Source of the DNA: Spiroplasma sp. SV19
GTDB lineage: Bacteria > Bacillota_I > Bacilli_A > Mycoplasmatales > Mycoplasmataceae
NCBI RefSeq assembly: GCF_030060925.1
Contig: NZ_CP045455.1
Span: 186,001-250,000, forward strand
Length of the DNA: 64,000 nucleotides
Direction of reading: 5' to 3'
Shown here: positions 1-64,000 of the stretch, piece by piece
Layout: the number at the start of each line of letters is the position of its first letter
How positions within the stretch are numbered: the first letter of the stretch is position 1
Position numbers and translations under genes: made by a program
The notes under the pieces: generated by a model
Told to the model about the DNA's origin: nothing
Databases searched by the model: none
The model's input: only the letters and a program-made list of their open reading frames with translations

Positions 1-1
1 A

Positions 2-739
2 ACTACAAAACCAAAATCAAAAGTTTCACCAAAATTTGCTGCTGCTAAAGTTATGTCAAATCCTGCGATGACAGCGTTTTCAGTAACAAGTAGTAGGACA
101 TTAGTGCAACCAGAATTAAATGGTGTTGCAAAAGGAAGTGCACCAATTAAAACAACAACTGTTACTTCAAACGTAACTGAAGAAAAATATGTTTCAATTG
201 TTGATCCTAAAAAACGACCTAATTTAAAAAAATTAAAATTTGGTAATAGTTATGAAGAAAAAAAAGAAAGAAAATCACATATTTTGGCAATTGAAGAAAA
301 GGAATTGATGTTAGATAATGCAAAAAGAAAAAAAAGTTTTAATGAAAAAGAAAAATTAATTGATTTAACATTATATACCCAAAAAGAATTAAAAGATTAT
401 CAAATTAATTATGTTAATCCAACAAAGACACCTAATTTAGCAATAGATTTTACAAGAAAGCAATATACTTATGCTGGTTATCATCCCCGTGAGATTCGTG
501 AGATTGAACGACGACAATTAGCACAACAACATCAACAATTAGTTAAAGAAAAATTGATTCAAAAAAACATTCGAAAAGAAACACGTCATCAAAAGAAACT
601 GCGACGTCGAAAAACTGTACCAAAACCATTACCTCAAATTTTAATTAACAAATATCTTGCAGAAGGAAAAAAGGTTGTTAATGGTTTTTTAGTTGACACA
701 GTAGACGAAAAGGCTGCTAAGGTAAATAAAGAAAAGTAA
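2..739 (+). CDS. Charged coiled-coil protein, 5' end outside window
   Basis: The frame is open to the left edge, so the true start lies upstream; the first ATG in view (53) is probably internal. The visible part is about 245 residues, very rich in Lys, Arg, Glu and Gln, without membrane segments or signal peptide, so it should be cytoplasmic. Two copies of a short motif of the form D/N-P-x-K-x-P-N occur (VDPKKRPNL near residue 70 and VNPTKTPNL near residue 139, counted from position 2), each followed by a long basic/acidic helix likely to form a coiled coil. The next two genes carry the same motif. It stops 18 bases before the next ATG, so it is likely in one operon. I do not recognise a named family; a structural or cytoskeletal role is only a guess. 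Confidence 0.75.
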   Translation, partial: TTKPKSKVSPKFAAAKVMSNPAMTAFSVTSSRTLVQPELNGVAKGSAPIKTTTVTSNVTEEKYVSIVDPKKRPNLKKLKFGNSYEEKKERKSHILAIEEKELMLDNAKRKKSFNEKEKLIDLTLYTQKELKDYQINYVNPTKTPNLAIDFTRKQYTYAGYHPREIREIERRQLAQQHQQLVKEKLIQKNIRKETRHQKKLRRRKTVPKPLPQILINKYLAEGKKVVNGFLVDTVDEKAAKVNKEK

Positions 740-757
740 AATAGTGAGGAAATAACA

Positions 758-1354
758 ATGGGCACAAAGCAAACAACATTGCCAACAACAGAGTTAATTC
801 GAAAATATTTTGATGAAGTTGTTACGTCAAGTGGAATTGATCCGCAAAAACGACCAGGTGTTGTTCTTCAATGAGCACAAGAAAAAGAACATTGAATTCA
901 AGAAACTGATACTCTAATGCAACAACAATTATTGCGAGTATTAAAAGCTAACAAAAGAAAACAAGCACAACAATTGCACCAAGAACAAGAATTAATTTTA
1001 CGTGAGTTACAACAATCACGGTTAATAGAGTTAAAAAAACGAGAAGAATATCTAGCGAAGTTAGCAAAACCAGTTAAATTACCAAAGATAAATAAGAAAA
1101 TGCTTAATAGTGATGTTGTAGAAAAAAATTTATTTTCAAAACCTTTTGTTAAAGAACATATCAATATTATGTCTTCGCATAATGAGGATAATTATGGAAC
1201 AATTTTGATGCGAGAAATTGGTCAAGCGTTAGCAGATGAATATGAGATGTATCATTCTGAACAAAATAAAGAACCAATTATGCAAATGACTGTTTCTAAA
1301 AAATCAAAAAGGCATCGTTTTATTTATAAAAAAGGTCCAAAATCACGCTGATAA
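758..1354 (+). CDS. Charged coiled-coil protein with DPxKRP motif
   Basis: 198 residues under code 4; the ATG at 758 follows a GTGAGGA ribosome binding site and lies 18 bases after the previous stop. TGA codons fall at W positions (for example QWAQEKEHW near residues 41-48) and the last codon before TAA is also TGA. The N-terminal part holds GIDPQKRPG (about residues 27-35), followed by a Gln/Lys/Glu-rich helix to about residue 105, typical of coiled coil. No membrane segment or enzyme motif is visible. The shared motif suggests it is related to, or interacts with, the products on either side. Function unknown. Confidence 0.75.
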
Positions 1355-1426
1355 CACTTAAATAAAATAATAGAAATAATATTATAAATATTTTATTAAA
1401 AAAAGCAAGGTTTTTTGCTAAAAGTA

Positions 1427-1455
1427 TTTAAAAAAGTTCAAAAATTTTATATAAT
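1427..1455 (+). promoter_or_regulatory. Predicted sigma-A type promoter
   Basis: TTTAAA at 1427-1432 and TATAAT at 1450-1455 are 17 bases apart, with the coding start of the next gene 47 bases downstream. The -10 box is perfect, the -35 weak. It implies that the gene at 1502 can be transcribed apart from the two genes before it. Confidence 0.5.
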
Positions 1456-1501
1456 ATATATGTATTAAAAATGAGAAAGTAAATAAAGAGGATTAGGAAA
1501 A

Positions 1502-3136
1502 ATGGCAAAAGAAAAAGACTCAGAAACTGTTGTTGTTACTCGTGTCAATTATGGCAGTATTATTGATTCAGAACGAGATACAACAGAACTAATGGATAAA
1601 AAATTAACCCCAGCAACTCTTAAAGTTTTGTTAGGACAATTAGATGAAAAAAGTCCAGAGTATCAAACATTAAAACAAAAATATTTAACTGAGGTTGTTG
1701 GTAAAAAGAAGGGTGTAATTCACCTAAAAGATAAAAATAATGCTTGACAAGAGCAAAAGAATAAAAGTAAATTCATTGATTATAGTTATCGTGTTGACAA
1801 AGAAATTCCGGTTTTTGCAAGATTGAATAACCATAAAGCAAAACAAACAGATAGTAAAAAAACAGGAACAAAAGCAAAACAATCACTTCAAGAAGACATG
1901 CTAATTTCAACACCATTAGATCAAGCAAAATCTAATAAAACTATTAATGCAGCAAAAAAGTCTGTTAAAAATGCCACTATAAAAACAACTAATTTAATTA
2001 AACCACCACTAAAAGATAGTGAAGTAATTAGTGAACAGTTTAATGCTTTCTCAAATTGAAATGGTTTAGATGTTGATAGCGTTAAAACAAAGTTAGGATC
2101 AGTAGAATCTGAAGGAAACGAGGCGAAAACAATTATTCGTCGAAGCGAAACAGAGGAAGTAACAACAATTCGCCGTGATTTACGTCCGATTTTAGCTCAA
2201 CAAATTTCACAAATTAAACAAAATGGGTTATCAGTTGTTGACTTTGTTGTAGATCCTTCCGATAAAATTGAAATTGAAAAAGGGGACGAGGAAATTCTTG
2301 TTCGTTTAATTAAACAAAATCAAGTTGAAATTAATTTAAATGAATTTGCGGTAAAAGATATTGTTCCACCAAAACCAAAACCAGTTAAAATAATTCGAAC
2401 TGCTGAAGATCCATTATCAATGGAAGAACGATTAATTTTACGGTTAGAAAATAAAGCACGTTTTTACAAATTAAATGAGGAAGAAAAAACACAATTAGAA
2501 CATTTAAGAGCAACATTTGCTTTGAAAACAAATCAAAAAAAGAATAAAAAAGAAATTTCTTCAGTTAAAACAAAAAGTAAAAGTTCACAAGATCCAACTA
2601 TGGTTCTTGCCAATGAAGATACAGAATCACTGAATAAAGACCGTTATAAAAAAACAAATTATCATCATCGTTATGATGAAAATAAACGTCCAAATATTGA
2701 TCAACGCTTAGCTTATGAGCAAAAAATGTTGCAGTATTTATTAGAAGTTCGTCAACAATACGAACAAGGTTATAATCGCCAAATTTCACAAGAATTAGCC
2801 GACTTTAATCGGGCAATAAATTTATCACGAACAATTAAAACAAAGGATGACAAATTAAAAGAGGCAATTTTACAAAATCGTAATAAATCAATATCACTTT
2901 TACGAAAACATGTGATGTTATTAAACCAAAAGCAATATGCTGAAATTAAGTTATTAGATAAACAAGTTCTTAAATATAAAAACACAAAAGGAAATATTGA
3001 AGAGTTTATTAAACACCAAAAAGAATTTCAACGTTTATTACGGATTCGTGAAGAAATAAAAGAAAATCGGCAAGCTTTAATTGAGTCACTACGAGTGCAA
3101 GCACAATTGATGCAAGAAGCACGGAATAAAAAATAA
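1502..3136 (+). CDS. Large charged coiled-coil protein with DENKRPN motif
   Basis: 544 residues in one code-4 frame, with TGA tryptophans at 1745 and 2057. The order is: an acidic N-terminal part, a Ser/Lys/Thr-rich low-complexity middle (residues ~105-175), a more ordered section with NGLSVVDFVVDPSDKIEIEKG (~240-262), then a C-terminal half of almost continuous charged helix that should form coiled coil. The motif RYDENKRPNI (about residue 394) matches those in the two upstream products. There is no signal peptide or membrane segment. AGAGGATTAGG precedes the ATG. The gene has its own promoter. I do not recognise the family; with its neighbours it looks like a set of cytoplasmic scaffold-like proteins, which is inference. 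Confidence 0.8.
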
Positions 3137-3211
3137 CGTATTAATTATCAACTCGTTAACTATCAACCAAAATTAGTAATAAAAATGAGATAGAAGAGGA
3201 GGTAACGAGAA

Positions 3212-3664
3212 ATGATAAGAGATATTAAAACCGGACATTTATATTTTTTACATAATGGGAAAATTATTTGTATTGATCGCATGCATAAAAATCAAATGTT
3301 TTTTGCTGGTAATGAACAAGATTATAATCATTTTCTTAGTTATAATGTTTATACAGAAGATAATGTTGCAAATGCTCCTAGTAAAAAAGACTTTATTTTA
3401 TTACAAAATGTCAAATTACATGGGAAATTATTATATTTATGTCCCAAAGAAATTAGATTTCTAAAGATGGCAGAAATTAAAGCACCATTGTTACTTAATG
3501 GGATTCATGTTCGTGTGCATGAAAAAACCTTTGATTATCAAGAGACATTAACTCGGAAAGATAATGATGATTTAATTGAAAGGTTAATTGCTGAAAATGA
3601 AATCAAATATCGTTATCAAAATCAAAAACGAACTAGTCATTTTTGACATCGTAAGAAACCATAG
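3212..3664 (+). CDS. Conserved small protein, function unknown
   Basis: 150 residues, starting at an ATG behind a strong GAGGAGG site. TGA at 3644 is read as Trp and the frame ends at TAG 3662, inside the loop of the terminator hairpin. Predicted to be a soluble, mainly beta protein (short hydrophobic strands such as LYFLHNGKIICIDRM and KLLYLCPKEIRFLKM), ending in a basic tail. No known motif seen. It lies 75 bases after the coiled-coil gene and may be the last gene of that unit. Confidence 0.7.
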
Positions 3665-3675
3665 GTTTCTTTTTT
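3653..3675 (+). terminator. Rho-independent terminator
   Basis: AAGAAACC (3653-3660), 3-base loop, GGTTTCTT (3664-3671), then a run of T. The stop codon of the upstream gene lies at the loop, so termination and translation stop are tightly coupled in space. Confidence 0.75.
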
Positions 3676-3705
3676 ACTTAATTTAAAAGAAAGGAGTTAA
3701 AAATA

Positions 3706-4371
3706 ATGTTAACTCATAAAAAGCAATCTTATTTAACAAAAGTCCGTCAAGAATTAGGATTACCAGCGTTAAATTGAAAACAAGAATTAGAATTAGAACA
3801 ATATCGTTATTTTGATAAAATTATTGAACGATATGTTAAAACTGTTAATTATATGTGGTATTTTAAAAATGTTGCTTTTTATGATAATGTTAGCAAAATA
3901 ACATACTATTTTCCTCGGCTAATTTTAACACGTAAAAATCTTTATTTTTTAAAAATGAAGACATTAATTGCTCCAGTTATCACAACAATGACGGCTCCTG
4001 TGTGAGAACAAAATAAAACATTAATTACTTCACCAGTTGTTACCCAACAATTTATGATTAATCGAATGATGACATTGATTAATGCTAATCAGTTCTTACG
4101 AACTGCAACAATTAATTTAGTCGTTATTAATAGTAAATTGCCATTTACGGTAACGGATGCTTTAAATTATGATCATATTCAAATAATTAATCAACAGCAA
4201 TATCATTGAAGTGATATAATAAAACATATTGAAAAGAATGATGATTTAACAGAAGATCTTTTAGCTGATGAAACAATTTTAATGTTACATCATTTATTTG
4301 GGGTTCATAGTCATCGTCATAATTATCGGTTACAAAAACAAAGTTTATTTTGTTTATATCACTATATTTAA
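3706..4371 (+). CDS. NERD-like protein (tentative)
   Basis: 221 residues; ATG at 3706 follows AAAGGAG. Four TGA codons are read as Trp. There is no signal peptide. The layout, an N-terminal helix followed by strands around VNYMWYFKNVAFYDN and RLILTRKNLYFLKMK, then a strand INLVVINSKLPFTV and a final helix, loosely resembles nuclease-related (NERD) domain proteins, which are often found in mollicutes. The usual acidic Q-I-D-H motif is not recognisable, so any catalytic role is doubtful. The next gene, nusB-like, starts 13 bases after its stop, so the two are probably co-transcribed. Confidence 0.6.
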
Positions 4372-4384
4372 AGGAGTATGTCAC

Positions 4385-4765
4385 GTGTCAAAACGTCAAG
4401 AACGGATCAATATTATTAATTTATTATATCGTCATTTTGTTTTACAGCATGATGTTCTAACAACAAAGCAAGAGGCCTATGATTTTTCCCAAGTTGTAAC
4501 AACTACCGCTGAATCAGAACAAATTGATAATATTTTAGAAAATCTGCCGACCATTATTGTGATTATTAATCAACATTTAAAATCAGGATGAGATTTTAAA
4601 CGATTAAGTAATTATCATAAAGCTGTTTTAGTGTATGGAGTTTATGCAATTCACGATCAAGGATTAGCAAAGGCCATTGTTATTAATGAAAGTTTAGAAA
4701 TTTTAAAACTTTATAGTGAAGATACTGATTTTAACTATATTAATTCAGTATTAGATCAAATTTAA
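4385..4765 (+). CDS. nusB: NusB-like transcription antitermination protein
   Basis: 126 residues. I take GTG 4385 as the start: it gives the typical N-terminus MSKRQERINIINLLYRHFV and sits 8 bases after GGAG; the ATG at 4378 is in the wrong frame. NusB is an all-helical RNA-binding protein that joins NusE (S10) on boxA RNA during rRNA transcription. Helical segments, a C-terminal YHKAVLVYGVYAIHD (compare the usual LRLAxYEL region) and length fit NusB, though similarity by eye is modest. Terminates shortly before a poly-T tract. Confidence 0.65.
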
Positions 4766-4818
4766 AGTTTTAATACATTTATTAAAAAATATAAAAACAA
4801 AAAAGAGTAAGATTATGC

Positions 4819-4865
4819 TTTTTTTTTTTTTTTTTTTTGATAAAATAAACAAGCGTATTTATTAA
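4819..4865 (+). promoter_or_regulatory. Poly-T tract (T20) abutting promoter of ABC gene
   Basis: Twenty T run from 4819 to 4838. The last two form the start of TTGATA (4837-4842), a good -35 box; 17 bases later comes TATTAA (4860-4865) as -10. The same sequence from the -35 to about 45 bases downstream recurs before the second ABC copy (6717-6760). AAAAAAG ahead of the tract could pair with CTTTTTT, so the tract may also serve the upstream gene as terminator. A homopolymer of this length is prone to slippage, which would change the distance between upstream sequence and the promoter. Confidence 0.6.
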
Positions 4866-4902
4866 TTAACATTAAATAAATATAGTTTGGAAAGGGGAAA
4901 CT

Positions 4903-6507
4903 ATGAAGGAAATAGTTGTAAAAGAGCGTAAAGCAATTGATGCTACAAAACCATTAGTTGAAGTAATTGATATTACGAAAAAGTATAAAAATAAAGTTGC
5001 TTTAAATAATGTTAATCTAGTTATTAATCCTGGTGATCGTATTGGGGTTATTGGTGCTAATGGAAGTGGAAAATCAACATTAAGTGAAATTATTGGTGGG
5101 ATTCGACAAGCAACAACTGGAAAAGTAGTTCGCCAAGAAAACTTAACAATTGGTCTTCAGTTTCAAGAGTCAAAATATCCAATTGGAATTTCAGTTATGG
5201 ATATGATTAAATATTATTTAAATACTTTTAATATTCCAATGACTGATAACCAGTTGCGTGAATTATTACGGACATATCAACTAATTGGAATGGAAGCCAA
5301 ATTTGTGGAAGGGCTTTCTGGAGGACAACAACAACGGTTAAATATCTTATTGTCAGTGATTCATGACCCAGATTTAGTTATTTTAGATGAAATTTCAACT
5401 GGGTTAGATATTGAGGTTCGTTCTGAAATTTTTCATTTTTTACGTGAAAATATTGTTGAAAAAGGAAAAGCAATGTTCTTAGTAACTCACATGATGAGTG
5501 AAGTTGAAGAATTTTGTGAAAAATATATTTATGTTCATAATGGTGAAATTAAAGAAGCAGGAATGGTACAAGACATTGTTAAAAAATATGGTTCAGTTCA
5601 TAACTTTACTTGGCAAATGTTTGAGCAAAACAAGAAAACTGATTTAGATCAGCAATTTCAAAAAATGGTTAAACAAAGTAAACAAAGTACCCGAATAAAT
5701 AAAGTTGATAAATGAATTTGTGATGGGCGTGTTCGTGGTAAAAACAAACCATTAATTGATTTAATGTTAAAATATTATTATAAAGGTTTTTTTGTTCCAT
5801 TCTTTTTAATTGTATATCCTATTTTACTATTATTTTTAAACGGGTTTGCTTTTAAACAATTAAATAACAATCCAGTGCAAAGTATTCATACTTTAGTTGG
5901 TTCAATTGCAATGGTCCAAGCAATGTCAGTTGGAATCTTTATTATTCCACAAACTATTTTAGAGTTTAAAAATAGTGTTTTAATGAAGCGAATTGGAGCT
6001 ACAAATATTAAACCAGTTTTCTTTGTATTGTCAGTAATGTTAGTTGGGTTAATCTTTATTATTGTATCGTTTTTATGAACATTATTATGAGCGGGGATTT
6101 TCTTTGGGCCAAGTTTTGGCTGAAAAGAAATTGCTGCACCAAATCACTTTGGACCAGCAATTCCGTTTGTTGTTTTAGTTTTTATTTCCACAATTTCATT
6201 AGGAATGATGTTATCTTCAGTCTTTAAATCAACAACATCATTTATTGCTGGATCAAATGTTATTTTTATGCCAATTGCCTTCTTAAGTGGGGCTTTTATT
6301 CCAGCAGAATTAATTAATGGTAGTGATGTCTTAAAGTATGTTACTTATATTAATCCTTTTAAATATACAATGGATCCGTTCTTAAAAGCATGAAGTGGAC
6401 AAGAATTTGTCTTTACATCAACTTATGGGATTTATCTAGGAGTTTCGTTAGGACTAATTGGTGTGTATATTGGAATTGCTGGTTGAAAACTACGTTGACA
6501 AGCATAA
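4903..6507 (+). CDS. Fused ABC ATPase/ABC-2 type permease, copy 1
   Basis: 534 residues in one code-4 frame. Residues ~18-245 are an ABC ATPase: Walker A GANGSGKST (~53-61), signature LSGGQQQR (~141-148), Walker B LVILDEIST (~159-167), H-loop VTHMMSE. A linker with many charged residues leads at ~280 into an ABC-2 permease with about six membrane segments (first one from VPFFLIVYPILLLF) and the family-typical FMPIAFLSGAFIP stretch. ATPase and permease in one chain form a half transporter, probably a homodimeric exporter of unknown substrate in the cell membrane. It is a tandem duplicate of the gene at 6783. Expression is likely tied to the poly-T promoter module upstream. Confidence 0.88.
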
Positions 6508-6510
6508 TTT

Positions 6511-6548
6511 AGAAAAATTTTTTTGGTTCAACCCCACAGGATTTTTCT
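6511..6548 (+). terminator. Weak hairpin after ABC copy 1
   Basis: AGAAAAAT (6511-6518) and ATTTTTCT (6541-6548) could pair around a 22-base loop. The stem is short and A/T only, so this is a weak candidate. The remaining sequence up to 6690 shows no gene. Confidence 0.3.
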
Positions 6549-6689
6549 AGTAATTATTAGATAGATAAAAAGGCCTTTATCGAAATAGGTTTTGGTATTT
6601 AAACGATTCATTTCGTAAGATTCCTTTATATCAAATTATTTGTAATAAAATTAAATTTGTAATAATAATTTGTTAAAAGCATGGAAATG

Positions 6690-6745
6690 TTTTTTTTTTT
6701 TTTTTTTTTTTTTATTTAGATAAAATAAACAAGTGTATTTATTAA
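6690..6745 (+). promoter_or_regulatory. Poly-T tract (T24) and promoter of ABC copy 2
   Basis: Twenty-four T from 6690 to 6713, then a near copy of the module before copy 1: TAGATA (6717-6722) as -35, 17 bases, TATTAA (6740-6745) as -10. The region from GATAAAATAAAC to ATTAAATAAATAT is nearly the same in both copies, so the promoter was part of the duplication, while tract length differs (20 and 24). Confidence 0.6.
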
Positions 6746-6782
6746 TTAACATTAAATAAATATCACTAGCAAAGGATAACAT

Positions 6783-8387
6783 ATGAAGCAAATAGTTGTA
6801 AAAGAGCGTGAAGCAATTGATACTACGAAACCATTAGTTAAAGTAATTAATGTTACAAAAAAGTATAAAAGTAAAATTGCTTTAAATAATATTAATTTAG
6901 TTATTAATTCTGGTGATCGTATTGGGATTATTGGTGCTAATGGTAGTGGGAAGTCAACATTAAGTGAAATTATTGGTGGGATTCGACAAGCAACAACTGG
7001 AAAAGTAGTTCGCCAAGAAAACTTAACAATTGGTCTTCAGTTTCAAGAGTCAAGATATCCAATTGGAATTTCAGTTATGGATATGATTAAGTATTATTTA
7101 AATACTTTTAGTATTGCAATGACTGATAATCAGTTGCGCGAATTATTACGGACATATCAATTAATTGGAATGGAAAATAAATTTGTGGAAAGACTTTCTG
7201 GGGGACAACAACAGCGATTAAATATCTTGTTGTCAGTAGTTCATAATCCAGATTTAGTGATTTTAGATGAAATTTCAACTGGGTTAGATATTGAGGTTCG
7301 TTCTGAAATTTTTCATTTTTTACGAGAGAACATTGTTGAAAAAGGAAAAACAATGATTTTAGTAACCCATATGATGAGTGAAATTGAAGAATTTTGTGAA
7401 AAATATATTTATGTTCATAATGGTGAAATTAAAGAAGCGGGAATGGTGCAAGACATTATTAAAAAATATGGTTCAGTTCATAACTTTACTTGGCAAATGT
7501 TTGAGCAAAACAAGAAAACTGATTTAGATCAGCAATTTCGAAAAATGGTCAAGCAAAGCAGAGAAAGCACCCGGGTAAATAAAGTTGATAAGTGAATTTG
7601 TGATGGGCGTGTTCGTGGTAAAAACAAACCATTAATTGATTTAATTCTAAAATATTACTATAAGGGTTTTTTTGTGCCAATCTTTTTAATTGTATATCCT
7701 ATTTTATTATTATTTTTAAGCGGATTTGCTTTTAAACAATTAAATAATAATCCAGTGCAAAGTATTCATACTTTAGTTGGTTCAATTGCAATGGTCCAAG
7801 CAATGTCAGTTGGAATCTTTATTATTCCAGAAACTATTTTAGAGTTTAAAAATAGTGTTTTAATGAAACGAATTGGGGCCACAAATATTAAACCAGTTTT
7901 CTTTGTATTGTCAGTAATGCTAGTTGGATTAGTCTTTATTATTACTTCGTTTTTATGAACATTATTATGAGCGGGGATTTTCTTTGGGCAAAGTTTTGGT
8001 TGAAAAGAAATTGCTGCGCCAAATCATTTTGGACCAGCAATTCCGTTTGTTGTCTTAGTTTTTATTTCAACCCTTTCATTAGGATTGATGTTAGCTTCAG
8101 TTTTTAAATCAACAACAGCATTTATTGCTGCTTCAAATATCATTTTTATGCCAATTGCCTTATTAAGTGGAACTTTTATTCCTGCAGAATTAATCAACGC
8201 TAGTAATGTTTTAAAGTATGTTACTTATGTAAATCCATTTAAATACACAATGGATCCGTTCTTAAAAGCATGAAGTGGCCAAGAGTTCGTTTTTACATCG
8301 ACTTATGGTGTTTATCTAGGGGTTTCATTAGGATTAATTGGCATGTATATTGGAATTGCTGGTTGAAAACTACGTTGACAAGCATAA
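6783..8387 (+). CDS. Fused ABC ATPase/ABC-2 type permease, copy 2
   Basis: 534 residues, the same length and domain order as the product at 4903: ATPase with Walker A GANGSGKST, signature LSGGQQQR, Walker B LVILDEIST, then an ABC-2 permease half. Most differences are conservative or silent and spread over the whole gene (for example R for G just before the signature: VERLSGGQ against VEGLSGGQ), so both copies seem to be under selection as functional proteins. The pair could act as homodimers or as a heterodimer. The leader before the ATG (AAAGGATAACAT) differs from that of copy 1. Confidence 0.88.
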
Positions 8388-8556
8388 TTTAAGAAATTTT
8401 TTAAACCAATAATATTAAGGGTTTTTGTTATAGACAAATAATTATAATCTTTAAATTTTAAAAAAATTTTATTATTTACTTTTTATTTTTTTCTTAGTAA
8501 AATGAAGATAAGAAGAAATGTTTGAAAATACTATGCAATGAAAGGATATGATCATT

Positions 8557-9624
8557 ATGAATGGCTTAATATCATTGTTGAGTACTTTAACGCTAGTAAC
8601 AAGTGCTCCGTTATCATTAGCAACTAGTAATCTTAATACTTATAATAATTGACAAGAACACAAACCAATTTTAGTTGGATACTGACACAACTGAGATAAT
8701 GGTCTTGGATATAAGGGTGGAACTGCTAAATACATTGATTTAGTTGATGTTCATCATGAATATGATTTCATTAATGTTTCATTTATGAAGTCATATCAAA
8801 TTGGTGGTATTCCAACTTTTATTCCAGAAGTACCCCATAAACCACATTTTAATCAAAATGAAAAAAATGATTATTTTGCTAATCAAGTTAAGTTAGTACA
8901 AGAACGTGGCCAAAAAGTTATCTTATCACTAGGTGGTGCTGATGCACATATTGATTTAAAATTTGATAATATCCAACCTTTTAAACAGGAAATTATGAAT
9001 TTAATAAGCACATTTGGATTCAATGGAATTGATATTGATTTAGAACAGTCAGCAATAACAGCAGGAGAAAATGAAGATATTATTCCTAAAGTATTAAAAG
9101 ACCTTAAGGACTATTATGCCGCAAATGGTAAAGAGTTTTTAATTACAATGGCACCAGAATTTCCTTATTTACGAACAAATTCAAATCAAGGGAAGTATTT
9201 ACCATATTTAAGAGCGTTAGGTGATTACTATCTTGATTTTGTTAGTCCACAATTTTATAATCAAGCTGGTGATGGAGTTAATGTTCCACTTGAGGAACAA
9301 GAAGTCTTAGGTTTTAGAAATTGATGATTACCACAAAGTAATACTGAATATAAAGCAGAGTTCTTATATTTAATTGCAAAATATATTGTGCAAGGAAAAG
9401 ATAGTTTTTATCAAATACCAGCGAACAAATTATTATGAGGATTACCAGCAAATAATGATGCTGCTGCAAATGGCCAAATTAAAATACATGATATTTGAAA
9501 AGCAACAGAATTATTAAAAAAACAAAACATTTATTTGAAAGGAATGATGACTTGATCAGTTAACTGGGATGCAGTTACAAATTGAGAGTTTGCTAAAATT
9601 TATCAAAATGAATTTTATCAATAA
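8557..9624 (+). CDS. Secreted GH18 chitinase-like glycosidase
   Basis: 355 residues. N-terminal hydrophobic stretch LISLLSTLTLVTSAPLSLA is a signal peptide without lipobox Cys, so the enzyme should be released. The GH18 signature is intact: GFNGIDIDLEQ (about residues 150-160) gives D-x-D-x-E with Glu as catalytic acid, and KVILSLGGAD matches the conserved SxGG strand; later strands FLITMAPE, FVSPQFYN and KGMMTWSVNWD match the barrel. GH18 enzymes hydrolyse beta-1,4-linked GlcNAc polymers; in an arthropod-associated Spiroplasma the likely target is chitin of gut or cuticle linings. ATG 8557 is favoured because AAAGGA lies 10 bases upstream; in-frame ATGs at 8533 and 8548 are alternatives. Confidence 0.88.
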
Positions 9625-9656
9625 AATATTAGAAAAATAATTAAAATGTGATTAAA

Positions 9657-9684
9657 TTGAACCCAACTGTTGGGTTCAATTTCT
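9657..9684 (+). terminator. Rho-independent terminator after chitinase gene
   Basis: TTGAACCCAAC (9657-9667) pairs with GTTGGGTTCAA (9669-9679), an unusually G+C-rich stem for this genome, followed by TTTCTGTT. Confidence 0.8.
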
Positions 9685-9742
9685 GTTATATATCTTTTAT
9701 AATAATGATAAAATTTAAAAATAATAAAAACTTTTTCTGTTT

Positions 9743-9754
9743 TTTTGTTATAAT
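9743..9754 (+). promoter_or_regulatory. Extended -10 promoter of lipoprotein gene
   Basis: TTTTGTTATAAT, with TATAAT at 9749-9754. No good -35 box is seen 17 bases upstream. The same 12 bases occur at 46744-46755 before the chimeric lipoprotein in the provirus, which also has a similar leader peptide. Confidence 0.5.
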
Positions 9755-9831
9755 TTGCAATGGGAAAAACATGACTTAATTATTAATTAAATATAATTTA
9801 TTGATGTAATATATTTAGAAAGGAAGATAAA

Positions 9832-10341
9832 ATGAAAAAAATACTTGCAATGTTAGGGGCGCTTGGATTAACTACCACTAGCGCTATCACAGTTATGGCA
9901 TGTAACAATAACAATACAGATGAGATCATAAAAGGGTTAAAGGCAACTGATTTTAGTACAAAATTATATGGTGCTAAAGGTGCAGAAGACGTATATAGTA
10001 TTATATTTGAACTTATTCATTTAAAAACTTTAACTAAAGCACAACAAGACGAAGTTTCTAATGAAGAGAAAGGAGGATTTTTTAATGCTGGATTTAATGT
10101 TAGTTTCAAATTGGCGGAAAATACTAGTTTTCCATTAAAAAAAGATGACAAAATTACTATTACGATTAGTAAATTTACTGATGAAGAAATTAAGACTTAT
10201 TATAAGAAACTATATAACGAAGATATTCCACCGGAATGATTAAACATGGTAATGAAATACCAAAAATATGTTTCGGGAAATAAGTTTTCAGCTGAAATTA
10301 CGATTACTGAACCACCTAAAGAAGAACAAAACAATAATTAG
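9832..10341 (+). CDS. Lipoprotein, function unknown
   Basis: 169 residues. MKKILAMLGALGLTT is a lipoprotein signal; VMAC at residues ~22-25 is a lipobox in the loose mollicute form, followed by an Asn-rich spacer (CNNNN). The mature part has alternating hydrophobic and charged strands (ADVYSIIFELI, FNVSFKLAENTSFPLKKDDKITITISKF) and ends in EEQNNN. It should be anchored on the outer face of the membrane. TGA near 10237 is read as Trp. AAAGGAAG precedes the ATG. No enzyme motif seen. Confidence 0.8.
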
Positions 10342-10350
10342 AATATAAGT

Positions 10351-10408
10351 GTGTATTAAGAAAGATATTAAATAATATTATGTAAATCTTTTTGATACAC
10401 CATTTTTA
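10351..10408 (+). terminator. Rho-independent terminator
   Basis: GTGTATTAAGAAAGAT (10351-10366) pairs with ATCTTTTTGATACAC (to 10400) with one or two mismatches around a loop of about 18 bases, followed by CATTTTTATTTT. Confidence 0.6.
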
Positions 10409-10486
10409 TTTTAAAATTAAAACAATGGTAATATATTGTTTTAAATAAAGGAAATTGCACTTATTAAGTAGATCAAAAACATTGTC

Positions 10487-10536
10487 TTTTTTTTTTTTTT
10501 TTTTTTTTGGCATAATAAAAAATATATTACTAAAGT
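10487..10536 (+). promoter_or_regulatory. Poly-T tract (T22) abutting promoter
   Basis: Twenty-two T from 10487 to 10508; TTGGCA (10507-10512) overlaps its end as a strong -35 and TAAAGT (10531-10536) lies 18 bases on. Sequence after the -35 differs from the ABC modules, but the architecture (long T run ending in the -35 box) is the same. Confidence 0.5.
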
Positions 10537-10563
10537 AATATAAACAAGGAGGAACATTTTACA

Positions 10564-11316
10564 ATGCAACAAGTAAAGCCAAGATTTTTAAAGATAAAGT
10601 ATTGTTTTTATGTTATATTTGCAATTATTCCATTGTTTTGTGTATTATTGGACTTATTTTTCTCAACAATTCAACCCGATCCCCAATATGGTGATGCGAC
10701 AAGAAATTTTGATTTTTCAATTATTAATCAGTCAATTTATTTATCTGTATGAGTCGCTCTAACAACAACGAGCTATGGGATTCTAAATTGGATTCATTAT
10801 CATACCAAGAGTATGCCAAAATGAATTACTGGAAAAAATAATTTAACTCGAATTACAACATTAAATGTAATAAGTTTTATTGTTTTTAACACAACGTTAT
10901 TAATCGCTCCAACAAATGTGGTTGGTTTTAATACATGGTACAAAATTTTAAAATCAGTGTTAGAACATATGTTAATACCAATTGTTGTTATTATTTACTA
11001 TTTTTTATTTACAACAGCAAGTATTCCAACAAAACAGTATTGTAAAAAATATAGTTGGTATAATTTAATTCTAATTATGTTTTATTTATGTTATGTTTCA
11101 ATACGAGGTACAATGTTAGTAAAATTTATGCCGAAAGATCAAAAAGCATTTACGCCATTTCCGTATGATCAATTGAATCCATTTGAAGTTGGTTTTCCAA
11201 TTTTTTTCGTTGGTATTATTAGTTTATTAGTTATTGCGGTTAGTTTAGCAATTGTATTAAATTATTTAAGTAATCTTCGTAATAAGAAAGGATGTATACC
11301 TCTTAACACGGATTAA
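10564..11316 (+). CDS. Pr6Pr/DUF1600-like membrane protein
   Basis: 250 residues with about six membrane segments. Features that recall the Pr6Pr (former DUF1600) family are the N-terminal FDFSIINQSIYLSV, the mid-protein EHMLIPIVVIIYYFLF and the loop FTPFPYDQLNPFEVGFP before the last segments. Function of the family in bacteria is not known; distant eukaryotic members (AIG1/ADTRP) are membrane hydrolases, which does not prove activity here. The start follows AAGGAGG. It sits behind its own poly-T promoter and is followed by a hairpin. Confidence 0.7.
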
Positions 11317-11330
11317 ATTCTGCTAATTTT

Positions 11331-11362
11331 AATAATACCCTAGTTGTATTATTAAATTTAAT
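11331..11362 (+). terminator. Hairpin terminator
   Basis: AATAATAC (11331-11338), 7-base loop, GTATTATT (11346-11353), then a T-rich stretch. It lies 15 bases after the stop of the membrane protein gene. Confidence 0.55.
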
Positions 11363-11504
11363 ATCTTTTTTACAGGGTTGGATTTACTCTGCAGCTAGAT
11401 AAATTGAACTTTGATCTGAATGAATTGCTAATTTTTTCAGATTTTTTCATTTGGAATTATTGTTATTGGTTTTAATAAAGGATTAATTAGTATTAAAATT
11501 TTAG

Positions 11505-11858
11505 TTGAATGTTTGTCTGACAAATAATATTTTATCTTTTTTTGTCCTCATTTTAGGGGTATACATCCATTTAACTAGTAATGGAAGTGAGTTTAATTTT
11601 ATGGTAAATGTGGAAAGATTCAATATAATTTTAAACAGAAGTTTATATCAAAGACAAATCATGAGTAGTTTATTTTATTTTTTTAAAAATAATCAATCTA
11701 ATAAAATTCTTCCTGATGTTAGTTTATTTAAATTTGATCAACAAAGTGGTTGACTAAAACATAAATGAAAATATGTATCAAGTCAATATAAAATTCTTTT
11801 TGTTAATTTTAGAATATACAATATTAAACAAAAATTATTAGTTCTATTTTTAGTTTAA
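11505..11858 (+). pseudogene. Possible gene remnant, membrane-like
   Basis: The stretch 11354-11907 lacks a convincing gene. The longest frame begins directly after a TAG (11502), has only a TTG start and no ribosome binding site, and reads through two TGA to TAA 11856 (about 117 residues). Its first 20 residues are hydrophobic (NNILSFFVLILGVYI), the rest basic and Asn-rich. Low coding quality suggests a decayed gene or chance frame. Nothing else is visible here apart from the groES promoter at the end. Confidence 0.25.
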
Positions 11859-11907
11859 AATGAAAGACAAATTATATTTGTTTTTTTTGTTTTTAAGACA
11901 AAAATAC

Positions 11908-11962
11908 TTGCATTTATTGGTAAAATTTGTTAAATATATTATTGGCAGTTACATATGCCATT
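11908..11962 (+). promoter_or_regulatory. groESL promoter and operator-like inverted repeat
   Basis: TTGCAT (11908-11913) and TAAATA (11931-11936) are 17 bases apart. Just downstream ATTGGCA (11941-11947) and TGCCATT (11956-11962) form an imperfect inverted repeat with 8-base spacer between promoter and ribosome binding site. The usual CIRCE element bound by HrcA (TTAGCACTC-N9-GAGTGCTAA) is not present. Whether this shorter repeat is an operator is unproven. Confidence 0.4.
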
Positions 11963-11993
11963 TGCTAAAATTATAAATAAGGAGGGATTTTTG

Positions 11994-12269
11994 ATGATAA
12001 AACCATTGGGAAAAAATATTGTCTTAGCAAAAGAGGAAAAAGAAGAAACTTTTATTAATGGAATTTATTTACAAGAAGATGAGAAAAGCAAAAGTCATAT
12101 CGGAAAAATAATTGCAATTAGTACCGAAATTGAAAAGGAACAAATATTTGAAGGAAAAATCAATAATAAAGTTCTTTATCGTGAATATGCTGGAACTGAA
12201 GTTGAATATGATAATAAAAAATTAGTTTTAATTTCTGCTGAAGATGTTTTAGCTATTATTGAAGAATAA
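11994..12269 (+). CDS. groES: Co-chaperonin GroES
   Basis: 91 residues, normal for Cpn10. It caps the GroEL ring and controls release of folding proteins in the cytoplasm. MIKPLGKNIVLAKEEKEE corresponds to the conserved N-terminal strand (usually RPLxDRVxV), a mobile-loop region follows, and VLYREYAGTEVEYDNKKLVLISAEDVLAII matches the C-terminal part (usual K-Y-x-G-T-E-V ... EDILA). ATG 11994 has GGAGG 8 bases upstream; an in-frame ATG at 11955 lies before this site and is rejected. groEL starts 22 bases downstream. Confidence 0.9.
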   Translation: MIKPLGKNIVLAKEEKEETFINGIYLQEDEKSKSHIGKIIAISTEIEKEQIFEGKINNKVLYREYAGTEVEYDNKKLVLISAEDVLAIIEE

Positions 12270-12276
12270 AATTTAA

Positions 12277-13905
<1,629 letters not shown>

Positions 13906-13927
13906 GAAACAACAATTTTATTTAAAG

Positions 13928-13983
13928 AAAAACAAGTTTCACTTGTTTTTTTTTTTTTTTTTATTAAAATAAAAAAGTATTTA
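13928..13983 (+). terminator. groEL terminator overlapping poly-T (T17) promoter module
   Basis: AAAAACAAG (13928-13936), 5-base loop, CTTGTTTTT (13942-13950); the T run continues to 13962 (17 T). Directly after it TTATTAAAATAAAAAAGTAT follows, which aligns closely with the TTGATAAAATAAACAAG-YG-TATTTATT module before both ABC copies. The tract therefore seems to serve as terminator tail for groEL and as part of the promoter for the operon starting at 14017. Confidence 0.6.
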
Positions 13984-14016
13984 TTGTTAGATTACAAAAA
14001 AGAAAGGCCTTATCTT

Positions 14017-15538
14017 ATGAGAAAAATATTAAGTTTTTTTGCTATCTCAACTATTGCGGTTGGAAATAGCATACCGTTATTAGCTTGTCATCCTAAAGGT
14101 GGCAATAATAACAATAATGATATTCCGGAGAAACTTCGTAATATGATTAATACAACAGGATTATTGACTAAAATTACCTTATTAGCCCGTCATGAAAATT
14201 TAAATTTTAATGCAAGTGAACTTGTGCGAAGTTTATATGCTCCAGCAGCATATTGAAAATCAATCCCAAGTATTTACACTTACAATAATCAAAAAATTAA
14301 TTTAGCAAAATTAATCCAAGATTTTAACAACAATTACAATAAAATGATTGCCCACACAAAAAATGCTGATCCTAAGTCAATCCGTGAACAATTATTGCCA
14401 CAATATTATATTGGAATGTATGATAATACTTATTATCGCGATTTTCTTACTAATGGTTTTTTTGACCCTGCAAAACAGCAAATTGACCCTAATCGGAGTG
14501 AACTATTAGGTTATAACTATGATATGGGTGCTTTGTCAACTTTAATGAATAATGTGGGAATTAAGTTTTGAATTCCAGCAACGCGTGCTTTTTATGTTAG
14601 TTATCCCGCGGGTGGAATGGGGTTATCAAGCAATCCTTTCTATTGATTTAGCTAAAAAAATTAAAACTGCAATTTTGTGAGCTTCTGAACAAGCACAAAA
14701 AACAAGTTTACAACAATTACTAGACATTTTATTAGCTTTACAAGGTGATAAAGTTAATTTTAAATTTACTTTATCAAATATTTTCTTTGATTTAACAGAC
14801 TTAATTAAAACTTTAACTAGTGATAATGATATTTTAACAACTTTAAGTGGTTATCAAAACCTGGCAAATTCATTTGAAGAGTTAACAACAACTAATTTAA
14901 ACAAGGTTTTAAAAACAATGGGATGAAATAAAGAAACAAGCAAGTTTGAAAAAAACTCATTATTACAACATTTATTAGTTGCTATTTCTGATCCAAACGC
15001 CATTGCATATCAAGATTATAATTACTTATTCTTTAATAGTAATAGTCCTTTTTTTGCAGGTGTTAATAATGTTATGAAAACTTTACATGAAAATGTATTA
15101 CAATATGTTGTTGATGATAAATATTGAAAAGTAAGTAATCCGCAATATACCCAAAAAGTAACTGGAGCCGAAGAACGTTTATCATATGATTTTGAATATA
15201 GTGGTCCTGGTGATAGTTCAGTAACAAAAGTATATACTGAAAGCCATACAAATCAAATTAATGTGAATGATCAATTTTATGATGATCATTACAATCCAAA
15301 ACAATTTTATAGTGTGGATAATAAACAAGAAAACATTGCATATAGTGGGTTAGGATTATCAGATAATTTAAAACCAGTTAGTCATAAATATCATATTGAA
15401 TGAACTAATGTTGGTAATTTAGAACAACCAATGTGAATTATTACAAAAATTGATAGTTATGTTCGCTCAGGGGAAGTTACGAATGGAATCGGGTCAACTC
15501 AAAGTGGCGCATGAAGACAAATTTATTTCTTGTATTAA
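14017..15538 (+). pseudogene. Lipoprotein gene with frameshift
   Basis: ATG 14017 begins a lipoprotein signal (MRKILSFFAISTIAVGNSIP) with LLAC lipobox and Asn-rich spacer. The frame runs to TAA 14653, but from 14612 another frame takes over and stays open, with in-frame TGA tryptophans, to TAA 15536. Joining them near 14608-14616 (a GCGGGTGG stretch) gives about 506 residues. Either a one-base indel has broken the gene or the base call is wrong there. The downstream half is rich in Asn, Thr and Tyr, like extracellular beta proteins. First gene of the 14-24 kb surface cluster; function unknown. Confidence 0.75.
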
Positions 15539-15568
15539 TTAATCAAAAAATATGGAGGAAGTTTATAA

Positions 15569-17710
15569 ATGTTTAAAAAAATTTCAATGTCATTAATTTT
15601 ATTCTTAACAACTTTTACTGCCATAGTAGCAATTGTTTTATTTGTGAAAAAAGATAATTTTATGCGAAGTGTTTGATTAGAGGGTTGTGAGCCAATAAAA
15701 CAGAATCAAAACAAAGATAAAACTCCTTATGCTCACACTTTTTTTGGGAGTCAACATGATAATTATGCTTTGTATCAGCCAAATGAATTGAGCAATGATT
15801 TAAAAAATGCTAAGTTTTATGGTAATTTAGAAAATTATAATAATTGTGTTAATTCTAATGTTAATTTGCAATTATGGAAACAAGATTTTATTAATACACA
15901 ATTAGTTGTTAAAACAAATAACTATGATATTACTAATCTAACAGCAACTGTTACTAATGCTGCTGAATTAGCAAAAAATAATCTAACAGTAGAGGTTGGT
16001 TTTAATCGTTTTATTTATGCTTCATATTCGTTAACAAGTCAACGAATTCCGAATCCATATGGAATTAACGAGAAATTATTAGTTCCTGATGCAATTACTA
16101 CAAATTCAGTTGAAAAAAATGCTTATAAGAATAAAGTCTATATTTTGTGAATTAAAATTATGAGTTTTAAAGATAAAGTTGTTGCTAATCCAGGAAATCA
16201 TACTGTTCAAATACAGTTAACTGGAGATGTTCCAGGGACAAAGCAAACTAATGTTGTTTTAAGTGAAAATGAAATTCAAGTTAAAGTTGCTGATTTATTA
16301 TTGCCAGCAGATCAAAAAAAATCTGATTTTGATGTTTATTCATTTTTTGGTTGAAGTGCTGCTTACTATAATAATTATCAAGTTCCAAATATTATTAAAA
16401 ACAAATATGATAATATTGAATACATTGATTATAATTGAGAACGTTATTGAGAACCAGAAAATAAATATTTACATGATGTCTTAGGAATGGATTATTTTCA
16501 AAGTTCAATTTCATTAAATGAACGTCAAAGTACTGAATGACATAATAATTGATTGGATGGAAATAAGGTTCAAACTTTTTTAGCATGACGTTATACTCAA
16601 CAAAAAGGGTTATACATTGCTGATGAAGATTGAAAAGCATGGGATTATTATATGAATAAAATGGCAGAAGTAGGTTATACAAAGGCACTTCTAAGTGGAT
16701 GACAAGCTGCTTGAAATACAACTTATAAAACTAATAGTGTTTGAGATGAAGATAAACAAGACTATATGCAAATTAGTATGAATATGTATGTTGAGGATGG
16801 TGTTAAAAATAACGAATGATTTTTACAACAATTATTGAATCATATTAAAACAGTTAAGCCAAAATGAGCACAAACAGTTACACCATATCTTTATATTGAT
16901 GAATTACCTGGTTCAGCAATTAACAAATATTTAGCATTAATTCAAAAATATGACCCTAACCGAGACTATATTAAATTAGCAGCTTGTGACTGAGAACGAG
17001 ATATTGATTATAATGACCCAGCAACGTATCAAGTTGATATTTTACATATTTATTTTTTAGATATTTATAATGAAGAAAATAGTAAATTTATGAACTTAGT
17101 AAAACAACGTAATGAAAACGGATATATTACGGGGCAGTATTCATTAGATGCTGATAATACGTTTAATTTAGTTCGTTCAGAGCCGGGGGTAAGTTCTTAC
17201 ATTCAATTAGCTTTATTAAAAGAAAATGCACCACATTATATGCGCTATCTTTTAAATGGATGAACCGAAACAGCATATTGATCAGCGGATTATGATGAAC
17301 ATACGGGTTTAATTTATATTGCTGGAGATACCATGTTTGCTTATCCATCAATTGCCAATCCCGATCCAAACAATCATAATAAAGTTCCATTCAATCCTTC
17401 AACACGATTAGATGCAATTGCTTATGGAGTTAATATGAATAATAAAATTATGTATTTAAAAAAATTAAATTTATTATCAGATTATACAACAATGATGTCA
17501 TATGTTAATAGTAATGTTAAATTAAGTAAACCAACTAGCCATAGTAAGTTTAATTTTAATTACAATGCATTAACAGCAGAAAGCAATATTAAAATTTCAA
17601 ACTCATTTTTATATCGCTTTTTAACACGAAATAATATTGATGAAGTGATGGTTGTTAAAACATTTGAAAATATTATTAATAAAGTTGTAACAACATATTT
17701 AGGAGGTTAA
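15569..17710 (+). CDS. Membrane-anchored GH123/DUF4091-like glycosidase
   Basis: 713 residues, many TGA tryptophans. An N-terminal hydrophobic helix (ISMSLILFLTTFTAIVAIVLF) anchors the protein with the bulk outside. The C-terminal half resembles DUF4091/GH123: a strand ending in a D-E pair (YLYIDELPGS, near residue 447) that would be the catalytic pair, WTETAYWSADY, and the terminal stretch GDTMFAYPS ... STRLDAIAYGV, which matches the family's YP ... PSIRLEAIRDG ending. Known GH123 enzymes cleave beta-linked GalNAc by substrate-assisted catalysis. Here the target could be host glycans; this is inference. It starts 30 bases after the lipoprotein and ends 1 base before the next ATG. Confidence 0.65.
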
Positions 17711-17711
17711 G

Positions 17712-18206
17712 ATGGTTCCATTTTATTTAGTTATTCTTGAAATTTTTATTTATTTATCATTTGCAATTTGACTTATTGGAATAATATATTTGATTTATGG
17801 TTATTGTCAAAGTTTCCTTTGTAAAGAACGAACTATATCGTGAATTTTTTTTGGAGTTAATGTTGCAACAACATTAATACTGTTAATCTTAGTAATTTTA
17901 TCGTTTTTAACAATTTTTAAACCAATTATTTTTGGTAACGGTGACATTTCTAACGAATCAACATTATTAAATATTGCTTATTTTGGAATAAGTACGTTAA
18001 TTTTAGCAATATTATGAATTATTTACTTAAGTAGTTGTTCAATCTATTTTACAATTTATCAAAAAAATGGTCGACTTTATTTATTTGGTAGTTATTTTGA
18101 TCAAAATAAAAATAAAAAAATCATTGCAAACAAACATCTTTTAATTTATCGAAATAAAATTTTTTTACAATTATTTTTCGTTTTTCTAAAACTTATCAAT
18201 ATTTAA
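17712..18206 (+). CDS. Small membrane protein
   Basis: 164 residues. ATG 17712 immediately follows the previous stop; AGGAGG lies in the end of the upstream gene. Three hydrophobic segments are visible (YLVILEIFIYLSFAIWLIGII, ATTLILLILVILSFLTIF, YFGISTLILAILWIIYLS), followed by a basic C-terminal tail. No family recognised. Tight spacing argues for a shared job with the glycosidase and the FtsX-type permease downstream. Confidence 0.7.
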
Positions 18207-18260
18207 TTGCTAAGAAAAAATAAAAAAGCATTATTATTTTTAACGAAAGAGGTCAAAAAA

Positions 18261-21200
18261 ATGTGATTATTGTTAAAACAAGGAATTTTAAATACTTTTA
18301 AAAATAAAGCACAAGTTTTTATTTTTGTTATTTTAATTGTTTTAACAGCACTTTTTTCAACTGTTTGTTGAGTTTCTTTTGATCGATTACAAAAAGCAAA
18401 CAGAACAATGGGATATGGAACATTAAATATTAATTATAACTATAATTATATTTCAACTAATTATGAAGCAAATAATCAGCAAACAATTACACCATGGTTT
18501 GCTTTTGATGTTGATTATGCTGGTATTGGGAATGGTTTTTTTGAAAAAAACTATGGTACTTTGACAATTGGTGGTTCAAATGATGTGCTAAAGCCATTTG
18601 ATTTAGGAACTGGTTTAAAAGGTGAAAAATATCAATTTAAAATTGATGGAAACCAATTCCAAATTGAAAAAAGTGGTCATTGAGTACCATTTGAAAATGT
18701 TTTATTAGATTACAATGCTATTAATTTGACTAATCAAAATGTTTTAACAGGTGAATTTTCACAACTGTATCGGTTCAATTTTAATGCTTATTCATTTCAA
18801 AAATCTTTGTTAGGACAATTATACAATCGTTTTATTTTTAATAATTCTGTTGATTCAACTCTTAAAATGCAGGCAATTAATTTAGTAAAACGTTATATGC
18901 ATTTTATTTTAGAGTCACGGTTAACTTATTTAGTGTATAAAAACATTGAAACTTATGCATTAAAAAATAATACGACAGATATTGACCTTTTAAATCAATT
19001 TATTAATGGAACAAACTTAGGCGAGCATTGACAAACAAAAAATTTGGGAGTTGATAATCCTGGTAAAAATGTTGCTCGTGCTGATCGAATTTTTTTAACA
19101 CCAACAGTAGCAACCGATAAATATTGGGGAATGCGAGGAACATTAGGATTCCCAATTTATGATCCAAATAATACTTTGGGGTTAAAAGAACTTGATTGTC
19201 AAAATAGTACTGGTTGTACTGGAGTAGAAAATTATCGTTATTTTTTAACTGATACTAAATATCATAATATTGCCCAACTTTTAAATGATAAAAATGACCA
19301 TAGTAATGTTACTAAAAACTTTTTACTAAATGGTAGTTATAAAGTTCGCAATTTAAGTACATATGATTTTTTTGGTCAGTATGATTATAATAATAAATTT
19401 ATTAATAATGATTTTTTAACAACTTATCAAGATATGTTGGGAATGATTAGTAATTTTCAAGTTGTTAACCGTAATCAAGCAATTGCTTGAACAACTGATG
19501 GAAAAAAATATAAATTCATTGATTGAACACAACCATATAATTCAGGACAATTAAAAATCTTACAAAAATCAAAATGATTTGATCGTGGTTTAAATGAAAT
19601 GGTTGATACAGCAATTGTCTTGCCACAATATTTTAAAGCAAATCATTTACGCTTTGATGATACGATTTTAGTTAATCAACTGAAACTTTATATTGAAGCC
19701 GTTGGGGGTGATACCCAAAATATTTATCCAACCATTTATGATACTGATTTTTTACCTGATGCGAAGAATGAGTCAATTATTTATGTTCATCCGCAAATGT
19801 TTAATCGTTTATTTGGTTATAATAACGAAGGGTTTACTACACAACAATATCAAGATGTTAGTACAGTTCAATTAACATATCATGGTGCTAATCAGAACAA
19901 AATGGAAACTGATTTAAATTATTATCGTGTTTACTTAGCTGATAATATTAATCGTTTAGGAAAAACAACTGAAGCAATTTTTCAAAATAAAACAGATGTT
20001 GTTAATAATGTTAATTTTACTAAATTTGGTGCGAATCAATTAGTTAATAATCGTTATCAATTGTTAAATAATGCTATTAAAATTTATTATTTAGTAACAA
20101 TTGGGATTATTCTCTTTTTTGCCATAATTGTTATGATTATTTTGTTTATTCAATTAAAAAGTATGATTGAAAAACAACGAAGTCAAATTGGAATTTTAAA
20201 AGCAAATGGTTATAATAATTTTAAAATTTCCTTGTCTTATGTGATGTATTTCTTAACAGCCTTAATAATAGCTACTCCAATTGGATGATTACTTGGTCTA
20301 GGATTACAAGTTCCAATTATTAACTTATTTGGGCAATATTTTGTGTTACCAAGTACGTTTGTTGTTAACTGACAAGTACTATTATTATTTTTCCTTGTTG
20401 GTGGAAGTATTATTTTTATTCTTGTTGTTATTGAATGTAGTATTATATTAGGCCGGGAAGTATTAGCATTAATAAATCCAAATCGTGATTTTAAACCTAA
20501 CAAATTAATTAGCCAGTTATCATTACGCTTTAGCAATCGATCATTTAAATCCCGCTTTCGATTAGTGTTATTAGGAGCGAGTTGAAAAGCAGTCATTATG
20601 TTTTTAATAACAACTTTTATTGCTACTGGAACAATTACCTTAGCGGCTTTGGTGCCAAATAGTATTAAAACTTTAAGTCAACAGTATTATCAAAATTTAA
20701 ATTATGCTAATGAATTAAATTATCAAAATGTTATTTATAATAATCCATTAAGTCGTTATGAACTCTATGATAGTCCTAGTGAAGATGTACCAGATTATGG
20801 TGGGGTTAATGATCCAATTTATCAAAAGTTGGAAAATGTTCCAATTGCACCATATGTCTATGCCCGGGGTGTGGATAACACAACAAAATGAATTACTTTA
20901 CAAGAATTAGCAACCAACCCTAATTACAGCCCATCTTATCCTTCGTTTATTGTTAATATGTTAGTGCAAAATATGACAGTCTTTAAAGGAAGCAATATTT
21001 CAGTTGGATTATTACGTTATTTATATGATTTACCAATTGATAGTAATATTAAAAATCGAGTTGATAATCAATTATCATTAGTAACATGTACTTTTTTACC
21101 ACAATTATTTGGACAATTGCCAGTTTCTAACTCAGAAGCAGCAGGGACAACGTGACATAAATGGTCATATTGTATTGAACAAGCAACTAACACAATTTTA

Positions 21201-22724
21201 CCAAGTGTTATTAAGGAAAAATGAGCAGCAAATGAAAAATATCAGTTGCGTTTTAACTTTGGGTTTAACTCGATGGCTTATGATCAAAACACAGATAGTT
21301 TATTTACTGGTTTTGATACAAAAATCACAGCTGTTAATGGAATTATTCGTGATAGTACAAAAAATCAAATTTCATCATATGGTCTTGATCTTAATGCTAA
21401 TCAAGTTGTTTTTACAAATGAGTTAAAAACCAAATTACAAAAATCTTCTTCAAATCAAGACAAAATAATTCCAATTGCAATTAATGATTCGACGGCAGTA
21501 AAATATAATTTAAGAGTAAATGATATTATTAATTTCTACACCGATCAACCACGATTACAATATTTAGGTAAAGATCAACAATATTATGATATTAATCCAG
21601 AATGATGAACTTATCAAAATGGTAATGTTAAAAATGATCCTTGAACTTTAAATTTATCTCATTTAACAAATTCTTTATTAACAGGAACTAATAATGATGA
21701 TTGAGGAACAAATGTTAATCAACCGTATGCGTCAATTAGCGGTTTAAAATTAAATTTACCAGTTAATATGATTGATGCAAATGTTTGAACTCAAAATAAA
21801 ATTGATATTAATCCAGAAAGTGGCCCTACCAAAGTTGATTTGTTAAATAATAAAGTTACTAAAATTGAACAAAATAATTATGTCATTGGAGCTTATGATT
21901 TAAATTTTGATCATCCTTTAAAATCGCTGATTGATTTAGTAAATGGTGGCTTTGCCAAAAATTGATATAGTCAAGCCCTGAAATTAGGATTATTACGAGT
22001 AACAACAGCTGGTTTTAATGTTTTATCTAATTATCAATTTAAAGTGGTTGGAATTCAGCATTCTTATGACCAAGCTCGGATCTTTTTAGAACAAAAATTA
22101 GCAAATCAAGTTCTTGGTTATCAAAACAGTCCCCAATGATTTAATGGTAAATATACGAAAGCAATTCAACCAAGTGATCAATTTCAACGCTATGTTTTAT
22201 CTTCTACGAGTGCTGATAACTCATTAAGTGATGGTTTATCTTTTTTCAGTTCAGCAGTTGGGAAAGTTGATTATTTATATAATAAAAAACAAGTTGTTAA
22301 TCAACTAAGTTATTTTACAACTATATTAGCAGGAGCATTAGTGTCAATTATTATTTTAACAGCAGTTATTATTATCTTCTTAGTAACAGATGTTTTTATG
22401 GAGCGATATACCAAATTTATTGCTTTAATGCGGGTTTTTGGTTATCACCGTGGCGAAATTAATAGTATGACCTTAGCAATTTTTATTCCTTTTGCATTTT
22501 TAGGTTGATTATTAGGTTTTTTCCTAGTTTGAACAACTGTTTATTTTGCGGTTAAAATGGGATTGCAAACGATTAGTTTGCCATTAAGTTTACCAATGCC
22601 ATGGTTATTATTTATTGCTATCTTTGGAATTATTAGTTTTATTTTTGCCTTAACTTTTGTTTTATCAACAAGAAAAATTAACCAGTTACCAATTCAAACA
22701 ATTGTCACATTAAGTGATGAATAG
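18261..22724 (+). CDS. Large FtsX-type ABC permease
   Basis: 1487 residues in one code-4 frame. One membrane helix at ~17-40, a very large Asn/Tyr-rich extracellular domain, a first FtsX block at ~610-800 (four helices and the typical cytoplasmic loop QIGILKANGYNNFKI), a second extracellular domain, and a last FtsX block of three helices at ~1350-1485 (FIALMRVFGYHRGEI loop). This is the duplicated FtsX layout of MacB/LolE-like permeases, which work with a separate ATPase in moving lipoproteins or peptides or in mechanotransmission. No ATPase lies in this cluster, so it must use one encoded elsewhere. It precedes a lipoprotein gene by 12 bases. Confidence 0.85.
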
Positions 22725-22736
22725 GAGACAAAATTA

Positions 22737-23957
22737 ATGAAAAAAATATGAATAATTTTAACAGTTGGTATATTAATGCTAGGATTACCTTCAACATTAA
22801 TAAGTTGTGCAACAAATGATAATTTATATCCGGAACAAAAAGATACATTAGCATCAGTGGTACAAAAAATTACGAATACTAGTAAGACATACCAAGAAAT
22901 TGAAACTAATAATAATAAAATAACATTAGCGGAAGGCAAAACTTATGCAGTGAATGCAATTTATAAGGCATTGGGAGGGGATAAAAATATTTATGGTGTT
23001 ACACCTAATAATATTAAAATTACAACTGTTTTAGATCGTGATGGGCAGATTATTGATGATCAGAACTTTTCAGTTGGAATTGTTTTTGAAGTAAAATATG
23101 ATATTAATAATGGTTTTGAATTTTTAACTAATCAATCATTTTGATTATTATTAAAATATTTAGCTCCTGATGAAATCATTAAAAATAATTTAATTTTTAC
23201 AGCAAGTAGTGCTTTTCAAATTACTGATGATACTGTGTTAGGAATTGGTAGTAAAAGTGCAGTTGCAATTGAAAAAACTGCAACTGGTTATCAAACAACA
23301 GATCAAGAATTATTACAATGAGATTGTGATACTGTTAATCACCAAAACTTATTGCAAATTGGACGAATGATATGACCAAAAAATATTAATAAAATTCCAA
23401 ATAATACAATGCGAGTTAATTTTATTCAGCATTATCAAAATGAAAAACAATTATATATGATAACCCAAGAAGTTAATAATGGGCAATTAACCAAACCAAA
23501 ATATAAGGAAGTTAAAGTGCAAGGAAATGACCAATGAAATTTATTAACAGTTGCTTTACTTCAAGTTATTGAAATTCGTAATAAACTGTATGCTGCTGTT
23601 ATTAATCCAGCAGCAGAAAATTTAGATCCAATTTTATTTAATTTACAATATGATGGTACAGATTGAATGTTAGATTTAACAACCCCAACTTTTCCTAATT
23701 TAAAACAAGGTTTTATTCCTGGGGAACAATATTTAATAACGAATTCATTATTTACTGCAAAAGGGGTAACATATGTAATGACTACGCTTGGGAATTTATA
23801 TCAAATTGATTATTTAAATCAAACTTTTTCATTAAAAAAGATTATTAATGAAAAAGAAACAGCCAATAATATTCGCAGTTATATTATTGATGAACAAAAT
23901 AACAAAATGTTTCGAATTAATCATGATCAATTAGAAGAAGTTAATAATATTTATTAA
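22737..23957 (+). CDS. Lipoprotein of the surface cluster
   Basis: 406 residues. The leader ends in LISC (about residue 24). TAGGAG, overlapping the stop of the FtsX-type gene, is its ribosome binding site, so translation is probably coupled. The mature part has repeated beta-like strands (KLYAAVINPA, ILFNLQYDGTDWMLDL, GVTYVMTTLGNLYQIDY) suggestive of a propeller-type fold. It should sit on the outer membrane face next to the permease. Function unknown. Confidence 0.82.
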
Positions 23958-23989
23958 AATTAGTTTAAAAATAAACTAATTTTATTTCT
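23956..23989. terminator. Strong terminator at end of surface cluster
   Basis: AAAATTAGTTTA (23956-23967), AAAA loop, TAAACTAATTTT (23972-23983), then ATTTC. Perfect 12-bp stem starting inside the stop codon. Confidence 0.75.
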
Positions 23990-24037
23990 TTTCAGTGATA
24001 TTATTAATTGGAAGGGAATGGCATATGGAGGGGTTTT

Positions 24038-25330
24038 ATGAGTAAAAATATTTATACTGTTAGTGAAGTTAACGCTTATTTAAAAACATCAATTGAACAA
24101 AATCCTAATTTTATTAATATTTCTTTACAAGGTGAAATTTCGAATATTACAAACCATTCATCAGGTCACATTTATTTTACGATTAAAGATGATAAGTCAC
24201 AAATTCGAGCAATTATGTTCGCTTTTAATGCTAAAAACTTACAGTTTAAATTAAAAGAAGGACTAAAAATTGTTGCGACTGGTTCAATTAAAGTTTATGA
24301 GCCGCAGGGAACATACAGTTTACAAGTTGTGACTTTATCGTTACATGGAGTAGGGGATTTGTTTTTAAAATATGAAGCATTAAAACAGGAATTAAGTAAA
24401 AAAGGATGATTTGATCAATCATTAAAAAAACCAATTCCTCAGTTTCCAACTAATATTGGGGTAATCACAGCGCCAACTGGAGCTGCAATTCGTGATATTA
24501 TTACTACAATTCATCGTCGTTTTCCACAAGCCAATATTTATTTATTTCCAAGTTTGGTGCAAGGAGAAGACGCAAAACATGATATTCGCAAAAATATTAA
24601 AGCCGCATTAGCTTTTAAGCCTAAAATTGATACTTTAATTGTTGGCCGTGGTGGTGGTAGCATTGAAGATTTATGAGCTTTTAATGAATTAGAAGTTGTT
24701 GAAGCCATTTTTCAAGCAACAATTCCCGTTATTTCAGCGGTGGGGCATGAAATTGATTTTACTTTATCTGATTTTGTTAGTGATTTAAGAGCACCAACCC
24801 CAACTGCTGCCGCAGAATTAGCAACACCAGATCAAAAAGAATTAATGAATTTTTTAAAGCAACAACAGCGGAGTTTAATAACAACTATTAAAACAAAAGT
24901 TGATAAGTTAGTTGACAAACTAGCAGAATTAAAAAATAGTTATGTCTTAACAAAACCCAAGGCATTGTATACACAACAAGAACATTCCTATCAATTATTA
25001 GTAAAACATTTTAATGTTTGCCAAGAAACTTTTTTCTTAGCAAACAAAAATGTCATTCAAACTTATTATCAAAAGTTAATTACATTAATGCAACAGCAAA
25101 TTGTAGCAATTGAATATTTCAAAAATAATTTATTAAGTAAATTAGATTTATTAAGTCCGTTAAAAACATTAACACGCGGGTATAGTATTACTTATAATAA
25201 TGAGAAAAATGTATTAACATCAATTCAACAAGTAGAGAATAATGATATAATAATGACACGTGTGCAAGATGGAATTATTCAGTCGCTTGTGCAAACAATT
25301 AAGAAGGATGGTGAAGAAAATGACAGATAA
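24038..25330 (+). CDS. xseA: Exodeoxyribonuclease VII large subunit
   Basis: 430 residues, normal length. Degrades single-stranded DNA together with XseB. The N-terminal OB fold ([25 protein letters not shown]) is followed by the catalytic core with [28 protein letters not shown] and [29 protein letters not shown], all classical XseA motifs, then a helical C-terminal region and the final TRGYSI. ATG 24038 follows GGAGGGG; the upstream ATG at 24008 lies before that site. Overlaps xseB by 11 bases. Confidence 0.96.
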
Positions 25331-25541
25331 TAAATCGTTTGAACAAGTTTTAGAACAGTTAAAACAAATTGTTAATGATTTGGAAAACAATCAGTTACCA
25401 TTAGATCAAGCAATTGATGCTTTTGAAACAGGAATCAAATTAACTAAATTAGCAGAAGCGAAGTTACAAGATATTAAAGATAAAGTCACTAAAATTGTGA
25501 AAGATAATAATCCAACTGATTTTAAAGTTGACGAAGAATAA
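25320..25541 (+). CDS. xseB: Exodeoxyribonuclease VII small subunit
   Basis: 73 residues, typical of Xse[31 protein letters not shown] with following GIKL is the family's helical hairpin that coats XseA. The ATG lies inside the end of xseA (GGATGGTGAAGAAAATG), a common coupled arrangement. Confidence 0.95.
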
Positions 25542-25547
25542 TTTATT

Positions 25548-26220
25548 ATGGCAGGACAGATTTTTGAACGAAGTGGCTGAGTTAAAAAAAATAATATTAA
25601 AATTAGAAAAAAATTATTTGAATTAAAATTAAGTCGAGTTGTTTTAAAAGATTTTAAGACATTTGATGAAAAAGATATTCTGATTAAAAATTTTGTGTAT
25701 TTACTACGGTTGAATAATTTTGATGAGCAAGAATATTTTGATAGTATTATTTTAATTAAGTTAGTTTTAATTTATTATCATATGCAATATGTTCAGCATT
25801 CTGGGGTAAAACGAGAAGAAATTCAAATCTTAAAAGTAATTAAGGAATTAGAACAAAAATTTTAATTAATAAAATTAATACTAATTATGAAACAGAAATT
25901 TTTGCTAATATTAACATTTCTGATTTAAAGATTGCAAAATATTATCGTTTTGATTTATTATATAATTTTATTGCAAATATTTTTTATCAACCTTTTATGA
26001 AAAAACAAAATGCTAAATTGTATTTTGATTATGGATACTACCTTGTTTTTTTAATTAATTTAACAGTAATGAAAAACTATTTAAAGATAGTGCTAATGTT
26101 GAAATTTATAAAATTAAATTAGATGTAACAGCTAATTGCCATTATTTAATTGGTGAAATTACACCAATATATTTTAATAATTTTGTGCAACAAATTAATT
26201 ATTTTTTACAAAAATATTAA
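25548..26220 (+). pseudogene. Decayed unknown gene between xseB and dxs
   Basis: ATG 25548 opens a frame of 105 residues to TAA 25863. The neighbouring frame then continues with good coding character (NTNYETEIFANINISDLKIAKYY...) to about 26060, where a second shift leads to KLFKDSANVEIYKIKLDVTANCHYLIGEI and TAA 26218. Two indels, at an A/T-rich stretch near 25855-25863 and near 26055-26070, would restore one protein of about 223 residues. No family recognised. Position between two conserved genes with small gaps suggests it was an operon member. Confidence 0.7.
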
Positions 26221-26233
26221 GTGAGGTTAGAAG

Positions 26234-28012
26234 ATGAAGTTAAGAGATTATCAGACTCATTATGATCTAAAAGATTTAAAAACAAAAGCATTAATTGAAT
26301 TAGCAAATGATGTTCGTCAACTGATTATTGAAACAGTAACTAAAAATGGGGGGCATTTAGCTAGTAACTTAGGGACAGTTGAATTAACAATTAGTTTATT
26401 AAAGACTTTTGATATTGATAATAATGATATTATTATTTTTGATACTGGTCATCAAACTTATACTTATAAAATTTTAACTGATCGAAAAACACATTTTTCA
26501 ACCATTCGTTTGCCAGATGGTTTAGCAGCATTCCAACATGTTAACGAAAGTAAATATGATTATATTTCAAATGGCCATGCGGGAACTGGTTTATCAACTG
26601 CAATTGCTTATAGTTATAGTCCCAAGTATAATAATGTTATCTGTGTCATTGGTGATGCATCTTTTACTAATGGTTTAACCTTAGAAGCTTTGACTCATTT
26701 AGGGTTAATTTCAAATAAAATTATTATTGTTTTAAATGATAATGGGATGAGTATTTCAAAAAATGTTAATATTCTACATACAGCAGTTAGTAAGGTTCGA
26801 ACTGGTTGGCTATATCGCAGTGCTAGTAAGATTTCTAAAGTATTACGATACATTCCACCATTGACATTATTATGATTAGCACATTTATTAGTAGAAAAAA
26901 TTATCCATAGTTTTGCAATTCCGGGGTTATTTGCCGGATTTAACTTAGATTATATTGGGACAGTTGATGGGCATCACTTTCGAAAATTAAATAAAAGTTT
27001 GCGACAAGCAAAAAAAAGTTCAAGTAGTGTTATTGTGCATGTCAAAACAAAAAAAGGTTATGGTTATGGTTTAGAACAAGCAGAACAAGAAAAATATCAT
27101 TCATATAAGTTAAAAGATACTAAAACTAGCGAATGAAGTTATCATATTGCCCAAACAGTTGAAAAGGTGTTTCAATCTGCTGCTGAAAAATTCTATTTTA
27201 TTTCAGCAGCAATGCAAGCTTCACTTTATTTAGAAGATTTTATGCTAAAAAACTCTCAATATTGCATTGATGTTGGTTTAGCAGAAGAACATGCGATTAC
27301 TTTAGCATCTGGTTTTTCATTAGATCATCAACGAGTTGTTGTTAGTATGTATGCTAGTTTTTTGCAACGAACTTATGACCAAATTTTACATGATGTTGTT
27401 CGTAATCGGTTACCTGTTATTTTTTTAATTGATCGTGCTGGATTAGCACTTGGTGATGGTGATAGTCATCATGGCATTTATGATGTTGGTTTTTTAAATA
27501 GTATGGGAGATACTCCAATTATTAGTCAACCAGCAACTAGTGGTGAATTTGACCATTTGTTTACATTAGCGTTAACAAATAAACAAGACCCATTTTTTAT
27601 TCGCTATCCAAAAGGAGACATTATGATTCAACCTTTAGCAAAGACATTTCAAGTTGGACAATGAGATTATGCGATTAATAATAAAGAAGCATCAATTTTA
27701 TTAATAACTTATGGTAATAATGTGATAAAAGCACAGAGCATTATTACTAAATTAGCAACAAATAAAATTAATGTTATTAATGCAAGATTTATTAATCCAG
27801 TTGATAAAACCATGCTAATGCAAATTAGGGAAGATAATTATCAACAAATTATTATTTTTGAAGAAGTGATTAAACAGACAGGATTATATGCTAAAGTAAT
27901 TGATTTTTTACAAAGTAATAAAACAAGTATTATTCATTATGGTTATCAAAATGGATTAGGTCAAAAGGAGATTAATAGTCTAGAAGAAATTTTACAGAAT
28001 TTAATTAATTAA
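26234..28012 (+). CDS. dxs: 1-deoxy-D-xylulose-5-phosphate synthase
   Basis: 592 residues. Condenses pyruvate and glyceraldehyde-3-phosphate with thiamine diphosphate, the first step of the MEP isoprenoid route. Visible: GGHLASNLGTVELTI and DTGHQTYTYKILTDR at the N-terminus, the TPP motif IGDASFTNGLTLEAL ... IIIVLNDNGMSIS, VDGHH, GLAEEHAITLASG with the catalytic Glu, and FIRYPKG. Somewhat shorter than the usual ~620 residues. It depends on TPP, which links it to the TPP-controlled transporter at 34675. Ends before a weak hairpin (28019-28045). Confidence 0.95.
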
Positions 28013-28078
28013 ATAAAAAACCTTGTATTCTAAAAAAATAAGGGTTAAATTTATATATAAGAAAAAAGGAGAAGGAAT

Positions 28079-29176
28079 ATGAAAGAATATGTTAAATTTA
28101 AATTAAATAAACAGACACAATTAGAACAATATTTAGAAAAGCATCAGGTTGATGGAATTTTGTTTCATTCTACTATTAATCGTTTTTGATTTTCTGAATT
28201 TAAATCATCAGAAGGATATTTGTTATTTACAAAAAATGAATCAATTTTGTATTTAGATGGTAGATATATTACCGCTGGTAAAGAACAAGCTAAAAATGTC
28301 ACACATGTTAAAGAAATGATAACAAATAATGCTGGTGGTTTTTTTGGTATGTTACAAAATGATCTAATCAAAAATAAGGTAAAAGTATTAGCTTTTGAAA
28401 GTGATTATTTAACATATTTAACTTATCAAAATTTAGCAGCAAGTTTAACATCAATTGAATTAAAACCTGTTGATTTTACTGAATTAAGAACAATTAAATC
28501 AAATGAGGAAATTAGTGCTTTGAAACAAGCATGTGCAATTGGTGATATTGCCATTAATAATGTAGTTAAAAAAATTAAGCCAGGAATGACTGAACGCCAA
28601 GTTGAACAAATTATTATTAATAGTTTTATTGAAGCGGGAGCAGATAAACCAAGTTTTGACACAATCGTAGCATCAGGATGGCGTGGTGCTTTACCACATG
28701 GGCGAGCAACAGATAAAGTTATTGCAAATAATGAATTAATTACAATTGATTTTGGTTGTATTTATAAGGGCTATTGTTCTGATACCACTCGTACGATCGG
28801 ATTAGGGAAACCATCTGAACAAATGCTAGAAATTTTTGATGTTGTTTATCAGGCCCAAGAACTAGGTATTAAAGCAATTAAACCGGGTGTTAGTACCGCA
28901 ACAATTGATAAAATTTGTCGTGATTATATCACAAGTAAAGGTTATGGTGAATATTTTACTCACTCAACTGGACATGGGGTTGGTATCGAAATTCATGAAT
29001 TTCCACGCGTGTCACCATTTTGTGATATTCCATTAGAACCAGGAATGATTATTACTGTTGAACCAGGAATTTACATTCCTGACGTAGGTGGTGTTCGAAT
29101 CGAAGATGATATTTTAGTAACAGAAACTGGTTATGAACTTTTAACAGAAGCAAAGCGTAATTTAATTTTAATTTAA
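28079..29176 (+). CDS. pepP: M24B Xaa-Pro aminopeptidase family protein
   Basis: 365 residues. Metal-dependent pita-bread peptidase that removes N-terminal residues before proline. The N-terminal creatinase-like domain (to ~135) is followed by the catalytic domain with ligands in order: TIDFG, SDTTRT, HSTGHGVGIEIHE, TVEPGIY and RIEDD. All five metal ligands (D, D, H, E, E) are present. ATG 28079 follows AAAAGGAGAAGG. The next gene overlaps its stop as TAATG. Exact substrate (dipeptide or longer peptide) cannot be told. Confidence 0.9.
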
Positions 29177-30255
29177 TGAAATTAACAAAAACACAAATTA
29201 CTTTTCTCATCTTTTTTATTTTCATGCTTTTGTTTCTATTATTATCAATTATATTTATTGTAGTTGCTGGCAACCAAATCCATAAATTACTTGGTAATCC
29301 TCAAATAAGAGTTTTATCAGGAACTAATATAGGGTATTTTTTCTTAATAATTATTGTTCCTATATGTGGATTTAGTTTTTTAATTACAATAGTAGTGTGG
29401 TTATTAACATTGCGCAAAACAACAGAAGTATTGTTACAATCAGTACCAGCGGTTGAAAGTAAAGATAATCAATTATTAAATGATTTAAAAACTAATATGA
29501 ATCAAATACAAGAGTATTTAATTAAATTGCATAATGATGTAAAAGCTTTAAAAAAATTTACAGGACTAATTACTCCAAAAGCAAAGGTTTCTTCAATTCG
29601 AACTAATGAAGAGCAAGTTGAACGTCTTGGGCAGGATCTAAATGTGATTCAAGAAAAATTAGGACAGCAGTCAGAACGCGCTGAAATGTTAAAAACAGTT
29701 GATCGTGATGAATTTGAGCGAACAAATAGTGGGATTGAACGTCCAATTAGTTTAGTTAAACCAACAGAATATATTATGCCTAAACGCGATAAAAATTTTG
29801 TTAATGATTTTCCAACTCAACAATTTTTATCAACAAAAATGTTAACAGAAACAAAAAGTGAGAAAAAACTTTCTTTAAGTTCAATTTTTGACCGGAAAAA
29901 AGTTGAAAAAGAATTAAAAGAAACTGAGTTAGAATTAGATGATAATCAATCAGCAGATGAAGAAGTTTTTAAAGCTTTTCCGTTAGAATTTAATGACCCA
30001 ACAGTTATTGAGGATAAAGCATTTCGTGAAAAAGTAGGCTTTAATTTAAATGATTATGATTATACAACTGAAAATGATAGCATTAATGCTATTGAATTTC
30101 AAACTGTTTATCAAGTAGGTGATCGGATGATTGAAAATGGTATTGAATATGAAATTTTATTAGTTGTTCCACGGCATGTTCAAGATAGTGTCATGTATGA
30201 GTTAACTTTAAAGTCAACTGTTGATGAAACAGTTAAATCAATTATAAAAAAATAA
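29176..30255 (+). CDS. Membrane protein with long cytoplasmic charged tail
   Basis: 359 residues, start overlapping the peptidase stop (TAATG). Two hydrophobic segments (residues ~9-32 and ~52-76), then a long, acidic and lysine-rich cytoplasmic part. A helical section (KDNQLLNDLKTNMNQIQEYLIKL) could form a coiled coil. The C-terminal ~45 residues (VGDRMIENGIEYEILLVVPRHV) look like a compact folded domain. No family recognised. Confidence 0.75.
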   Translation: MKLTKTQITFLIFFIFMLLFLLLSIIFIVVAGNQIHKLLGNPQIRVLSGTNIGYFFLIIIVPICGFSFLITIVVWLLTLRKTTEVLLQSVPAVESKDNQLLNDLKTNMNQIQEYLIKLHNDVKALKKFTGLITPKAKVSSIRTNEEQVERLGQDLNVIQEKLGQQSERAEMLKTVDRDEFERTNSGIERPISLVKPTEYIMPKRDKNFVNDFPTQQFLSTKMLTETKSEKKLSLSSIFDRKKVEKELKETELELDDNQSADEEVFKAFPLEFNDPTVIEDKAFREKVGFNLNDYDYTTENDSINAIEFQTVYQVGDRMIENGIEYEILLVVPRHVQDSVMYELTLKSTVDETVKSIIKK

Positions 30256-30277
30256 TTGAGATATAGAAAATTGATTT

Positions 30278-30324
30278 AAAAAAGACATCTTTTATAAAAA
30301 TATTAAAAGATGTCTTTTTTATTT
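30278..30324. terminator. Bidirectional terminator between convergent genes
   Basis: A perfect 17-bp stem, 30278-30294 with 30304-30320 (core GACATCTTTTA), has A6 on one side and T6 on the other, so it can stop transcription from both the membrane protein gene and the convergent transporter gene. Confidence 0.85.
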
Positions 30325-30342
30325 ATTTAATTAATTTTCAAA

Positions 30343-31575
30343 TTACTCGTTTATTTTTTCTACTGGCTGTTTGCCTGGTTTTATTAAAATAAAGCATAAA
30401 CTTAATATTAGCATTGCAATAATAATACTATAAATAATTATATAAGTTATCATTATTGTATAAAAATTAATAATAATCGGAATAATGATAATACTTAATA
30501 ATAAACTAAAAATAGCATGGCCAAAAACATGTTCAAACATTAAGGCTAATGTTAGATGTTCAGTACCAACTAAGTTAATAATATTATTTTTTTGAATTCG
30601 ACTTAAATGTCCTAAACAAAGTCCAATTAAAATTTGACTACCACCAAGACCAAGTATTAAATATAAAAGGTGGTTTAAGTGTGTTTGTTGGGTAAAATAA
30701 GAAATTGTTAGTCCTAATAATAGACCAACGGCAATAATAGCAATAATAGTATTTCAACAAACATCACGTTTGATGGCAATATTACTTGTCTTAATTAAAT
30801 ATCCCATTAAATAACTTAGTTTTCGAATAACATATAAAATTCCAATTGCAATAATCATGAATGTTGTATTTTTAAAAATTAAAACTGGCAACAAGTAACC
30901 AAATACTTCGTTAATACTATATAAAAAACTTGATGAATATAAGTAACTTCAAAATTGTTTGTTTTTTCGTAATACTTTTCAACTTGTTGGATTAATTTTA
31001 AAGGTAACTTCTTCTGTTTTTAAATTAGAATTAAAAAAGATTAAACTAAAATTAATTAAGGTAATAAGAGTAAAATATGTTTGTAATGCAATATTAGTTC
31101 CTAAGTCATTTAAAAAATATTGAAATAAAAAAGGAATAATAATGGTAAAAACACTACCCAAAGTAAAATAAAGACTTGGATTTATTTTCAATTGATGTTG
31201 ACGGGCATAACTACGAATAATTTCCATTGTAAAAGGTACCATTCCAGCAACAAAAATTCCAGTTGTAAAGAGTAACAACGGATAGAAATAAATAATTAAA
31301 TTATTATCAAAAAAATTAAGCATCATCAGTAAAGAGATAAAAAGAAAAAGAAAAAAACTATTGATTTGTAAGATAAAAATATTATCTTTTTTCTTCTTTA
31401 TTTTTGCTCATAGTGGTGTAAAAAAGAACATTGCGATAGGAATCAATAGGAAAAATCAAATTTTTGATAGTCCAAATTTTTGATAAATTTCAAAAGGTAA
31501 AAATGAAAATAATGCTCCCATTAAAATTCCTTGAATAATTAGTGTTACTTTTCAACTACGTAATTCAGTTGTCAT
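30343..31575 (-). CDS. MFS-like transporter
   Basis: 410 residues, about 12 hydrophobic segments in two groups separated by a basic central loop (near LKTEEVTFKINPTSWKVLRKNK), the usual major-facilitator layout. KIKKKKDN between helices 2 and 3 is similar to the MFS A-like basic loop, but the full G-x-x-x-D-R signature is not clear. AAAGGATGTG precedes ATG 31575. Substrate unknown. Convergent with the preceding gene. Confidence 0.7.
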
Positions 31576-31797
31576 TTTTGTTATCACATCCTTTGCTTGT
31601 TTGATTTGTTTTTGATGCTATTTTATATAAGTTAATTAAAGTACATTATCACGACTCTTAAATAAATATTTAACCATTACCACCACTCTTTTTCTATTTT
31701 AAAATTCTAACTTTTTCTTATTATAAATTAATAATTTAAAAAAAGTACAATTTTAAATAATTATTTTGTAAATTATAAATATCTTTTTTTTAATTCG

Positions 31798-31826
31798 TTG
31801 TACAATGTTAATATGAATATTAATTA
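31798..31826 (+). promoter_or_regulatory. Promoter of transketolase gene
   Basis: TTGTAC (31798-31803), 17 bases, TAATTA (31821-31826); ATG 28 bases after the -10. AAAAGGAG is the ribosome binding site. Confidence 0.5.
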
Positions 31827-31853
31827 AACAGTGTATAAAAAGGAGAATACAGA

Positions 31854-33818
31854 ATGAAAAAATCAATTGATGCAATTAGAATGTTAGGAATTGAAGCAGT
31901 TAATAAAGCAAATTCAGGGCATCCAGGCATTGTCCTTGGAGCTGCCCCAATGGCGTATACTTTATTTACAAAACATTTAAATGTTAATCCGCAAGTTGAC
32001 AAATGAACTAACCGTGATCGTTTTGTTTTAGCGGCAGGACATGGTAGCGCGTTACTATATTCTTTATTACATTTATCAGGATTTGATCTTAACATTGAAG
32101 ATTTACGCAATTTTCGCCAAATTGATTCAATTACTCCTGGTCATCCCGAGTCACATTTAACTCCAGGAGTTGATGTTACTACTGGTCCCTTAGGACAAGG
32201 AATTGCAACTGCAGTTGGCTTAGCCTTAGCTGAGTCACATTTAGCAGCAAAGTATAATACTAAAAAATATTCACTTTTTGATCATTATACTTATGTTTTA
32301 TGTGGGGATGGTGATTTACAAGAAGGGATAACACAAGAAGCAATTTCTTTAGCGGGACATTGAAAATTAAATAAACTAATCGTTTTATTTGATTCAAATG
32401 ATGTTCAATTAGATAATATGGTCAATGTTGCTCAAAGTGAAAAAATTGATGATCGTTTTCAAGCAGCAAATTGAAATTATCTTTTAGTTAAAGATGGTAA
32501 TGATGTTGAAGCAATTAACGAAGCTATTATTAAGGCCAAAAACAGTGACAAACCAACTTTAATTGAAGTAAAAACAATAATTGGGTTTGGAGCAACTAAA
32601 CAAGGAACTCCCGCAGTGCATGGTGCGCCATTAGGAACAGATATTGAGACAGTTCGTAATTTACTAGGATGAACAGAGAAACCATTTGACATTCCTGGCG
32701 AAGTTTATGATGATTTTGAAGTTAATGTTAAAATTCGAGGAATTAAAAAGTATGAAGAATGATTAAAAATGTACAAAGCATTTTGTCAAGAAAATCCAGA
32801 ATTAGGAAGAGAAGTGGATGAAGCAATTCATGGGAATTTCACTTTTGATCCAAAACAGTTTAGTGATTTAAAACCAACTAAGCCACAAGCAACGCGCATT
32901 AGTAGTGGGGCAATTATTGATCGCATTTCAAGCATTATTCCGAATTGAATTGGTGGAAGTGCCGACTTAAGTGGTAGTACAAAAGCAAAAGGGGCAGATG
33001 GTGTTTATAGTGCGGAAAATCGAAAAGGACGAAATTTAGCTTATGGTGTTCGTGAATTTGCGATGACAGCTATTAATAATGGAATTTGTTTACATCGTGG
33101 TTTATTACCTTTTGCTAGTGGTTTTTTTGTTTTTGCTGATTATATGAAGCCAGCCATTCGGTTAAGTTCTTTGATGGAAATTCCTGTTGTTTATGTTTTA
33201 TCACATGATTCAATTGCTGTTGGTGAGGATGGCCCAACACACCAACCAATTGAACAATTGGCAATGTTACGAAGCCAACCAAATTTAAATGTTTTTCGTC
33301 CAGCTGATTTTAATGAGACATTAGGTGCTTATCATTTTGCGCTCCAATCTCGTCATACACCAAGCGCAATTTTAATTACTCGTCAGGACTTACCGGAATT
33401 AGAACATTCTAGTGTCGAAATGGTTAAAAAAGGAGCTTATCAAGTTTATGGTTCAGAACATCATAATGATGTTGTTTTACTTGCAACAGGAAGTGAAGTC
33501 AGTATGGCCATTGCGGTTGCTAAAAAATTAGAATACGATAAAAAGATTAATGTAAAAGTGGTTTCAATGCCATCGTGGGAATTATTTGATAAGCAAGACA
33601 TTACTTATAAAACAAAATTGTTAGAGCCAACTGCTCTAATTGTTTCAATTGAATTAGGAACAACCTTTGGTTGGGAACGATATACTTCAAATACAGGGTT
33701 AAACTTTGGAATCAATACTTTTGGCCAATCAGGACCATTCCTTGATGTACTAGAATATTTTGGCTTTAATGTTGAAAATATTGTTAATACAATTAGTAAA
33801 AAAATGCAATTATCATAA
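31854..33818 (+). CDS. tkt: Transketolase
   Basis: 654 residues, full length. Transfers two-carbon units between sugar phosphates in the non-oxidative pentose phosphate pathway, using TPP. Motifs: [39 protein letters not shown], the TPP site CGDGDLQEG...[13 protein letters not shown], and the pyrimidine-domain [18 protein letters not shown] with active Glu, then [20 protein letters not shown] (here SHDSIAV). C-terminal [13 protein letters not shown]...FG.SG also fits. It shares the TPP requirement with dxs nearby. Confidence 0.97.
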
Positions 33819-33841
33819 AAGAATGTCAATTGCATTTTTTG
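33801..33841 (+). terminator. Transketolase terminator
   Basis: AAAATGCAATT (33801-33811) pairs with AATTGCATTTT (33828-33838), followed by T; the stem begins inside the last codons of the gene. Confidence 0.7.
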
Positions 33842-33887
33842 TGTAAGAATTAATGACAAAGAAAAAACTAGAGGGAGAATTTATTAA

Positions 33888-34658
33888 ATGGTTATTTTTT
33901 CATGGGTTTTAGCAATTATTTTATCTATTTTGTTATGAGCAACATTATGAATTTTTCCAAATTTTTATGCAAAAACAACCAAGTATTGTTATTTACGGGT
34001 TGGAATTGCCATTTGGTTAGTTATTGTTGAAGCAGATCGAATGTGAGAAATGTTAAGTCATGGTGGATGACAACATTTTTCAAATTATTTTACTTTATAT
34101 TCTTGCACGATTGTTGCTTGAGTAGCATTAATAATGTTATTTTATCCAAATAAGATTTTTTTAGATTGTTTTTTTCCATTGGGAATTATGGGACCAATTT
34201 TGACTTTAATCTTTCCAAGTAAGCAACCAACAATATTAGAGTGAAGTTATTATGTCTTTTATTTTGGCCATACTTTTACCTTATTTGGTTTTATCTATGT
34301 TTATTTATATGGGTTAACAAATTATCAGTTTTCACGAAAGGCAATTCAAACTAGTTTTCTTACTGGAATTATTGTCATTGTTACAGTTGAATTATTTAAC
34401 CAATATTTTGGTGAAAATTATATTGTTGGCGATATTGCTTGAGCATTAGGATTAAAAGATTTAACTCGACCATGACAGTTCTTAATTAGTTTTATTTTAG
34501 GGATTCCAATAATCGGATTAGGATTATTACTAATTTATTTATTTAAGCCAATTTATCAACAAAAAACAAAAGTTAAATTACATGATACATGATGAGAATT
34601 ATTATTAAAAAAAATTAAACTTCATAATAATAAAAAAACTAGGGAAGAAAACACCTAG
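33888..34658 (+). CDS. YwaF/TMEM164-like integral membrane protein
   Basis: 256 residues, about seven hydrophobic segments. The set of W/H/Y positions such as WEMLSHGGWQHF, LGIMGPILTLIFPSKQP and YYVFYFGHTFTLFGFIYVYLYG followed by NYIVGD recalls the YwaF (TIGR02206) family. The conserved His in HTF fits. Function not known in bacteria. GAGGGAG precedes ATG 33888; the stop lies in the stem of the terminator. Confidence 0.7.
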
Positions 34659-34668
34659 TTTTTTGTAA
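34633..34668. terminator. Terminator between convergent genes
   Basis: AAAAAACTAGG (34633-34643), 10-base loop, CCTAGTTTTTT (34654-34664). A and T runs on both sides make it usable in both directions, for the YwaF-like gene and for the minus-strand thiT. Confidence 0.8.
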
Positions 34669-34674
34669 AATATC

Positions 34675-35700
34675 TTATCCTTCATATTTTAGATAACGTT
34701 GTCAAAAGACAGGGGCTAAACTACGGAGCGCTAGGGGAATGACAATTTGCATGATTGGATAAGTAAAAATAAAACTGTGAATAAAGTTATAAACAATTGC
34801 GTATAATCAATTCGTATAACCTGGTCAAACTGAGTCCGGAAATAAGGTTGTTCAGATTAAAGCCCCAACTAACACTTGCGAAACATAAATTAAACTAATA
34901 ATACTAAAACAAATAATAATATAATTAATATATGTAATATATTTTTTATCATTATTAACTTTAAAGCGCATGAATCCCGCAATCATTGGGATAATCATTG
35001 GAATAAAGTAATCTAGTAAATATGATCATGGCGAAACAATAAATCCTGATGGAATAAATAAAAGTGACATTAATGCGCTAATTGTTCCCGTGATAAATCC
35101 CGCTAACGCTGAGTGAATAAAAGCAATAATTGTTAAGGGAATATATTTTAAAGCAATGCTTCCACCGTGGGGTAAGTTTGGAATAATGGTTTCTAAAAAA
35201 GCTAAAACAAGAGTTACTGCGGCAAACATTGCAATAATCACAAAATCAAATGTTTTTCATTTTCAAATTCCTAAATTAATTAGGAATCGTTTTTTCCGAC
35301 TTGCTTTTGCAAAAAGAATATCGCTAACTTTTATTTCATAACTATAAATAATAATATTACTAATTAAATTAATAATATTAAGGCTAATAATATTTAAAAT
35401 AATAAACTGCATTTTATAATTAATATATTCTTCATAAGTTGTTAATCATGTACTAATGGTATATATAATACTAAAAATTAACCCAAAGACACAAATTGCA
35501 ATGAAAAAAATTCATAGACTTTTAAAATTTTGGTCATGTTCTAGATGCAAAATGGTACTTAATTTTGTTAGTGGTAAAACATTAAGGCTAATTAAAAACC
35601 CTAAATATAAACTAATTGGAATAAAAATTGTTAATTTATTGTATCACAAAACAATTTCTTGTTGTTTTAAACTGCATTTAAAAAATGGTTTTTGTTCCAT
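34675..35700 (-). CDS. thiT: ThiT-like thiamine transporter with N-terminal extension
   Basis: 341 residues. The C-terminal ~190 residues match ThiT, the thiamine-binding S component of ECF transporters: AAVTLVLAFLETIIPNLPHGGSI, a long hydrophobic stretch, and SPWSYLLDYFIPM, which corresponds to the WxYLLDYxLA thiamine-site motif. About 150 residues with three or so membrane helices precede this, roughly doubling the usual length. The TPP riboswitch 60 bases upstream of the ATG strongly supports thiamine as substrate. AAGGAG precedes the ATG. The energising EcfA/T module is not in this window. Confidence 0.85.
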
Positions 35701-35757
35701 ATATAAAAAAATCTCCTTACACAAACTAAATTTATTAAATTAATAAATAATGAATTT

Positions 35758-35843
35758 GAACTCCCTCCGCTAGTTTTAACTAGATCAGGTTCTAAGAGTA
35801 TTTCTCAAACTTATTAAAAACTAATAAGCTACCTCTGTCAATT
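35758..35843 (-). ncRNA. TPP riboswitch (THI element)
   Basis: On the minus strand the sequence contains TTGAGAAATACTC, AGAACCTGATCTAGTTAAA and ACTAGCGGAGGGAG, close to the TPP consensus (CUGAGA ... ACCUGAUCUGGUUAAUACCAGCGUAGGGA). Arms for P1, P2/P3 (GCTTATTAG/TTTTTAATAAG) and P4/P5 can be drawn. It lies directly upstream of thiT and should lower its expression when TPP is high. Confidence 0.92.
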
Positions 35844-35898
35844 ACATTATTATCATAACATTGTTAGAAAAAACTGCAAGAAATTTTAGAATTTATTA

Positions 35899-35911
35899 TA
35901 TAATATATAAT
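35899..35911 (+). promoter_or_regulatory. -10 promoter element(s)
   Basis: Two TATAAT boxes, 35899-35904 and 35906-35911, 20-30 bases before the ATG at 35931. No clear -35. They likely drive the gene at 35931, divergent from thiT. Confidence 0.45.
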
Positions 35912-35930
35912 AGAAGTTAGAGGAAAAGAT

Positions 35931-36626
35931 ATGTTTAAGTGATTTAAAAGAAAGAAAAAGCAGGACATAATTGTTAATTTAGAAACAGCTAGTAGTTTTG
36001 ATGATGATATTGAAGCAGCAAGTGGAATTGATTTCCGAGAAAGTGTTGTTACTACAACATCAACACCAGTAAGAAAAGATAATTTAGAACCTAGTGGTAA
36101 ACAAAATGTTGATCAAAAAAATGTTACAAATATTCATAATCTTGTTCAAAACGCACGTAGTCAAATAAATAAATATAAAGAAGAAAACAATGTTAATGAA
36201 CATGAAAATTTATTAGAACGATTAGAACAATTAAAAAATCTTCGTGACAGTTCACAATCAAAGCCAAATGAATTTCAACAAATGTTAAATCAAATTAAAG
36301 AACGTAATTTTAATGACCGGATGGCTTATATTATGGATCGCATTAAAATTTCACACCGAGATGATGACAAGTTGGAATTAGAACAAAATGGTGAGCCAAA
36401 AGAGAAAAAAGGTTCAAAACAAGCAAAAAAAGAGAACATTGCAATTATTGGTAATAAAAAAGAAATTACTAAAATTAAACAAAAATTATCACAAGAAGAT
36501 TATTCTGTTGCAAAACAAAATAGCGATTTTACAATTACTTTATCAGTGGAACAATTTCAACATATTGTTCGTGACACTGTTGAAGATGTTTTGGTTGATT
36601 TAGGAATTAAAAGTAAAGATGAATAA
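35931..36626 (+). CDS. Soluble charged protein, function unknown
   Basis: 231 residues. Basic N-terminus MFKWFKRKKKQD, a Ser/Thr-rich stretch, then helix-forming charged sequence (about residues 65-140) likely to be a coiled coil, a Lys-rich linker, and a small C-terminal domain (FTITLSVEQFQHIVRDTVEDVLVDLGI). The MFKWFKRKK start resembles FtsY-like amphipathic membrane-contact leaders but no GTPase follows. No family recognised. 63 bases before nadD. Confidence 0.7.
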
Positions 36627-36689
36627 TTATTCTTTCTTTTTCATTTAGGGTGAAGTTAATAGAAAAGAAGTGATAAGGAGGAAATAATT

Positions 36690-37787
36690 ATGAAAATAGC
36701 ATTATTTGGTGGTAGTTTTGATCCATTTCATACTGACCATTTGGCAATGATTAAACTAGTTAAAACTAAAACAGATATTGATGAAGTGTGAATTATTCCA
36801 ACAAATCAAAATCCTTTTAAAACACGAAAATTATCGCCTGTTAACGATCGATTAGCAATGATTAAATTAGCAGTTAGTAATCTTGCATATGTTAAAATAA
36901 ATTTAATTGAATTGGAGAATGCAGAACCTAGCACAACATATAATACTGTTTTAAAATTACAACAGCAATTTCCAACATATCAGTTTTATTTTATGATTGG
37001 TTCTGATCAATTGCAAACATTAGGAAAATGAAATAATATTGCTGAATTAATAAAAATGCAAACATTTATTATTTTTCAACGAAATGAACAAATCAAGCAA
37101 ACTATTTTGCAACAATATCAAGCCATTTTGATTCCTTTTACTAATAATTTACATTTATCTTCAACAATGTTACGAGAAGGAGAAAATATTGCTCTACAAT
37201 TACCAACCATTACAAATTATATTAATAATAACTTATTATATTTACCAGAACGTTTAGAAAAAAATATGGATTCTGAGCGTTATCAACATTGTCTAAATGT
37301 TGGGAAAAAAGCACAGGAATTAGCATTACGATATGGTTTAGATGCGCACAAAGCGTTAATTGCGGGAACTTATCATGATATTACAAAACAATGACCAAAA
37401 GAAAAACAAGCAGCATATTTAACAAAATATTTACCAAGTTTTTTAACTGAACCAGTTCCAACTTGACATTCATATACAGGATATTGTTACTTAAAATATG
37501 ATCTTCTTTTTACAGATAATGAAATTTTATCCGCAATAAAATGACATACTGTTGGTCATCCACAAATGACGCTATTTGAAATGATAGTTTTTATTGCAGA
37601 TAAAATTAGTGCAGAACGAAATTATCCTGGTGTTGAAGGTTATCGTGCCTTAGCAGAACAAGATTTGACAAAAGCATTTCAAGCATTATTGACAATGCAA
37701 TTTGACCGGGCTGTAATGCAAACTGGTCTTGCGCATTTAGGAAAAAACCTTAAATTAACTTATCAAGAATGAAAGCGAGGAAAATAA
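36690..37787 (+). CDS. nadD: NadD-YqeK fusion: nicotinate-nucleotide adenylyltransferase with HD domain
   Basis: 365 residues. Residues 1-190 form a NadD nucleotidyltransferase: GGSFDPFHTDHL (GxFDPxHxGH family motif), WIIPTNQNPFK, GSDQL and the C-terminal SSTMLREG (ISSTxIR motif). It makes deaminated NAD from NaMN and ATP. The rest is an HD-type phosphohydrolase like YqeK: RYQHCLNVGKKA, AGTYHDITKQ, WHT, and ADKIS. Some YqeK proteins are Ap4A hydrolases. Fusions of the two are known in mollicutes. AAGGAGG precedes the ATG. Confidence 0.92.
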
Positions 37788-37791
37788 TACG

Positions 37792-38463
37792 ATGAATTTA
37801 GTTATTAGTGCGATGGAAGCTGAATTATCTGCAACAATAGCAGCCTTACAACCAACGGAAGTTATTAAATATAATCATATTAAATTGTATCAAAAGGGAA
37901 CATGATTATTTGCAATTAGTAAAATTGGATTAGTAAATGCGGCCATGAGTTTAGCAACTCTAATTAATGACTATGCTATTAAAACAATTTATAATGTTGG
38001 TACTGTGGGAAGCTTAAAAAAAACAATGCCATTATTAAGTGTTTTGCTTATTTCTGAAGCATATTATACTTTTGCTGACACGCGAGCATTTGGATATACA
38101 GTTGGTCAAATTCCTGGCGAACTAAGTAGTTATCATAGCGATAAAGCATTATTAGCATTAGCTAAAACAAAAATTTTAGACAGTCAACAAGCTGTTTTAG
38201 GAAGCAGCGATATTTTTATTGATAAAGCAGAATATTTTGACCATATTAAAACAAAGTTTAACAATAAAATTGATGTAGTTGATATGGAAGGTACTGCCTT
38301 TTTTCAAGTTGCAGCAAAGCATCAGTTACCAATGATTAGCATTAAAATTGTTAGTGATTATTTAGAGTTAAATGGCGATAGTGCTGATAGTCAATTTGAA
38401 AAAAATTTACCCAAAGCTAGTTTGCTGATTTATGATGTAATTATGAAATTTTTAACAGATTAA
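37792..38463 (+). CDS. mtnN: 5'-methylthioadenosine/S-adenosylhomocysteine nucleosidase
   Basis: 223 residues. Cleaves adenine from MTA and SAH, removing methyltransferase by-products. AMEAELSA at the N-terminus with Glu, NVGTVGSL, ADTRAFGY, SSDIFID, VDMEGTAFFQVA and SIKIVSD with the catalytic Asp are typical. It starts 4 bases after the nadD stop, so the two are co-transcribed. Confidence 0.93.
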
Positions 38464-38500
38464 AAAAATTGTAAATTATTTAATAATTTACAATTTTTTT
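38462..38500. terminator. Bidirectional terminator between mtnN and plsY
   Basis: Perfect 19-bp stem (38462-38480 with 38482-38500) with A7/T7 on the outer sides; it overlaps the stop codons of both convergent genes by a base or two. Confidence 0.85.
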
Positions 38501-39302
38501 AATTATGCTTTTTAACTGAATTATGTTTAGAATTAGTGGCAATATTTCCGGCTGCCAAATCAGATTTACCTTTAAAATCATATGGTTTTTCAGTTCCTTT
38601 AAATAAACGAACAATATTTTGATGATGTTTAAAAATTAAGAAAAGAGAACTTAAAGTAATAACAATATTAATTAATGCTAAACTATCATAATAATTATTG
38701 TAATTAACATAATGTAAGTAATTCATTCAAACAACATGTGAATTTTGGAGTAAATCACCATTGAAATTAATACTATTAATTCCGCTTAGTTGAGGAATTC
38801 AACATAAAGCACCAGTAAATAAAGCAGCTAAAATGGAAGAAACCGAAACACGTTTTCAAATAAAGATTGTACTTCATCAGACGACAGTTGCAATTAAAAA
38901 ATAGTAGGGATTAGTCATTCATAATAAACCCAGAAAAGAGGAAACTGTTTTTCCACCTTTAAACTTATAATAAATGGGATAAGAATGACCAATTAGCACA
39001 AAAAAGGCTGGAATGTAATAACTAGTTGAGCCAAAATTAACCCCGTTAATATTAATACAACTAATTCCAAAGGCAATAAACATTGTTACTGTAACTTTTA
39101 ACATATCTAAAAACATAATTCCAAAACCTCATTTTTTGCCTAAAACACGACTAGTATTTGTCGCACCAGCATTTTTGGAATGATATTCGCGAACATCAAC
39201 TTTATAAAGGGTTTTACTAATAAAAATTGATCAACTAAAAGATCCAATAAAGTATCCAATAATTGCCGCAATTACGGTTCCTACATATCCATATAACGTC
39301 AT
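38499..39302 (-). CDS. plsY: Glycerol-3-phosphate acyltransferase PlsY
   Basis: 267 residues. Transfers acyl from acyl-phosphate to glycerol-3-phosphate, the first step of phospholipid synthesis in the membrane. Conserved parts: GYFIGSFSWSIFISK (family GSIPxGxxxxK), DVREYHSKNAGATNTSRVLGKKWG (motif SGNxGATNxxR), GHSYPIYYKFKGGKTVSSFLG (motif GHxxPxxxxFKGGKxVAT). Four to five extra helices and a basic tail of about 40 residues (KGTEKPYDFKGKSDL) extend it beyond the usual ~200 residues. Divergent from parE. Confidence 0.93.
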
Positions 39303-39427
39303 TTTGTCACCTCTCTTTTACTATTATATAGTATATTAGAAATAATTTGGTAAATAATTGTAAATAAAACTATTATAATATATGATAGTTATAGTGAAAA
39401 ATTAGAATTAAAAGGAATGATTAAAAT

Positions 39428-41368
39428 ATGAGTACAGAAAATAAAACTTTAAAATATGATGAATCATCAATTCAAATTCTAGAAGGATTAGATGCCGTTC
39501 GTAAACGTCCCGGGATGTATATTGGGTCAACTGATGTCCGTGGATTACATCATTTAGTATGAGAAATTGTTGATAACTCAATTGATGAAGCATTAGCTGG
39601 GTATTGTAATGAAATTAATATTACTATTCACAAAAATAATGCCATTACAGTGCATGATAATGGCCGTGGAGTGCCAACAGGGAAACATGCTTCGGGAAAA
39701 TCCACTCCAGAAATCATTTTTTCCGTGTTACATGCTGGTGGAAAATTTGGTGGTGATGGATATAAAACGTCAGGTGGATTACATGGAGTTGGTTCTTCAG
39801 TTGTTAATGCCTTATCATCAATTTTTGATGTTAAAATTTATCGTGATAAAGCAATTTGACATATTAAATTTGTTAATGGTGGACAAGTAAAACAACCATT
39901 AACAAAACTTGGACCAACAAATGAAACAGGAACAACTGTTACTTTTTTACCTGATGCAAAGATTTTTAAAGTAATTGATTTTTCATTTTCAACTATTTCA
40001 GAACGAATCCGTGAATCAGCGTTTTTAAATAGTGGTGTCAAAATTACTTTAACTGATGATCGCGCAGGTAAAACAGTAGAATATCTATTTAATAATGGAT
40101 TAGAAGAATTTATTAGTTATATGAATGAGGGCAAAAAAAGCATTACTCCAATTGTAATGATGAAGGGTCTTGAAAAGGAAATTGAAGTGGAAGTTGCTTT
40201 ACAATATTCTACTGAATTTAATGAAAATTTACTTAGTTTTGCTAATAATGTTAAAACAAGTGAAGGAGGAAGTCATGTTGTTGGTTTTCGGAGTGGTTTA
40301 ACAAAAGTTATTAATGATTATGCCCGCAAAGAAGGTTTACTAAAAGAAAAAGATAAAAATTTAGATTCAACTGATACACGAGAAGGTTTAACGGCAATTA
40401 TTTCAGTAAAAGTCCCCGAAAGTTTAATTCAATATGAGGGGCAAACAAAAGGAAAATTAGGAACTTATGATGCTCGCACAGCAGTAGAAATAATTGTGAC
40501 AAAACAATTTGGATTTTGATTAACAGAAAATAAAACAAGTGCTTACGCTATTATTGAAAAAGCACTTTTGGCACGAAATGTTCGTGAAGAAGCCCGTAAA
40601 GCCCGTGAAGCAGCTCGCAATAATAAAAAGCGTGGGAATAGCGATCGACTATTAACTGGGAAATTAACTCCAGCGCAAAACCGAAATAAATTAAGTAATG
40701 AAATCTTTTTAGTCGAAGGGGATTCAGCGGGCGGAAGTGCTAAATTAGGGCGTGATCGTCGTTTTCAAGCAATTTTACCATTACGAGGAAAAGTAATTAA
40801 TGCTGAAAAAGCAAAGCTACAAGACTTAATGAATAATGAAGAAATTAATGTCATGATTAATGCTATTGGTGCTGGGGTCGGCAATGCCTTTGATATTGAT
40901 GATGCTAATTATGGAAAAGTTATTATCATGACTGATGCTGATACGGATGGTGCTCATATTCAAACATTATTATTAACATTCTTCTATCGTTATATGCGTC
41001 CATTGATTGAAAATCATCGCGTTTATATTGCCTTACCACCACTATTTAAAATTTTAAATACGAAGAATAAAAAAATAGATTATGCGTGAGATGAAAATGA
41101 ATTGAAAACAAAATTAAGTACCTTAAAAGATAAGTTTGAATTACAACGTTACAAAGGATTAGGGGAAATGAATGCTGAACAATTATGAGAAACAACAATG
41201 GATCCTGAAACACGGCAATTAATTCTAGTAACAATTGATGATGCTCTTATGGCAGAAAAACGAATTGTAACTTTAATGGGTGATGATGCGAGAAAACGAA
41301 AAGACTGAATTGATGAAAATGTTAAGTTTACATTAGAAGATGATTTTCAGCCAATTGTTAATCAATAG
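39428..41368 (+). CDS. parE: DNA topoisomerase IV subunit B
   Basis: 646 residues, normal length. GHKL ATPase with [55 protein letters not shown] domain with EGDSAGGSA and [10 protein letters not shown]; end [18 protein letters not shown]. With ParC it decatenates chromosomes after replication. The assignment to ParE, not GyrB, rests on the parC-like gene downstream and the absence of the typical GyrB insert, and is likely but not certain. Confidence 0.93.
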
Positions 41369-41376
41369 GAGTTATT

Positions 41377-42291
41377 ATGTTACTACCAGCAATTAAAGAA
41401 TTAATTACTGATTTGAATCAAACTAATGTAAAACTTAGTCAATATCAAAATTTTCAGTTATGAATTATTAACCTTAAGGAAAAAATAAATATGATAACAT
41501 TAGAATTATTAACATTAAATGATAGTGAAGATAGTGATTATCAAATTGTTAATGCAATTGACATTCCATTACACGATCAAGACACTTTAACTTGGTGTTA
41601 TGAAAGTTTAGCTTTAACAAAGCAGCAAACAAAAGCAAAGGAAGTTTTTTGAGCACAGGTTATTAAAGAAGATAAGAAACTTTACCAGTTAGAACCAAGT
41701 AGTAACATATATTTATTAACAAAACCAGGAGTTAATTTTTTTAATGATAATATAATCAAAGAAGAATTAAATTATTATAATTATAATGTTTTAACAATTT
41801 TAATGTCGTTTAGAAAAATTAATGATTTTATTAATTTAGAACCAATAAAAGATTATAACCAAATAAACTTTATTGAAGAAATTAAGAAAGATTTAACAGC
41901 AATGAAGATCACAATTTATAAATTGATGCTAATTGAAGGTTGCCTTACTTATCAATACGAAGTTAATTGATCAGAAAGAAAAGGCAATTATGTAATTAAA
42001 ACAAATTCTACGATTTATAATCAAATTGACTTTACAATTTCAGATAATGAAAAAATGTTAGCACAATTATTACACTTAATTAAGTTAGCTAATATGGTTA
42101 ATGAGCGAACATTAGAATATTTCCGCACATTATTATTGCTAACACACGACCGACAATTATTTGTTTATCATAAACAAACAGATTGTTGAATCCTAACAAC
42201 ACTAGGACAAAAATTATTTTATCAAATTAATTATCCAAAATTTGTAATTAATCGAAAAATGATGAACTTTAATTTAGAGAAAGGAATCTAA
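41377..42291 (+). CDS. Unknown protein between parE and parC
   Basis: 304 residues under code 4, with seven TGA tryptophans, hence easily missed. ATG 41377 follows TAGGAG, which overlaps the parE stop; its stop lies 2 bases before the parC ATG. It therefore is translated within the topoisomerase IV operon. Rich in Leu, Ile, Asn and Lys, predicted to be helical and soluble; no motif recognised. A role linked to topoisomerase IV or chromosome handling is suggested only by position. Confidence 0.75.
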
Positions 42292-42293
42292 AA

Positions 42294-45200
42294 ATGAGCA
42301 ATAGCGAAAAGACAAATGAATTAATTTATACTTTAAATGATATTATGGCTGAACGGTTTGGCCGTTATGCCAAATATATTATTCAAGATCGTGCTTTACC
42401 AGATGTTCGCGATGGTTTAAAACCAGTTCAACGACGCATTTTATTTGCGATGAATGAATTACGGTTAACTTTTAATAGTAGTTATAAAAAATCAGCTCGT
42501 ATTGTTGGAGAAGTAATCGGGAAATATCACCCCCATGGTGATACGTCTGTTTATGATGCGATGGTGCGATTATCACAAAATTGAAAAGTACGTTATCCGT
42601 TAATTGACATGCATGGTAATAATGGTTCAATTGATGGTGATCCTGCCGCAGCAATGCGTTATACTGAAACTCGATTAAGTGAAATTTCATCATTTTTACT
42701 ACAAGACCTTGATAAAAAAACAGTTGCTTTTGCTCCTAATTTTGATGATTCTGAACAAGAACCAGTTGTCTTACCTGCTTTATTTCCAAATTTATTAGTT
42801 AATGGTTCTACTGGAATTGCTGCTGGGTATGCGACAAATATTCCACCACATAATTTACATGAAATCATTGATGCAACAATTCATTTTATTAAAAAACCAA
42901 AAAGTAAAATCACTGAATTAATAAAATATATTAAAGGACCAGATTTTCCAACCGGTGGTATTATTCAAGGAAAAAATGGGATTTTAGAAGCCTATCAAAC
43001 TGGAAAAGGAAAAATTATTATTCGAAGTAAAATTAAACATGAGAATAATGCCTTAGTTATTAGTGAAATTCCATATGAAGTTGTTAAACAAGATTTAGTT
43101 AAAAAAATTGATGATATTAAATACAATGAACCAGGGTTAAATATTAAAGAAGTTCGTGATGAAACTGATCGTGAAGGATTACGCATTGTTGTGGAACTAG
43201 GAAAACAAGCTAATGTTGAAGTTATTCGTAAATTTTTATTGAAAAATACTAATCTACAAGTTTCATATAATTTTAATATTGTTGGAATTGCCAAAAAGCA
43301 GCCATTACAATTAGGATTGAAAGAAATCTTAACTTACTATGTTGAACATCAACAAGAAGTTGTTACTAATCGTTCACAATTTGAATTAGCCCGTGCGGAA
43401 AAACGGTTGGAAATTGTGGCCGGATTAATTAAAACAATTAGTATTTTAGATGAAGTTATTGCTACAATTCGCCATTCAAAAGACCGTACTGATGCAATCA
43501 ATAATTTAGTTGCTAAATTTGCCTTTAGTAAAGTGCAAGCAGAAGCGATTGTCCAACTACGTTTGTACCGTTTAACTTCAACAGATATTTTGCAATTAGA
43601 AGCAGAACAAAAAGAATTAATTGCCACAATTGCTAATTTAAAAGCAATTTTAAGTGATATTAATAAATTAAACCATGTTATTATTCAACAATTAGAATTA
43701 ATTCGAAAAAGATTTCATAGCCCCCGTCGTAGTATTATTGAAGATGAAATTGAAACAATTGAAATTGAAAAGACAGAAACAATTATTGAAAAAGATTTAA
43801 ATATTTGAATTTCTCGTGATGGTTATTTAAAAGCATTAGAAAATAACCAACTTGTTAAATTATCAACAGAAGAATTTAAACGTAAACCAGGTGATTTATG
43901 AATTGCTGATTTTCAAGCTAATAGTTTAGATAAAATTTTATTAATTACTTCAAAAGGAAATTATGTAATTATTCCTGTTTATAAAATTAAATCAGTTCGG
44001 ATTAAAGACATTGGAGAGCATGTTAATACTATCTCAGAATTACCTGGCGAAGAAAAAATTATTAGTGCCTTTTTACTAAATGACTTTAATAAGCCAGAAC
44101 AATATATTATGTTAGCAACCAAAAATGGAATGATCAAGAAAACAGCTGTAAAAGATTTTGAAGCAACGCGAATTAGTAGAGCTATTAAAGCAATTAATTT
44201 AAAAGGTGATGATGAAGTTGTTGCTAGTCAATTAGTTGATAAACATTCATATCTGGTTGTGACTACAGCAAATGGTTTTATTGTTAAATATAAGGCAAAA
44301 GAAATTCCAACGTTAGGATTACGAACAGCTGGTGTTAAGTCAATTAATTTACGAGATGATATTGTTGTTGGTGCTGGCTATTGTAAAGAAGATAATCTTG
44401 TTTTAATTACAAATCTTAATGCAGGTAAAAAAATTACGGTAAAAGAATTACCATTATCAACCCGACCAGTTAAAGGGACAAGAATGTTTAAAGTCAATAA
44501 AAAGACAACTGAACTGGTAAAATGGATTTTTCTGGCAAAACCGAATGATACTTTACATATGTTAAACCAACAAGATGAAATCATATTATTTAATACAGAT
44601 AAATTAATGGTTCACAAGTTAGAACGAACAACTGATCCATTAGGTTTTGAAAATATTGTTGATATTGTGATTCCACAATATTATAATTTAAAAATAATCC
44701 ATTCTAAAAAAATGGGGGATCATCATAGTGAAAAACCAACCAAAAGTCATCATTTTCACCATGAACATAAAAAGCAACAACATAATGTTAAAACAGTTGA
44801 TAACATAGGGAATAAAGCAGTTAATTCAGCAGTTAATAAATCAGCGCCTGCTCAAAAAAGTAAAGAAAAAAGTAAAACTCTTAATGATAGTAATAGCGAT
44901 GATGAAAGTCACCTCGTAGTTGAAACAAATCTCGTTTTAGCACCAGTCACTGTAGCAAAAGAACTAGTTCTTGAAGAAATAGGATCTTCTGAAGCTAAAA
45001 ATGATTCAATAATAAATGATATTCAAGAGAAACAAACAGACCCAGTTTCTAAATTAGAAAATAACAAACCAATGCAAAAGAAGAAAGCTACTAAGCAAAA
45101 CCCAACAAAGAAAAAACCAATGCAAAAAAAGCCAGAAGTAAAACAAACAGCAAAAGAACCGTCTAAGGTTATTAACCAAATAGAACCAATTCTTGCTGAA

Positions 45201-45431
45201 GAACAATCATCATCTTTTCTGTTAAAAACTTTTGGCAAAGTTAAAACAACAGTTGATATTTTACTTGAGAAAAAAGAGTTAGCTAAAGCACAAATGACAT
45301 TGCAAAAACAGCAGAAAGAAGAACAAAACAGTCAAGCAAAAGAAGACAAGTTAGTTCAAAATGAGACTCAACAAATAAAACCAAATCTTGGTAAGGTAAT
45401 TACAACTGTTGAAACTTTAATTAAGATGTAA
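42294..45431 (+). CDS. parC: DNA topoisomerase IV subunit A with long C-terminal tail
   Basis: 1045 residues, about 200 longer than usual. N-terminal breakage-reunion domain with the QRDR stretch [15 protein letters not shown] and the catalytic Tyr in AMRYTETRL (Tyr123). The C-terminal beta-pinwheel runs to ~residue 802. From there ~240 residues are low complexity: His-rich [13 protein letters not shown], acidic parts, Lys-rich repeats (KPMQKKK and KPMQKKP), and two related stretches ([16 protein letters not shown] and [14 protein letters not shown]). The second is cut at the stop, which lies at the edge of a palindromic repeat element; a tail-like remnant resumes at 54967, so the gene was probably longer before the insertion. 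Confidence 0.92.
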
Positions 45432-45456
45432 ATTGTAAATCCAAGTGCAACAAATC
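45430..45456 (-). repeat. Left part of interrupted palindromic repeat element
   Basis: AAATTGTAAATCC followed by AAGTGCAACAAATC. This equals, in reverse orientation, the right half of the complete element at 57513-57584. The other part lies at 54917-54969, on the far side of the provirus. AAATC occurs at both junctions. Confidence 0.75.
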
Positions 45457-45556
45457 TATTAACTTAATAATATCATAAACAATTTAAAAAACAAAAAATT
45501 TTACTCCCTCGCAGCCTTCGGTTTTGGTAAACCAAATTTCGAAAGGGGGCAAAATT

Positions 45557-45628
45557 ATGACAAAAAAAATAATCAAAACACTTCGCATTGCAATGATTAT
45601 TATCAATATTATATTACTTTTCTTATAA
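45557..45628 (+). CDS. 23-residue membrane peptide
   Basis: MTKKIIKTLR then a short hydrophobic helix IAMIIINIILLFL. GAAAGGGGG lies 7 bases before the ATG, which is a strong ribosome binding site, and a terminator follows at 45645. Upstream there is a small palindrome (TTTGG-TAAA-CCAAA, 45523-45536). Size and site argue for a real small phage peptide, but nothing proves translation. Confidence 0.45.
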   Translation: MTKKIIKTLRIAMIIINIILLFL

Positions 45629-45644
45629 ATGTCAATTGTTTAAC

Positions 45645-45672
45645 GAGAGAACTACGTTCTCTCTATTTTTTT
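45645..45672 (+). terminator. Terminator inside provirus left end
   Basis: GAGAGAAC (45645-45652), 3-base loop, GTTCTCTC (45656-45663), then TATTTTTTT. Good stem and T tail. Confidence 0.75.
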
Positions 45673-45750
45673 GTCAAATTTTACCTAGTCCCTTTCAAAA
45701 TTTTACCAAAACCTACGCACTGCTCGTTTCATCATTAAACTTTCTAATCT

Positions 45751-46722
45751 TTAGTTAAAAAATTGAAGAAATACAGTTTTTGCAGAATTTCAATTAAGAC
45801 ATGGCCGTGGTTTCTCGTTTATTATGTTAACTATTTCATCATAATATTGCTGTGAATAAGTATCTAAGTCAATTCCCTTAGGAAATCAATGTCTTAAATC
45901 ACGATTAATACGTTCAACAATAGCTTTTTGTGTTGGTGTTCCTGAATTACAAAAGTAAAGATTAGAATTAGTTATTTTTTCTATTTCTTTTCACTCACTA
46001 AATTCTTTACCTTGATCAGTTATTATTCCTTTAATACATTTTTTCAATAATCGATTTTTGAAAATATCTTTTAAGGTTTTAACAACTTCACTAGCTGTTT
46101 GTTCTTTTAATTTTTTACAAATCGTAAATTTAGTAACTTCTTCTGTTAACGTTAAACAAGCTGATTTATGATCTGCTCCAACTATACAATCCATTTGAAA
46201 TCAACCAAATTCATTTTTACTATGCTTAGCTTCTACAATAGTTTTATAATTAGATAATTTTCCACGATTATCTAATGCTTTTTTTATTTTTCTTCGTTTA
46301 CCGTGAAAATATAAATGTTTCTTGTTCAAATTAAACAATCCTAAATAAATATATTTATATAAAGTTTTAAAACAAATCGGAAACTTAATTCCAAATTTAT
46401 GTTTATATTCATAACAAATAATTTCTGGTGATCAACGAAATTTATTATACTTTTCATCTAACCAAATTAATTGTTCATACGAAAATTTAATATGTTTAAC
46501 TGACTTTTTACGGTTTTTAAGATACTTTTTGTGAGCTTTAATAGGATTATATTCTTCATTATAAAACCGATTAATTTCACGTAAAATAGTACTTCGATGT
46601 TTATCCATTGCCTTTGCTATTTTAGCCAAATTTGGTTTACCATTTTTCTTTTGAAACAATCTTGATACTAATAATTGACTTAATATAACACGCTCATCAA
46701 CACTGAAATGTTTATAACTCAT
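45751..46722 (-). CDS. IS30-family transposase
   Basis: 323 residues. N-terminal helix-turn-helix (NLAKIAKAMDKHRSTILREI) followed by a DDE integrase core: D178 (FQMDCIV), D236 (IITDQGKEF) and E270 (QKAIVERINRDLRHWFPKG), spacing D-57-D-33-E, as expected for IS30. It would catalyse integration or movement of the phage DNA, as proposed for SpV1. It is divergent from the lipoprotein at 46789. No flanking IS30 terminal repeats were found tightly around the gene alone, so it appears to be a phage gene, not a separate insertion sequence. Confidence 0.92.
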
Positions 46723-46743
46723 TATTTAATACCTTTCTAAAAT

Positions 46744-46755
46744 TTTTGTTATAAT
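46744..46755 (+). promoter_or_regulatory. Promoter of the chimeric lipoprotein
   Basis: TTTTGTTATAAT with TATAAT at 46750-46755, the same 12 bases as before the chromosomal lipoprotein gene at 9832. The transcript would start about 25-30 bases before ATG 46789. Confidence 0.5.
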
Positions 46756-46788
46756 GATTATATATTTAACAAAGAAAGGAACAAATAT

Positions 46789-47223
46789 ATGAAAAAAATA
46801 TTAAGTATTTTAGGAGCAATAAGTTTAACAACCATTACTACTTCAAATTTAATATCATGTTCACAAAATAACACAAATAATAATGATAATAATATACCAA
46901 AACCACCTTATAATCCAGAATTACCACCAGAAAATAGCAGTTGAAAATTAATTCTACCATCTGAATTTATTAATGAATTTCAAAAGCCAAATAATAAATG
47001 ATATATTGGAATTTTTCCAAAAATGTGATCACTAGGGCAACCAGTAAAACCATATAAAGTTTTTAAAGCTAATAATAATGGTAAAGATATTAATGTTTAT
47101 GGTCGTTTTGGTGATGGTATTTATACTTCAAATGATATTATTTATCGTTGAGATAATAATAATGAGCCTATTAAACCTGATATTAATTCTGATACAGGAC
47201 AAATTACCAATTGAAAAGGATAA
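46789..47223 (+). CDS. Chimeric lipoprotein carrying a copy of a phage surface-protein segment
   Basis: 144 residues. Leader MKKILSILGAISLTT ... LISC is a lipoprotein signal very like that of the product at 9832, followed by an Asn/Pro-rich spacer. From SEF (~residue 58) to DTGQ (~138) the sequence is the same, apart from one substitution seen, as a segment of the large phage protein encoded on the opposite strand at 47246-49445. The DNA copies are 46958-47201 (plus) and 48657-48900 (minus). The product should show this phage segment on the outside of the cell. Six codons of different sequence follow before the stop. It ends at a shared terminator. Confidence 0.85.
46958..47201 (+). repeat. 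Inverted duplication, copy in lipoprotein gene
   Basis: 244 bases that are nearly the same as the reverse complement of 48657-48900; I see two base differences (an A/G in the Phe-Ile/Val-Asn part and an A/G in the SLGQP part). The near identity points to recent copying or gene conversion. Confidence 0.9.
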
Positions 47224-47247
47224 AAAGGAACTTTATAGTTCCTTTTT
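47222..47247. terminator. Bidirectional terminator
   Basis: AAAAAGGAACT (47222-47232), TTAT loop, AGTTCCTTTTT (47237-47247). Lies between the lipoprotein stop and the stop of the convergent phage gene, overlapping both. Confidence 0.85.
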
Positions 47248-49445
47248 ATATTAAACGTACAAATTTCATAAAAATAATTAATAAGAATATATTTGTTATT
47301 GTACTATACAATGCTGGACTAAATTTTCACACTTCAAATGTTTGATTAAAAAAACTATATATTGTTTGAAAAATGCGACCAACACCACTTGCTAATTCAT
47401 TTACTTGTTTTACACCAGGAATATTATTTACAATTCATATTGCAGCATTTCGCATGTGACAAGCTAAATTATATCAACTACAACTTTCATACTGTGCTTG
47501 TCATCATTGTCCATCAGGGAACAAGCCACCATTATTTATCTCTTGTCAATTATAAATTCCAAAATTAAAATCATAATATCGATACATATCATTTTCTTTT
47601 TGAGCTAATAACTCAAAGACATTATAACCAATTTTTTGTTCTTCAATTTTTTTATATTTTAAACCATATTTATCTTTTAAAGTACCATCAAAAATATAGC
47701 CTTCATTCTGATTAATATTATAATCACTTGAAACTGAAAAATCATAATTAAAAATGTTACCGTGCTTCGTAGTATAAAAACGATTTTTAAATGCTGAATA
47801 TAATTTAATATCTAATTGTTTATATTTATCAGAAAAATAAAAATAACGTGGATAAATTTTAAAACCATTATTAGCTAATAAACCATATTTTTTATTATAA
47901 CCTTGAACATAAGTATTATTTTCTAGATCAAAAATTGTCCGCAAATAATCCTTATAAAAGTTTTGTGAAACAGTAAACATACTATTCAATATTTTTTCAA
48001 ATTGATTTTTATTAGTATTATTTTCATTAATTAAAACATTTCTGAAATTAACTAATTTTAAACCAAAAAAGTTAATTAAAACAGTATCATATTCTAAATT
48101 ATCAATATAACCACTTTCAATAAAATTACTACGATTTTGGAATACTGGTACTAAAGCATGTGCAAAAAAAGCTTTTAAAAATTTATTAATCTCAATTTGA
48201 CCTTTCATCTGTTCAAAAATTACTTTATTAGTATTTGGAGTACTACCCGGATAATAATTATAAGTTTCAGCATTAAAATTAAATGTATCTTCTTTTTCTT
48301 TCATAAAAGAAAATAAAAAACCTAAATCATCAGTATATCGATAACTATTATAATCATATCCATTTCAATATTGTTTTAAATGAGTTAATTCTAAACTCCC
48401 AGCTATAATATTTTTACGTTCATCAATCGTTAAAATCATTCGATAAATTGATTTTCTAGTTATAGTATTATTATTAATTTTATCTAAATTATTAATAATT
48501 TCAAAATCAAAAATAATTCTTTGACTACCCAATCTTGGATCATCATAATCTGGATTACCACCTTGTTGTACTCTAATATTTTCTTGCACAATTACATTAA
48601 TATATTTTAGCAAAAAAGAACGTACACTTTCCCAATATTCAGTATACCATTTAAACTGTCCTGTATCAGAATTAATATCAGGTTTAATAGGCTCATTATT
48701 ATTATCTCAACGATAAATAATATCATTTGAAGTATAAATACCATCACCAAAACGACCATAAACATTAATATCTTTACCATTATTATTAGCTTTAAAAACT
48801 TTATATGGTTTTACTGGTTGCCCCAGTGATCACATTTTTGGAAAAATTCCAATATATCATTTATTATTTGGCTTTTGAAATTCATTAACAAATTCAGATG
48901 ACTTAATTAATGTTAAATACATAAAATTTAATTGAATTTGTTGTAAATTACCAACACTTTTTTCTAACTTATTTATAATCTCAACAGTATTAAAATACTT
49001 AGCAAAAGAATAAGAAAAATTAGTTAACTCTTTTAAAAATTGTTTTTTATCAATGTCATAAAATTTATCAATATTATATTGTTTAGCATAAGTATCTCAA
49101 TTCTTATATAAATCCATAAATTCATCACTTGGCTTGTCAAACGAAACCCCGGTTGAATAACTATCCTTTAAAAAGTCTAAATATCACTTATCATTATAAG
49201 TTAATGTTCGTGATGTTTTTAAAGTCGGATTAATAAAATAATTTGTTTCTGATCAATTCTCAAAAAAGGTACTTCGTAAAAACATTGTATTAATAAAATC
49301 TGTTTCATTCATTCCTGTTGCTTGTTGCTTAACAGTATAATTTTGCTGATTTAATGGTTTAAACGCTGTTAAAGTAATAAAAGGAATTACTAGACTTAAA
49401 AAAACCTAAAATAACTATTAGAGATAAAGATAACACTTTTTTCAT
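47246..49445 (-). pseudogene. Large phage surface/adsorption-type protein, frameshifted in signal peptide
   Basis: From ATG 49445 the signal peptide MKKVLSLSLIVILGF is read, but a T7 run (minus strand; 49398-49404) throws the frame: TAA follows ten or so residues later. With one T fewer the frame continues LSLVIPFITLTAF and stays open to TAA 47246, giving about 732 residues. The C-terminus has one membrane helix (NIFLLIIFMKFV) and before it a Trp/Cys-rich part (GQWWQAQYESCSWYN). Such a secreted, C-terminally anchored protein fits the phage tip adsorption protein (SpV1 ORF1 type). Either inactive, or switched by slippage. A segment is copied in the lipoprotein at 46789. Confidence 0.75.
48657..48900 (-). 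repeat. Inverted duplication, copy in phage surface gene
   Basis: Partner of 46958-47201. It codes for about 80 residues (SEFVNEF to DTGQ) in the middle of the large phage protein. Together with the other copy it forms a 244-bp inverted repeat with a 1.45-kb spacer, which could also support homologous inversion of the DNA between them. Confidence 0.9.
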
Positions 49446-49457
49446 ACTAAACTACTC

Positions 49458-49694
49458 CTAACTATATAACGTTTTTGACACAATAAACCCAACAATATAT
49501 AAACTTGATATTGTCAACATTAAGGGATGACTAAATAAAATTGCCATTTTACCAAACAATGAAAGTAACCAGGTATCTGAATTATACAAATCCATAATTA
49601 TATTTTTTGCTGACGTCAATTGGTTTATAATAACCGTAATAAAACCTGTCCCAAAAATAGCGATTGCTGCAACTAATAAAACTAATTTAATCAT
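49458..49694 (-). CDS. Phage membrane protein, two helices
   Basis: 78 residues: signal-like helix [20 protein letters not shown], a short polar loop and a second helix [14 protein letters not shown]. Its ATG overlaps the stop of the upstream gene (49694). Likely a minor coat or assembly protein of the phage; exact role unknown. Confidence 0.7.
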
Positions 49695-49948
49695 TATTTA
49701 TTAATTCTTTTAAATGCAGCTTCACGAGTTTTAGCTTGCTTAGCTAAATTTGATAGCTGTTGTTTATTACGATTACTTTTAAACTGTTTACGTTCTTTAA
49801 AATGTTTTTGTAAACCTTGTTTAGTATCAGAAACACCACGAGCAGTTGCAGAATAAACATTTGAAACACTAGTTTGAACAGTTGAACCTAAATCATTATA
49901 TTGTGTCGAAGTACCATGTATAGCATAAATTGATAATTTCACAACCAT
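49694..49948 (-). CDS. Small basic phage protein
   Basis: 84 residues, Gln/Lys/Arg-rich C-terminal half ([24 protein letters not shown]), no membrane helix. It overlaps the preceding gene by 61 bases in another frame. ATG 49948 has a weak site upstream. DNA binding is possible because of the basic tail, but unproven. Confidence 0.6.
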
Positions 49949-50091
49949 AAAAATATAATAAAATAAGCAATAGTAGTATTTGTCATTGGTAATTTAGTAT
50001 TCCAAATTACATCAAAAATAAACAAAAATATATCAAAAATAAATGCAAAAATCTTATCCCAATTACTATTTTCAGCTAACATATTAACCAT
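49888..50091 (-). CDS. Small phage membrane protein
   Basis: 67 residues with two hydrophobic segments (FAFIFDIFLFIFDVIW and [17 protein letters not shown]). The ATG overlaps the end of the ATPase gene (AATGGTTAA). Trp TGA near the end. Probably a coat or assembly component. Confidence 0.6.
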
Positions 50092-51097
50092 TTTTATCAC
50101 TTCCTTTTTCTTTTTTAGGTTTTAAATTCTTTTTAAGAATATCAATATCTAATAACTCTAAACGTTCTTTTATTGTTAAATCTTTAAGTTGGGTTCAATA
50201 ATACTCTTTAGTAACAGGAACATCATCATTTTTTAAATCACGAACAAATGATAATCATTTACTTTCATATTTTTGGGCGATTTCTAATGGGATAATTATT
50301 TTAAAAAACCGAATTCCTAATCCAACATCAGATCTATGTTTTGCACGTTTACCTTCCGCTGTACGTTTGACAGATTCTGTTTTTCAAATTTCATAATCAG
50401 TAATATCTTGAAAAATACCAATTCGCATAATAAAGAATCTATTAAAAAAATTAATTCCTTTTTTAGTAATAGGTTTTTTAAGGGAAATAGGAATAATAAT
50501 TCCACTAGCTAATTGACGGATATTATTTCAAAGCATACCTTCGCGTTGTGCAGTAAATAAAGCACGATGTCCAAAATGTCTTGCCAACACAATTCAAGGA
50601 ATTTTGCCACGGTGAGTTACTTTTTCATCATGCGGGCTTGTCCCATCAATATACAAAAAACTCTCATCAAACAAAATTAAACTGTCATCAGGGGGAACTG
50701 CTTTTGTTCGATCAGTAAAGTCTAAATTTTTAAATGTTAAAACTTTAACTTTATCATCTTCTAATGGATAATTACTATAAATCTTATCTGTTAATAATTT
50801 CATTGTTTCTGATAAATAAGTTAAAAGTAATGTTTTTCCAGTTCCTAATTTACCAATAATAACTGACAACGGGTTATCTCAAACAAAATTTACTAAACGA
50901 AAAGCATTTAACTGATAAAAAATATTTTTTCATAATCACCAAATAAAATAAAGACATTGCAAAACAAATAATAATCAAAATATTAAACCAGTATAATTTA
51001 ATGAAACAATTCAAATTAGCAGATCAATTAAACTAAATAAAACCATTGAACCACTAATATAACAATAATTTTTTAAGAAAAATATAAACTTTTTCAT
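50084..51097 (-). CDS. Zot-like phage assembly ATPase
   Basis: 337 residues. Two N-terminal membrane segments (~5-60), then Walker A GKLGTGKT (residues 82-89) and Walker B SLILFDESFLYIDGT (~135). This is the arrangement of Zot/pI proteins of filamentous phages, which drive extrusion of the virion through the membrane, although here the membrane helices lie before and not after the ATPase domain. C-terminus is Lys-rich. GGAGG precedes ATG 51097. Seven TGA tryptophans hide it in the standard code. Confidence 0.85.
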
Positions 51098-51132
51098 TTT
51101 ACCTCCAATAGTTATTTATAATTAAACTAGTA

Positions 51133-51441
51133 TTATTATGGTTTTCTCTCCCCACAAATCAAAAAGGAGAGTGAATAAAATATTTTTAGTATTTTTTTAT
51201 GAATACTACGGGCATTTACACCAATAATGCCCTATATATTATTATTTTTAGGTTCTAATCCTTTTGGAAAAGAATTATTCATATTAGATAAAATAATATG
51301 ATTATTCAATACAATAGAAATTAATGACCTAACATTTATTTGATTTATTATTATTTCAGTTTTAATAGGAGCAGGAATAATAATCAAAAGAATAATATCA
51401 ATATTTATATAAAAGTTTGTGGGGAGAGAAAACCATAATAA
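51133..51441. repeat. Segment bounded by perfect 26-bp inverted repeats (candidate invertible DNA)
   Basis: 51133-51158 (core GGTTTTCTCTCCCCACAAA) and 51416-51441 are exact reverse complements. They enclose 257 bases that carry a reading frame on the plus strand, against all neighbouring phage genes. If turned around, the frame would lie in line with the minus-strand operon. No target duplication was seen outside the repeats. An inner hairpin GGGCATT/AATGCCC (51210-51232) is also present. Confidence 0.75.
51171..51412 (+). pseudogene. Membrane protein frame inside the 26-bp inverted repeats, off by one T
   Basis: AAAAAGGAG is followed at 51171 by GTG; the frame MNKIFLVFF runs into a T7 run (51192-51198) and stops after about 18 codons. 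With one more T it would join the frame WILRAFTPIMPYILLFLGSNPFG ... IIIKRIISIFI ending at TAA 51410, about 80 residues with two membrane helices and several TGA tryptophans. So the gene is out of frame by one base at a homopolymer. It resembles the small membrane proteins of the rest of the phage. Confidence 0.6.
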
Positions 51442-51454
51442 CAACAAAATTTAA

Positions 51455-51646
51455 TTACTTAAGACAACTAACTATTTTGAAAACCATTCACAACAAAAAC
51501 CAAGTTAAAAATAAAATAACAATTCAAACACCAACCATAAGAGTTAAATATTCATTTTGAGTTAAATTTCAAGTTGTAATTTCTTCAACTTTAGATTTAT
51601 CTATAAACAAAAAGACATGAACAAAAACTCTTTTAATTTTTCTCAA
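51455..51646 (-). CDS. Small phage membrane protein
   Basis: About 63 residues if TTG 51646 is the start: basic N-terminus, then helix LMVGVWIVILFLTWFLLWMVF. Start is unsure, as there is no ATG or clear ribosome binding site; an overlapping ATG frame (51657) gives only 18 residues. Coding character of the C-terminal part is good. Confidence 0.5.
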
Positions 51647-51687
51647 TCTTTTGCCATATTTAAAAACTTAAAATTTTTTGAATAACT

Positions 51688-51807
51688 TTAAAAAAGTACC
51701 AAAAATAAAATTATAAATAATACAAACGACAAAACATATAAAAATCCTGGAGCATTTGAACCAATAATATAACTTACAAACTGTACTCAATAATCATATA
51801 AACTCAT
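51688..51807 (-). CDS. 39-residue phage membrane peptide
   Basis: MSLYDYWVQFVSYIIGSNAP followed by helix FLYVLSFVLFIILFLVLF. Starts 2 bases after the previous stop. Small one-helix proteins of this type are common in filamentous phages as minor coat proteins. Confidence 0.55.
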
Positions 51808-51808
51808 C

Positions 51809-52243
51809 TTAATTTAAGTCTTCTCAATCATTAAATAATTCTTGTTCTTGTTCAACACTTCAGTTTGTTAAATTATCATTATTATTCTTTATTTTTATTT
51901 TTTTAGGTTCATCAGGATAAAGAGCTTTTTTCATACGGGCAAAATAATTTTGTTTATATTGATCGTACAAATTTATCAATTCTGTTCCAGTTAAATATTT
52001 TCAAATATATCGTTTCAAATTTTCATCATATTTAAAAATAGGATAAGAATTATCATAAATCAAACCAATAGCTACTTGATTAGAATGTGCTTTACTAGGA
52101 TAAATAAACCTATTACTCAACCAAAAACCAATATGTCGATTATGATTAGGCAAATTTATAAAGGAAGCTTTTTCTGTTGTAAAAACAATAAACTCTTTTA
52201 GAATAAAATAATTTGCTACATTAATATTTTTATAAAAATTCAC
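51809..52243 (-). CDS. Soluble phage protein, unknown
   Basis: 144 residues from a GTG start (52243), behind TAAGGTG. Aromatic and Asn-rich ([30 protein letters not shown]), acidic C-terminus ending NDWEDLN. Trp TGA codons near the end. A replication or DNA-binding role is possible given its place in the operon, but no rolling-circle motif is visible. Confidence 0.6.
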
Positions 52244-52252
52244 ACAATCACC

Positions 52253-52426
52253 TTACTTTCACACATATAATTCATTTTTACTAGTATTAATACCTGCAAA
52301 TCATTTACTTTCAATTATTTTACGAAAAGATTGAAAACCATTAAAATTTATAAATCATTCAATATCAATAGTCTTAATAATATTAAAAGGAGTAGGCGAC
52401 TTATTATAATTTGGTTTCTGATACAT
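52253..52426 (-). CDS. Small phage protein
   Basis: 57 residues (MYQKPNYNKSPTPFNII...), overlapping the next upstream gene by 23 bases. Contains three TGA tryptophans. No motif; it precedes the 144-residue gene by 9 bases. Confidence 0.5.
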
Positions 52427-52568
52427 TATTCAAATCAACTCGCTTTCGATTGCACTGCATAGAACAAACGTTTAACTTAAAATATAAACGACCAACAAAT
52501 TTCCTATTTAAAATAGAGTAACAAATTTGACATTTCCTTTTAATAAAAAATATTCAAATTCCTAACAT
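52404..52568 (-). CDS. Small Cys-containing phage protein
   Basis: 54 residues with CQIC near residue 14 and C/C later (VCSMQCN near 42-48): two C-x-x-x/C-x-x-C pairs spaced like a small zinc ribbon. Overlaps both neighbours, which fits compact phage gene order. Confidence 0.5.
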
Positions 52569-52702
52569 AATTTAACACCACCCTTATTAATACAATCTAA
52601 ACTAGGACACAAAATCATACGACAAACAAAATTTTTATTTCTTTTGCCTTTTTCAACTTCCAATTTGCAAATATCACAACTATATTCTTGACACTCACAC
52701 AT
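52562..52702 (-). CDS. Small Cys-rich phage protein
   Basis: 46 residues with eight Cys (MCECQEYSCDICKLEV ... FVCRMILCPSLDC). Pairs such as CDIC and CPSLDC suggest a zinc-binding fold. ATG lies 2 bases after the methylase stop. Could regulate phage expression; unproven. Confidence 0.55.
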   Translation of the reverse strand: MCECQEYSCDICKLEVEKGKRNKNFVCRMILCPSLDCINKGGVKLC

Positions 52703-52704
52703 AA

Positions 52705-53499
52705 TTAATCTAACTCCTTAAAATTTGTAACAATTAGTTCTTGGCCAAGTTTTGGTTTTCTATTATGGCAATTACTAGAGCTATATACTCACTCAAATTC
52801 AGAAATATTAAATTCTTTAAACAACTCTTTAATGAATTCAGAATTATCAATACTTAAAATTCACTTTCCTTTAATCTTTAATATATTTTCTTTAAACTCT
52901 TGAAAATCAATTTTTGAATGCTTATATGGTTTTCCCTTATTGTAATAATATGGTGGGTCTAAATACCAAATAATATTTTCGTCATTACCATATTTATTAA
53001 TAATATCTTTATAGTCTGAATTGAAAAATTTAATATCATATTTAGGATTAACCAATAGCTTTCTAACATTTTCAACCCTTTTTAATTTATTAATATTAAA
53101 ATTTTGTTGTAATCTTTTATTTGTCCAAGTTCCTCATTCTTTACCATTGAAAGTTAAAGCATTTTTCATTAGAAACTTTTCTCCTTCATTTAAACAATAA
53201 TCATCTAGCATTTTTTCTTTCATTTCATTAATACTTTTTGAATTAGGATATGCTAGTTTTTCCAAATAGTCTAATTCAATAAAATGGATTCCTTGTTGTC
53301 AAAAATAAATTAAATCACTGTATAAATCATTGAAAATTACTTTTGTACATAACTGTTGATCTAACACATTTAAACCAACTGAAGCACCGCCACAAAATAG
53401 ATCAATAAATATATTAAATTTACCCGGCAAAAATGATTTAATTTTATCAAAATGCTTTGCCTTTCCACCAGGTCAAGATAATGGGCTAATAAATTTCAT
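52705..53499 (-). CDS. D12-class adenine-specific DNA methyltransferase
   Basis: 264 residues. N-terminal PLSWPGGKAKHF and DLFCGGASVGLNV (S-adenosylmethionine pocket, FxGxG-type), and catalytic DPPY at residues 181-184 (WYLDPPYYYNKGKPYKHS). These are the motifs of Dam/D12 N6-adenine methylases. It has no restriction partner here, so it may protect phage DNA from host nucleases or regulate expression. Starts 4 bases after the previous stop. Four TGA tryptophans, one in the first motif (SWPGGK). Confidence 0.92.
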
Positions 53500-53502
53500 A
53501 AG

Positions 53503-53667
53503 TTATTTAATCTTACTTTCCATTTCTTGCACAATATACTGATAAAAACTCATTTCTTTTCGAATAATATTAATCGATTCATGATGAATTTTATATTGAT
53601 CTAATTGAATTAAAGTAGCTTGCATAGTTTTAATTTTCATTTTAATTTCATCTAACAAATCTTGCAT
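53503..53667 (-). CDS. Small helical phage protein
   Basis: 54 residues (MQDLLDEIKMKIKTMQATL...), amphipathic helices throughout, likely coiled coil. The ATG lies 3 bases after the previous stop with GGAGG in the end of that gene. No motif. Confidence 0.6.
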   Translation of the reverse strand: MQDLLDEIKMKIKTMQATLIQLDQYKIHHESINIIRKEMSFYQYIVQEMESKIK

Positions 53668-53669
53668 AA

Positions 53670-54077
53670 CTATTCCTCCAAACTTTCATATTTTGTGTTG
53701 TCTTTTAACATTCAATGTATTTTAGTACAAGCACCACAAGATTCTAAAAGTTCAAAATCACTTTTCTTTAATTGTTTTTCATCTTTCTTATATAATTCAT
53801 CAGTATAAATTGCGTTATCATACTTTAATTTTTCAATTTCTTTATCTTTTTCATCAAGTTTATTTTCATAAAAACTCTTTACTTTTTCTAAAATTTGTTC
53901 ACGATCATTTTTAGAAAATACTTCATCTGCTTTGTATCCACTTAATTGTTCCTGATATTCTTTCAACATTTCATAAGTTGCCTTCAAAACATCTGGTGCC
54001 ATATTATTAGGTCACTTTGTAAAATCTTGACCACAAACTGAAATTATTTGCTCGATACTATCTATAATTTTTTTCAT
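53670..54077 (-). CDS. Coiled-coil phage protein
   Basis: 135 residues. After about 30 residues a long charged helix (EVFSKNDREQILEKVKSFYENKLDEKDKEIEKLKYDN region) is followed by a Cys pair in LLESCGACTKIHW. Two TGA tryptophans extend it at both ends beyond its standard-code frame. AAGGAGTA precedes the ATG. Function unknown; a structural or replication-accessory role is possible. Confidence 0.65.
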
Positions 54078-54294
54078 AAAAATACTCCTTAAATTACTGT
54101 AATAACCAATGTTGTATTAATGTAACTTAGTATTGTTAAATAAACAATGTTAATAAACAATGTAATAAAAAACAAAAATACAAAATTGGCACACTGAAAA
54201 ATACTATTAAACAAGTTAATAGTTAATATAAAATTAAATAATCACATAACAAAGCTAGTGTGCCTTAGCTAATGTACATGATCAAGAAAAAATA
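54078..54294. other. Provirus non-coding region with inverted repeat
   Basis: No gene seen. GGCACACT (54188-54195) and AGTGTGCC (54257-54264) form an 8-bp G+C-rich inverted repeat around a 61-base A/T-rich loop. Nearby AAACAATGT occurs twice in tandem-like spacing (about 54148-54172). In a single-stranded DNA phage such a region may be an origin or packaging signal; this is inference. Confidence 0.4.
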
Positions 54295-54543
54295 CTAGAA
54301 TCCTTTAACCATAACTCTAAAGAAATTCAAAATCTTAACAATAACAAAAATGGCAAATGGAATTAAAATAATTCAAGCATCACCAAGAAATGCCATTAAC
54401 TGTGGTAAAACCGCATAAACAGCTTCTTTAACTTTCATCATAGCTTGTCCAATACCACTTCACATAGAACCCATTCCATCAGAAATAGTAGGTGTATCTA
54501 CTGCTAAAAAATTAATTGCTGTTGTTAAATAAATTCCCAACAT
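54295..54543 (-). CDS. Phage major coat-like protein
   Basis: 82 residues. N-terminal hydrophobic part (MLGIYLTTAINFLA), a Gly/Met-rich amphipathic middle (GMGSMWSGIGQAMMKV) and a C-terminal helix IILIPFAIFVIVKILNFF with basic end (RVMVKGF). Short, one or two helices with a positive C-terminus: the layout of filamentous phage coat proteins. Start overlaps the previous gene (TAATG). Confidence 0.7.
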
Positions 54544-54692
54544 TATTTTTTATCCTCCTTACTTTCAATTTCTTTCTTTTCTTTATTTTTTCCTCGAATT
54601 TGGCGAACTTTCTGATAAATTGACAAACCAATTCAAGCAAAAATACCTAGTAAAATAAGAATACTAAATATTCATGTTAACCATACTGGCAT
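54543..54692 (-). CDS. Small phage membrane protein
   Basis: 49 residues: helix [23 protein letters not shown], then a Lys/Glu-rich tail. AGGAGGAG precedes the ATG. Ends with TAATG overlap to the coat-like gene, so the two are translationally coupled. Confidence 0.7.
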
Positions 54693-54723
54693 AACTTAAC
54701 TCCTCCTAAAAATTAACCCCGCG

Positions 54724-54805
54724 ACACGCTTCGCGTGTTCGCTACGCTCAAAATAAACTATATTGAATAAATTATCCGCGTAATTTATTAGCGGATAATT
54801 TATTC
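54724..54805. other. G+C-rich hairpin and 15-bp palindrome at provirus right end
   Basis: ACACGC (54724-54729)/GCGTGT (54733-54738) with flanking GCGA/TCGC is a local G+C island in very A/T-rich DNA. Next to it 54765-54779 and 54791-54805 form a perfect 15-bp inverted repeat (core AATTATCCGC), overlapping the end of the small gene at 54772. Candidates for phage origin or transcription end signals. Confidence 0.45.
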
Positions 54806-54912
54806 ATTTTCTTTACATTATTAATTACTATCTTATTTACAGTATTAATAACACTATCTTTTCCATACTTAGTTACTAAGGACCGCAAAATAAAATAATG
54901 TTTCTTTTCCAT
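54772..54912 (-). CDS. Small basic protein at provirus right end
   Basis: 46 residues from ATG 54912 (MEKKHYFILRSLVTKYG ... NKLRG), basic, no membrane helix. Its ribosome binding site GGAAAGGAG lies in the loop of the palindromic repeat element, so the split element supplies its translation signal. The same frame is open through the repeat to ATG 54954, a less likely start. Confidence 0.5.
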   Translation of the reverse strand: MEKKHYFILRSLVTKYGKDSVINTVNKIVINNVKKMNKLSANKLRG

Positions 54913-54916
54913 TAAA

Positions 54917-54969
54917 AAATCAACTCCTTTCCGAGTTGATTTGTTGCACTTCATATTACAGTTTACAAT
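54917..54969 (-). repeat. Right part of interrupted palindromic repeat element
   Basis: AAATCAACTC, CTTTCC loop, GAGTTGATTTGTTGCACTT, then CATATTACAGTTTACAAT. In reverse orientation it matches the left and central part of the complete element at 57513-57584. With 45430-45456 it rebuilds one whole element, sharing AAATC at the junction. Confidence 0.75.
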
Positions 54970-55059
54970 AAAAATAAATATAAAAAAGATTTAGAAATTG
55001 AAGAGACAAAAGAATTAAAATTAACAATGAATGATATTTTGGACAAAAATAAAAAATAA
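54967..55059 (+). pseudogene. Orphan C-terminal coding remnant, possibly of parC
   Basis: A frame without start but with good composition, NKNKYKKDLEIEETKELK then LTMNDILDKNKK, ends at TAA 55057 and is followed by a terminator. Charge pattern resembles the Lys/Glu-rich tail of ParC, whose gene stops exactly at the other end of the split element. The simplest reading is that this is the lost C-terminus of ParC. I cannot exclude another source. Confidence 0.4.
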
Positions 55060-55064
55060 AAATT

Positions 55065-55100
55065 AATAAAAATCAGTCAAAATTTGGCTGATTTTTATTA
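55065..55100 (+). terminator. Terminator, probably the original one of the parE-parC operon
   Basis: AATAAAAATCAG (55065-55076) pairs with CTGATTTTTATT (55088-55099), with TCAAA/TTTGG extending the stem. No active gene ends here now, which supports the view that an interrupted operon once did. Confidence 0.7.
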
Positions 55101-55144
55101 TATAATTTTAATAATCTGATAAATAGAAATGGGAGCGATTAGGA

Positions 55145-55945
55145 ATGACTAATTTAACAGAAGACTTTTTAGTTAAAGGCGTTAATATCAATAAATTTTA
55201 TCGCAAACAACATGTTTTAAAAAATGTTAATTTAACGGTGAAAAAAGGCGATCGAATTGGAATTGTTGGTCCAAATGGAACTGGAAAAACAACTTTATGT
55301 GAAATTTTAGCACAACTTCGTCGTGTTTCTGATGGAACTAGTGAAAAGAAATTTGGAGTTCGCATTGGAATGCAATTACAAGAATCAAAATATCCAAAGG
55401 GAGTTACTGGCTATGATATTTTAAATTTATATTTAAAAGCTTATAATTTGTTTATTTCCCCAAATGAAATTTATCAATTGCTATTAGATTTACAAATTGA
55501 AAAAATAATGAATAAAGATATTACAAAACTATCGGGGGGACAACAACAAAAGATTAATATTTTATTAGCATTAATTGTTGAACCAGATTTAATTATTCTT
55601 GATGAATTAGCAACAGGATTGGATTTAGAAATTAAAGATAAAATATATGAAATATTAAGTAACTTTTTGGCCAACCAAGATAAGGCATTATTATTAATTT
55701 CACATAATATGGGAGAGATTGAAAAATTTTGTGACACTTTAATTTTTATGGTTTATGGTGAAATCACAAAAGTATCAAAAATTAACGAAATAGTCACCAA
55801 ATATGGTAGTGTTGAAAAATTTGTTAAAGATCAGTTTAAAGAATACCAAATTGGTGGTTATAACCAAGATTATAGAACAGGAGCAATGGAAAATGATAAA
55901 TGAGCAAAAAACTGAGCAAAATACATCGATAAAAACAAAAAATAA
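55145..55945 (+). CDS. ABC transporter ATPase subunit
   Basis: 266 residues. Walker A GPNGTGKTT (~42-50), signature LSGGQQQK (~132), Walker B LIILDELATG, H-loop SHNMGE. Sequence style (GMQLQESKYPKGV, YGSVEKFVKDQF) is close to the ATPase halves of the fused genes at 4903 and 6783, so it belongs to the same subfamily, but here ATPase and permease are separate. Two TGA tryptophans near the C-terminus. It overlaps the permease gene by 53 bases. Confidence 0.9.
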
Positions 55946-56672
55946 TTGTTTAGTTAGTGAAAAAATTAATTTATTTTCTTTATATAGTTTTTTTATAAAT
56001 TACTTACGTCGTCAAAAATTAGTTTTGATTTTTGCTGTTATTATCATTCCAATTGGAATTCTTGCACAAGCGGTTTTTGATAACCGCCACGGACCAGAAG
56101 TAATGTCATTGTCAATTGGCATTACTTTTATTGCAAGTGGTGCTAGTGTTGCAATGTATATGATGATGGGATTCATAATTGATTTAAAAATGTCGGTTGT
56201 TTATAAACGAATTGGTTTATTAGGAATTAAACCTTTTGGGTTTATTGTTATTGTTTATGCTTATTGTTTTACTTTAGTATTAATTGCGGATTTATTAGTG
56301 TTAATTGCTAGTTTTATTATCACTGCTGCCTTAAAAATTGATTTTGCTGTGGCTTATAATTTCGTTGTTTTTCTCTTTTTCTTTCTTTCTATTTTTATTA
56401 CTGCTTTTGCGATTAGCTTAATGATGATTGCTGTTATTTTGATAAATTCACGAACTGTGCAATCATTAGTAACAGGAATCTTTAGTCTTTTATTTGTTGG
56501 GGGTTCATTTATTGTCGCCGCATTTATTCCAGCCCTATTTGGGAACAATTATCAAGAAACTTTATTGTCATTGAATGGTTTAAGTATTAGTTTAGGGGTT
56601 ATTTTGGGTTTAATTCTTTTAACTGGTCTTTTAACATGATTAATCATTCGAATTTTCCGTTGAGATAATTAA
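55893..56672 (+). CDS. ABC-2 type permease subunit
   Basis: 259 residues, six hydrophobic segments (from LVLIFAVIIIPIGILAQAVF to LSISLGVILGLILLTGLLTW). ATG 55893 has AGGAG upstream; it lies within the end of the ATPase gene. RIGLLGIKPFGF corresponds to RIGATNIKPVFF of the fused transporters. Probable exporter with the ATPase before it; substrate unknown. Confidence 0.82.
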
Positions 56673-56787
56673 AATATTACAAAAAAGAAGTTAAAATTAA
56701 TTGGCAAAAAGCAATTATTTTGCTATGATATACTTGTTGCAAAATTATGCGAAGAATTATGTTTGAACAGAAAAGAGGAATCAGTAA

Positions 56788-56937
56788 ATGCGTGAAGGAA
56801 TAATTTTACGTTGCGAACAGTGCAAAGAAGAAAACTATATTGCAAAACGTGATAAAAAGAAACAACAAGAAAAATTAGAAGTAAAAAAATATTGTTCAAA
56901 ATGTAACCAACATACTTTACATAAAGAAAAAAAATAG
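56788..56937 (+). CDS. rpmG: Ribosomal protein L33
   Basis: 49 residues, the usual length. Zinc-ribbon Cys at 9, 12, 36 and 39 (CEQC and CSKC), with the typical [13 protein letters not shown] and [17 protein letters not shown]. Part of the large ribosomal subunit. GAGG precedes the ATG. Followed by a strong terminator. Confidence 0.95.
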
Positions 56938-56965
56938 TTCCTTATATACAGGAACTATTTTTTAT
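56929..56965 (+). terminator. rpmG terminator
   Basis: A 14-bp stem, 56929-56942 with 56950-56963 (core ATAGTTCCT), contains the stop codon and ends in T6. Confidence 0.85.
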
Positions 56966-57098
56966 GCTTTTAGTTATTAATTAATTTTGTGTTATGATTA
57001 TTAAGAGGAAAATCTGATGTTGGAAAATAACCTTCAACAGATGATTTTAATAGCCAAAAAAATGTTATGAAGGAATAATAAGTAAGGAGTAAAGGACA

Positions 57099-57602
57099 AT
57101 GATTCGTCGGGCAACAATCTTAGATCAACATCAAATTGAAGAATTACGACAAAAAGCATTTAGTAAAATTAGCATTGGGGATTATAGTTTACTCCAACAA
57201 GCAGCAATTTTACAACAATGGCAAAACGAAGATTTTTGTAAGGTTTTAATTCAAGAAGAAGGGTATGTCATTATTTTTGAAAATAAAATTTTAGCTTTTG
57301 GATCATATCACTTTGAACAAAATCAAATTACACAACTGTATGTTGATCCGGCATATCAAGGGTGATATTTTGGTAAAAAAATGTTACAACAATTAGAAGC
57401 AGTTGCCCAAGCAAATGATTTTTTAGATATTACTGTTGATGCTTATTTACCAACTGTTGCTTTTTTTCAAAAACATCATTATAGTGCAATTAAAAAGAAT
57501 TTACACAATTATGTAAACTGTAATATGAAGTGCAACAAATCAACTCGGAAAGGAGTTGATTTGTTGCACTTGGATTTACAATTTACAATTTTACAATTAT
57601 AA
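57099..57602 (+). CDS. GNAT N-acetyltransferase with C-terminus altered by repeat element
   Basis: 167 residues. A GNAT fold is visible: N-terminal RRATILDQHQIEELRQ, central strand ILAFGSYHFEQNQITQLYVDPAYQGWYFGKKML (acetyl-CoA site Q/R-x-x-G-x-G/K in altered form, QGWYFGKK), and DAYLPTVAFFQKHHYSAIKK. From about residue 139 the reading frame enters the palindromic repeat (57513-57584) and gains a foreign tail with KCNKSTRKGVDLLHLD. The normal end of the domain is thus just kept. Substrate unknown. Confidence 0.8.
57513..57584 (+). repeat. Complete palindromic repeat element
   Basis: GTAAACTGTAATATG, then a perfect 19-bp hairpin (57528-57546 with 57553-57571, GGAAAG loop), then GGATTTACAATTT. 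The same element, split by the provirus, lies at 45430 and 54917 in reverse orientation; both outer flanks are conserved, so the repeat unit is about 72 bp and not just the hairpin. It carries a ribosome-binding-site-like loop (GGAAAGGAG). Confidence 0.8.
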
Positions 57603-57641
57603 TTAAATTAGGCCCAAAATTAAATAGAATGGAGTATACTT

Positions 57642-58835
57642 ATGGAATATGATATTTCAAGAGAACAAGTTGAAAATACATATATCAAAATTAAAAATCA
57701 TATTATTAAAACTCCAGTAATTTACGCAACGAAATTAAGTAATATTACTTCATTTAAACTGCGGGGGGCCTTATCTAAAATGATGGCGCTTGAACCAGCA
57801 ATAATTAAAAAAGGTGTTGTTGCCGCAAGTGCTGGTAATCATTCACAAGGAGTTAGTTTTGCAGCTAATTTATTAAATGTACCAGCAACAATTGTGATGC
57901 CAAAAACAGCACCAATTAGTAAAATTAATGCAACTAAAAATTATGGTGTGGAAGTGATTTTGCATGGTGATTTTTTTGATGATGCCAATAAAAAAGCTTT
58001 AGAGATTGCTAAAACAGAGGACAAAGTATTTGTCCATGCTTTTAATGATCTTGATGTTATTATTGGTCAGGGAACAATTGGAATAGAAATATTAGAAGAC
58101 TTGAAAGAAGTTGACTATATTCTGGTCCCCATTGGTGGAGGAGGAATCCTTTCCGGAATTGCAAGCTATGTTAAAGCTGTCAATCCCAATTGTAAATTAA
58201 TCGGCGTGCAAAGTCAGAATGTTCCGAGTTATTATGAGGCAAGGAAAACAAACCAAGCATTTCAAGTCCAAGGTAAATTATCAATTGCTGATGGAATTGC
58301 TGTTAAACAGACGGGAGATATTACTTTTAGTATCTTAAATAAGTATGTTGATGATGTTATTCTTGTATCGGAAGCAGAAATTGCAGAAACAATTTTATTT
58401 TTATTTGAAAATTGTAAAATTGTGGCAGAAGGGGCAGGCGCAGTAACAACTGCGGCAATGCTATTTAATAAATTAAATGTTAAAAATAAAAAAATTGTTT
58501 GTGTTTTATCAGGGGGAAATATTGATGTGACAACCTTTTTAAATATTACAAACCGTGCTTTAATTAATCAACGTCGTCGAGTTGTTTTAAAAATTGATGC
58601 ACCGTTAGGACACGGACATTTAACGAAAATTACAAATGTTGTTGATTCGCATGGTGTTCAAATTCATAAAATCTCTGATTCCCAATTAGAAAATAGTTTA
58701 GAAGTTAACCGTGAAATTATTCGATTAGTAGTTGATATTAATAGAAAAACCGAATTAGCAAATATTGTTATTGACTTAGAGAAGTTAGGATATACTGTTA
58801 TGGAAAAAGAATTTATTAATTCAATTACTAAATAA
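57642..58835 (+). CDS. ilvA: Threonine dehydratase (IlvA/TdcB type) with short N-terminal deletion
   Basis: 397 residues. PLP enzyme turning threonine (or serine) into 2-oxobutyrate (or pyruvate) and ammonia. SFKLRG with PLP-Lys39, ASAGNHSQGVSFAA, PIGGGGILSGI and VLSGGNID match. C-terminal ~75 residues form an ACT-like regulatory domain. Between KLSN and TSFKLRGA about 15 residues, which in relatives hold the K-x-E-N-x-Q segment, are missing without loss of frame. This may weaken or alter activity. ridA overlaps its stop (TAATG), which makes sense: RidA clears the enamine released by this enzyme. Confidence 0.88.
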   Translation: MEYDISREQVENTYIKIKNHIIKTPVIYATKLSNITSFKLRGALSKMMALEPAIIKKGVVAASAGNHSQGVSFAANLLNVPATIVMPKTAPISKINATKNYGVEVILHGDFFDDANKKALEIAKTEDKVFVHAFNDLDVIIGQGTIGIEILEDLKEVDYILVPIGGGGILSGIASYVKAVNPNCKLIGVQSQNVPSYYEARKTNQAFQVQGKLSIADGIAVKQTGDITFSILNKYVDDVILVSEAEIAETILFLFENCKIVAEGAGAVTTAAMLFNKLNVKNKKIVCVLSGGNIDVTTFLNITNRALINQRRRVVLKIDAPLGHGHLTKITNVVDSHGVQIHKISDSQLENSLEVNREIIRLVVDINRKTELANIVIDLEKLGYTVMEKEFINSITK

Positions 58836-59209
58836 TGAAATTAATTTATACCGATCAAGCACCCCAAACAGTGGGTCCTTATTCTCAAGCAGTACAACTT
58901 TCGAATGGTTTTTTATATATTTCGGGACAATTAGGATTTGATCCAAAGACAATGGTGCTAGGAGCTGATATTCAAGTTCAGACGAGCCAAGTTTTAGCGA
59001 ATATTAATGCGATTTTAACCGCAGCAAATTATAATAAAGATAATGTTGTTAAAACAACGATTTTATTAAAAGATATTAATGATTTTTCTGTTGTTAATGA
59101 AGTTTATGAAACATTCTTTGGGTCGCATAAACCGGCAAGAAGTACTTTTGCCGTAAAAGACTTACCAAAAGCTGGTCTTGTGGAAATTGAAGTTATTGCT
59201 TTTAAATAA
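58835..59209 (+). CDS. ridA: RidA family reactive intermediate deaminase
   Basis: 124 residues. Hydrolyses 2-aminoacrylate and similar enamine/imine products of PLP enzymes. Visible: GPYSQAVQL, FLYISGQLGFDP, VVKTTILLKDINDFSVVNEVY, and the conserved Arg in KPARSTFAVKDLPKAGLVEIEVIAF. Translationally coupled to threonine dehydratase. Confidence 0.95.
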   Translation: MKLIYTDQAPQTVGPYSQAVQLSNGFLYISGQLGFDPKTMVLGADIQVQTSQVLANINAILTAANYNKDNVVKTTILLKDINDFSVVNEVYETFFGSHKPARSTFAVKDLPKAGLVEIEVIAFK

Positions 59210-59212
59210 AAT

Positions 59213-60859
59213 ATGGAAAATCAAGCTCAATTAGAAAAAATTATTAAAAATGAGAATGATTTACTTCATCACACAACCAATATTTATCAATGAACTGATC
59301 GACAAAGAGAATTAAAAATGTTTTATAAACAGCAAATTACGTTTTTAAAACAAGCACTTAAAAAAAATAGTCTTACCAAAACTGATTTTGACTTAAAAGA
59401 AAAATATATCAAAGACACTTATTATGAATATTGTCAAAAGATTCAAGAATATTTGAATTTAAATTATTCCTTGGCAATGTATGAATATCAAGAATCAAAT
59501 AAGTTAAAAAGTGATTTAGATTATCAAGCATTACAACAAGAATTTAAAGCAAAAGTTGCTCGTATTTTGCAAGATAATACCGAACCAAACCAAACCAAAA
59601 AACAAGAATTAAGAAATATTAAAACAGAATATAATATGATGAAACGAAATTTAAGTGGTAGAACAATTGTTTTAATGGCGGTTATTTTAACATTATTGTT
59701 ATTATTAGCTAGTTTATTGGTAAATTATTTATTTTATTTTAAAATTGCTAATGATGGGGAAAAGTTTACTTTTACGAATAAAAACCACTTAACAGCTTTT
59801 ATTTTCATGTGTATTGGGATTGTTTTAATTTTAGGATTTTTAGGATTTATTGTTTTTAATACAACAAAACGAATTTTTTTAGATAAAAAGGAAAACCTTT
59901 TTAAAATCTCAACAATTGGTTTCTTTGGTAGTTTTACAGATACAATTGGGGTTGGGAGTTTTGTTGTAACAGTTGCTGCTTTAAATGCGACAAATAGTGT
60001 CTCGGATGTTAAAAAGTTACCAGGAACGCTAAATATTGGTTTAACAATTCCCAATTTATTAGCAGGAACATTGTTTGTTAGTGCGATTCAAGTTGAATTA
60101 GTAACGTTAGTAACATTAGTTATAGCAGCGATGGTTGGAGCCTTTTGCGCAGCAAAGATTGTTAATAAGGTTAATAAAAAATTTGTTGCTTTATTTGTTG
60201 CTGTTTGCTTAGCTCTAGCTGGTATTTTAATGATTTTAGGACAAGTTGGTTTATTTAATACTGTTGGGACCAAAGGCCTTAGTGGGTGAAAACTAGCAGT
60301 TGGAATTATTGCTTTCTTTATTATTGGTGGATTACAAAGTTTTGGGGTTGGATTGTATGCTCCAGCATTAGCGATTGTATCGTTATTGGGAATGGAAACA
60401 ATTATTGCTTTTCCCATTATGACTTGTGCAGCTGGTTTTGCATTACCAACAACAGCCTGAACATTTCATCGTGATAATAATTATAGTCCAAAAGTTGCTT
60501 ATGGTCTTTTAATTGGGGGTGTTCTTGGAACTGTTACTGCCTTCTTTGTTGTTTTTGTTGGAATTCAAGGTGGATTAGGAGTTAAAATGAATGAGTTTAC
60601 TTATTACTTAAAATGATTTGCCGTTGGAGTAATGTATTATGCAGCATTTATGTTATTTAAAAAATATTTGGATTTACGAAAAGAAAATGTCAACTTGAGT
60701 AAGGCAGAGACAGAAAATTATTATCAGAAATATAAAGAGAAATTTAATGAAATGTTTACTGAAAAACTGGCAAAAATTAGTTTAATGCCTACTGATGAGA
60801 TGTTAAAAGAGGAGTCAAAAATGAAAATGTATAACATTAAAACATTAGTGTGAACTTAA
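59213..60859 (+). CDS. TauE/SafE-like permease with N-terminal coiled coil
   Basis: 548 residues. ATG 59213, 3 bases after the ridA stop, gives a 140-residue charged helical N-terminal part (likely coiled coil, cytoplasmic) before a first membrane pair (~150-210). From ~225 the sequence GFFGSFTDTIGVGSFVVTVAAL and later GGLQSFGVGLYAPALAIVSLLGM are the two repeated motifs of TauE/SafE (DUF81) permeases, which move small organic or sulfur anions; eight or so helices in all. The C-terminal 50 residues are charged again. Substrate unknown; the operon with threonine dehydratase and RidA could hint at an organic acid, which is inference. Confidence 0.82.
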
Positions 60860-60912
60860 AAAATAACTTTTAAGAATAATTACTTAATGTTTTTGCTAAT
60901 AACTGTCGTTTT

Positions 60913-60956
60913 AAAAGACCTTGCTATTTATAAGCAAGGTCTTTTCTTTTTTTAGA
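60913..60956. terminator. Bidirectional terminator
   Basis: AAAAGACCTTGCT (60913-60925), 7-base loop, AGCAAGGTCTTTT (60933-60945), then CTTTTTTT. Lies between two convergent genes. Confidence 0.85.
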
Positions 60957-60968
60957 AAAAAGATTGGA

Positions 60969-61439
60969 TTATACTGTAAAGAAAATAATTAGCGAAGAAA
61001 TTAATAAAATTCCGGCAATAATTAATAAAATATTACGGATTTTTTTAATGTTTGCTTCTTGATCAGTTAAAGTAGGTTGATAACGGCGACGATGATCATT
61101 AAAATAAGCAGCGGCAGTTTTATTTTTGTATCATCCTAAGATAAATCAAATCAAGAGGATAATAACTAAAAAACTAACAACAATTCATTCGGTTTTTTTA
61201 ATATCTTTAAAGGCAAAAATACCTAATAAAAAACTGAAACCTATTAAAATAGCACTTATTAAAATAGCAATTACGCAATGAAATCAAGTAATTTTTTTTA
61301 TTTTTTGATAAGTTTCTAATTTTAAGGTGTGATTTTGATAAGTATCATCAACAATTTCTGCCACTTCTTTTTGGTGAGTTTTCTTTTCTTCTTGCTTTAA
61401 TTGGTGTAATTGTTTAAAAACATTCTTTTTTTTAGCCAT
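60969..61439 (-). CDS. Small membrane protein, unknown
   Basis: 156 residues under code 4, with four TGA tryptophans (which hide it in the standard code). Basic/acidic N-terminal helix (MAKKKNVFKQLHQLKQEEKK), two central membrane segments (VIAILISAILIGFSFLLGIFAF and WIVVSFLVIILLIWFILGWY), a His/Arg-rich loop NDHRRRYQ and one C-terminal helix. ATG 61439 follows AGGGAC-type sequence (AAAAGAGGGACAAA). No family recognised. Confidence 0.75.
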
Positions 61440-61643
61440 TTTGTCCCTCTTTTTTAATATTTTTTAATTTTATTATTAAATTATATTGTATTTTTTACAA
61501 AAGTAAAATATAATAACATAATATAAAATTATATTTTGTATCAAGCACATTATTTGAACGAATTATTTTAAGTACATTATTTTATTAAAAATTTAAAAAA
61601 GGGATATTTTATTTTTCCTTAATACAAGGAGGGGAAAAAATAT

Positions 61644-62888
61644 ATGAAAGGAATTAACAAGAGGAAAAATATTTCCGAAAACAATATTTTAGCTACAAAA
61701 GAATATGATCAAAAATTTACTAATGTTGAATTAGATTATCAAACAGCAGATAAACGGACATCATGACTTGCCGAGATGAAATATAAAGCTAAGATTTTTA
61801 ATCATCATCGACGTGAACTTTTTGATCGTTTTCCATTATTAGGTTATTCGTTAAAAAGAATCTTTTTTGCCATAATTACATTATTATTAGCAATTTGTGT
61901 TATTTTTATTTTATTACGATTAGTAACACCTGATGATATTTATATTTCCGATATTGATATTAATAAATTAAATATTCTACCAGGAACGCCAGAATATAAC
62001 AATTTATTAGAACAAAGAATGAAAATCTTTGGTGTATATGGTTCAATTTGAAGCCAATTAGGGACATATTTATATAATATTATGCCTTTTATTAAAAAGA
62101 CAATTATTGTTAATAGTGCCTTTGATCCAGTAACTGGACAATTAGTGGGAGATAAAATTACAACATTCTTTTATTTAGGAGTAGTTTTCTCAACTGCTGT
62201 TGCACAGCCAGGAGAATTAGTATCAGAAATTTTTGCCAGAGCAATTCCATATTCGTTTGCTTTTGGTTCAATTGCTGTTTTATTAGCATATTTTATTGGT
62301 GTTCCATTAGGAATTATTTCTGCTAAAAATAAGGAACGTGGGGTTGATAATACCATCAACGCTGGCTCAATTATCTTTTTAGCAATTCCACCGGTCGTCT
62401 TAGTGGTGGGTGTTTATTTAATTTCAATTAATGTTTTCTATGCCCATGGATTATTTAGTTCAGGAACTTTTGATACTAAGTTTTGGCCAGTTTTTGCGAT
62501 TTTTCTAATGATTACCCCACCAATTGTGATTAATACAAGACGGTATGTTATTGATGAAATGACAGCTGATTATACCAAATTTGCTTTATCAAAAGGGATG
62601 ACTAACCGTTATATTTTTTATATTCATATTTTCCGTAATGCTGGAATTCGAATCTTTCGATTATTACCAACTGCTTTTGTAACAACTATTTTTGGGGCAA
62701 GTATTTTTGCCGAACAAAACTGAGCAATTCCCGGAATGAGTAAGTTTATTGTTTCTGGGGTAGGAAATAAAGACTCTTTTGTTGTAATGGGATATATTCT
62801 TTTAACAGCAACTTCCGGAATTATTACGAGTTTATTAGCAGATATTATTATGGCGGTTTTAGACCCCCGTATAAAATTAACAAAATAA
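61644..62888 (+). CDS. oppB: Oligopeptide ABC transporter permease OppB
   Basis: 414 residues. About 85 charged N-terminal residues precede the first helix; the core is the usual OppB/DppB permease with six helices. ARAIPYSFAFGSIAVLLAYFIGVPLGI and the EAA loop MTADYTKFALSKGMTNRYIFYIHIFRN are typical. It takes up peptides with OppC and the OppD/F ATPases. AAGGAGGGG precedes the ATG. First gene of an operon extending past the window; a 200-base non-coding region (61440-61643) upstream should hold the promoter. Confidence 0.93.
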
Positions 62889-62898
62889 AGAGAGGAAC

Positions 62899-63894
62899 AT
62901 GATGATGAAAAGAATTACAGATGAAGAATTATTTGATTTTCAAAACTATGATGTTGATAACTTAGATTCAAGTTTATTTGAAATTGTCGGTCCTCAAATC
63001 GAAGAAAATGAACGAATTTCAATTAAATCATATAGTTATTGAAAAGTAGTTGGAAGAATTTTAATTGCTAAAAAAACATTTATTGTTTGTTTATTATTAT
63101 TAATTGCCATTATCTTATTAACAGCAATTGTCCCAATTGGGAAAGTTGCTAATCCATTACCAACTGATTTACCAATTCCAAATTATCAACAACCATTAGC
63201 ACCAAGTGCAACTTATTTATTTGGGTTAGGAATGAATGGGGAAAATTATTGAGATAAAATTTGAATTGGAATGCGTACTACCTTATTATTTACGTTAATT
63301 ATTGCTTTAATTCAAATTTTATTAGGAATTATCATTGGTTCAATTTGAGGATTTTATAAAAAATTTGATATTTTATTTATTGAAATTACTAGATTTTTAA
63401 ATTTAGTACCAACATTAATTTTATGGTTAATTATCATTTTTGCCTTAGGGAAATCAATGATTGTAATTATCTTTGCTGTATCCTTGACGAGTTGGATCAC
63501 TTTAGCTGAAGTTATTCGTGTTCAAATTATCTTAGTTCGTAATACTGAGTATAATATTGCTTCAAAGATGCTAGGAACATCAGGCCCAAAAATTGTTACA
63601 AAAAATATTATGCCGCGTATTTTACCATTAATTATTCAAACTGCATCATTTGCTGTTCCAATGGCAATTGCTATTGATTCAACTTTAAATTATTTTAACT
63701 TTGGCTTTATTCAAGGACGTGAAAATACAACATTAGGGTTTATTCTAAACGAGGTATTAGCGTCAAGTAAGTGACAAGATTTCCCTCATTTATTAATTAT
63801 TCCTGTTTGTTTCATTGCTGGAACATCTGTTTTATTCTTCTTATTTGGGAAAGTATTTGCTGATTCACTAGATCCAAAAAACCATTATAAATAA
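62899..63894 (+). CDS. oppC: Oligopeptide ABC transporter permease OppC
   Basis: 331 residues. Three in-frame ATGs in a row (62899, 62902, 62905) follow AGAGGA; the second or third has the better spacing, so the start may be 1-2 codons later. Cytoplasmic acidic leader, first helix ~63, APSATYLFGLGMNGENYWDKIWIGMRTTLLF is the typical OppC start (usual HxLGTDxxGRDxxSR), and the EAA loop VQIILVRNTEYNIASKMLGTSGPKIVTKNIMPRI matches. Partner of OppB. Confidence 0.93.
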
Positions 63895-63920
63895 AAAAGT
63901 ATTAAAGGAGATATCGCGTT

Positions 63921-64000
63921 ATGAAAAAAGAAATTGTAATTTCAATTAAAAAATTAGTTATAAAATTTAAAACTCGAGCAAATGTTTTAACAGCAATTCG
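63921..64000 (+). CDS. oppD: Start of OppD ATPase gene, cut by window end
   Basis: Only about 26 residues are visible (MKKEIVISIKKLVIKFKTR ... VLTAIR). AAAGGAG precedes the ATG. A lysine-rich start and the L-x-I-x-F strand at this position in an opp operon fit an OppD-type ATPase; no Walker motif is in view. Confidence 0.65.
   Translation, partial: MKKEIVISIKKLVIKFKTRANVLTAI

Follow-up and report, generated by a model that had tools for sequence, protein, structure and literature searches.

A candidate GH123 glycosidase pair and a lipoprotein–giant FtsX pair, probably two separate modules, in a surface gene cluster of Spiroplasma sp. SV19

Spiroplasma are wall-less bacteria with very small genomes that live in arthropods, and a closely packed row of surface-protein genes in Spiroplasma sp. 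SV19 raises the question of whether its members form one machine or units of separate history. The window, the whole stretch of 64,000 nt that was analysed, is part of a 1.457 Mb genome whose nearest named relative found is S. poulsonii MSRO_BK; ORFs were read with code 4, and transmembrane (TM) helices and lipoboxes were called by a simple hydropathy and pattern script. The cluster lies on the + strand between groEL (12292-13905) and xseA (24038-25330), names that were given from sequence by eye. A preliminary description had presented it as an operon of five genes for a lipoprotein, a GH123-like glycosidase, a small membrane protein, a giant FtsX-type permease and a second lipoprotein, with a poly-T promoter module in front and a strong terminator at the end. 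The last four ORFs do follow one another on this strand with gaps of 1, 54 and 12 nt, but the first gene is spread over two frames and has suffered a deletion. The supposed promoter module proved to be the tail of the groEL intrinsic terminator (13924-13965, + strand), a hairpin at 13924-13954 with a T run that directly follows groEL and folds at -10.9 kcal/mol (z = -5.2; none of 200 shuffles folded as well). At the other end, an AT-only hairpin (23955-23984, + strand; -9.7 kcal/mol) fits a terminator and is a candidate for that of the cluster, although it is weaker (z = -3.3); a simple scan for terminator-like and promoter-like sites gave about the same count as expected from shuffles.

The second gene (15569-17710) encodes a 713-aa protein with one N-terminal TM helix, and both the D-E pair and the “YP...R-L-x-A-I” ending that had suggested a GH123 enzyme are present in its sequence. 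The HMM search proposed for it gave no direct single-sequence match: the protein alone retrieved no Pfam family at E<=1, no NCBIfam match and nothing in a PDB search, and it does not match PF13320 above the Pfam cut-off, which is a detection threshold rather than a biological criterion. The family emerges when profiles are compared. Four of 17 aligned relatives match PF13320, the distant members scoring as Pfam GH123_cat (best 5.6e-21), and in a PDB search the profile of the 17-member alignment matches CpNga123 (5fqe) over residues 85-673 at 2e-16. Because a distant lipoprotein version of the glycosidase could carry this signal by itself, the clade of the protein's own type was tested alone. 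Its profile did not find GH123 in the PDB; in profile-profile comparison (hhalign), the own-type family matched two Firmicutes GH123 sequences at 97.4% (E 9.6e-12) and all GH123 sequences collected at 99.9% (E 5.5e-31), each E-value representing one comparison of shallow alignments, and the controls (seven unrelated Spiroplasma families and reversed profiles) reached at most 2.6%. In three alignments and in hhalign, D444-E445 (16898-16903) falls on the catalytic Asp-Glu pair (Asn-Gln in the 5fqg entry), and the two residues are invariant in 17/17 relatives. Thus, the proposed GH123/DUF4091 homology with its catalytic pair is strongly supported, and the 713-aa protein is, as judged from profiles, a homologue belonging to a diverged branch.

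Nine residues are fixed in all GH123 groups, namely D95, W115, the D-E pair, Y392, G427, W431, Y466 and R478 of NgaLy, among which W431 is a substrate-recognition Trp (PMC11087588). According to our own mapping, based on spacing and alignment, seven of the nine are kept in the 713-aa protein (D174, W194, D444, E445, Y524, Y592 and R613), and the Gly and the Trp are replaced in all three alignments (G427 by H556, W431 by Y560). Within the same clade, more distant species vary at D174 (to E) and at W194 (to Y or N). The replacements at H556 and Y560 imply that the specificity or even the activity of the putative glycosidase may differ, and a reader might go further and suppose that catalysis was lost or changed and that the protein serves as a glycan-binding surface adhesin or receptor. 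We consider this unlikely. Even the very distant relatives all retain the D-E pair, Y524 and R613, and nearly all of them Y592, a pattern that a loss of catalysis would not lead one to expect; the low dN/dS speaks in the same direction. An AlphaFold model computed from only two sequences had a pLDDT of 30, too low to inform on the beta-sandwich and (beta/alpha)8 barrel expected of GH123, and was discarded.

Relatives of the own type occur in 14/320 genomes of the order, all within the same family (Spiroplasmataceae), and three further genomes have only the more distant lipoprotein version. The gene for a 164-aa membrane protein with three TM helices (17712-18206 in the window) recurs directly behind the glycosidase gene (loci L045-L053 and L057), so that the pair is found in the same order across genera of the Spiroplasmataceae. 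At L054 (8436-9790, genome G162) the small gene is still open behind a glycosidase gene that has decayed to fragments. At L058, a 4-TM N-terminal extension of the glycosidase was considered as a possible fusion with the small protein; its hhalign value of 7% exceeds that of the controls (1.1% or less) but is not significant. In the window, the tail of the small gene is frameshifted at a T7 run (18160-18166) that is T8 in both relatives, which changes the last residues and represents either a polymorphism or a sequencing error.

In some species the glycosidase has further neighbours. Upstream of it in L050/L052 are genes for a GH85 lipoprotein and an ABC transporter (GH85 and ABC matches were run on L050), a NagB-type gene follows in L049 and a PTS permease (EII) adjoins in L058; in L050/L051 the glycosidase is immediately preceded by YebC, which had at first been suspected to be NagB. 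GH85 was found in 33/60 genomes of the family, and its association with the glycosidase across these 60 genomes (10/14 versus 23/46) is not significant (p 0.13). The SV19 genome itself (G000) encodes nagA-nagB at 1,283,001-1,284,899. Two lipoproteins of GH85, an endo-beta-N-acetylglucosaminidase family, are also encoded in the SV19 genome (L136:680-3256, G000:C1 about 430.7-433.3 kb; L139:612-3296, about 698.6-701.3 kb), each with an ABC ATPase and a 6-TM protein as direct neighbours. The GH85, NagB and PTS neighbours of the glycosidase, together with the nagA-nagB pair and the GH85 lipoproteins of this genome, point to release and use of N-acetylhexosamine. The same genome further contains a second GH123 operon (G000:C1 about 1,044,358-1,050,214; L164:8358-14214) in the order 383-aa protein, GH123 lipoprotein (735 aa), 394-aa lipoprotein and 423-aa 7-TM protein; this order is the same in G166, G168, G173 and G175 and similar in G182, and the three partners of the enzyme are without a Pfam family.

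The fourth gene (18261-22724) encodes the giant FtsX-type permease of 1487 aa, which is matched by Pfam FtsX in two stretches (6.5e-19; domains at about residues 616-724 and 1360-1476) and consists of two copies of a TM helix, an extracytoplasmic domain of about 560 aa and 3-4 TM helices; the two halves are homologous (hhalign 95.7%). Its giant relatives (1413-1503 aa) nearly always follow a lipoprotein of about 730-775 aa from the sequence cluster that also contains lipoprotein 1 of the window, and a 5-7-TM protein often precedes them as well. Three copies of the lipoprotein-FtsX pair are present in the SV19 genome (the cluster, L063 and L065), and further pairs occur in other species (L064, L072, L073 and L075-L078; L074 differs in order). 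Among the other giant FtsX proteins, that of L064 in G166 is the closest (about 38-41% identical). At that locus (5174-7479), the lipoprotein gene directly before the permease is likewise broken, in this case into three pieces, with a second intact copy upstream. The cluster contains no ATPase gene, as had been reported; this absence is the rule for the giant FtsX type in this genome rather than a special feature, and no adjacent LolD-type ATPase was found at any lipoprotein-giant FtsX pair examined. The two LolD/MacB-type ATPases that were found each lie beside other FtsX genes, and in the eight further ATPase clusters that were checked, the ATPases are accompanied by permeases or partners of their own.

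Lipoprotein 1 is a pseudogene in the SV19 genome. It is represented by two out-of-frame ORFs (14017-14655 and 14552-15538), whereas its orthologues in L045 and L009 are single intact ORFs of 723/724 aa. The N-terminal piece (14017-14655), with the lipobox ...LLAC, shares 92% identity with residues 1-209 of the 723-aa L045 orthologue, and the C-terminal piece (14648-15538) corresponds, in the other frame, to its residues 428-723 (95% identity over 296 aa), so that residues ~210-428 are missing. The blastn comparison with the L045 and L009 genes places the junction at 14644-14650: window position 14643 corresponds to orthologue gene position 627 and 14651 to 1285, with 7 nt between, which amounts to a net loss of ~650 nt and a shifted frame. 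Both pieces show dN/dS values of 0.08-0.14, equally low as between intact relatives, and the break is therefore either recent or an assembly fault. At the 3′ end of the cluster, the 406-aa lipoprotein 2 (22737-23957) is without a Pfam or NCBIfam family above cut-off, and full relatives occur only in G000, G172 and G173 of 317 genomes.

This damage invites the suggestion that the cluster is a chance assembly of decaying surface genes between groEL and xseA, within which the glycosidase and its small partner are the only functional unit. The frameshifted tail of the small gene would fit, as would a gene after xseB (25548-26217; 224 aa in L045, without a Pfam family) that is split by two frameshifts, and the cluster is absent from the site in the other genomes of the genus that were examined; the closest of these (G165, G167, G168, G170, G171 and G175) have a 5-6-TM gene upstream of xseA instead. 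Against it speak low dN/dS values of 0.08-0.24 across the cluster genes, both halves of lipoprotein 1 included, and an identical gene order in three genomes, and we regard mere chance as rather improbable.

At the opposite extreme, the FtsX permease, energized by an ATPase in trans, might switch the glycosidase mechanically or hand on its product or a lipoprotein, making the whole row one integrated surface machine. The model for this is FtsEX of walled bacteria, by which wall hydrolases are switched. The shared strand, gaps of 1-54 nt, common order in the three genomes and purifying selection are compatible with such integration, as is the position of the second GH123 operon, which has another lipoprotein-FtsX pair at a distance of about 10 kb. 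Against it, the glycosidase and small TM protein have no FtsX with them in G164 or in any of the other genera, lipoprotein-FtsX pairs recur without the glycosidase and, throughout, without an adjacent ATPase, and lipoprotein 1 is broken in SV19 with the rest kept; an integrated machine is thus quite unlikely. Its most specific form, in which the giant FtsX of a wall-less bacterium uses ATP to control or position a GH123 glycosidase outside the cell, seems very improbable to us; if true, FtsX mechanotransmission would be used for trimming host glycans rather than for wall hydrolysis. The neighbourhood survey largely refutes the notion of one co-conserved five-gene set: the complete combination exists only in three close genomes, S. 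poulsonii included, and its two pairs recur separately. The best reading of these comparisons is that two modules of probably separate history came together in a single small lineage. The tight spacing of the genes and the purifying selection on them are compatible with co-expression; nevertheless, a five-gene “machine” should not be entered as a system. Among the papers searched, none was found that links Spiroplasma with GH123 or describes the lipoprotein-giant FtsX module, and the paper on the S. poulsonii variant mentions glycosyl hydrolases only in general.

The explanation that we consider probable is accordingly that of a GH123 surface glycosidase module and an FtsX module standing side by side. 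The first would comprise a GH123-family enzyme held by its one N-terminal membrane helix with the catalytic domains outside, together with the small 3-TM protein, which probably anchors, matures or positions it. By analogy with GH123, the likeliest role of the enzyme is that of a cell-surface beta-N-acetylhexosaminidase: from host glycans it would release beta-linked N-acetylhexosamine, either GalNAc or a sugar closely similar to it. Insect glycans that end in beta-GalNAc, such as LacdiNAc and arthro-series glycolipids, are natural candidate substrates. Catalysis would be substrate-assisted and retaining: D444 would keep the 2-acetamido group in place and E445 would serve as acid/base. The freed sugar may be taken up and used through the NagA/NagB of the same genome. 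The second module, the lipoprotein and the fused-dimer permease, would form a transmembrane device of the MacB/FtsX type (type VII) whose two outer domains are very large and which would need an ATPase supplied in trans. In the S. poulsonii-like lineage, the first module lies between the two genes of the second and the clade-specific lipoprotein was probably added; in SV19, the lipoprotein of the second module has probably been broken recently. Spiroplasma appears to keep a surface hexosaminidase-type set (this GH123 branch, the second GH123 operon and the GH85 lipoproteins) plus nagA/nagB, and foraging on or remodelling of host glycans by an insect endosymbiont is therefore a directly testable idea. 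The branch is likely annotated as hypothetical because Pfam misses it, and the lipoprotein-giant FtsX pair represents a widespread, unnamed surface module.

Compared with known systems, lipoprotein 1 resembles the MOLPALP lipoproteins in its N-terminal signal sequence and in nothing beyond, and its assignment to that family (TIGR04547) was rejected (18.3 bits against a cut-off of 65, residues 1-67 only; no match for the intact orthologue). The 1487-aa protein shares with MacB/FtsX/LolCE-type (type VII) permeases the FtsX C-terminal domains recognized by Pfam and the arrangement TM, outer domain, 3 TM. By contrast, it is a fused dimer with outer domains of ~560 residues and a lipoprotein partner of about 720-775 aa, and it lacks the cognate ATPase gene alongside that would be expected of a type VII ABC transporter. 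The second GH123 operon is similar to the cluster in that a surface GH123 protein is accompanied by membrane-protein and lipoprotein neighbours, and the two enzymes are homologous (hhalign 98.2%); unlike the 713-aa protein, however, its enzyme is lipoprotein-anchored, recognized by Pfam and flanked by the 383-aa, 394-aa lipoprotein and 423-aa 7-TM genes. With the GH123 beta-N-acetylgalactosaminidases CpNga123, BvGH123 and NgaP (PF13320 GH123_cat/DUF4091), the 713-aa protein is homologous over nearly its whole length, sharing the catalytic D-E pair, the DUF4091 Y and R and an aligned N-terminal domain. It differs from them in escaping a single-sequence HMM search, in the replaced equivalents of G427 and W431, in its N-terminal membrane anchor and in the small 3-TM partner that nearly always adjoins it.

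What the first reader, a model, noticed from the sequence alone, without database searches (positions are those of the whole stretch)
57513..57602. Solo palindromic element fused to the 3' end of a GNAT gene
The element supplies the last ~28 residues of the GNAT protein and its stop region, much as the other copy supplies the stop of ParC. Insertion near 3' ends of genes, with a hairpin and a built-in GGAAAGGAG, suggests a small mobile element that spares gene function. It might alternatively be a scar left by phage excision.
Basis: partly seen in the sequence, partly recalled or inferred. Interest (0 to 1): 0.55.

Follow-up and report, generated by a model that had tools for sequence, protein, structure and literature searches.

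The report
Palindromic scar of a collapsed phage
The short palindrome at the end of this acetyltransferase gene is the two outer tips of a virus-transposon of Spiroplasma joined together after the virus's genes were lost, and similar remnants recur at different places in related genomes.

Summary
The palindrome is real; its true limits are 57512-57587 (76 bp). It consists entirely of the two ends of an SpV1-type plectrovirus (Vespertiliovirus, a filamentous phage with an IS30-type transposase): 51 of 51 bases match the right end and 30 of 30 the left end of prophage 1 (45427-54967), sharing 5 bases (GATTT) at the join. A second prophage, 99.5% identical, lies at G000:C1:351431-360957. In circular phage R8A2B the same kinds of ends meet, 3 bp apart. 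At least eight solos, in 4 of 14 genus genomes, share this inner join. Best reading: a nearly-precise-excision footprint, in which slippage between GATTT repeats collapsed a prophage and left its terminal inverted repeats. The copy here also marks one end of an inferred ~108 kb inversion. It does not spare the GNAT gene: a conserved C-terminus is replaced, and the stop codon lies 13-15 bp outside the element. That these phages transpose is already described (ICTV profile, citing Melcher 1999). The recurrent solo remnant, a 130-bp miniature relative and a conserved circle-junction promoter motif were not found in the papers I could search.

The parts
57512..57587 (+). solo element, 76 bp: right terminal inverted repeat + small hairpin + left terminal inverted repeat of the plectrovirus
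   Evidence: 51/51 identical to right end and 30/30 to left end of prophage 1
57512..57541 (+). right-end inverted repeat (TIR-R) TGTAAACTGTAATATGAAGTGCAACAAATC
57542..57557 (+). inner hairpin AACTCGGAAAGGAGTT; in the intact phage it carries the Shine-Dalgarno-like GGAAAGGAG before a small phage ORF
57558..57562 (+). GATTT join: last 5 bases taken from the right end = first 5 of the left-end repeat; inferred slippage site
57558..57587 (+). left-end inverted repeat (TIR-L) GATTTGTTGCACTTGGATTTACAATTTACA
57099..57602 (+). GNAT gene (code 4, 167 aa), native C-terminus replaced; 25 residues encoded by the element, 4 by the flank behind it
   Evidence: Pfam Acetyltransf_1 E 9.5e-9; relatives' C-termini
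57575..57603 (+). hybrid promoter-like site: TTTACA inside the element, 17 nt, TATAAT in the flank, facing ilvA
   Evidence: 11 of 12, best of 27 in 54800-57800 where shuffles give 19.1; none in 1350-1600 of L089, upstream of ilvA in G010, where shuffles give 1.2
57642..58835 (+). threonine deaminase-like gene (called ilvA here; name from recall), neighbour on the left-end side
45427..54967 (-). prophage 1, 9.54 kb plectrovirus between its two tips, in the 3' part of parC
45427..45456 (+). left tip of prophage 1; provides the TAA stop of ParC
54914..54967 (-). right tip of prophage 1 with the inner hairpin
45751..46722 (-). IS30-type transposase of prophage 1 (rve + HTH_38)
   Evidence: likeness to IS30 also from the annotation of R8A2B
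42294..45431 (+). parC, C-terminally truncated by prophage 1

Best explanation
The element is the collapsed remnant of an SpV1-type plectrovirus prophage. The virus integrates like an IS30-family transposon, through ~30-bp terminal inverted repeats, and makes a 3-bp target duplication. Because the repeats are inverted, they can pair in single-stranded DNA. The hairpin just inside the right end exposes a copy of GATTT, the first five bases of the left-end repeat. A growing strand that has copied the right-end GATTT slips to the left-end GATTT and skips the whole phage. What remains is a 76-bp palindrome with both ends and the host flanks. This is the counterpart of the 'nearly precise excision' of Tn10. 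Composition from the two ends, the 5-bp join and its recurrence are shown. The slippage step is inferred. In this genome the collapse happened before or after an inversion between two oppositely oriented prophages (also inferred), so the solo joins flanks from two different old insertions.
For: Solo = 51/51 of the right end + 30/30 of the left end. Both ends meet in the R8A2B circle with 3 bp (TTA) between the tips. rve + HTH_38 transposase in the prophage. Exact 3-bp duplication in 6 of 23 paired prophages against 6.3% for random pairings, permutation p 0.003. Eight solos at eight places in 4 of 14 genus genomes share the inner join (five by exact pattern; three more among fetched loci), with arms and loops that differ from one another. 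In whole-locus alignments GNAT matches of nine relatives end at query 396-414, the tip being 414. The ABC-ATPase gene that stands beside ilvA, or a partial ilvA match, in five relatives' loci is at the right tip of prophage 2 here. Read in the ABC-to-ilvA direction, the triplets outside that tip and outside the solo's left arm are both ATT, a match with about a 6% chance.
Against: One genome per species was available, so no site could be seen both with a full prophage and with the solo. Slippage over 8-9.5 kb on five bases is rare; I assume that pairing of the inverted ends helps. Three of eight solos (L022, L037, L084) have right-type arms on both sides, and L022 and L037 have the same rare substitution in both arms, which fits fold-back copying better than a left-right join. 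By eye only 2 of 8 solos show the 3-bp duplication, one of them in a T run. 17 of 23 prophage pairs lack it, both prophages of this genome among them.
Confidence: 0.72

Rival explanations
1. The 76-bp element is a miniature inverted-repeat element (MITE) that the phage transposase moved to this place as a finished unit.
For: It keeps both transposase ends. A longer 130-bp miniature with one inner deletion occurs at three loci in G012; two of these share flanks with copies in G003. Solo L020 has a clean 3-bp duplication TGT.
Against: Only one solo was found in the window's genome. The eight solos differ in arms and loop instead of looking like copies. The copy here has no duplication, and its flanks come from two old insertions.
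Confidence: 0.15
2. The palindrome is a pre-existing chromosomal attachment site and the phages insert into it.
For: Joining the two tips of prophage 1 across the phage gives, as reverse complement, the solo sequence.
Against: Both tips belong to the phage's own circular genome in R8A2B. Prophage flanks outside the tips are unlike one another. 3-bp duplications at the tips of 6 of 23.
Confidence: 0.03
3. The palindrome formed by fold-back copying of a single phage end.
For: L022 and L037 are perfect palindromes over both arms with the same rare substitution on both sides.
Against: In the window copy the two arms differ and match the right and the left end respectively, each at 100%.
Confidence: 0.04
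4. An ordinary intrinsic terminator or host repetitive palindrome (REP-like) unrelated to phage.
For: Very stable hairpin between two genes.
Against: Not among the 3 sites of the terminator scan of 54800-57800; sequence fully explained by phage ends.
Confidence: 0.02

Closest known systems
Vespertiliovirus (SpV1-type Plectroviridae) prophage, e.g. phage R8A2B NC_001365
   Same: Same kind of terminal repeats, meeting in the circle; IS30-type transposase. The ICTV profile (whole text read) states that these phages use transposition, the packaged genome being a circular transposition intermediate (citing Melcher 1999, not held)
   Different: No phage genes left; only 76 bp of the two ends
Tn10 nearly precise excision footprint
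   Same: Deletion between short direct repeats helped by inverted ends (PMC12524634, passages read). That it leaves a palindromic remnant is recalled
   Different: The element is a filamentous phage; the direct repeat is 5 bp and arises from the phage's own end hairpin
Bacterial MITEs (definition recalled)
   Same: Short, no gene of its own, ends shared with an autonomous transposon
   Different: No sign of several copies of the 76-bp unit; the 130-bp relative in G012 and G003 fits better
IS circle junction promoter (recalled)
   Same: TTTACA in one tip and a TGTAAT-like box in the other come to 17-bp spacing when the tips are joined with 3 bp
   Different: Carried by a packaged ssDNA phage; no transcription data

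Membership tests
Vespertiliovirus / SpV1-type prophage termini | both terminal sequences occur at the joint of the circular phage genome | tested here: met
   R8A2B 4706-4788. C74 gave no match and SkV1 only an 11-mer, so met in 1 of 3 known phages
Vespertiliovirus / SpV1-type prophage termini | resident prophage with identical ends in the same genome | tested here: met
   prophage 1: 51/51 and 30/30; prophage 2 is 99.5% identical to prophage 1 over 9.58 kb
IS30-type transposon | rve + HTH_38 transposase in the autonomous element | tested here: met
IS30-type transposon | short target duplication (3 bp here; 2-3 bp for the family is recalled) at the tips of prophages | tested here: met
   6 of 23 pairs, permutation p 0.003; 17 of 23 lack it
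IS30-type transposon | target duplication at this solo copy | tested here: not met
   TTA versus ATT; the flanks come from two insertions
Nearly precise excision footprint | join lies in a short direct repeat near the inverted ends; both ends retained | tested here: met
   GATTT join
Nearly precise excision footprint | same site seen before and after excision | not testable with these tools
   no strain pair available
MITE | several copies of the same short unit at unlike sites in one genome | tested here: not met
   one solo found in G000; met for the 130-bp relative in G012
MITE | mobilised by the autonomous element's transposase | not testable with these tools
   needs an assay
Xer/dif or other attachment-site phage | common core at the insertion sites | tested here: not met
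   outer flanks unlike one another by eye; 3-bp duplications in part of them

The most novel reading that the evidence does not exclude
A packaged single-stranded-DNA phage that replicates as a transposon sheds miniature, gene-free derivatives (76-bp palindromes and 130-bp units). These live on as satellites of the phage transposase, act as portable -35 boxes for neighbouring host genes, and seed chromosome inversions. The phage's own genes may be switched on only in the circle, by a promoter assembled from the two tips.
Probability: 0.25. Interest if true: 0.62.

Novelty: new variant of a known kind. Interest (0 to 1): 0.42.

Why it matters
Spiroplasma genomes of this group hold many plectrovirus copies and are heavily rearranged, and published work calls these phages a likely cause (PMC3563533 and PMC8140453, passages read). 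The solo gives a base-exact record of how one such phage was probably lost and how two of them probably inverted ~108 kb. It offers simple sequence signatures (3-bp duplications, the GATTT join, a 17-bp junction promoter motif) by which phage insertion, decay and rearrangement can be counted in any strain.

Tried and rejected
Rejected: chromosomal attachment site; Xer/dif site (the R8A2B joint first looked dif-like to me, but insertion sites share no core); plain terminator; fold-back from one end for the window copy. The viral-contig hit L079 looked unrelated when read. The non-Spiroplasma hits among the 35 are single 17-mer matches that I took as chance without reading them. Native downstream sequence of GNAT from G010 was not found intact in G000: one 71% match of 287 bp. 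A simple insertion in parC looked right when the flanks were joined, but G010 and G002 show about 0.2 kb of parC missing there, so prophage 1 also has an adjacent deletion. In the duplication count the tip position (17 or 18 nt from GTGC) was set by me after seeing the alignment; one left end is used in two pairs and two pairs have another right end between. In 'left' is a class by exclusion. In one search, 5 of 103 flanks were dropped for holding another element, and open frames needed no start codon. The output was cut in the middle; counts by place come. say that more matches are not listed, and only part of the matches became loci, so counts of ends and solos are lower bounds. G004, G006, G008 and G009 of the 14 genus genomes were not used for the end collection (0, 0, 0 and 2 matches).

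Full report
WHAT IS THERE. The window is Spiroplasma DNA: genes are open under code 4, the closest phages are Spiroplasma phages, and two genomes given as same genus, G005 and G002, have contigs of the same lengths as S. phoeniceum P40 and S. poulsonii MSRO_BK. It lies at G000:C1:186001-250000 of a 1.46-Mb genome. The palindrome at 57512-57587 is far more stable than shuffles. A repeat search links it to 54914-54967 (54 nt, 98%) and 45427-45456 (30 nt, 100%) in inverted orientation. These two are the right and left tips of a 9.5-kb plectrovirus prophage with a transposase of IS30 type (rve and HTH_38). Its DNA is 82-83% identical to phages R8A2B, C74 and SkV1 over 31-47% of the query. A second prophage, 99.5% identical over 9.58 kb, lies at G000:C1:351431-360957.

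THE ENDS BELONG TO THE PHAGE. In circular R8A2B (NC_001365) the left-end repeat and the right-end repeat with its hairpin stand back to back at 4706-4788. Between the tips ...CATAATTCA and TGCATCCTG... are exactly three bases, TTA. C74 and SkV1 showed no such ends. The ICTV profile of Plectroviridae (whole text read) says that Vespertiliovirus phages use transposition and that the packaged genome is a circular transposition intermediate, citing Melcher et al. 1999, which is not held.

INSERTION SIGNATURE. I collected ends from ten of the 14 genus genomes. By place, and by fuzzy pattern, one search counts 66 right ends, 7 right ends with the hairpin loop reversed, 71 left or other ends (one in G000 is a chance match and one in G002 a cut right end) and 8 solos. 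Host sequence outside the tips differs from copy to copy. Of 23 pairs of ends that can be joined into one prophage, 6 have an exact 3-bp duplication (G003 237378 CAT, 763361 AGA, 1050516 TTA, 1493566 ATT; G012 563035 AGG; G005 717285 TTT) against 6.3% in random pairings; permutation p 0.003. The other 17 do not, among them both prophages of this genome (2 of 3 and 0 of 3 bases). Recombination and adjacent deletions would explain that, but it is a limit of the test. That IS30-type elements make 2-3 bp duplications is recalled.

WHAT THE SOLO IS MADE OF. Bases 1-51 of the solo equal the right end of prophage 1, bases 47-76 equal its left end, and the 5 shared bases are GATTT. In the right end GATTT closes the inner hairpin (AAATCAACTC / GAGTTGATTT); in the left end it is the inner tip of the repeat. 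Eight solos at eight places in 4 of 14 genus genomes (G000 1, G001 3, G003 2, G005 2) have this inner join: five match an exact pattern searched in the 14 genomes, three more turned up with mismatches among fetched loci. L022 has ATTT in place of GATTT at the join. Their arms and loops differ, in ways also seen among the prophage ends of their genomes, so I read them as separate events. L020 has the duplication TGT and L017 TTT in a T run; the other six, the window copy included, do not (by eye). L022, L037 and L084 carry right-type arms on both sides, and L022 and L037 have the same substitution in both arms; these may have been made or evened out by fold-back copying.

MECHANISM. Deletion between short direct repeats placed near inverted ends is the nearly precise excision known from Tn10-related transposons. 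A paper that cites the work of d'Alencon et al. [quoted passage not shown] A phage with single-stranded DNA stages and 30-bp inverted ends is a natural substrate. The step itself is inferred. A miniature relative of 130 bp with one inner deletion is found at G012 1147k, 1051k and 813k and at G003 1410k (127 bp) and 1095k; by eye the G003 copies share flanks with the first and third G012 copies. So at least three sites carry the same unit, which fits mobilisation of miniatures by the phage transposase. For the 76-bp form such evidence is lacking.

EFFECT ON THE HOST GENES. In G010 the GNAT gene continues as ...KKNLHLSQNEEITTFFMKKYF, and the DNA of several other relatives encodes ...FMKKYF at the same place. 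The window protein has [31 protein letters not shown] instead: 2 residues before the element, 25 in it and 4 behind it. Pfam still finds the GNAT domain up to residue 128-133, so residual function is possible, but a conserved C-terminal stretch is gone. The gene is not strictly kept elsewhere: in G002 the frame is shifted and in G005 a TAA stands in the last stretch. ParC ends at the left tip of prophage 1 and lacks about 106 residues present in G010; about 0.2 kb of parC is missing between the two flanks. Over 98 usable flanks of 103, ends lie inside an open frame of at least 100 codons in 12 cases against 57 at a control point 400 nt outward, and an open frame ends within 200 nt in 30 against 7. 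Avoidance of genes is clear; choice versus survival is not separable.

REARRANGEMENT. In G010, G012 and G003 an ABC-ATPase gene stands directly upstream of ilvA; in G005 and G002 it stands beside a partial ilvA match. In G000 that gene is at the right tip of prophage 2, and ilvA is at the left arm of the solo, 117 kb away. Read in the ABC-to-ilvA direction, the triplets outside those two tips are both ATT. Prophage 2 and the solo are in opposite orientation. Reversing the ~108 kb between them restores ABC-ATPase - phage - ilvA. The inversion is an inference; I did not check gene order inside the 108 kb. recA is intact in G000 (305-aa open frame, no stops) but interrupted, split or partial in G012, G005, G002 and G003 and without a match in G001, G013 and G007, so homologous recombination between prophages is possible here.

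PROMOTER SIGNATURES. The left arm of the solo provides TTTACA 17 nt before a TATAAT in the flank, pointing at ilvA (11 of 12, best of 27 sites in 3 kb; the number of sites is not much above the shuffle mean of 19.1). The 250 bp examined upstream of ilvA in G010 have no site, where shuffles give 1.2, so the absence alone says little. In all 23 paired prophages, joining left tip, three unknown bases and right tip puts TTTACA and a TGTAAT-like box 17 bp apart: TGTAAT in 21, TATAAT in 1, TGTAAA in 1. R8A2B gives the same with its real joint. Single-base shuffles of that joint reach 10 of 12 in 0.95%. The tips are related to one another, so the 23 are not independent, but two diverged tip types keep the spacing. 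A promoter that exists only in the circle is a testable idea, not a result.

WHAT IS NEW. That these phages transpose is known. That phage repeats rearrange Spiroplasma genomes has been proposed. The searches, judged by their listings and the passages I read, gave no description of solo terminal remnants, miniatures or the junction promoter; subscription papers are mostly not held, and Melcher 1999 may contain part of it. Hence: new variant of a known kind, moderate interest.

Noticed in passing
window 46789-47223 and 47246-49312: A predicted lipoprotein next to the transposase carries, in opposite orientation, a 266-bp near-copy (96%) of part of the large phage ORF1. C74 and SkV1 have annotated repeats in and behind ORF1. 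It may be an invertible segment or a surface decoy.
   Followed up: no
window 52705-53499: The prophage carries a D12-class adenine DNA methyltransferase (Pfam E 1.6e-20).
   Followed up: no
L120, L121, L143, L216, L219, L244, L038: Seven right ends have the small hairpin loop reversed (CTCCTTTC-type instead of GAAAGGAG), which removes the Shine-Dalgarno-like motif before the first phage ORF.
   Followed up: partly
G005 right ends L140, L149, L161, L242; solos L017, L020: Left-type arms on right ends: tip sequences are exchanged between ends, perhaps by flipping of the joint within its inverted repeats.
   Followed up: partly
G017 locus L042: A similar end (TGTAAATGGAAGTGCAAC...) in another genus lies beside what, by eye, reads like the C-terminus of an IS30-type transposase, hinting that the phage ends come from an ordinary IS.
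   Followed up: no
G012, G005, G002, G003; G001, G013, G007: recA is interrupted, split or partial in the first four and not found in the last three, but intact in G000. G009 gave two overlapping pieces that I could not judge.
   Followed up: no
window 51133-51158 and 51416-51441: Perfect 26-nt inverted repeat in a phage intergenic region, possibly the repeats A/A' annotated in R8A2B.
   Followed up: no
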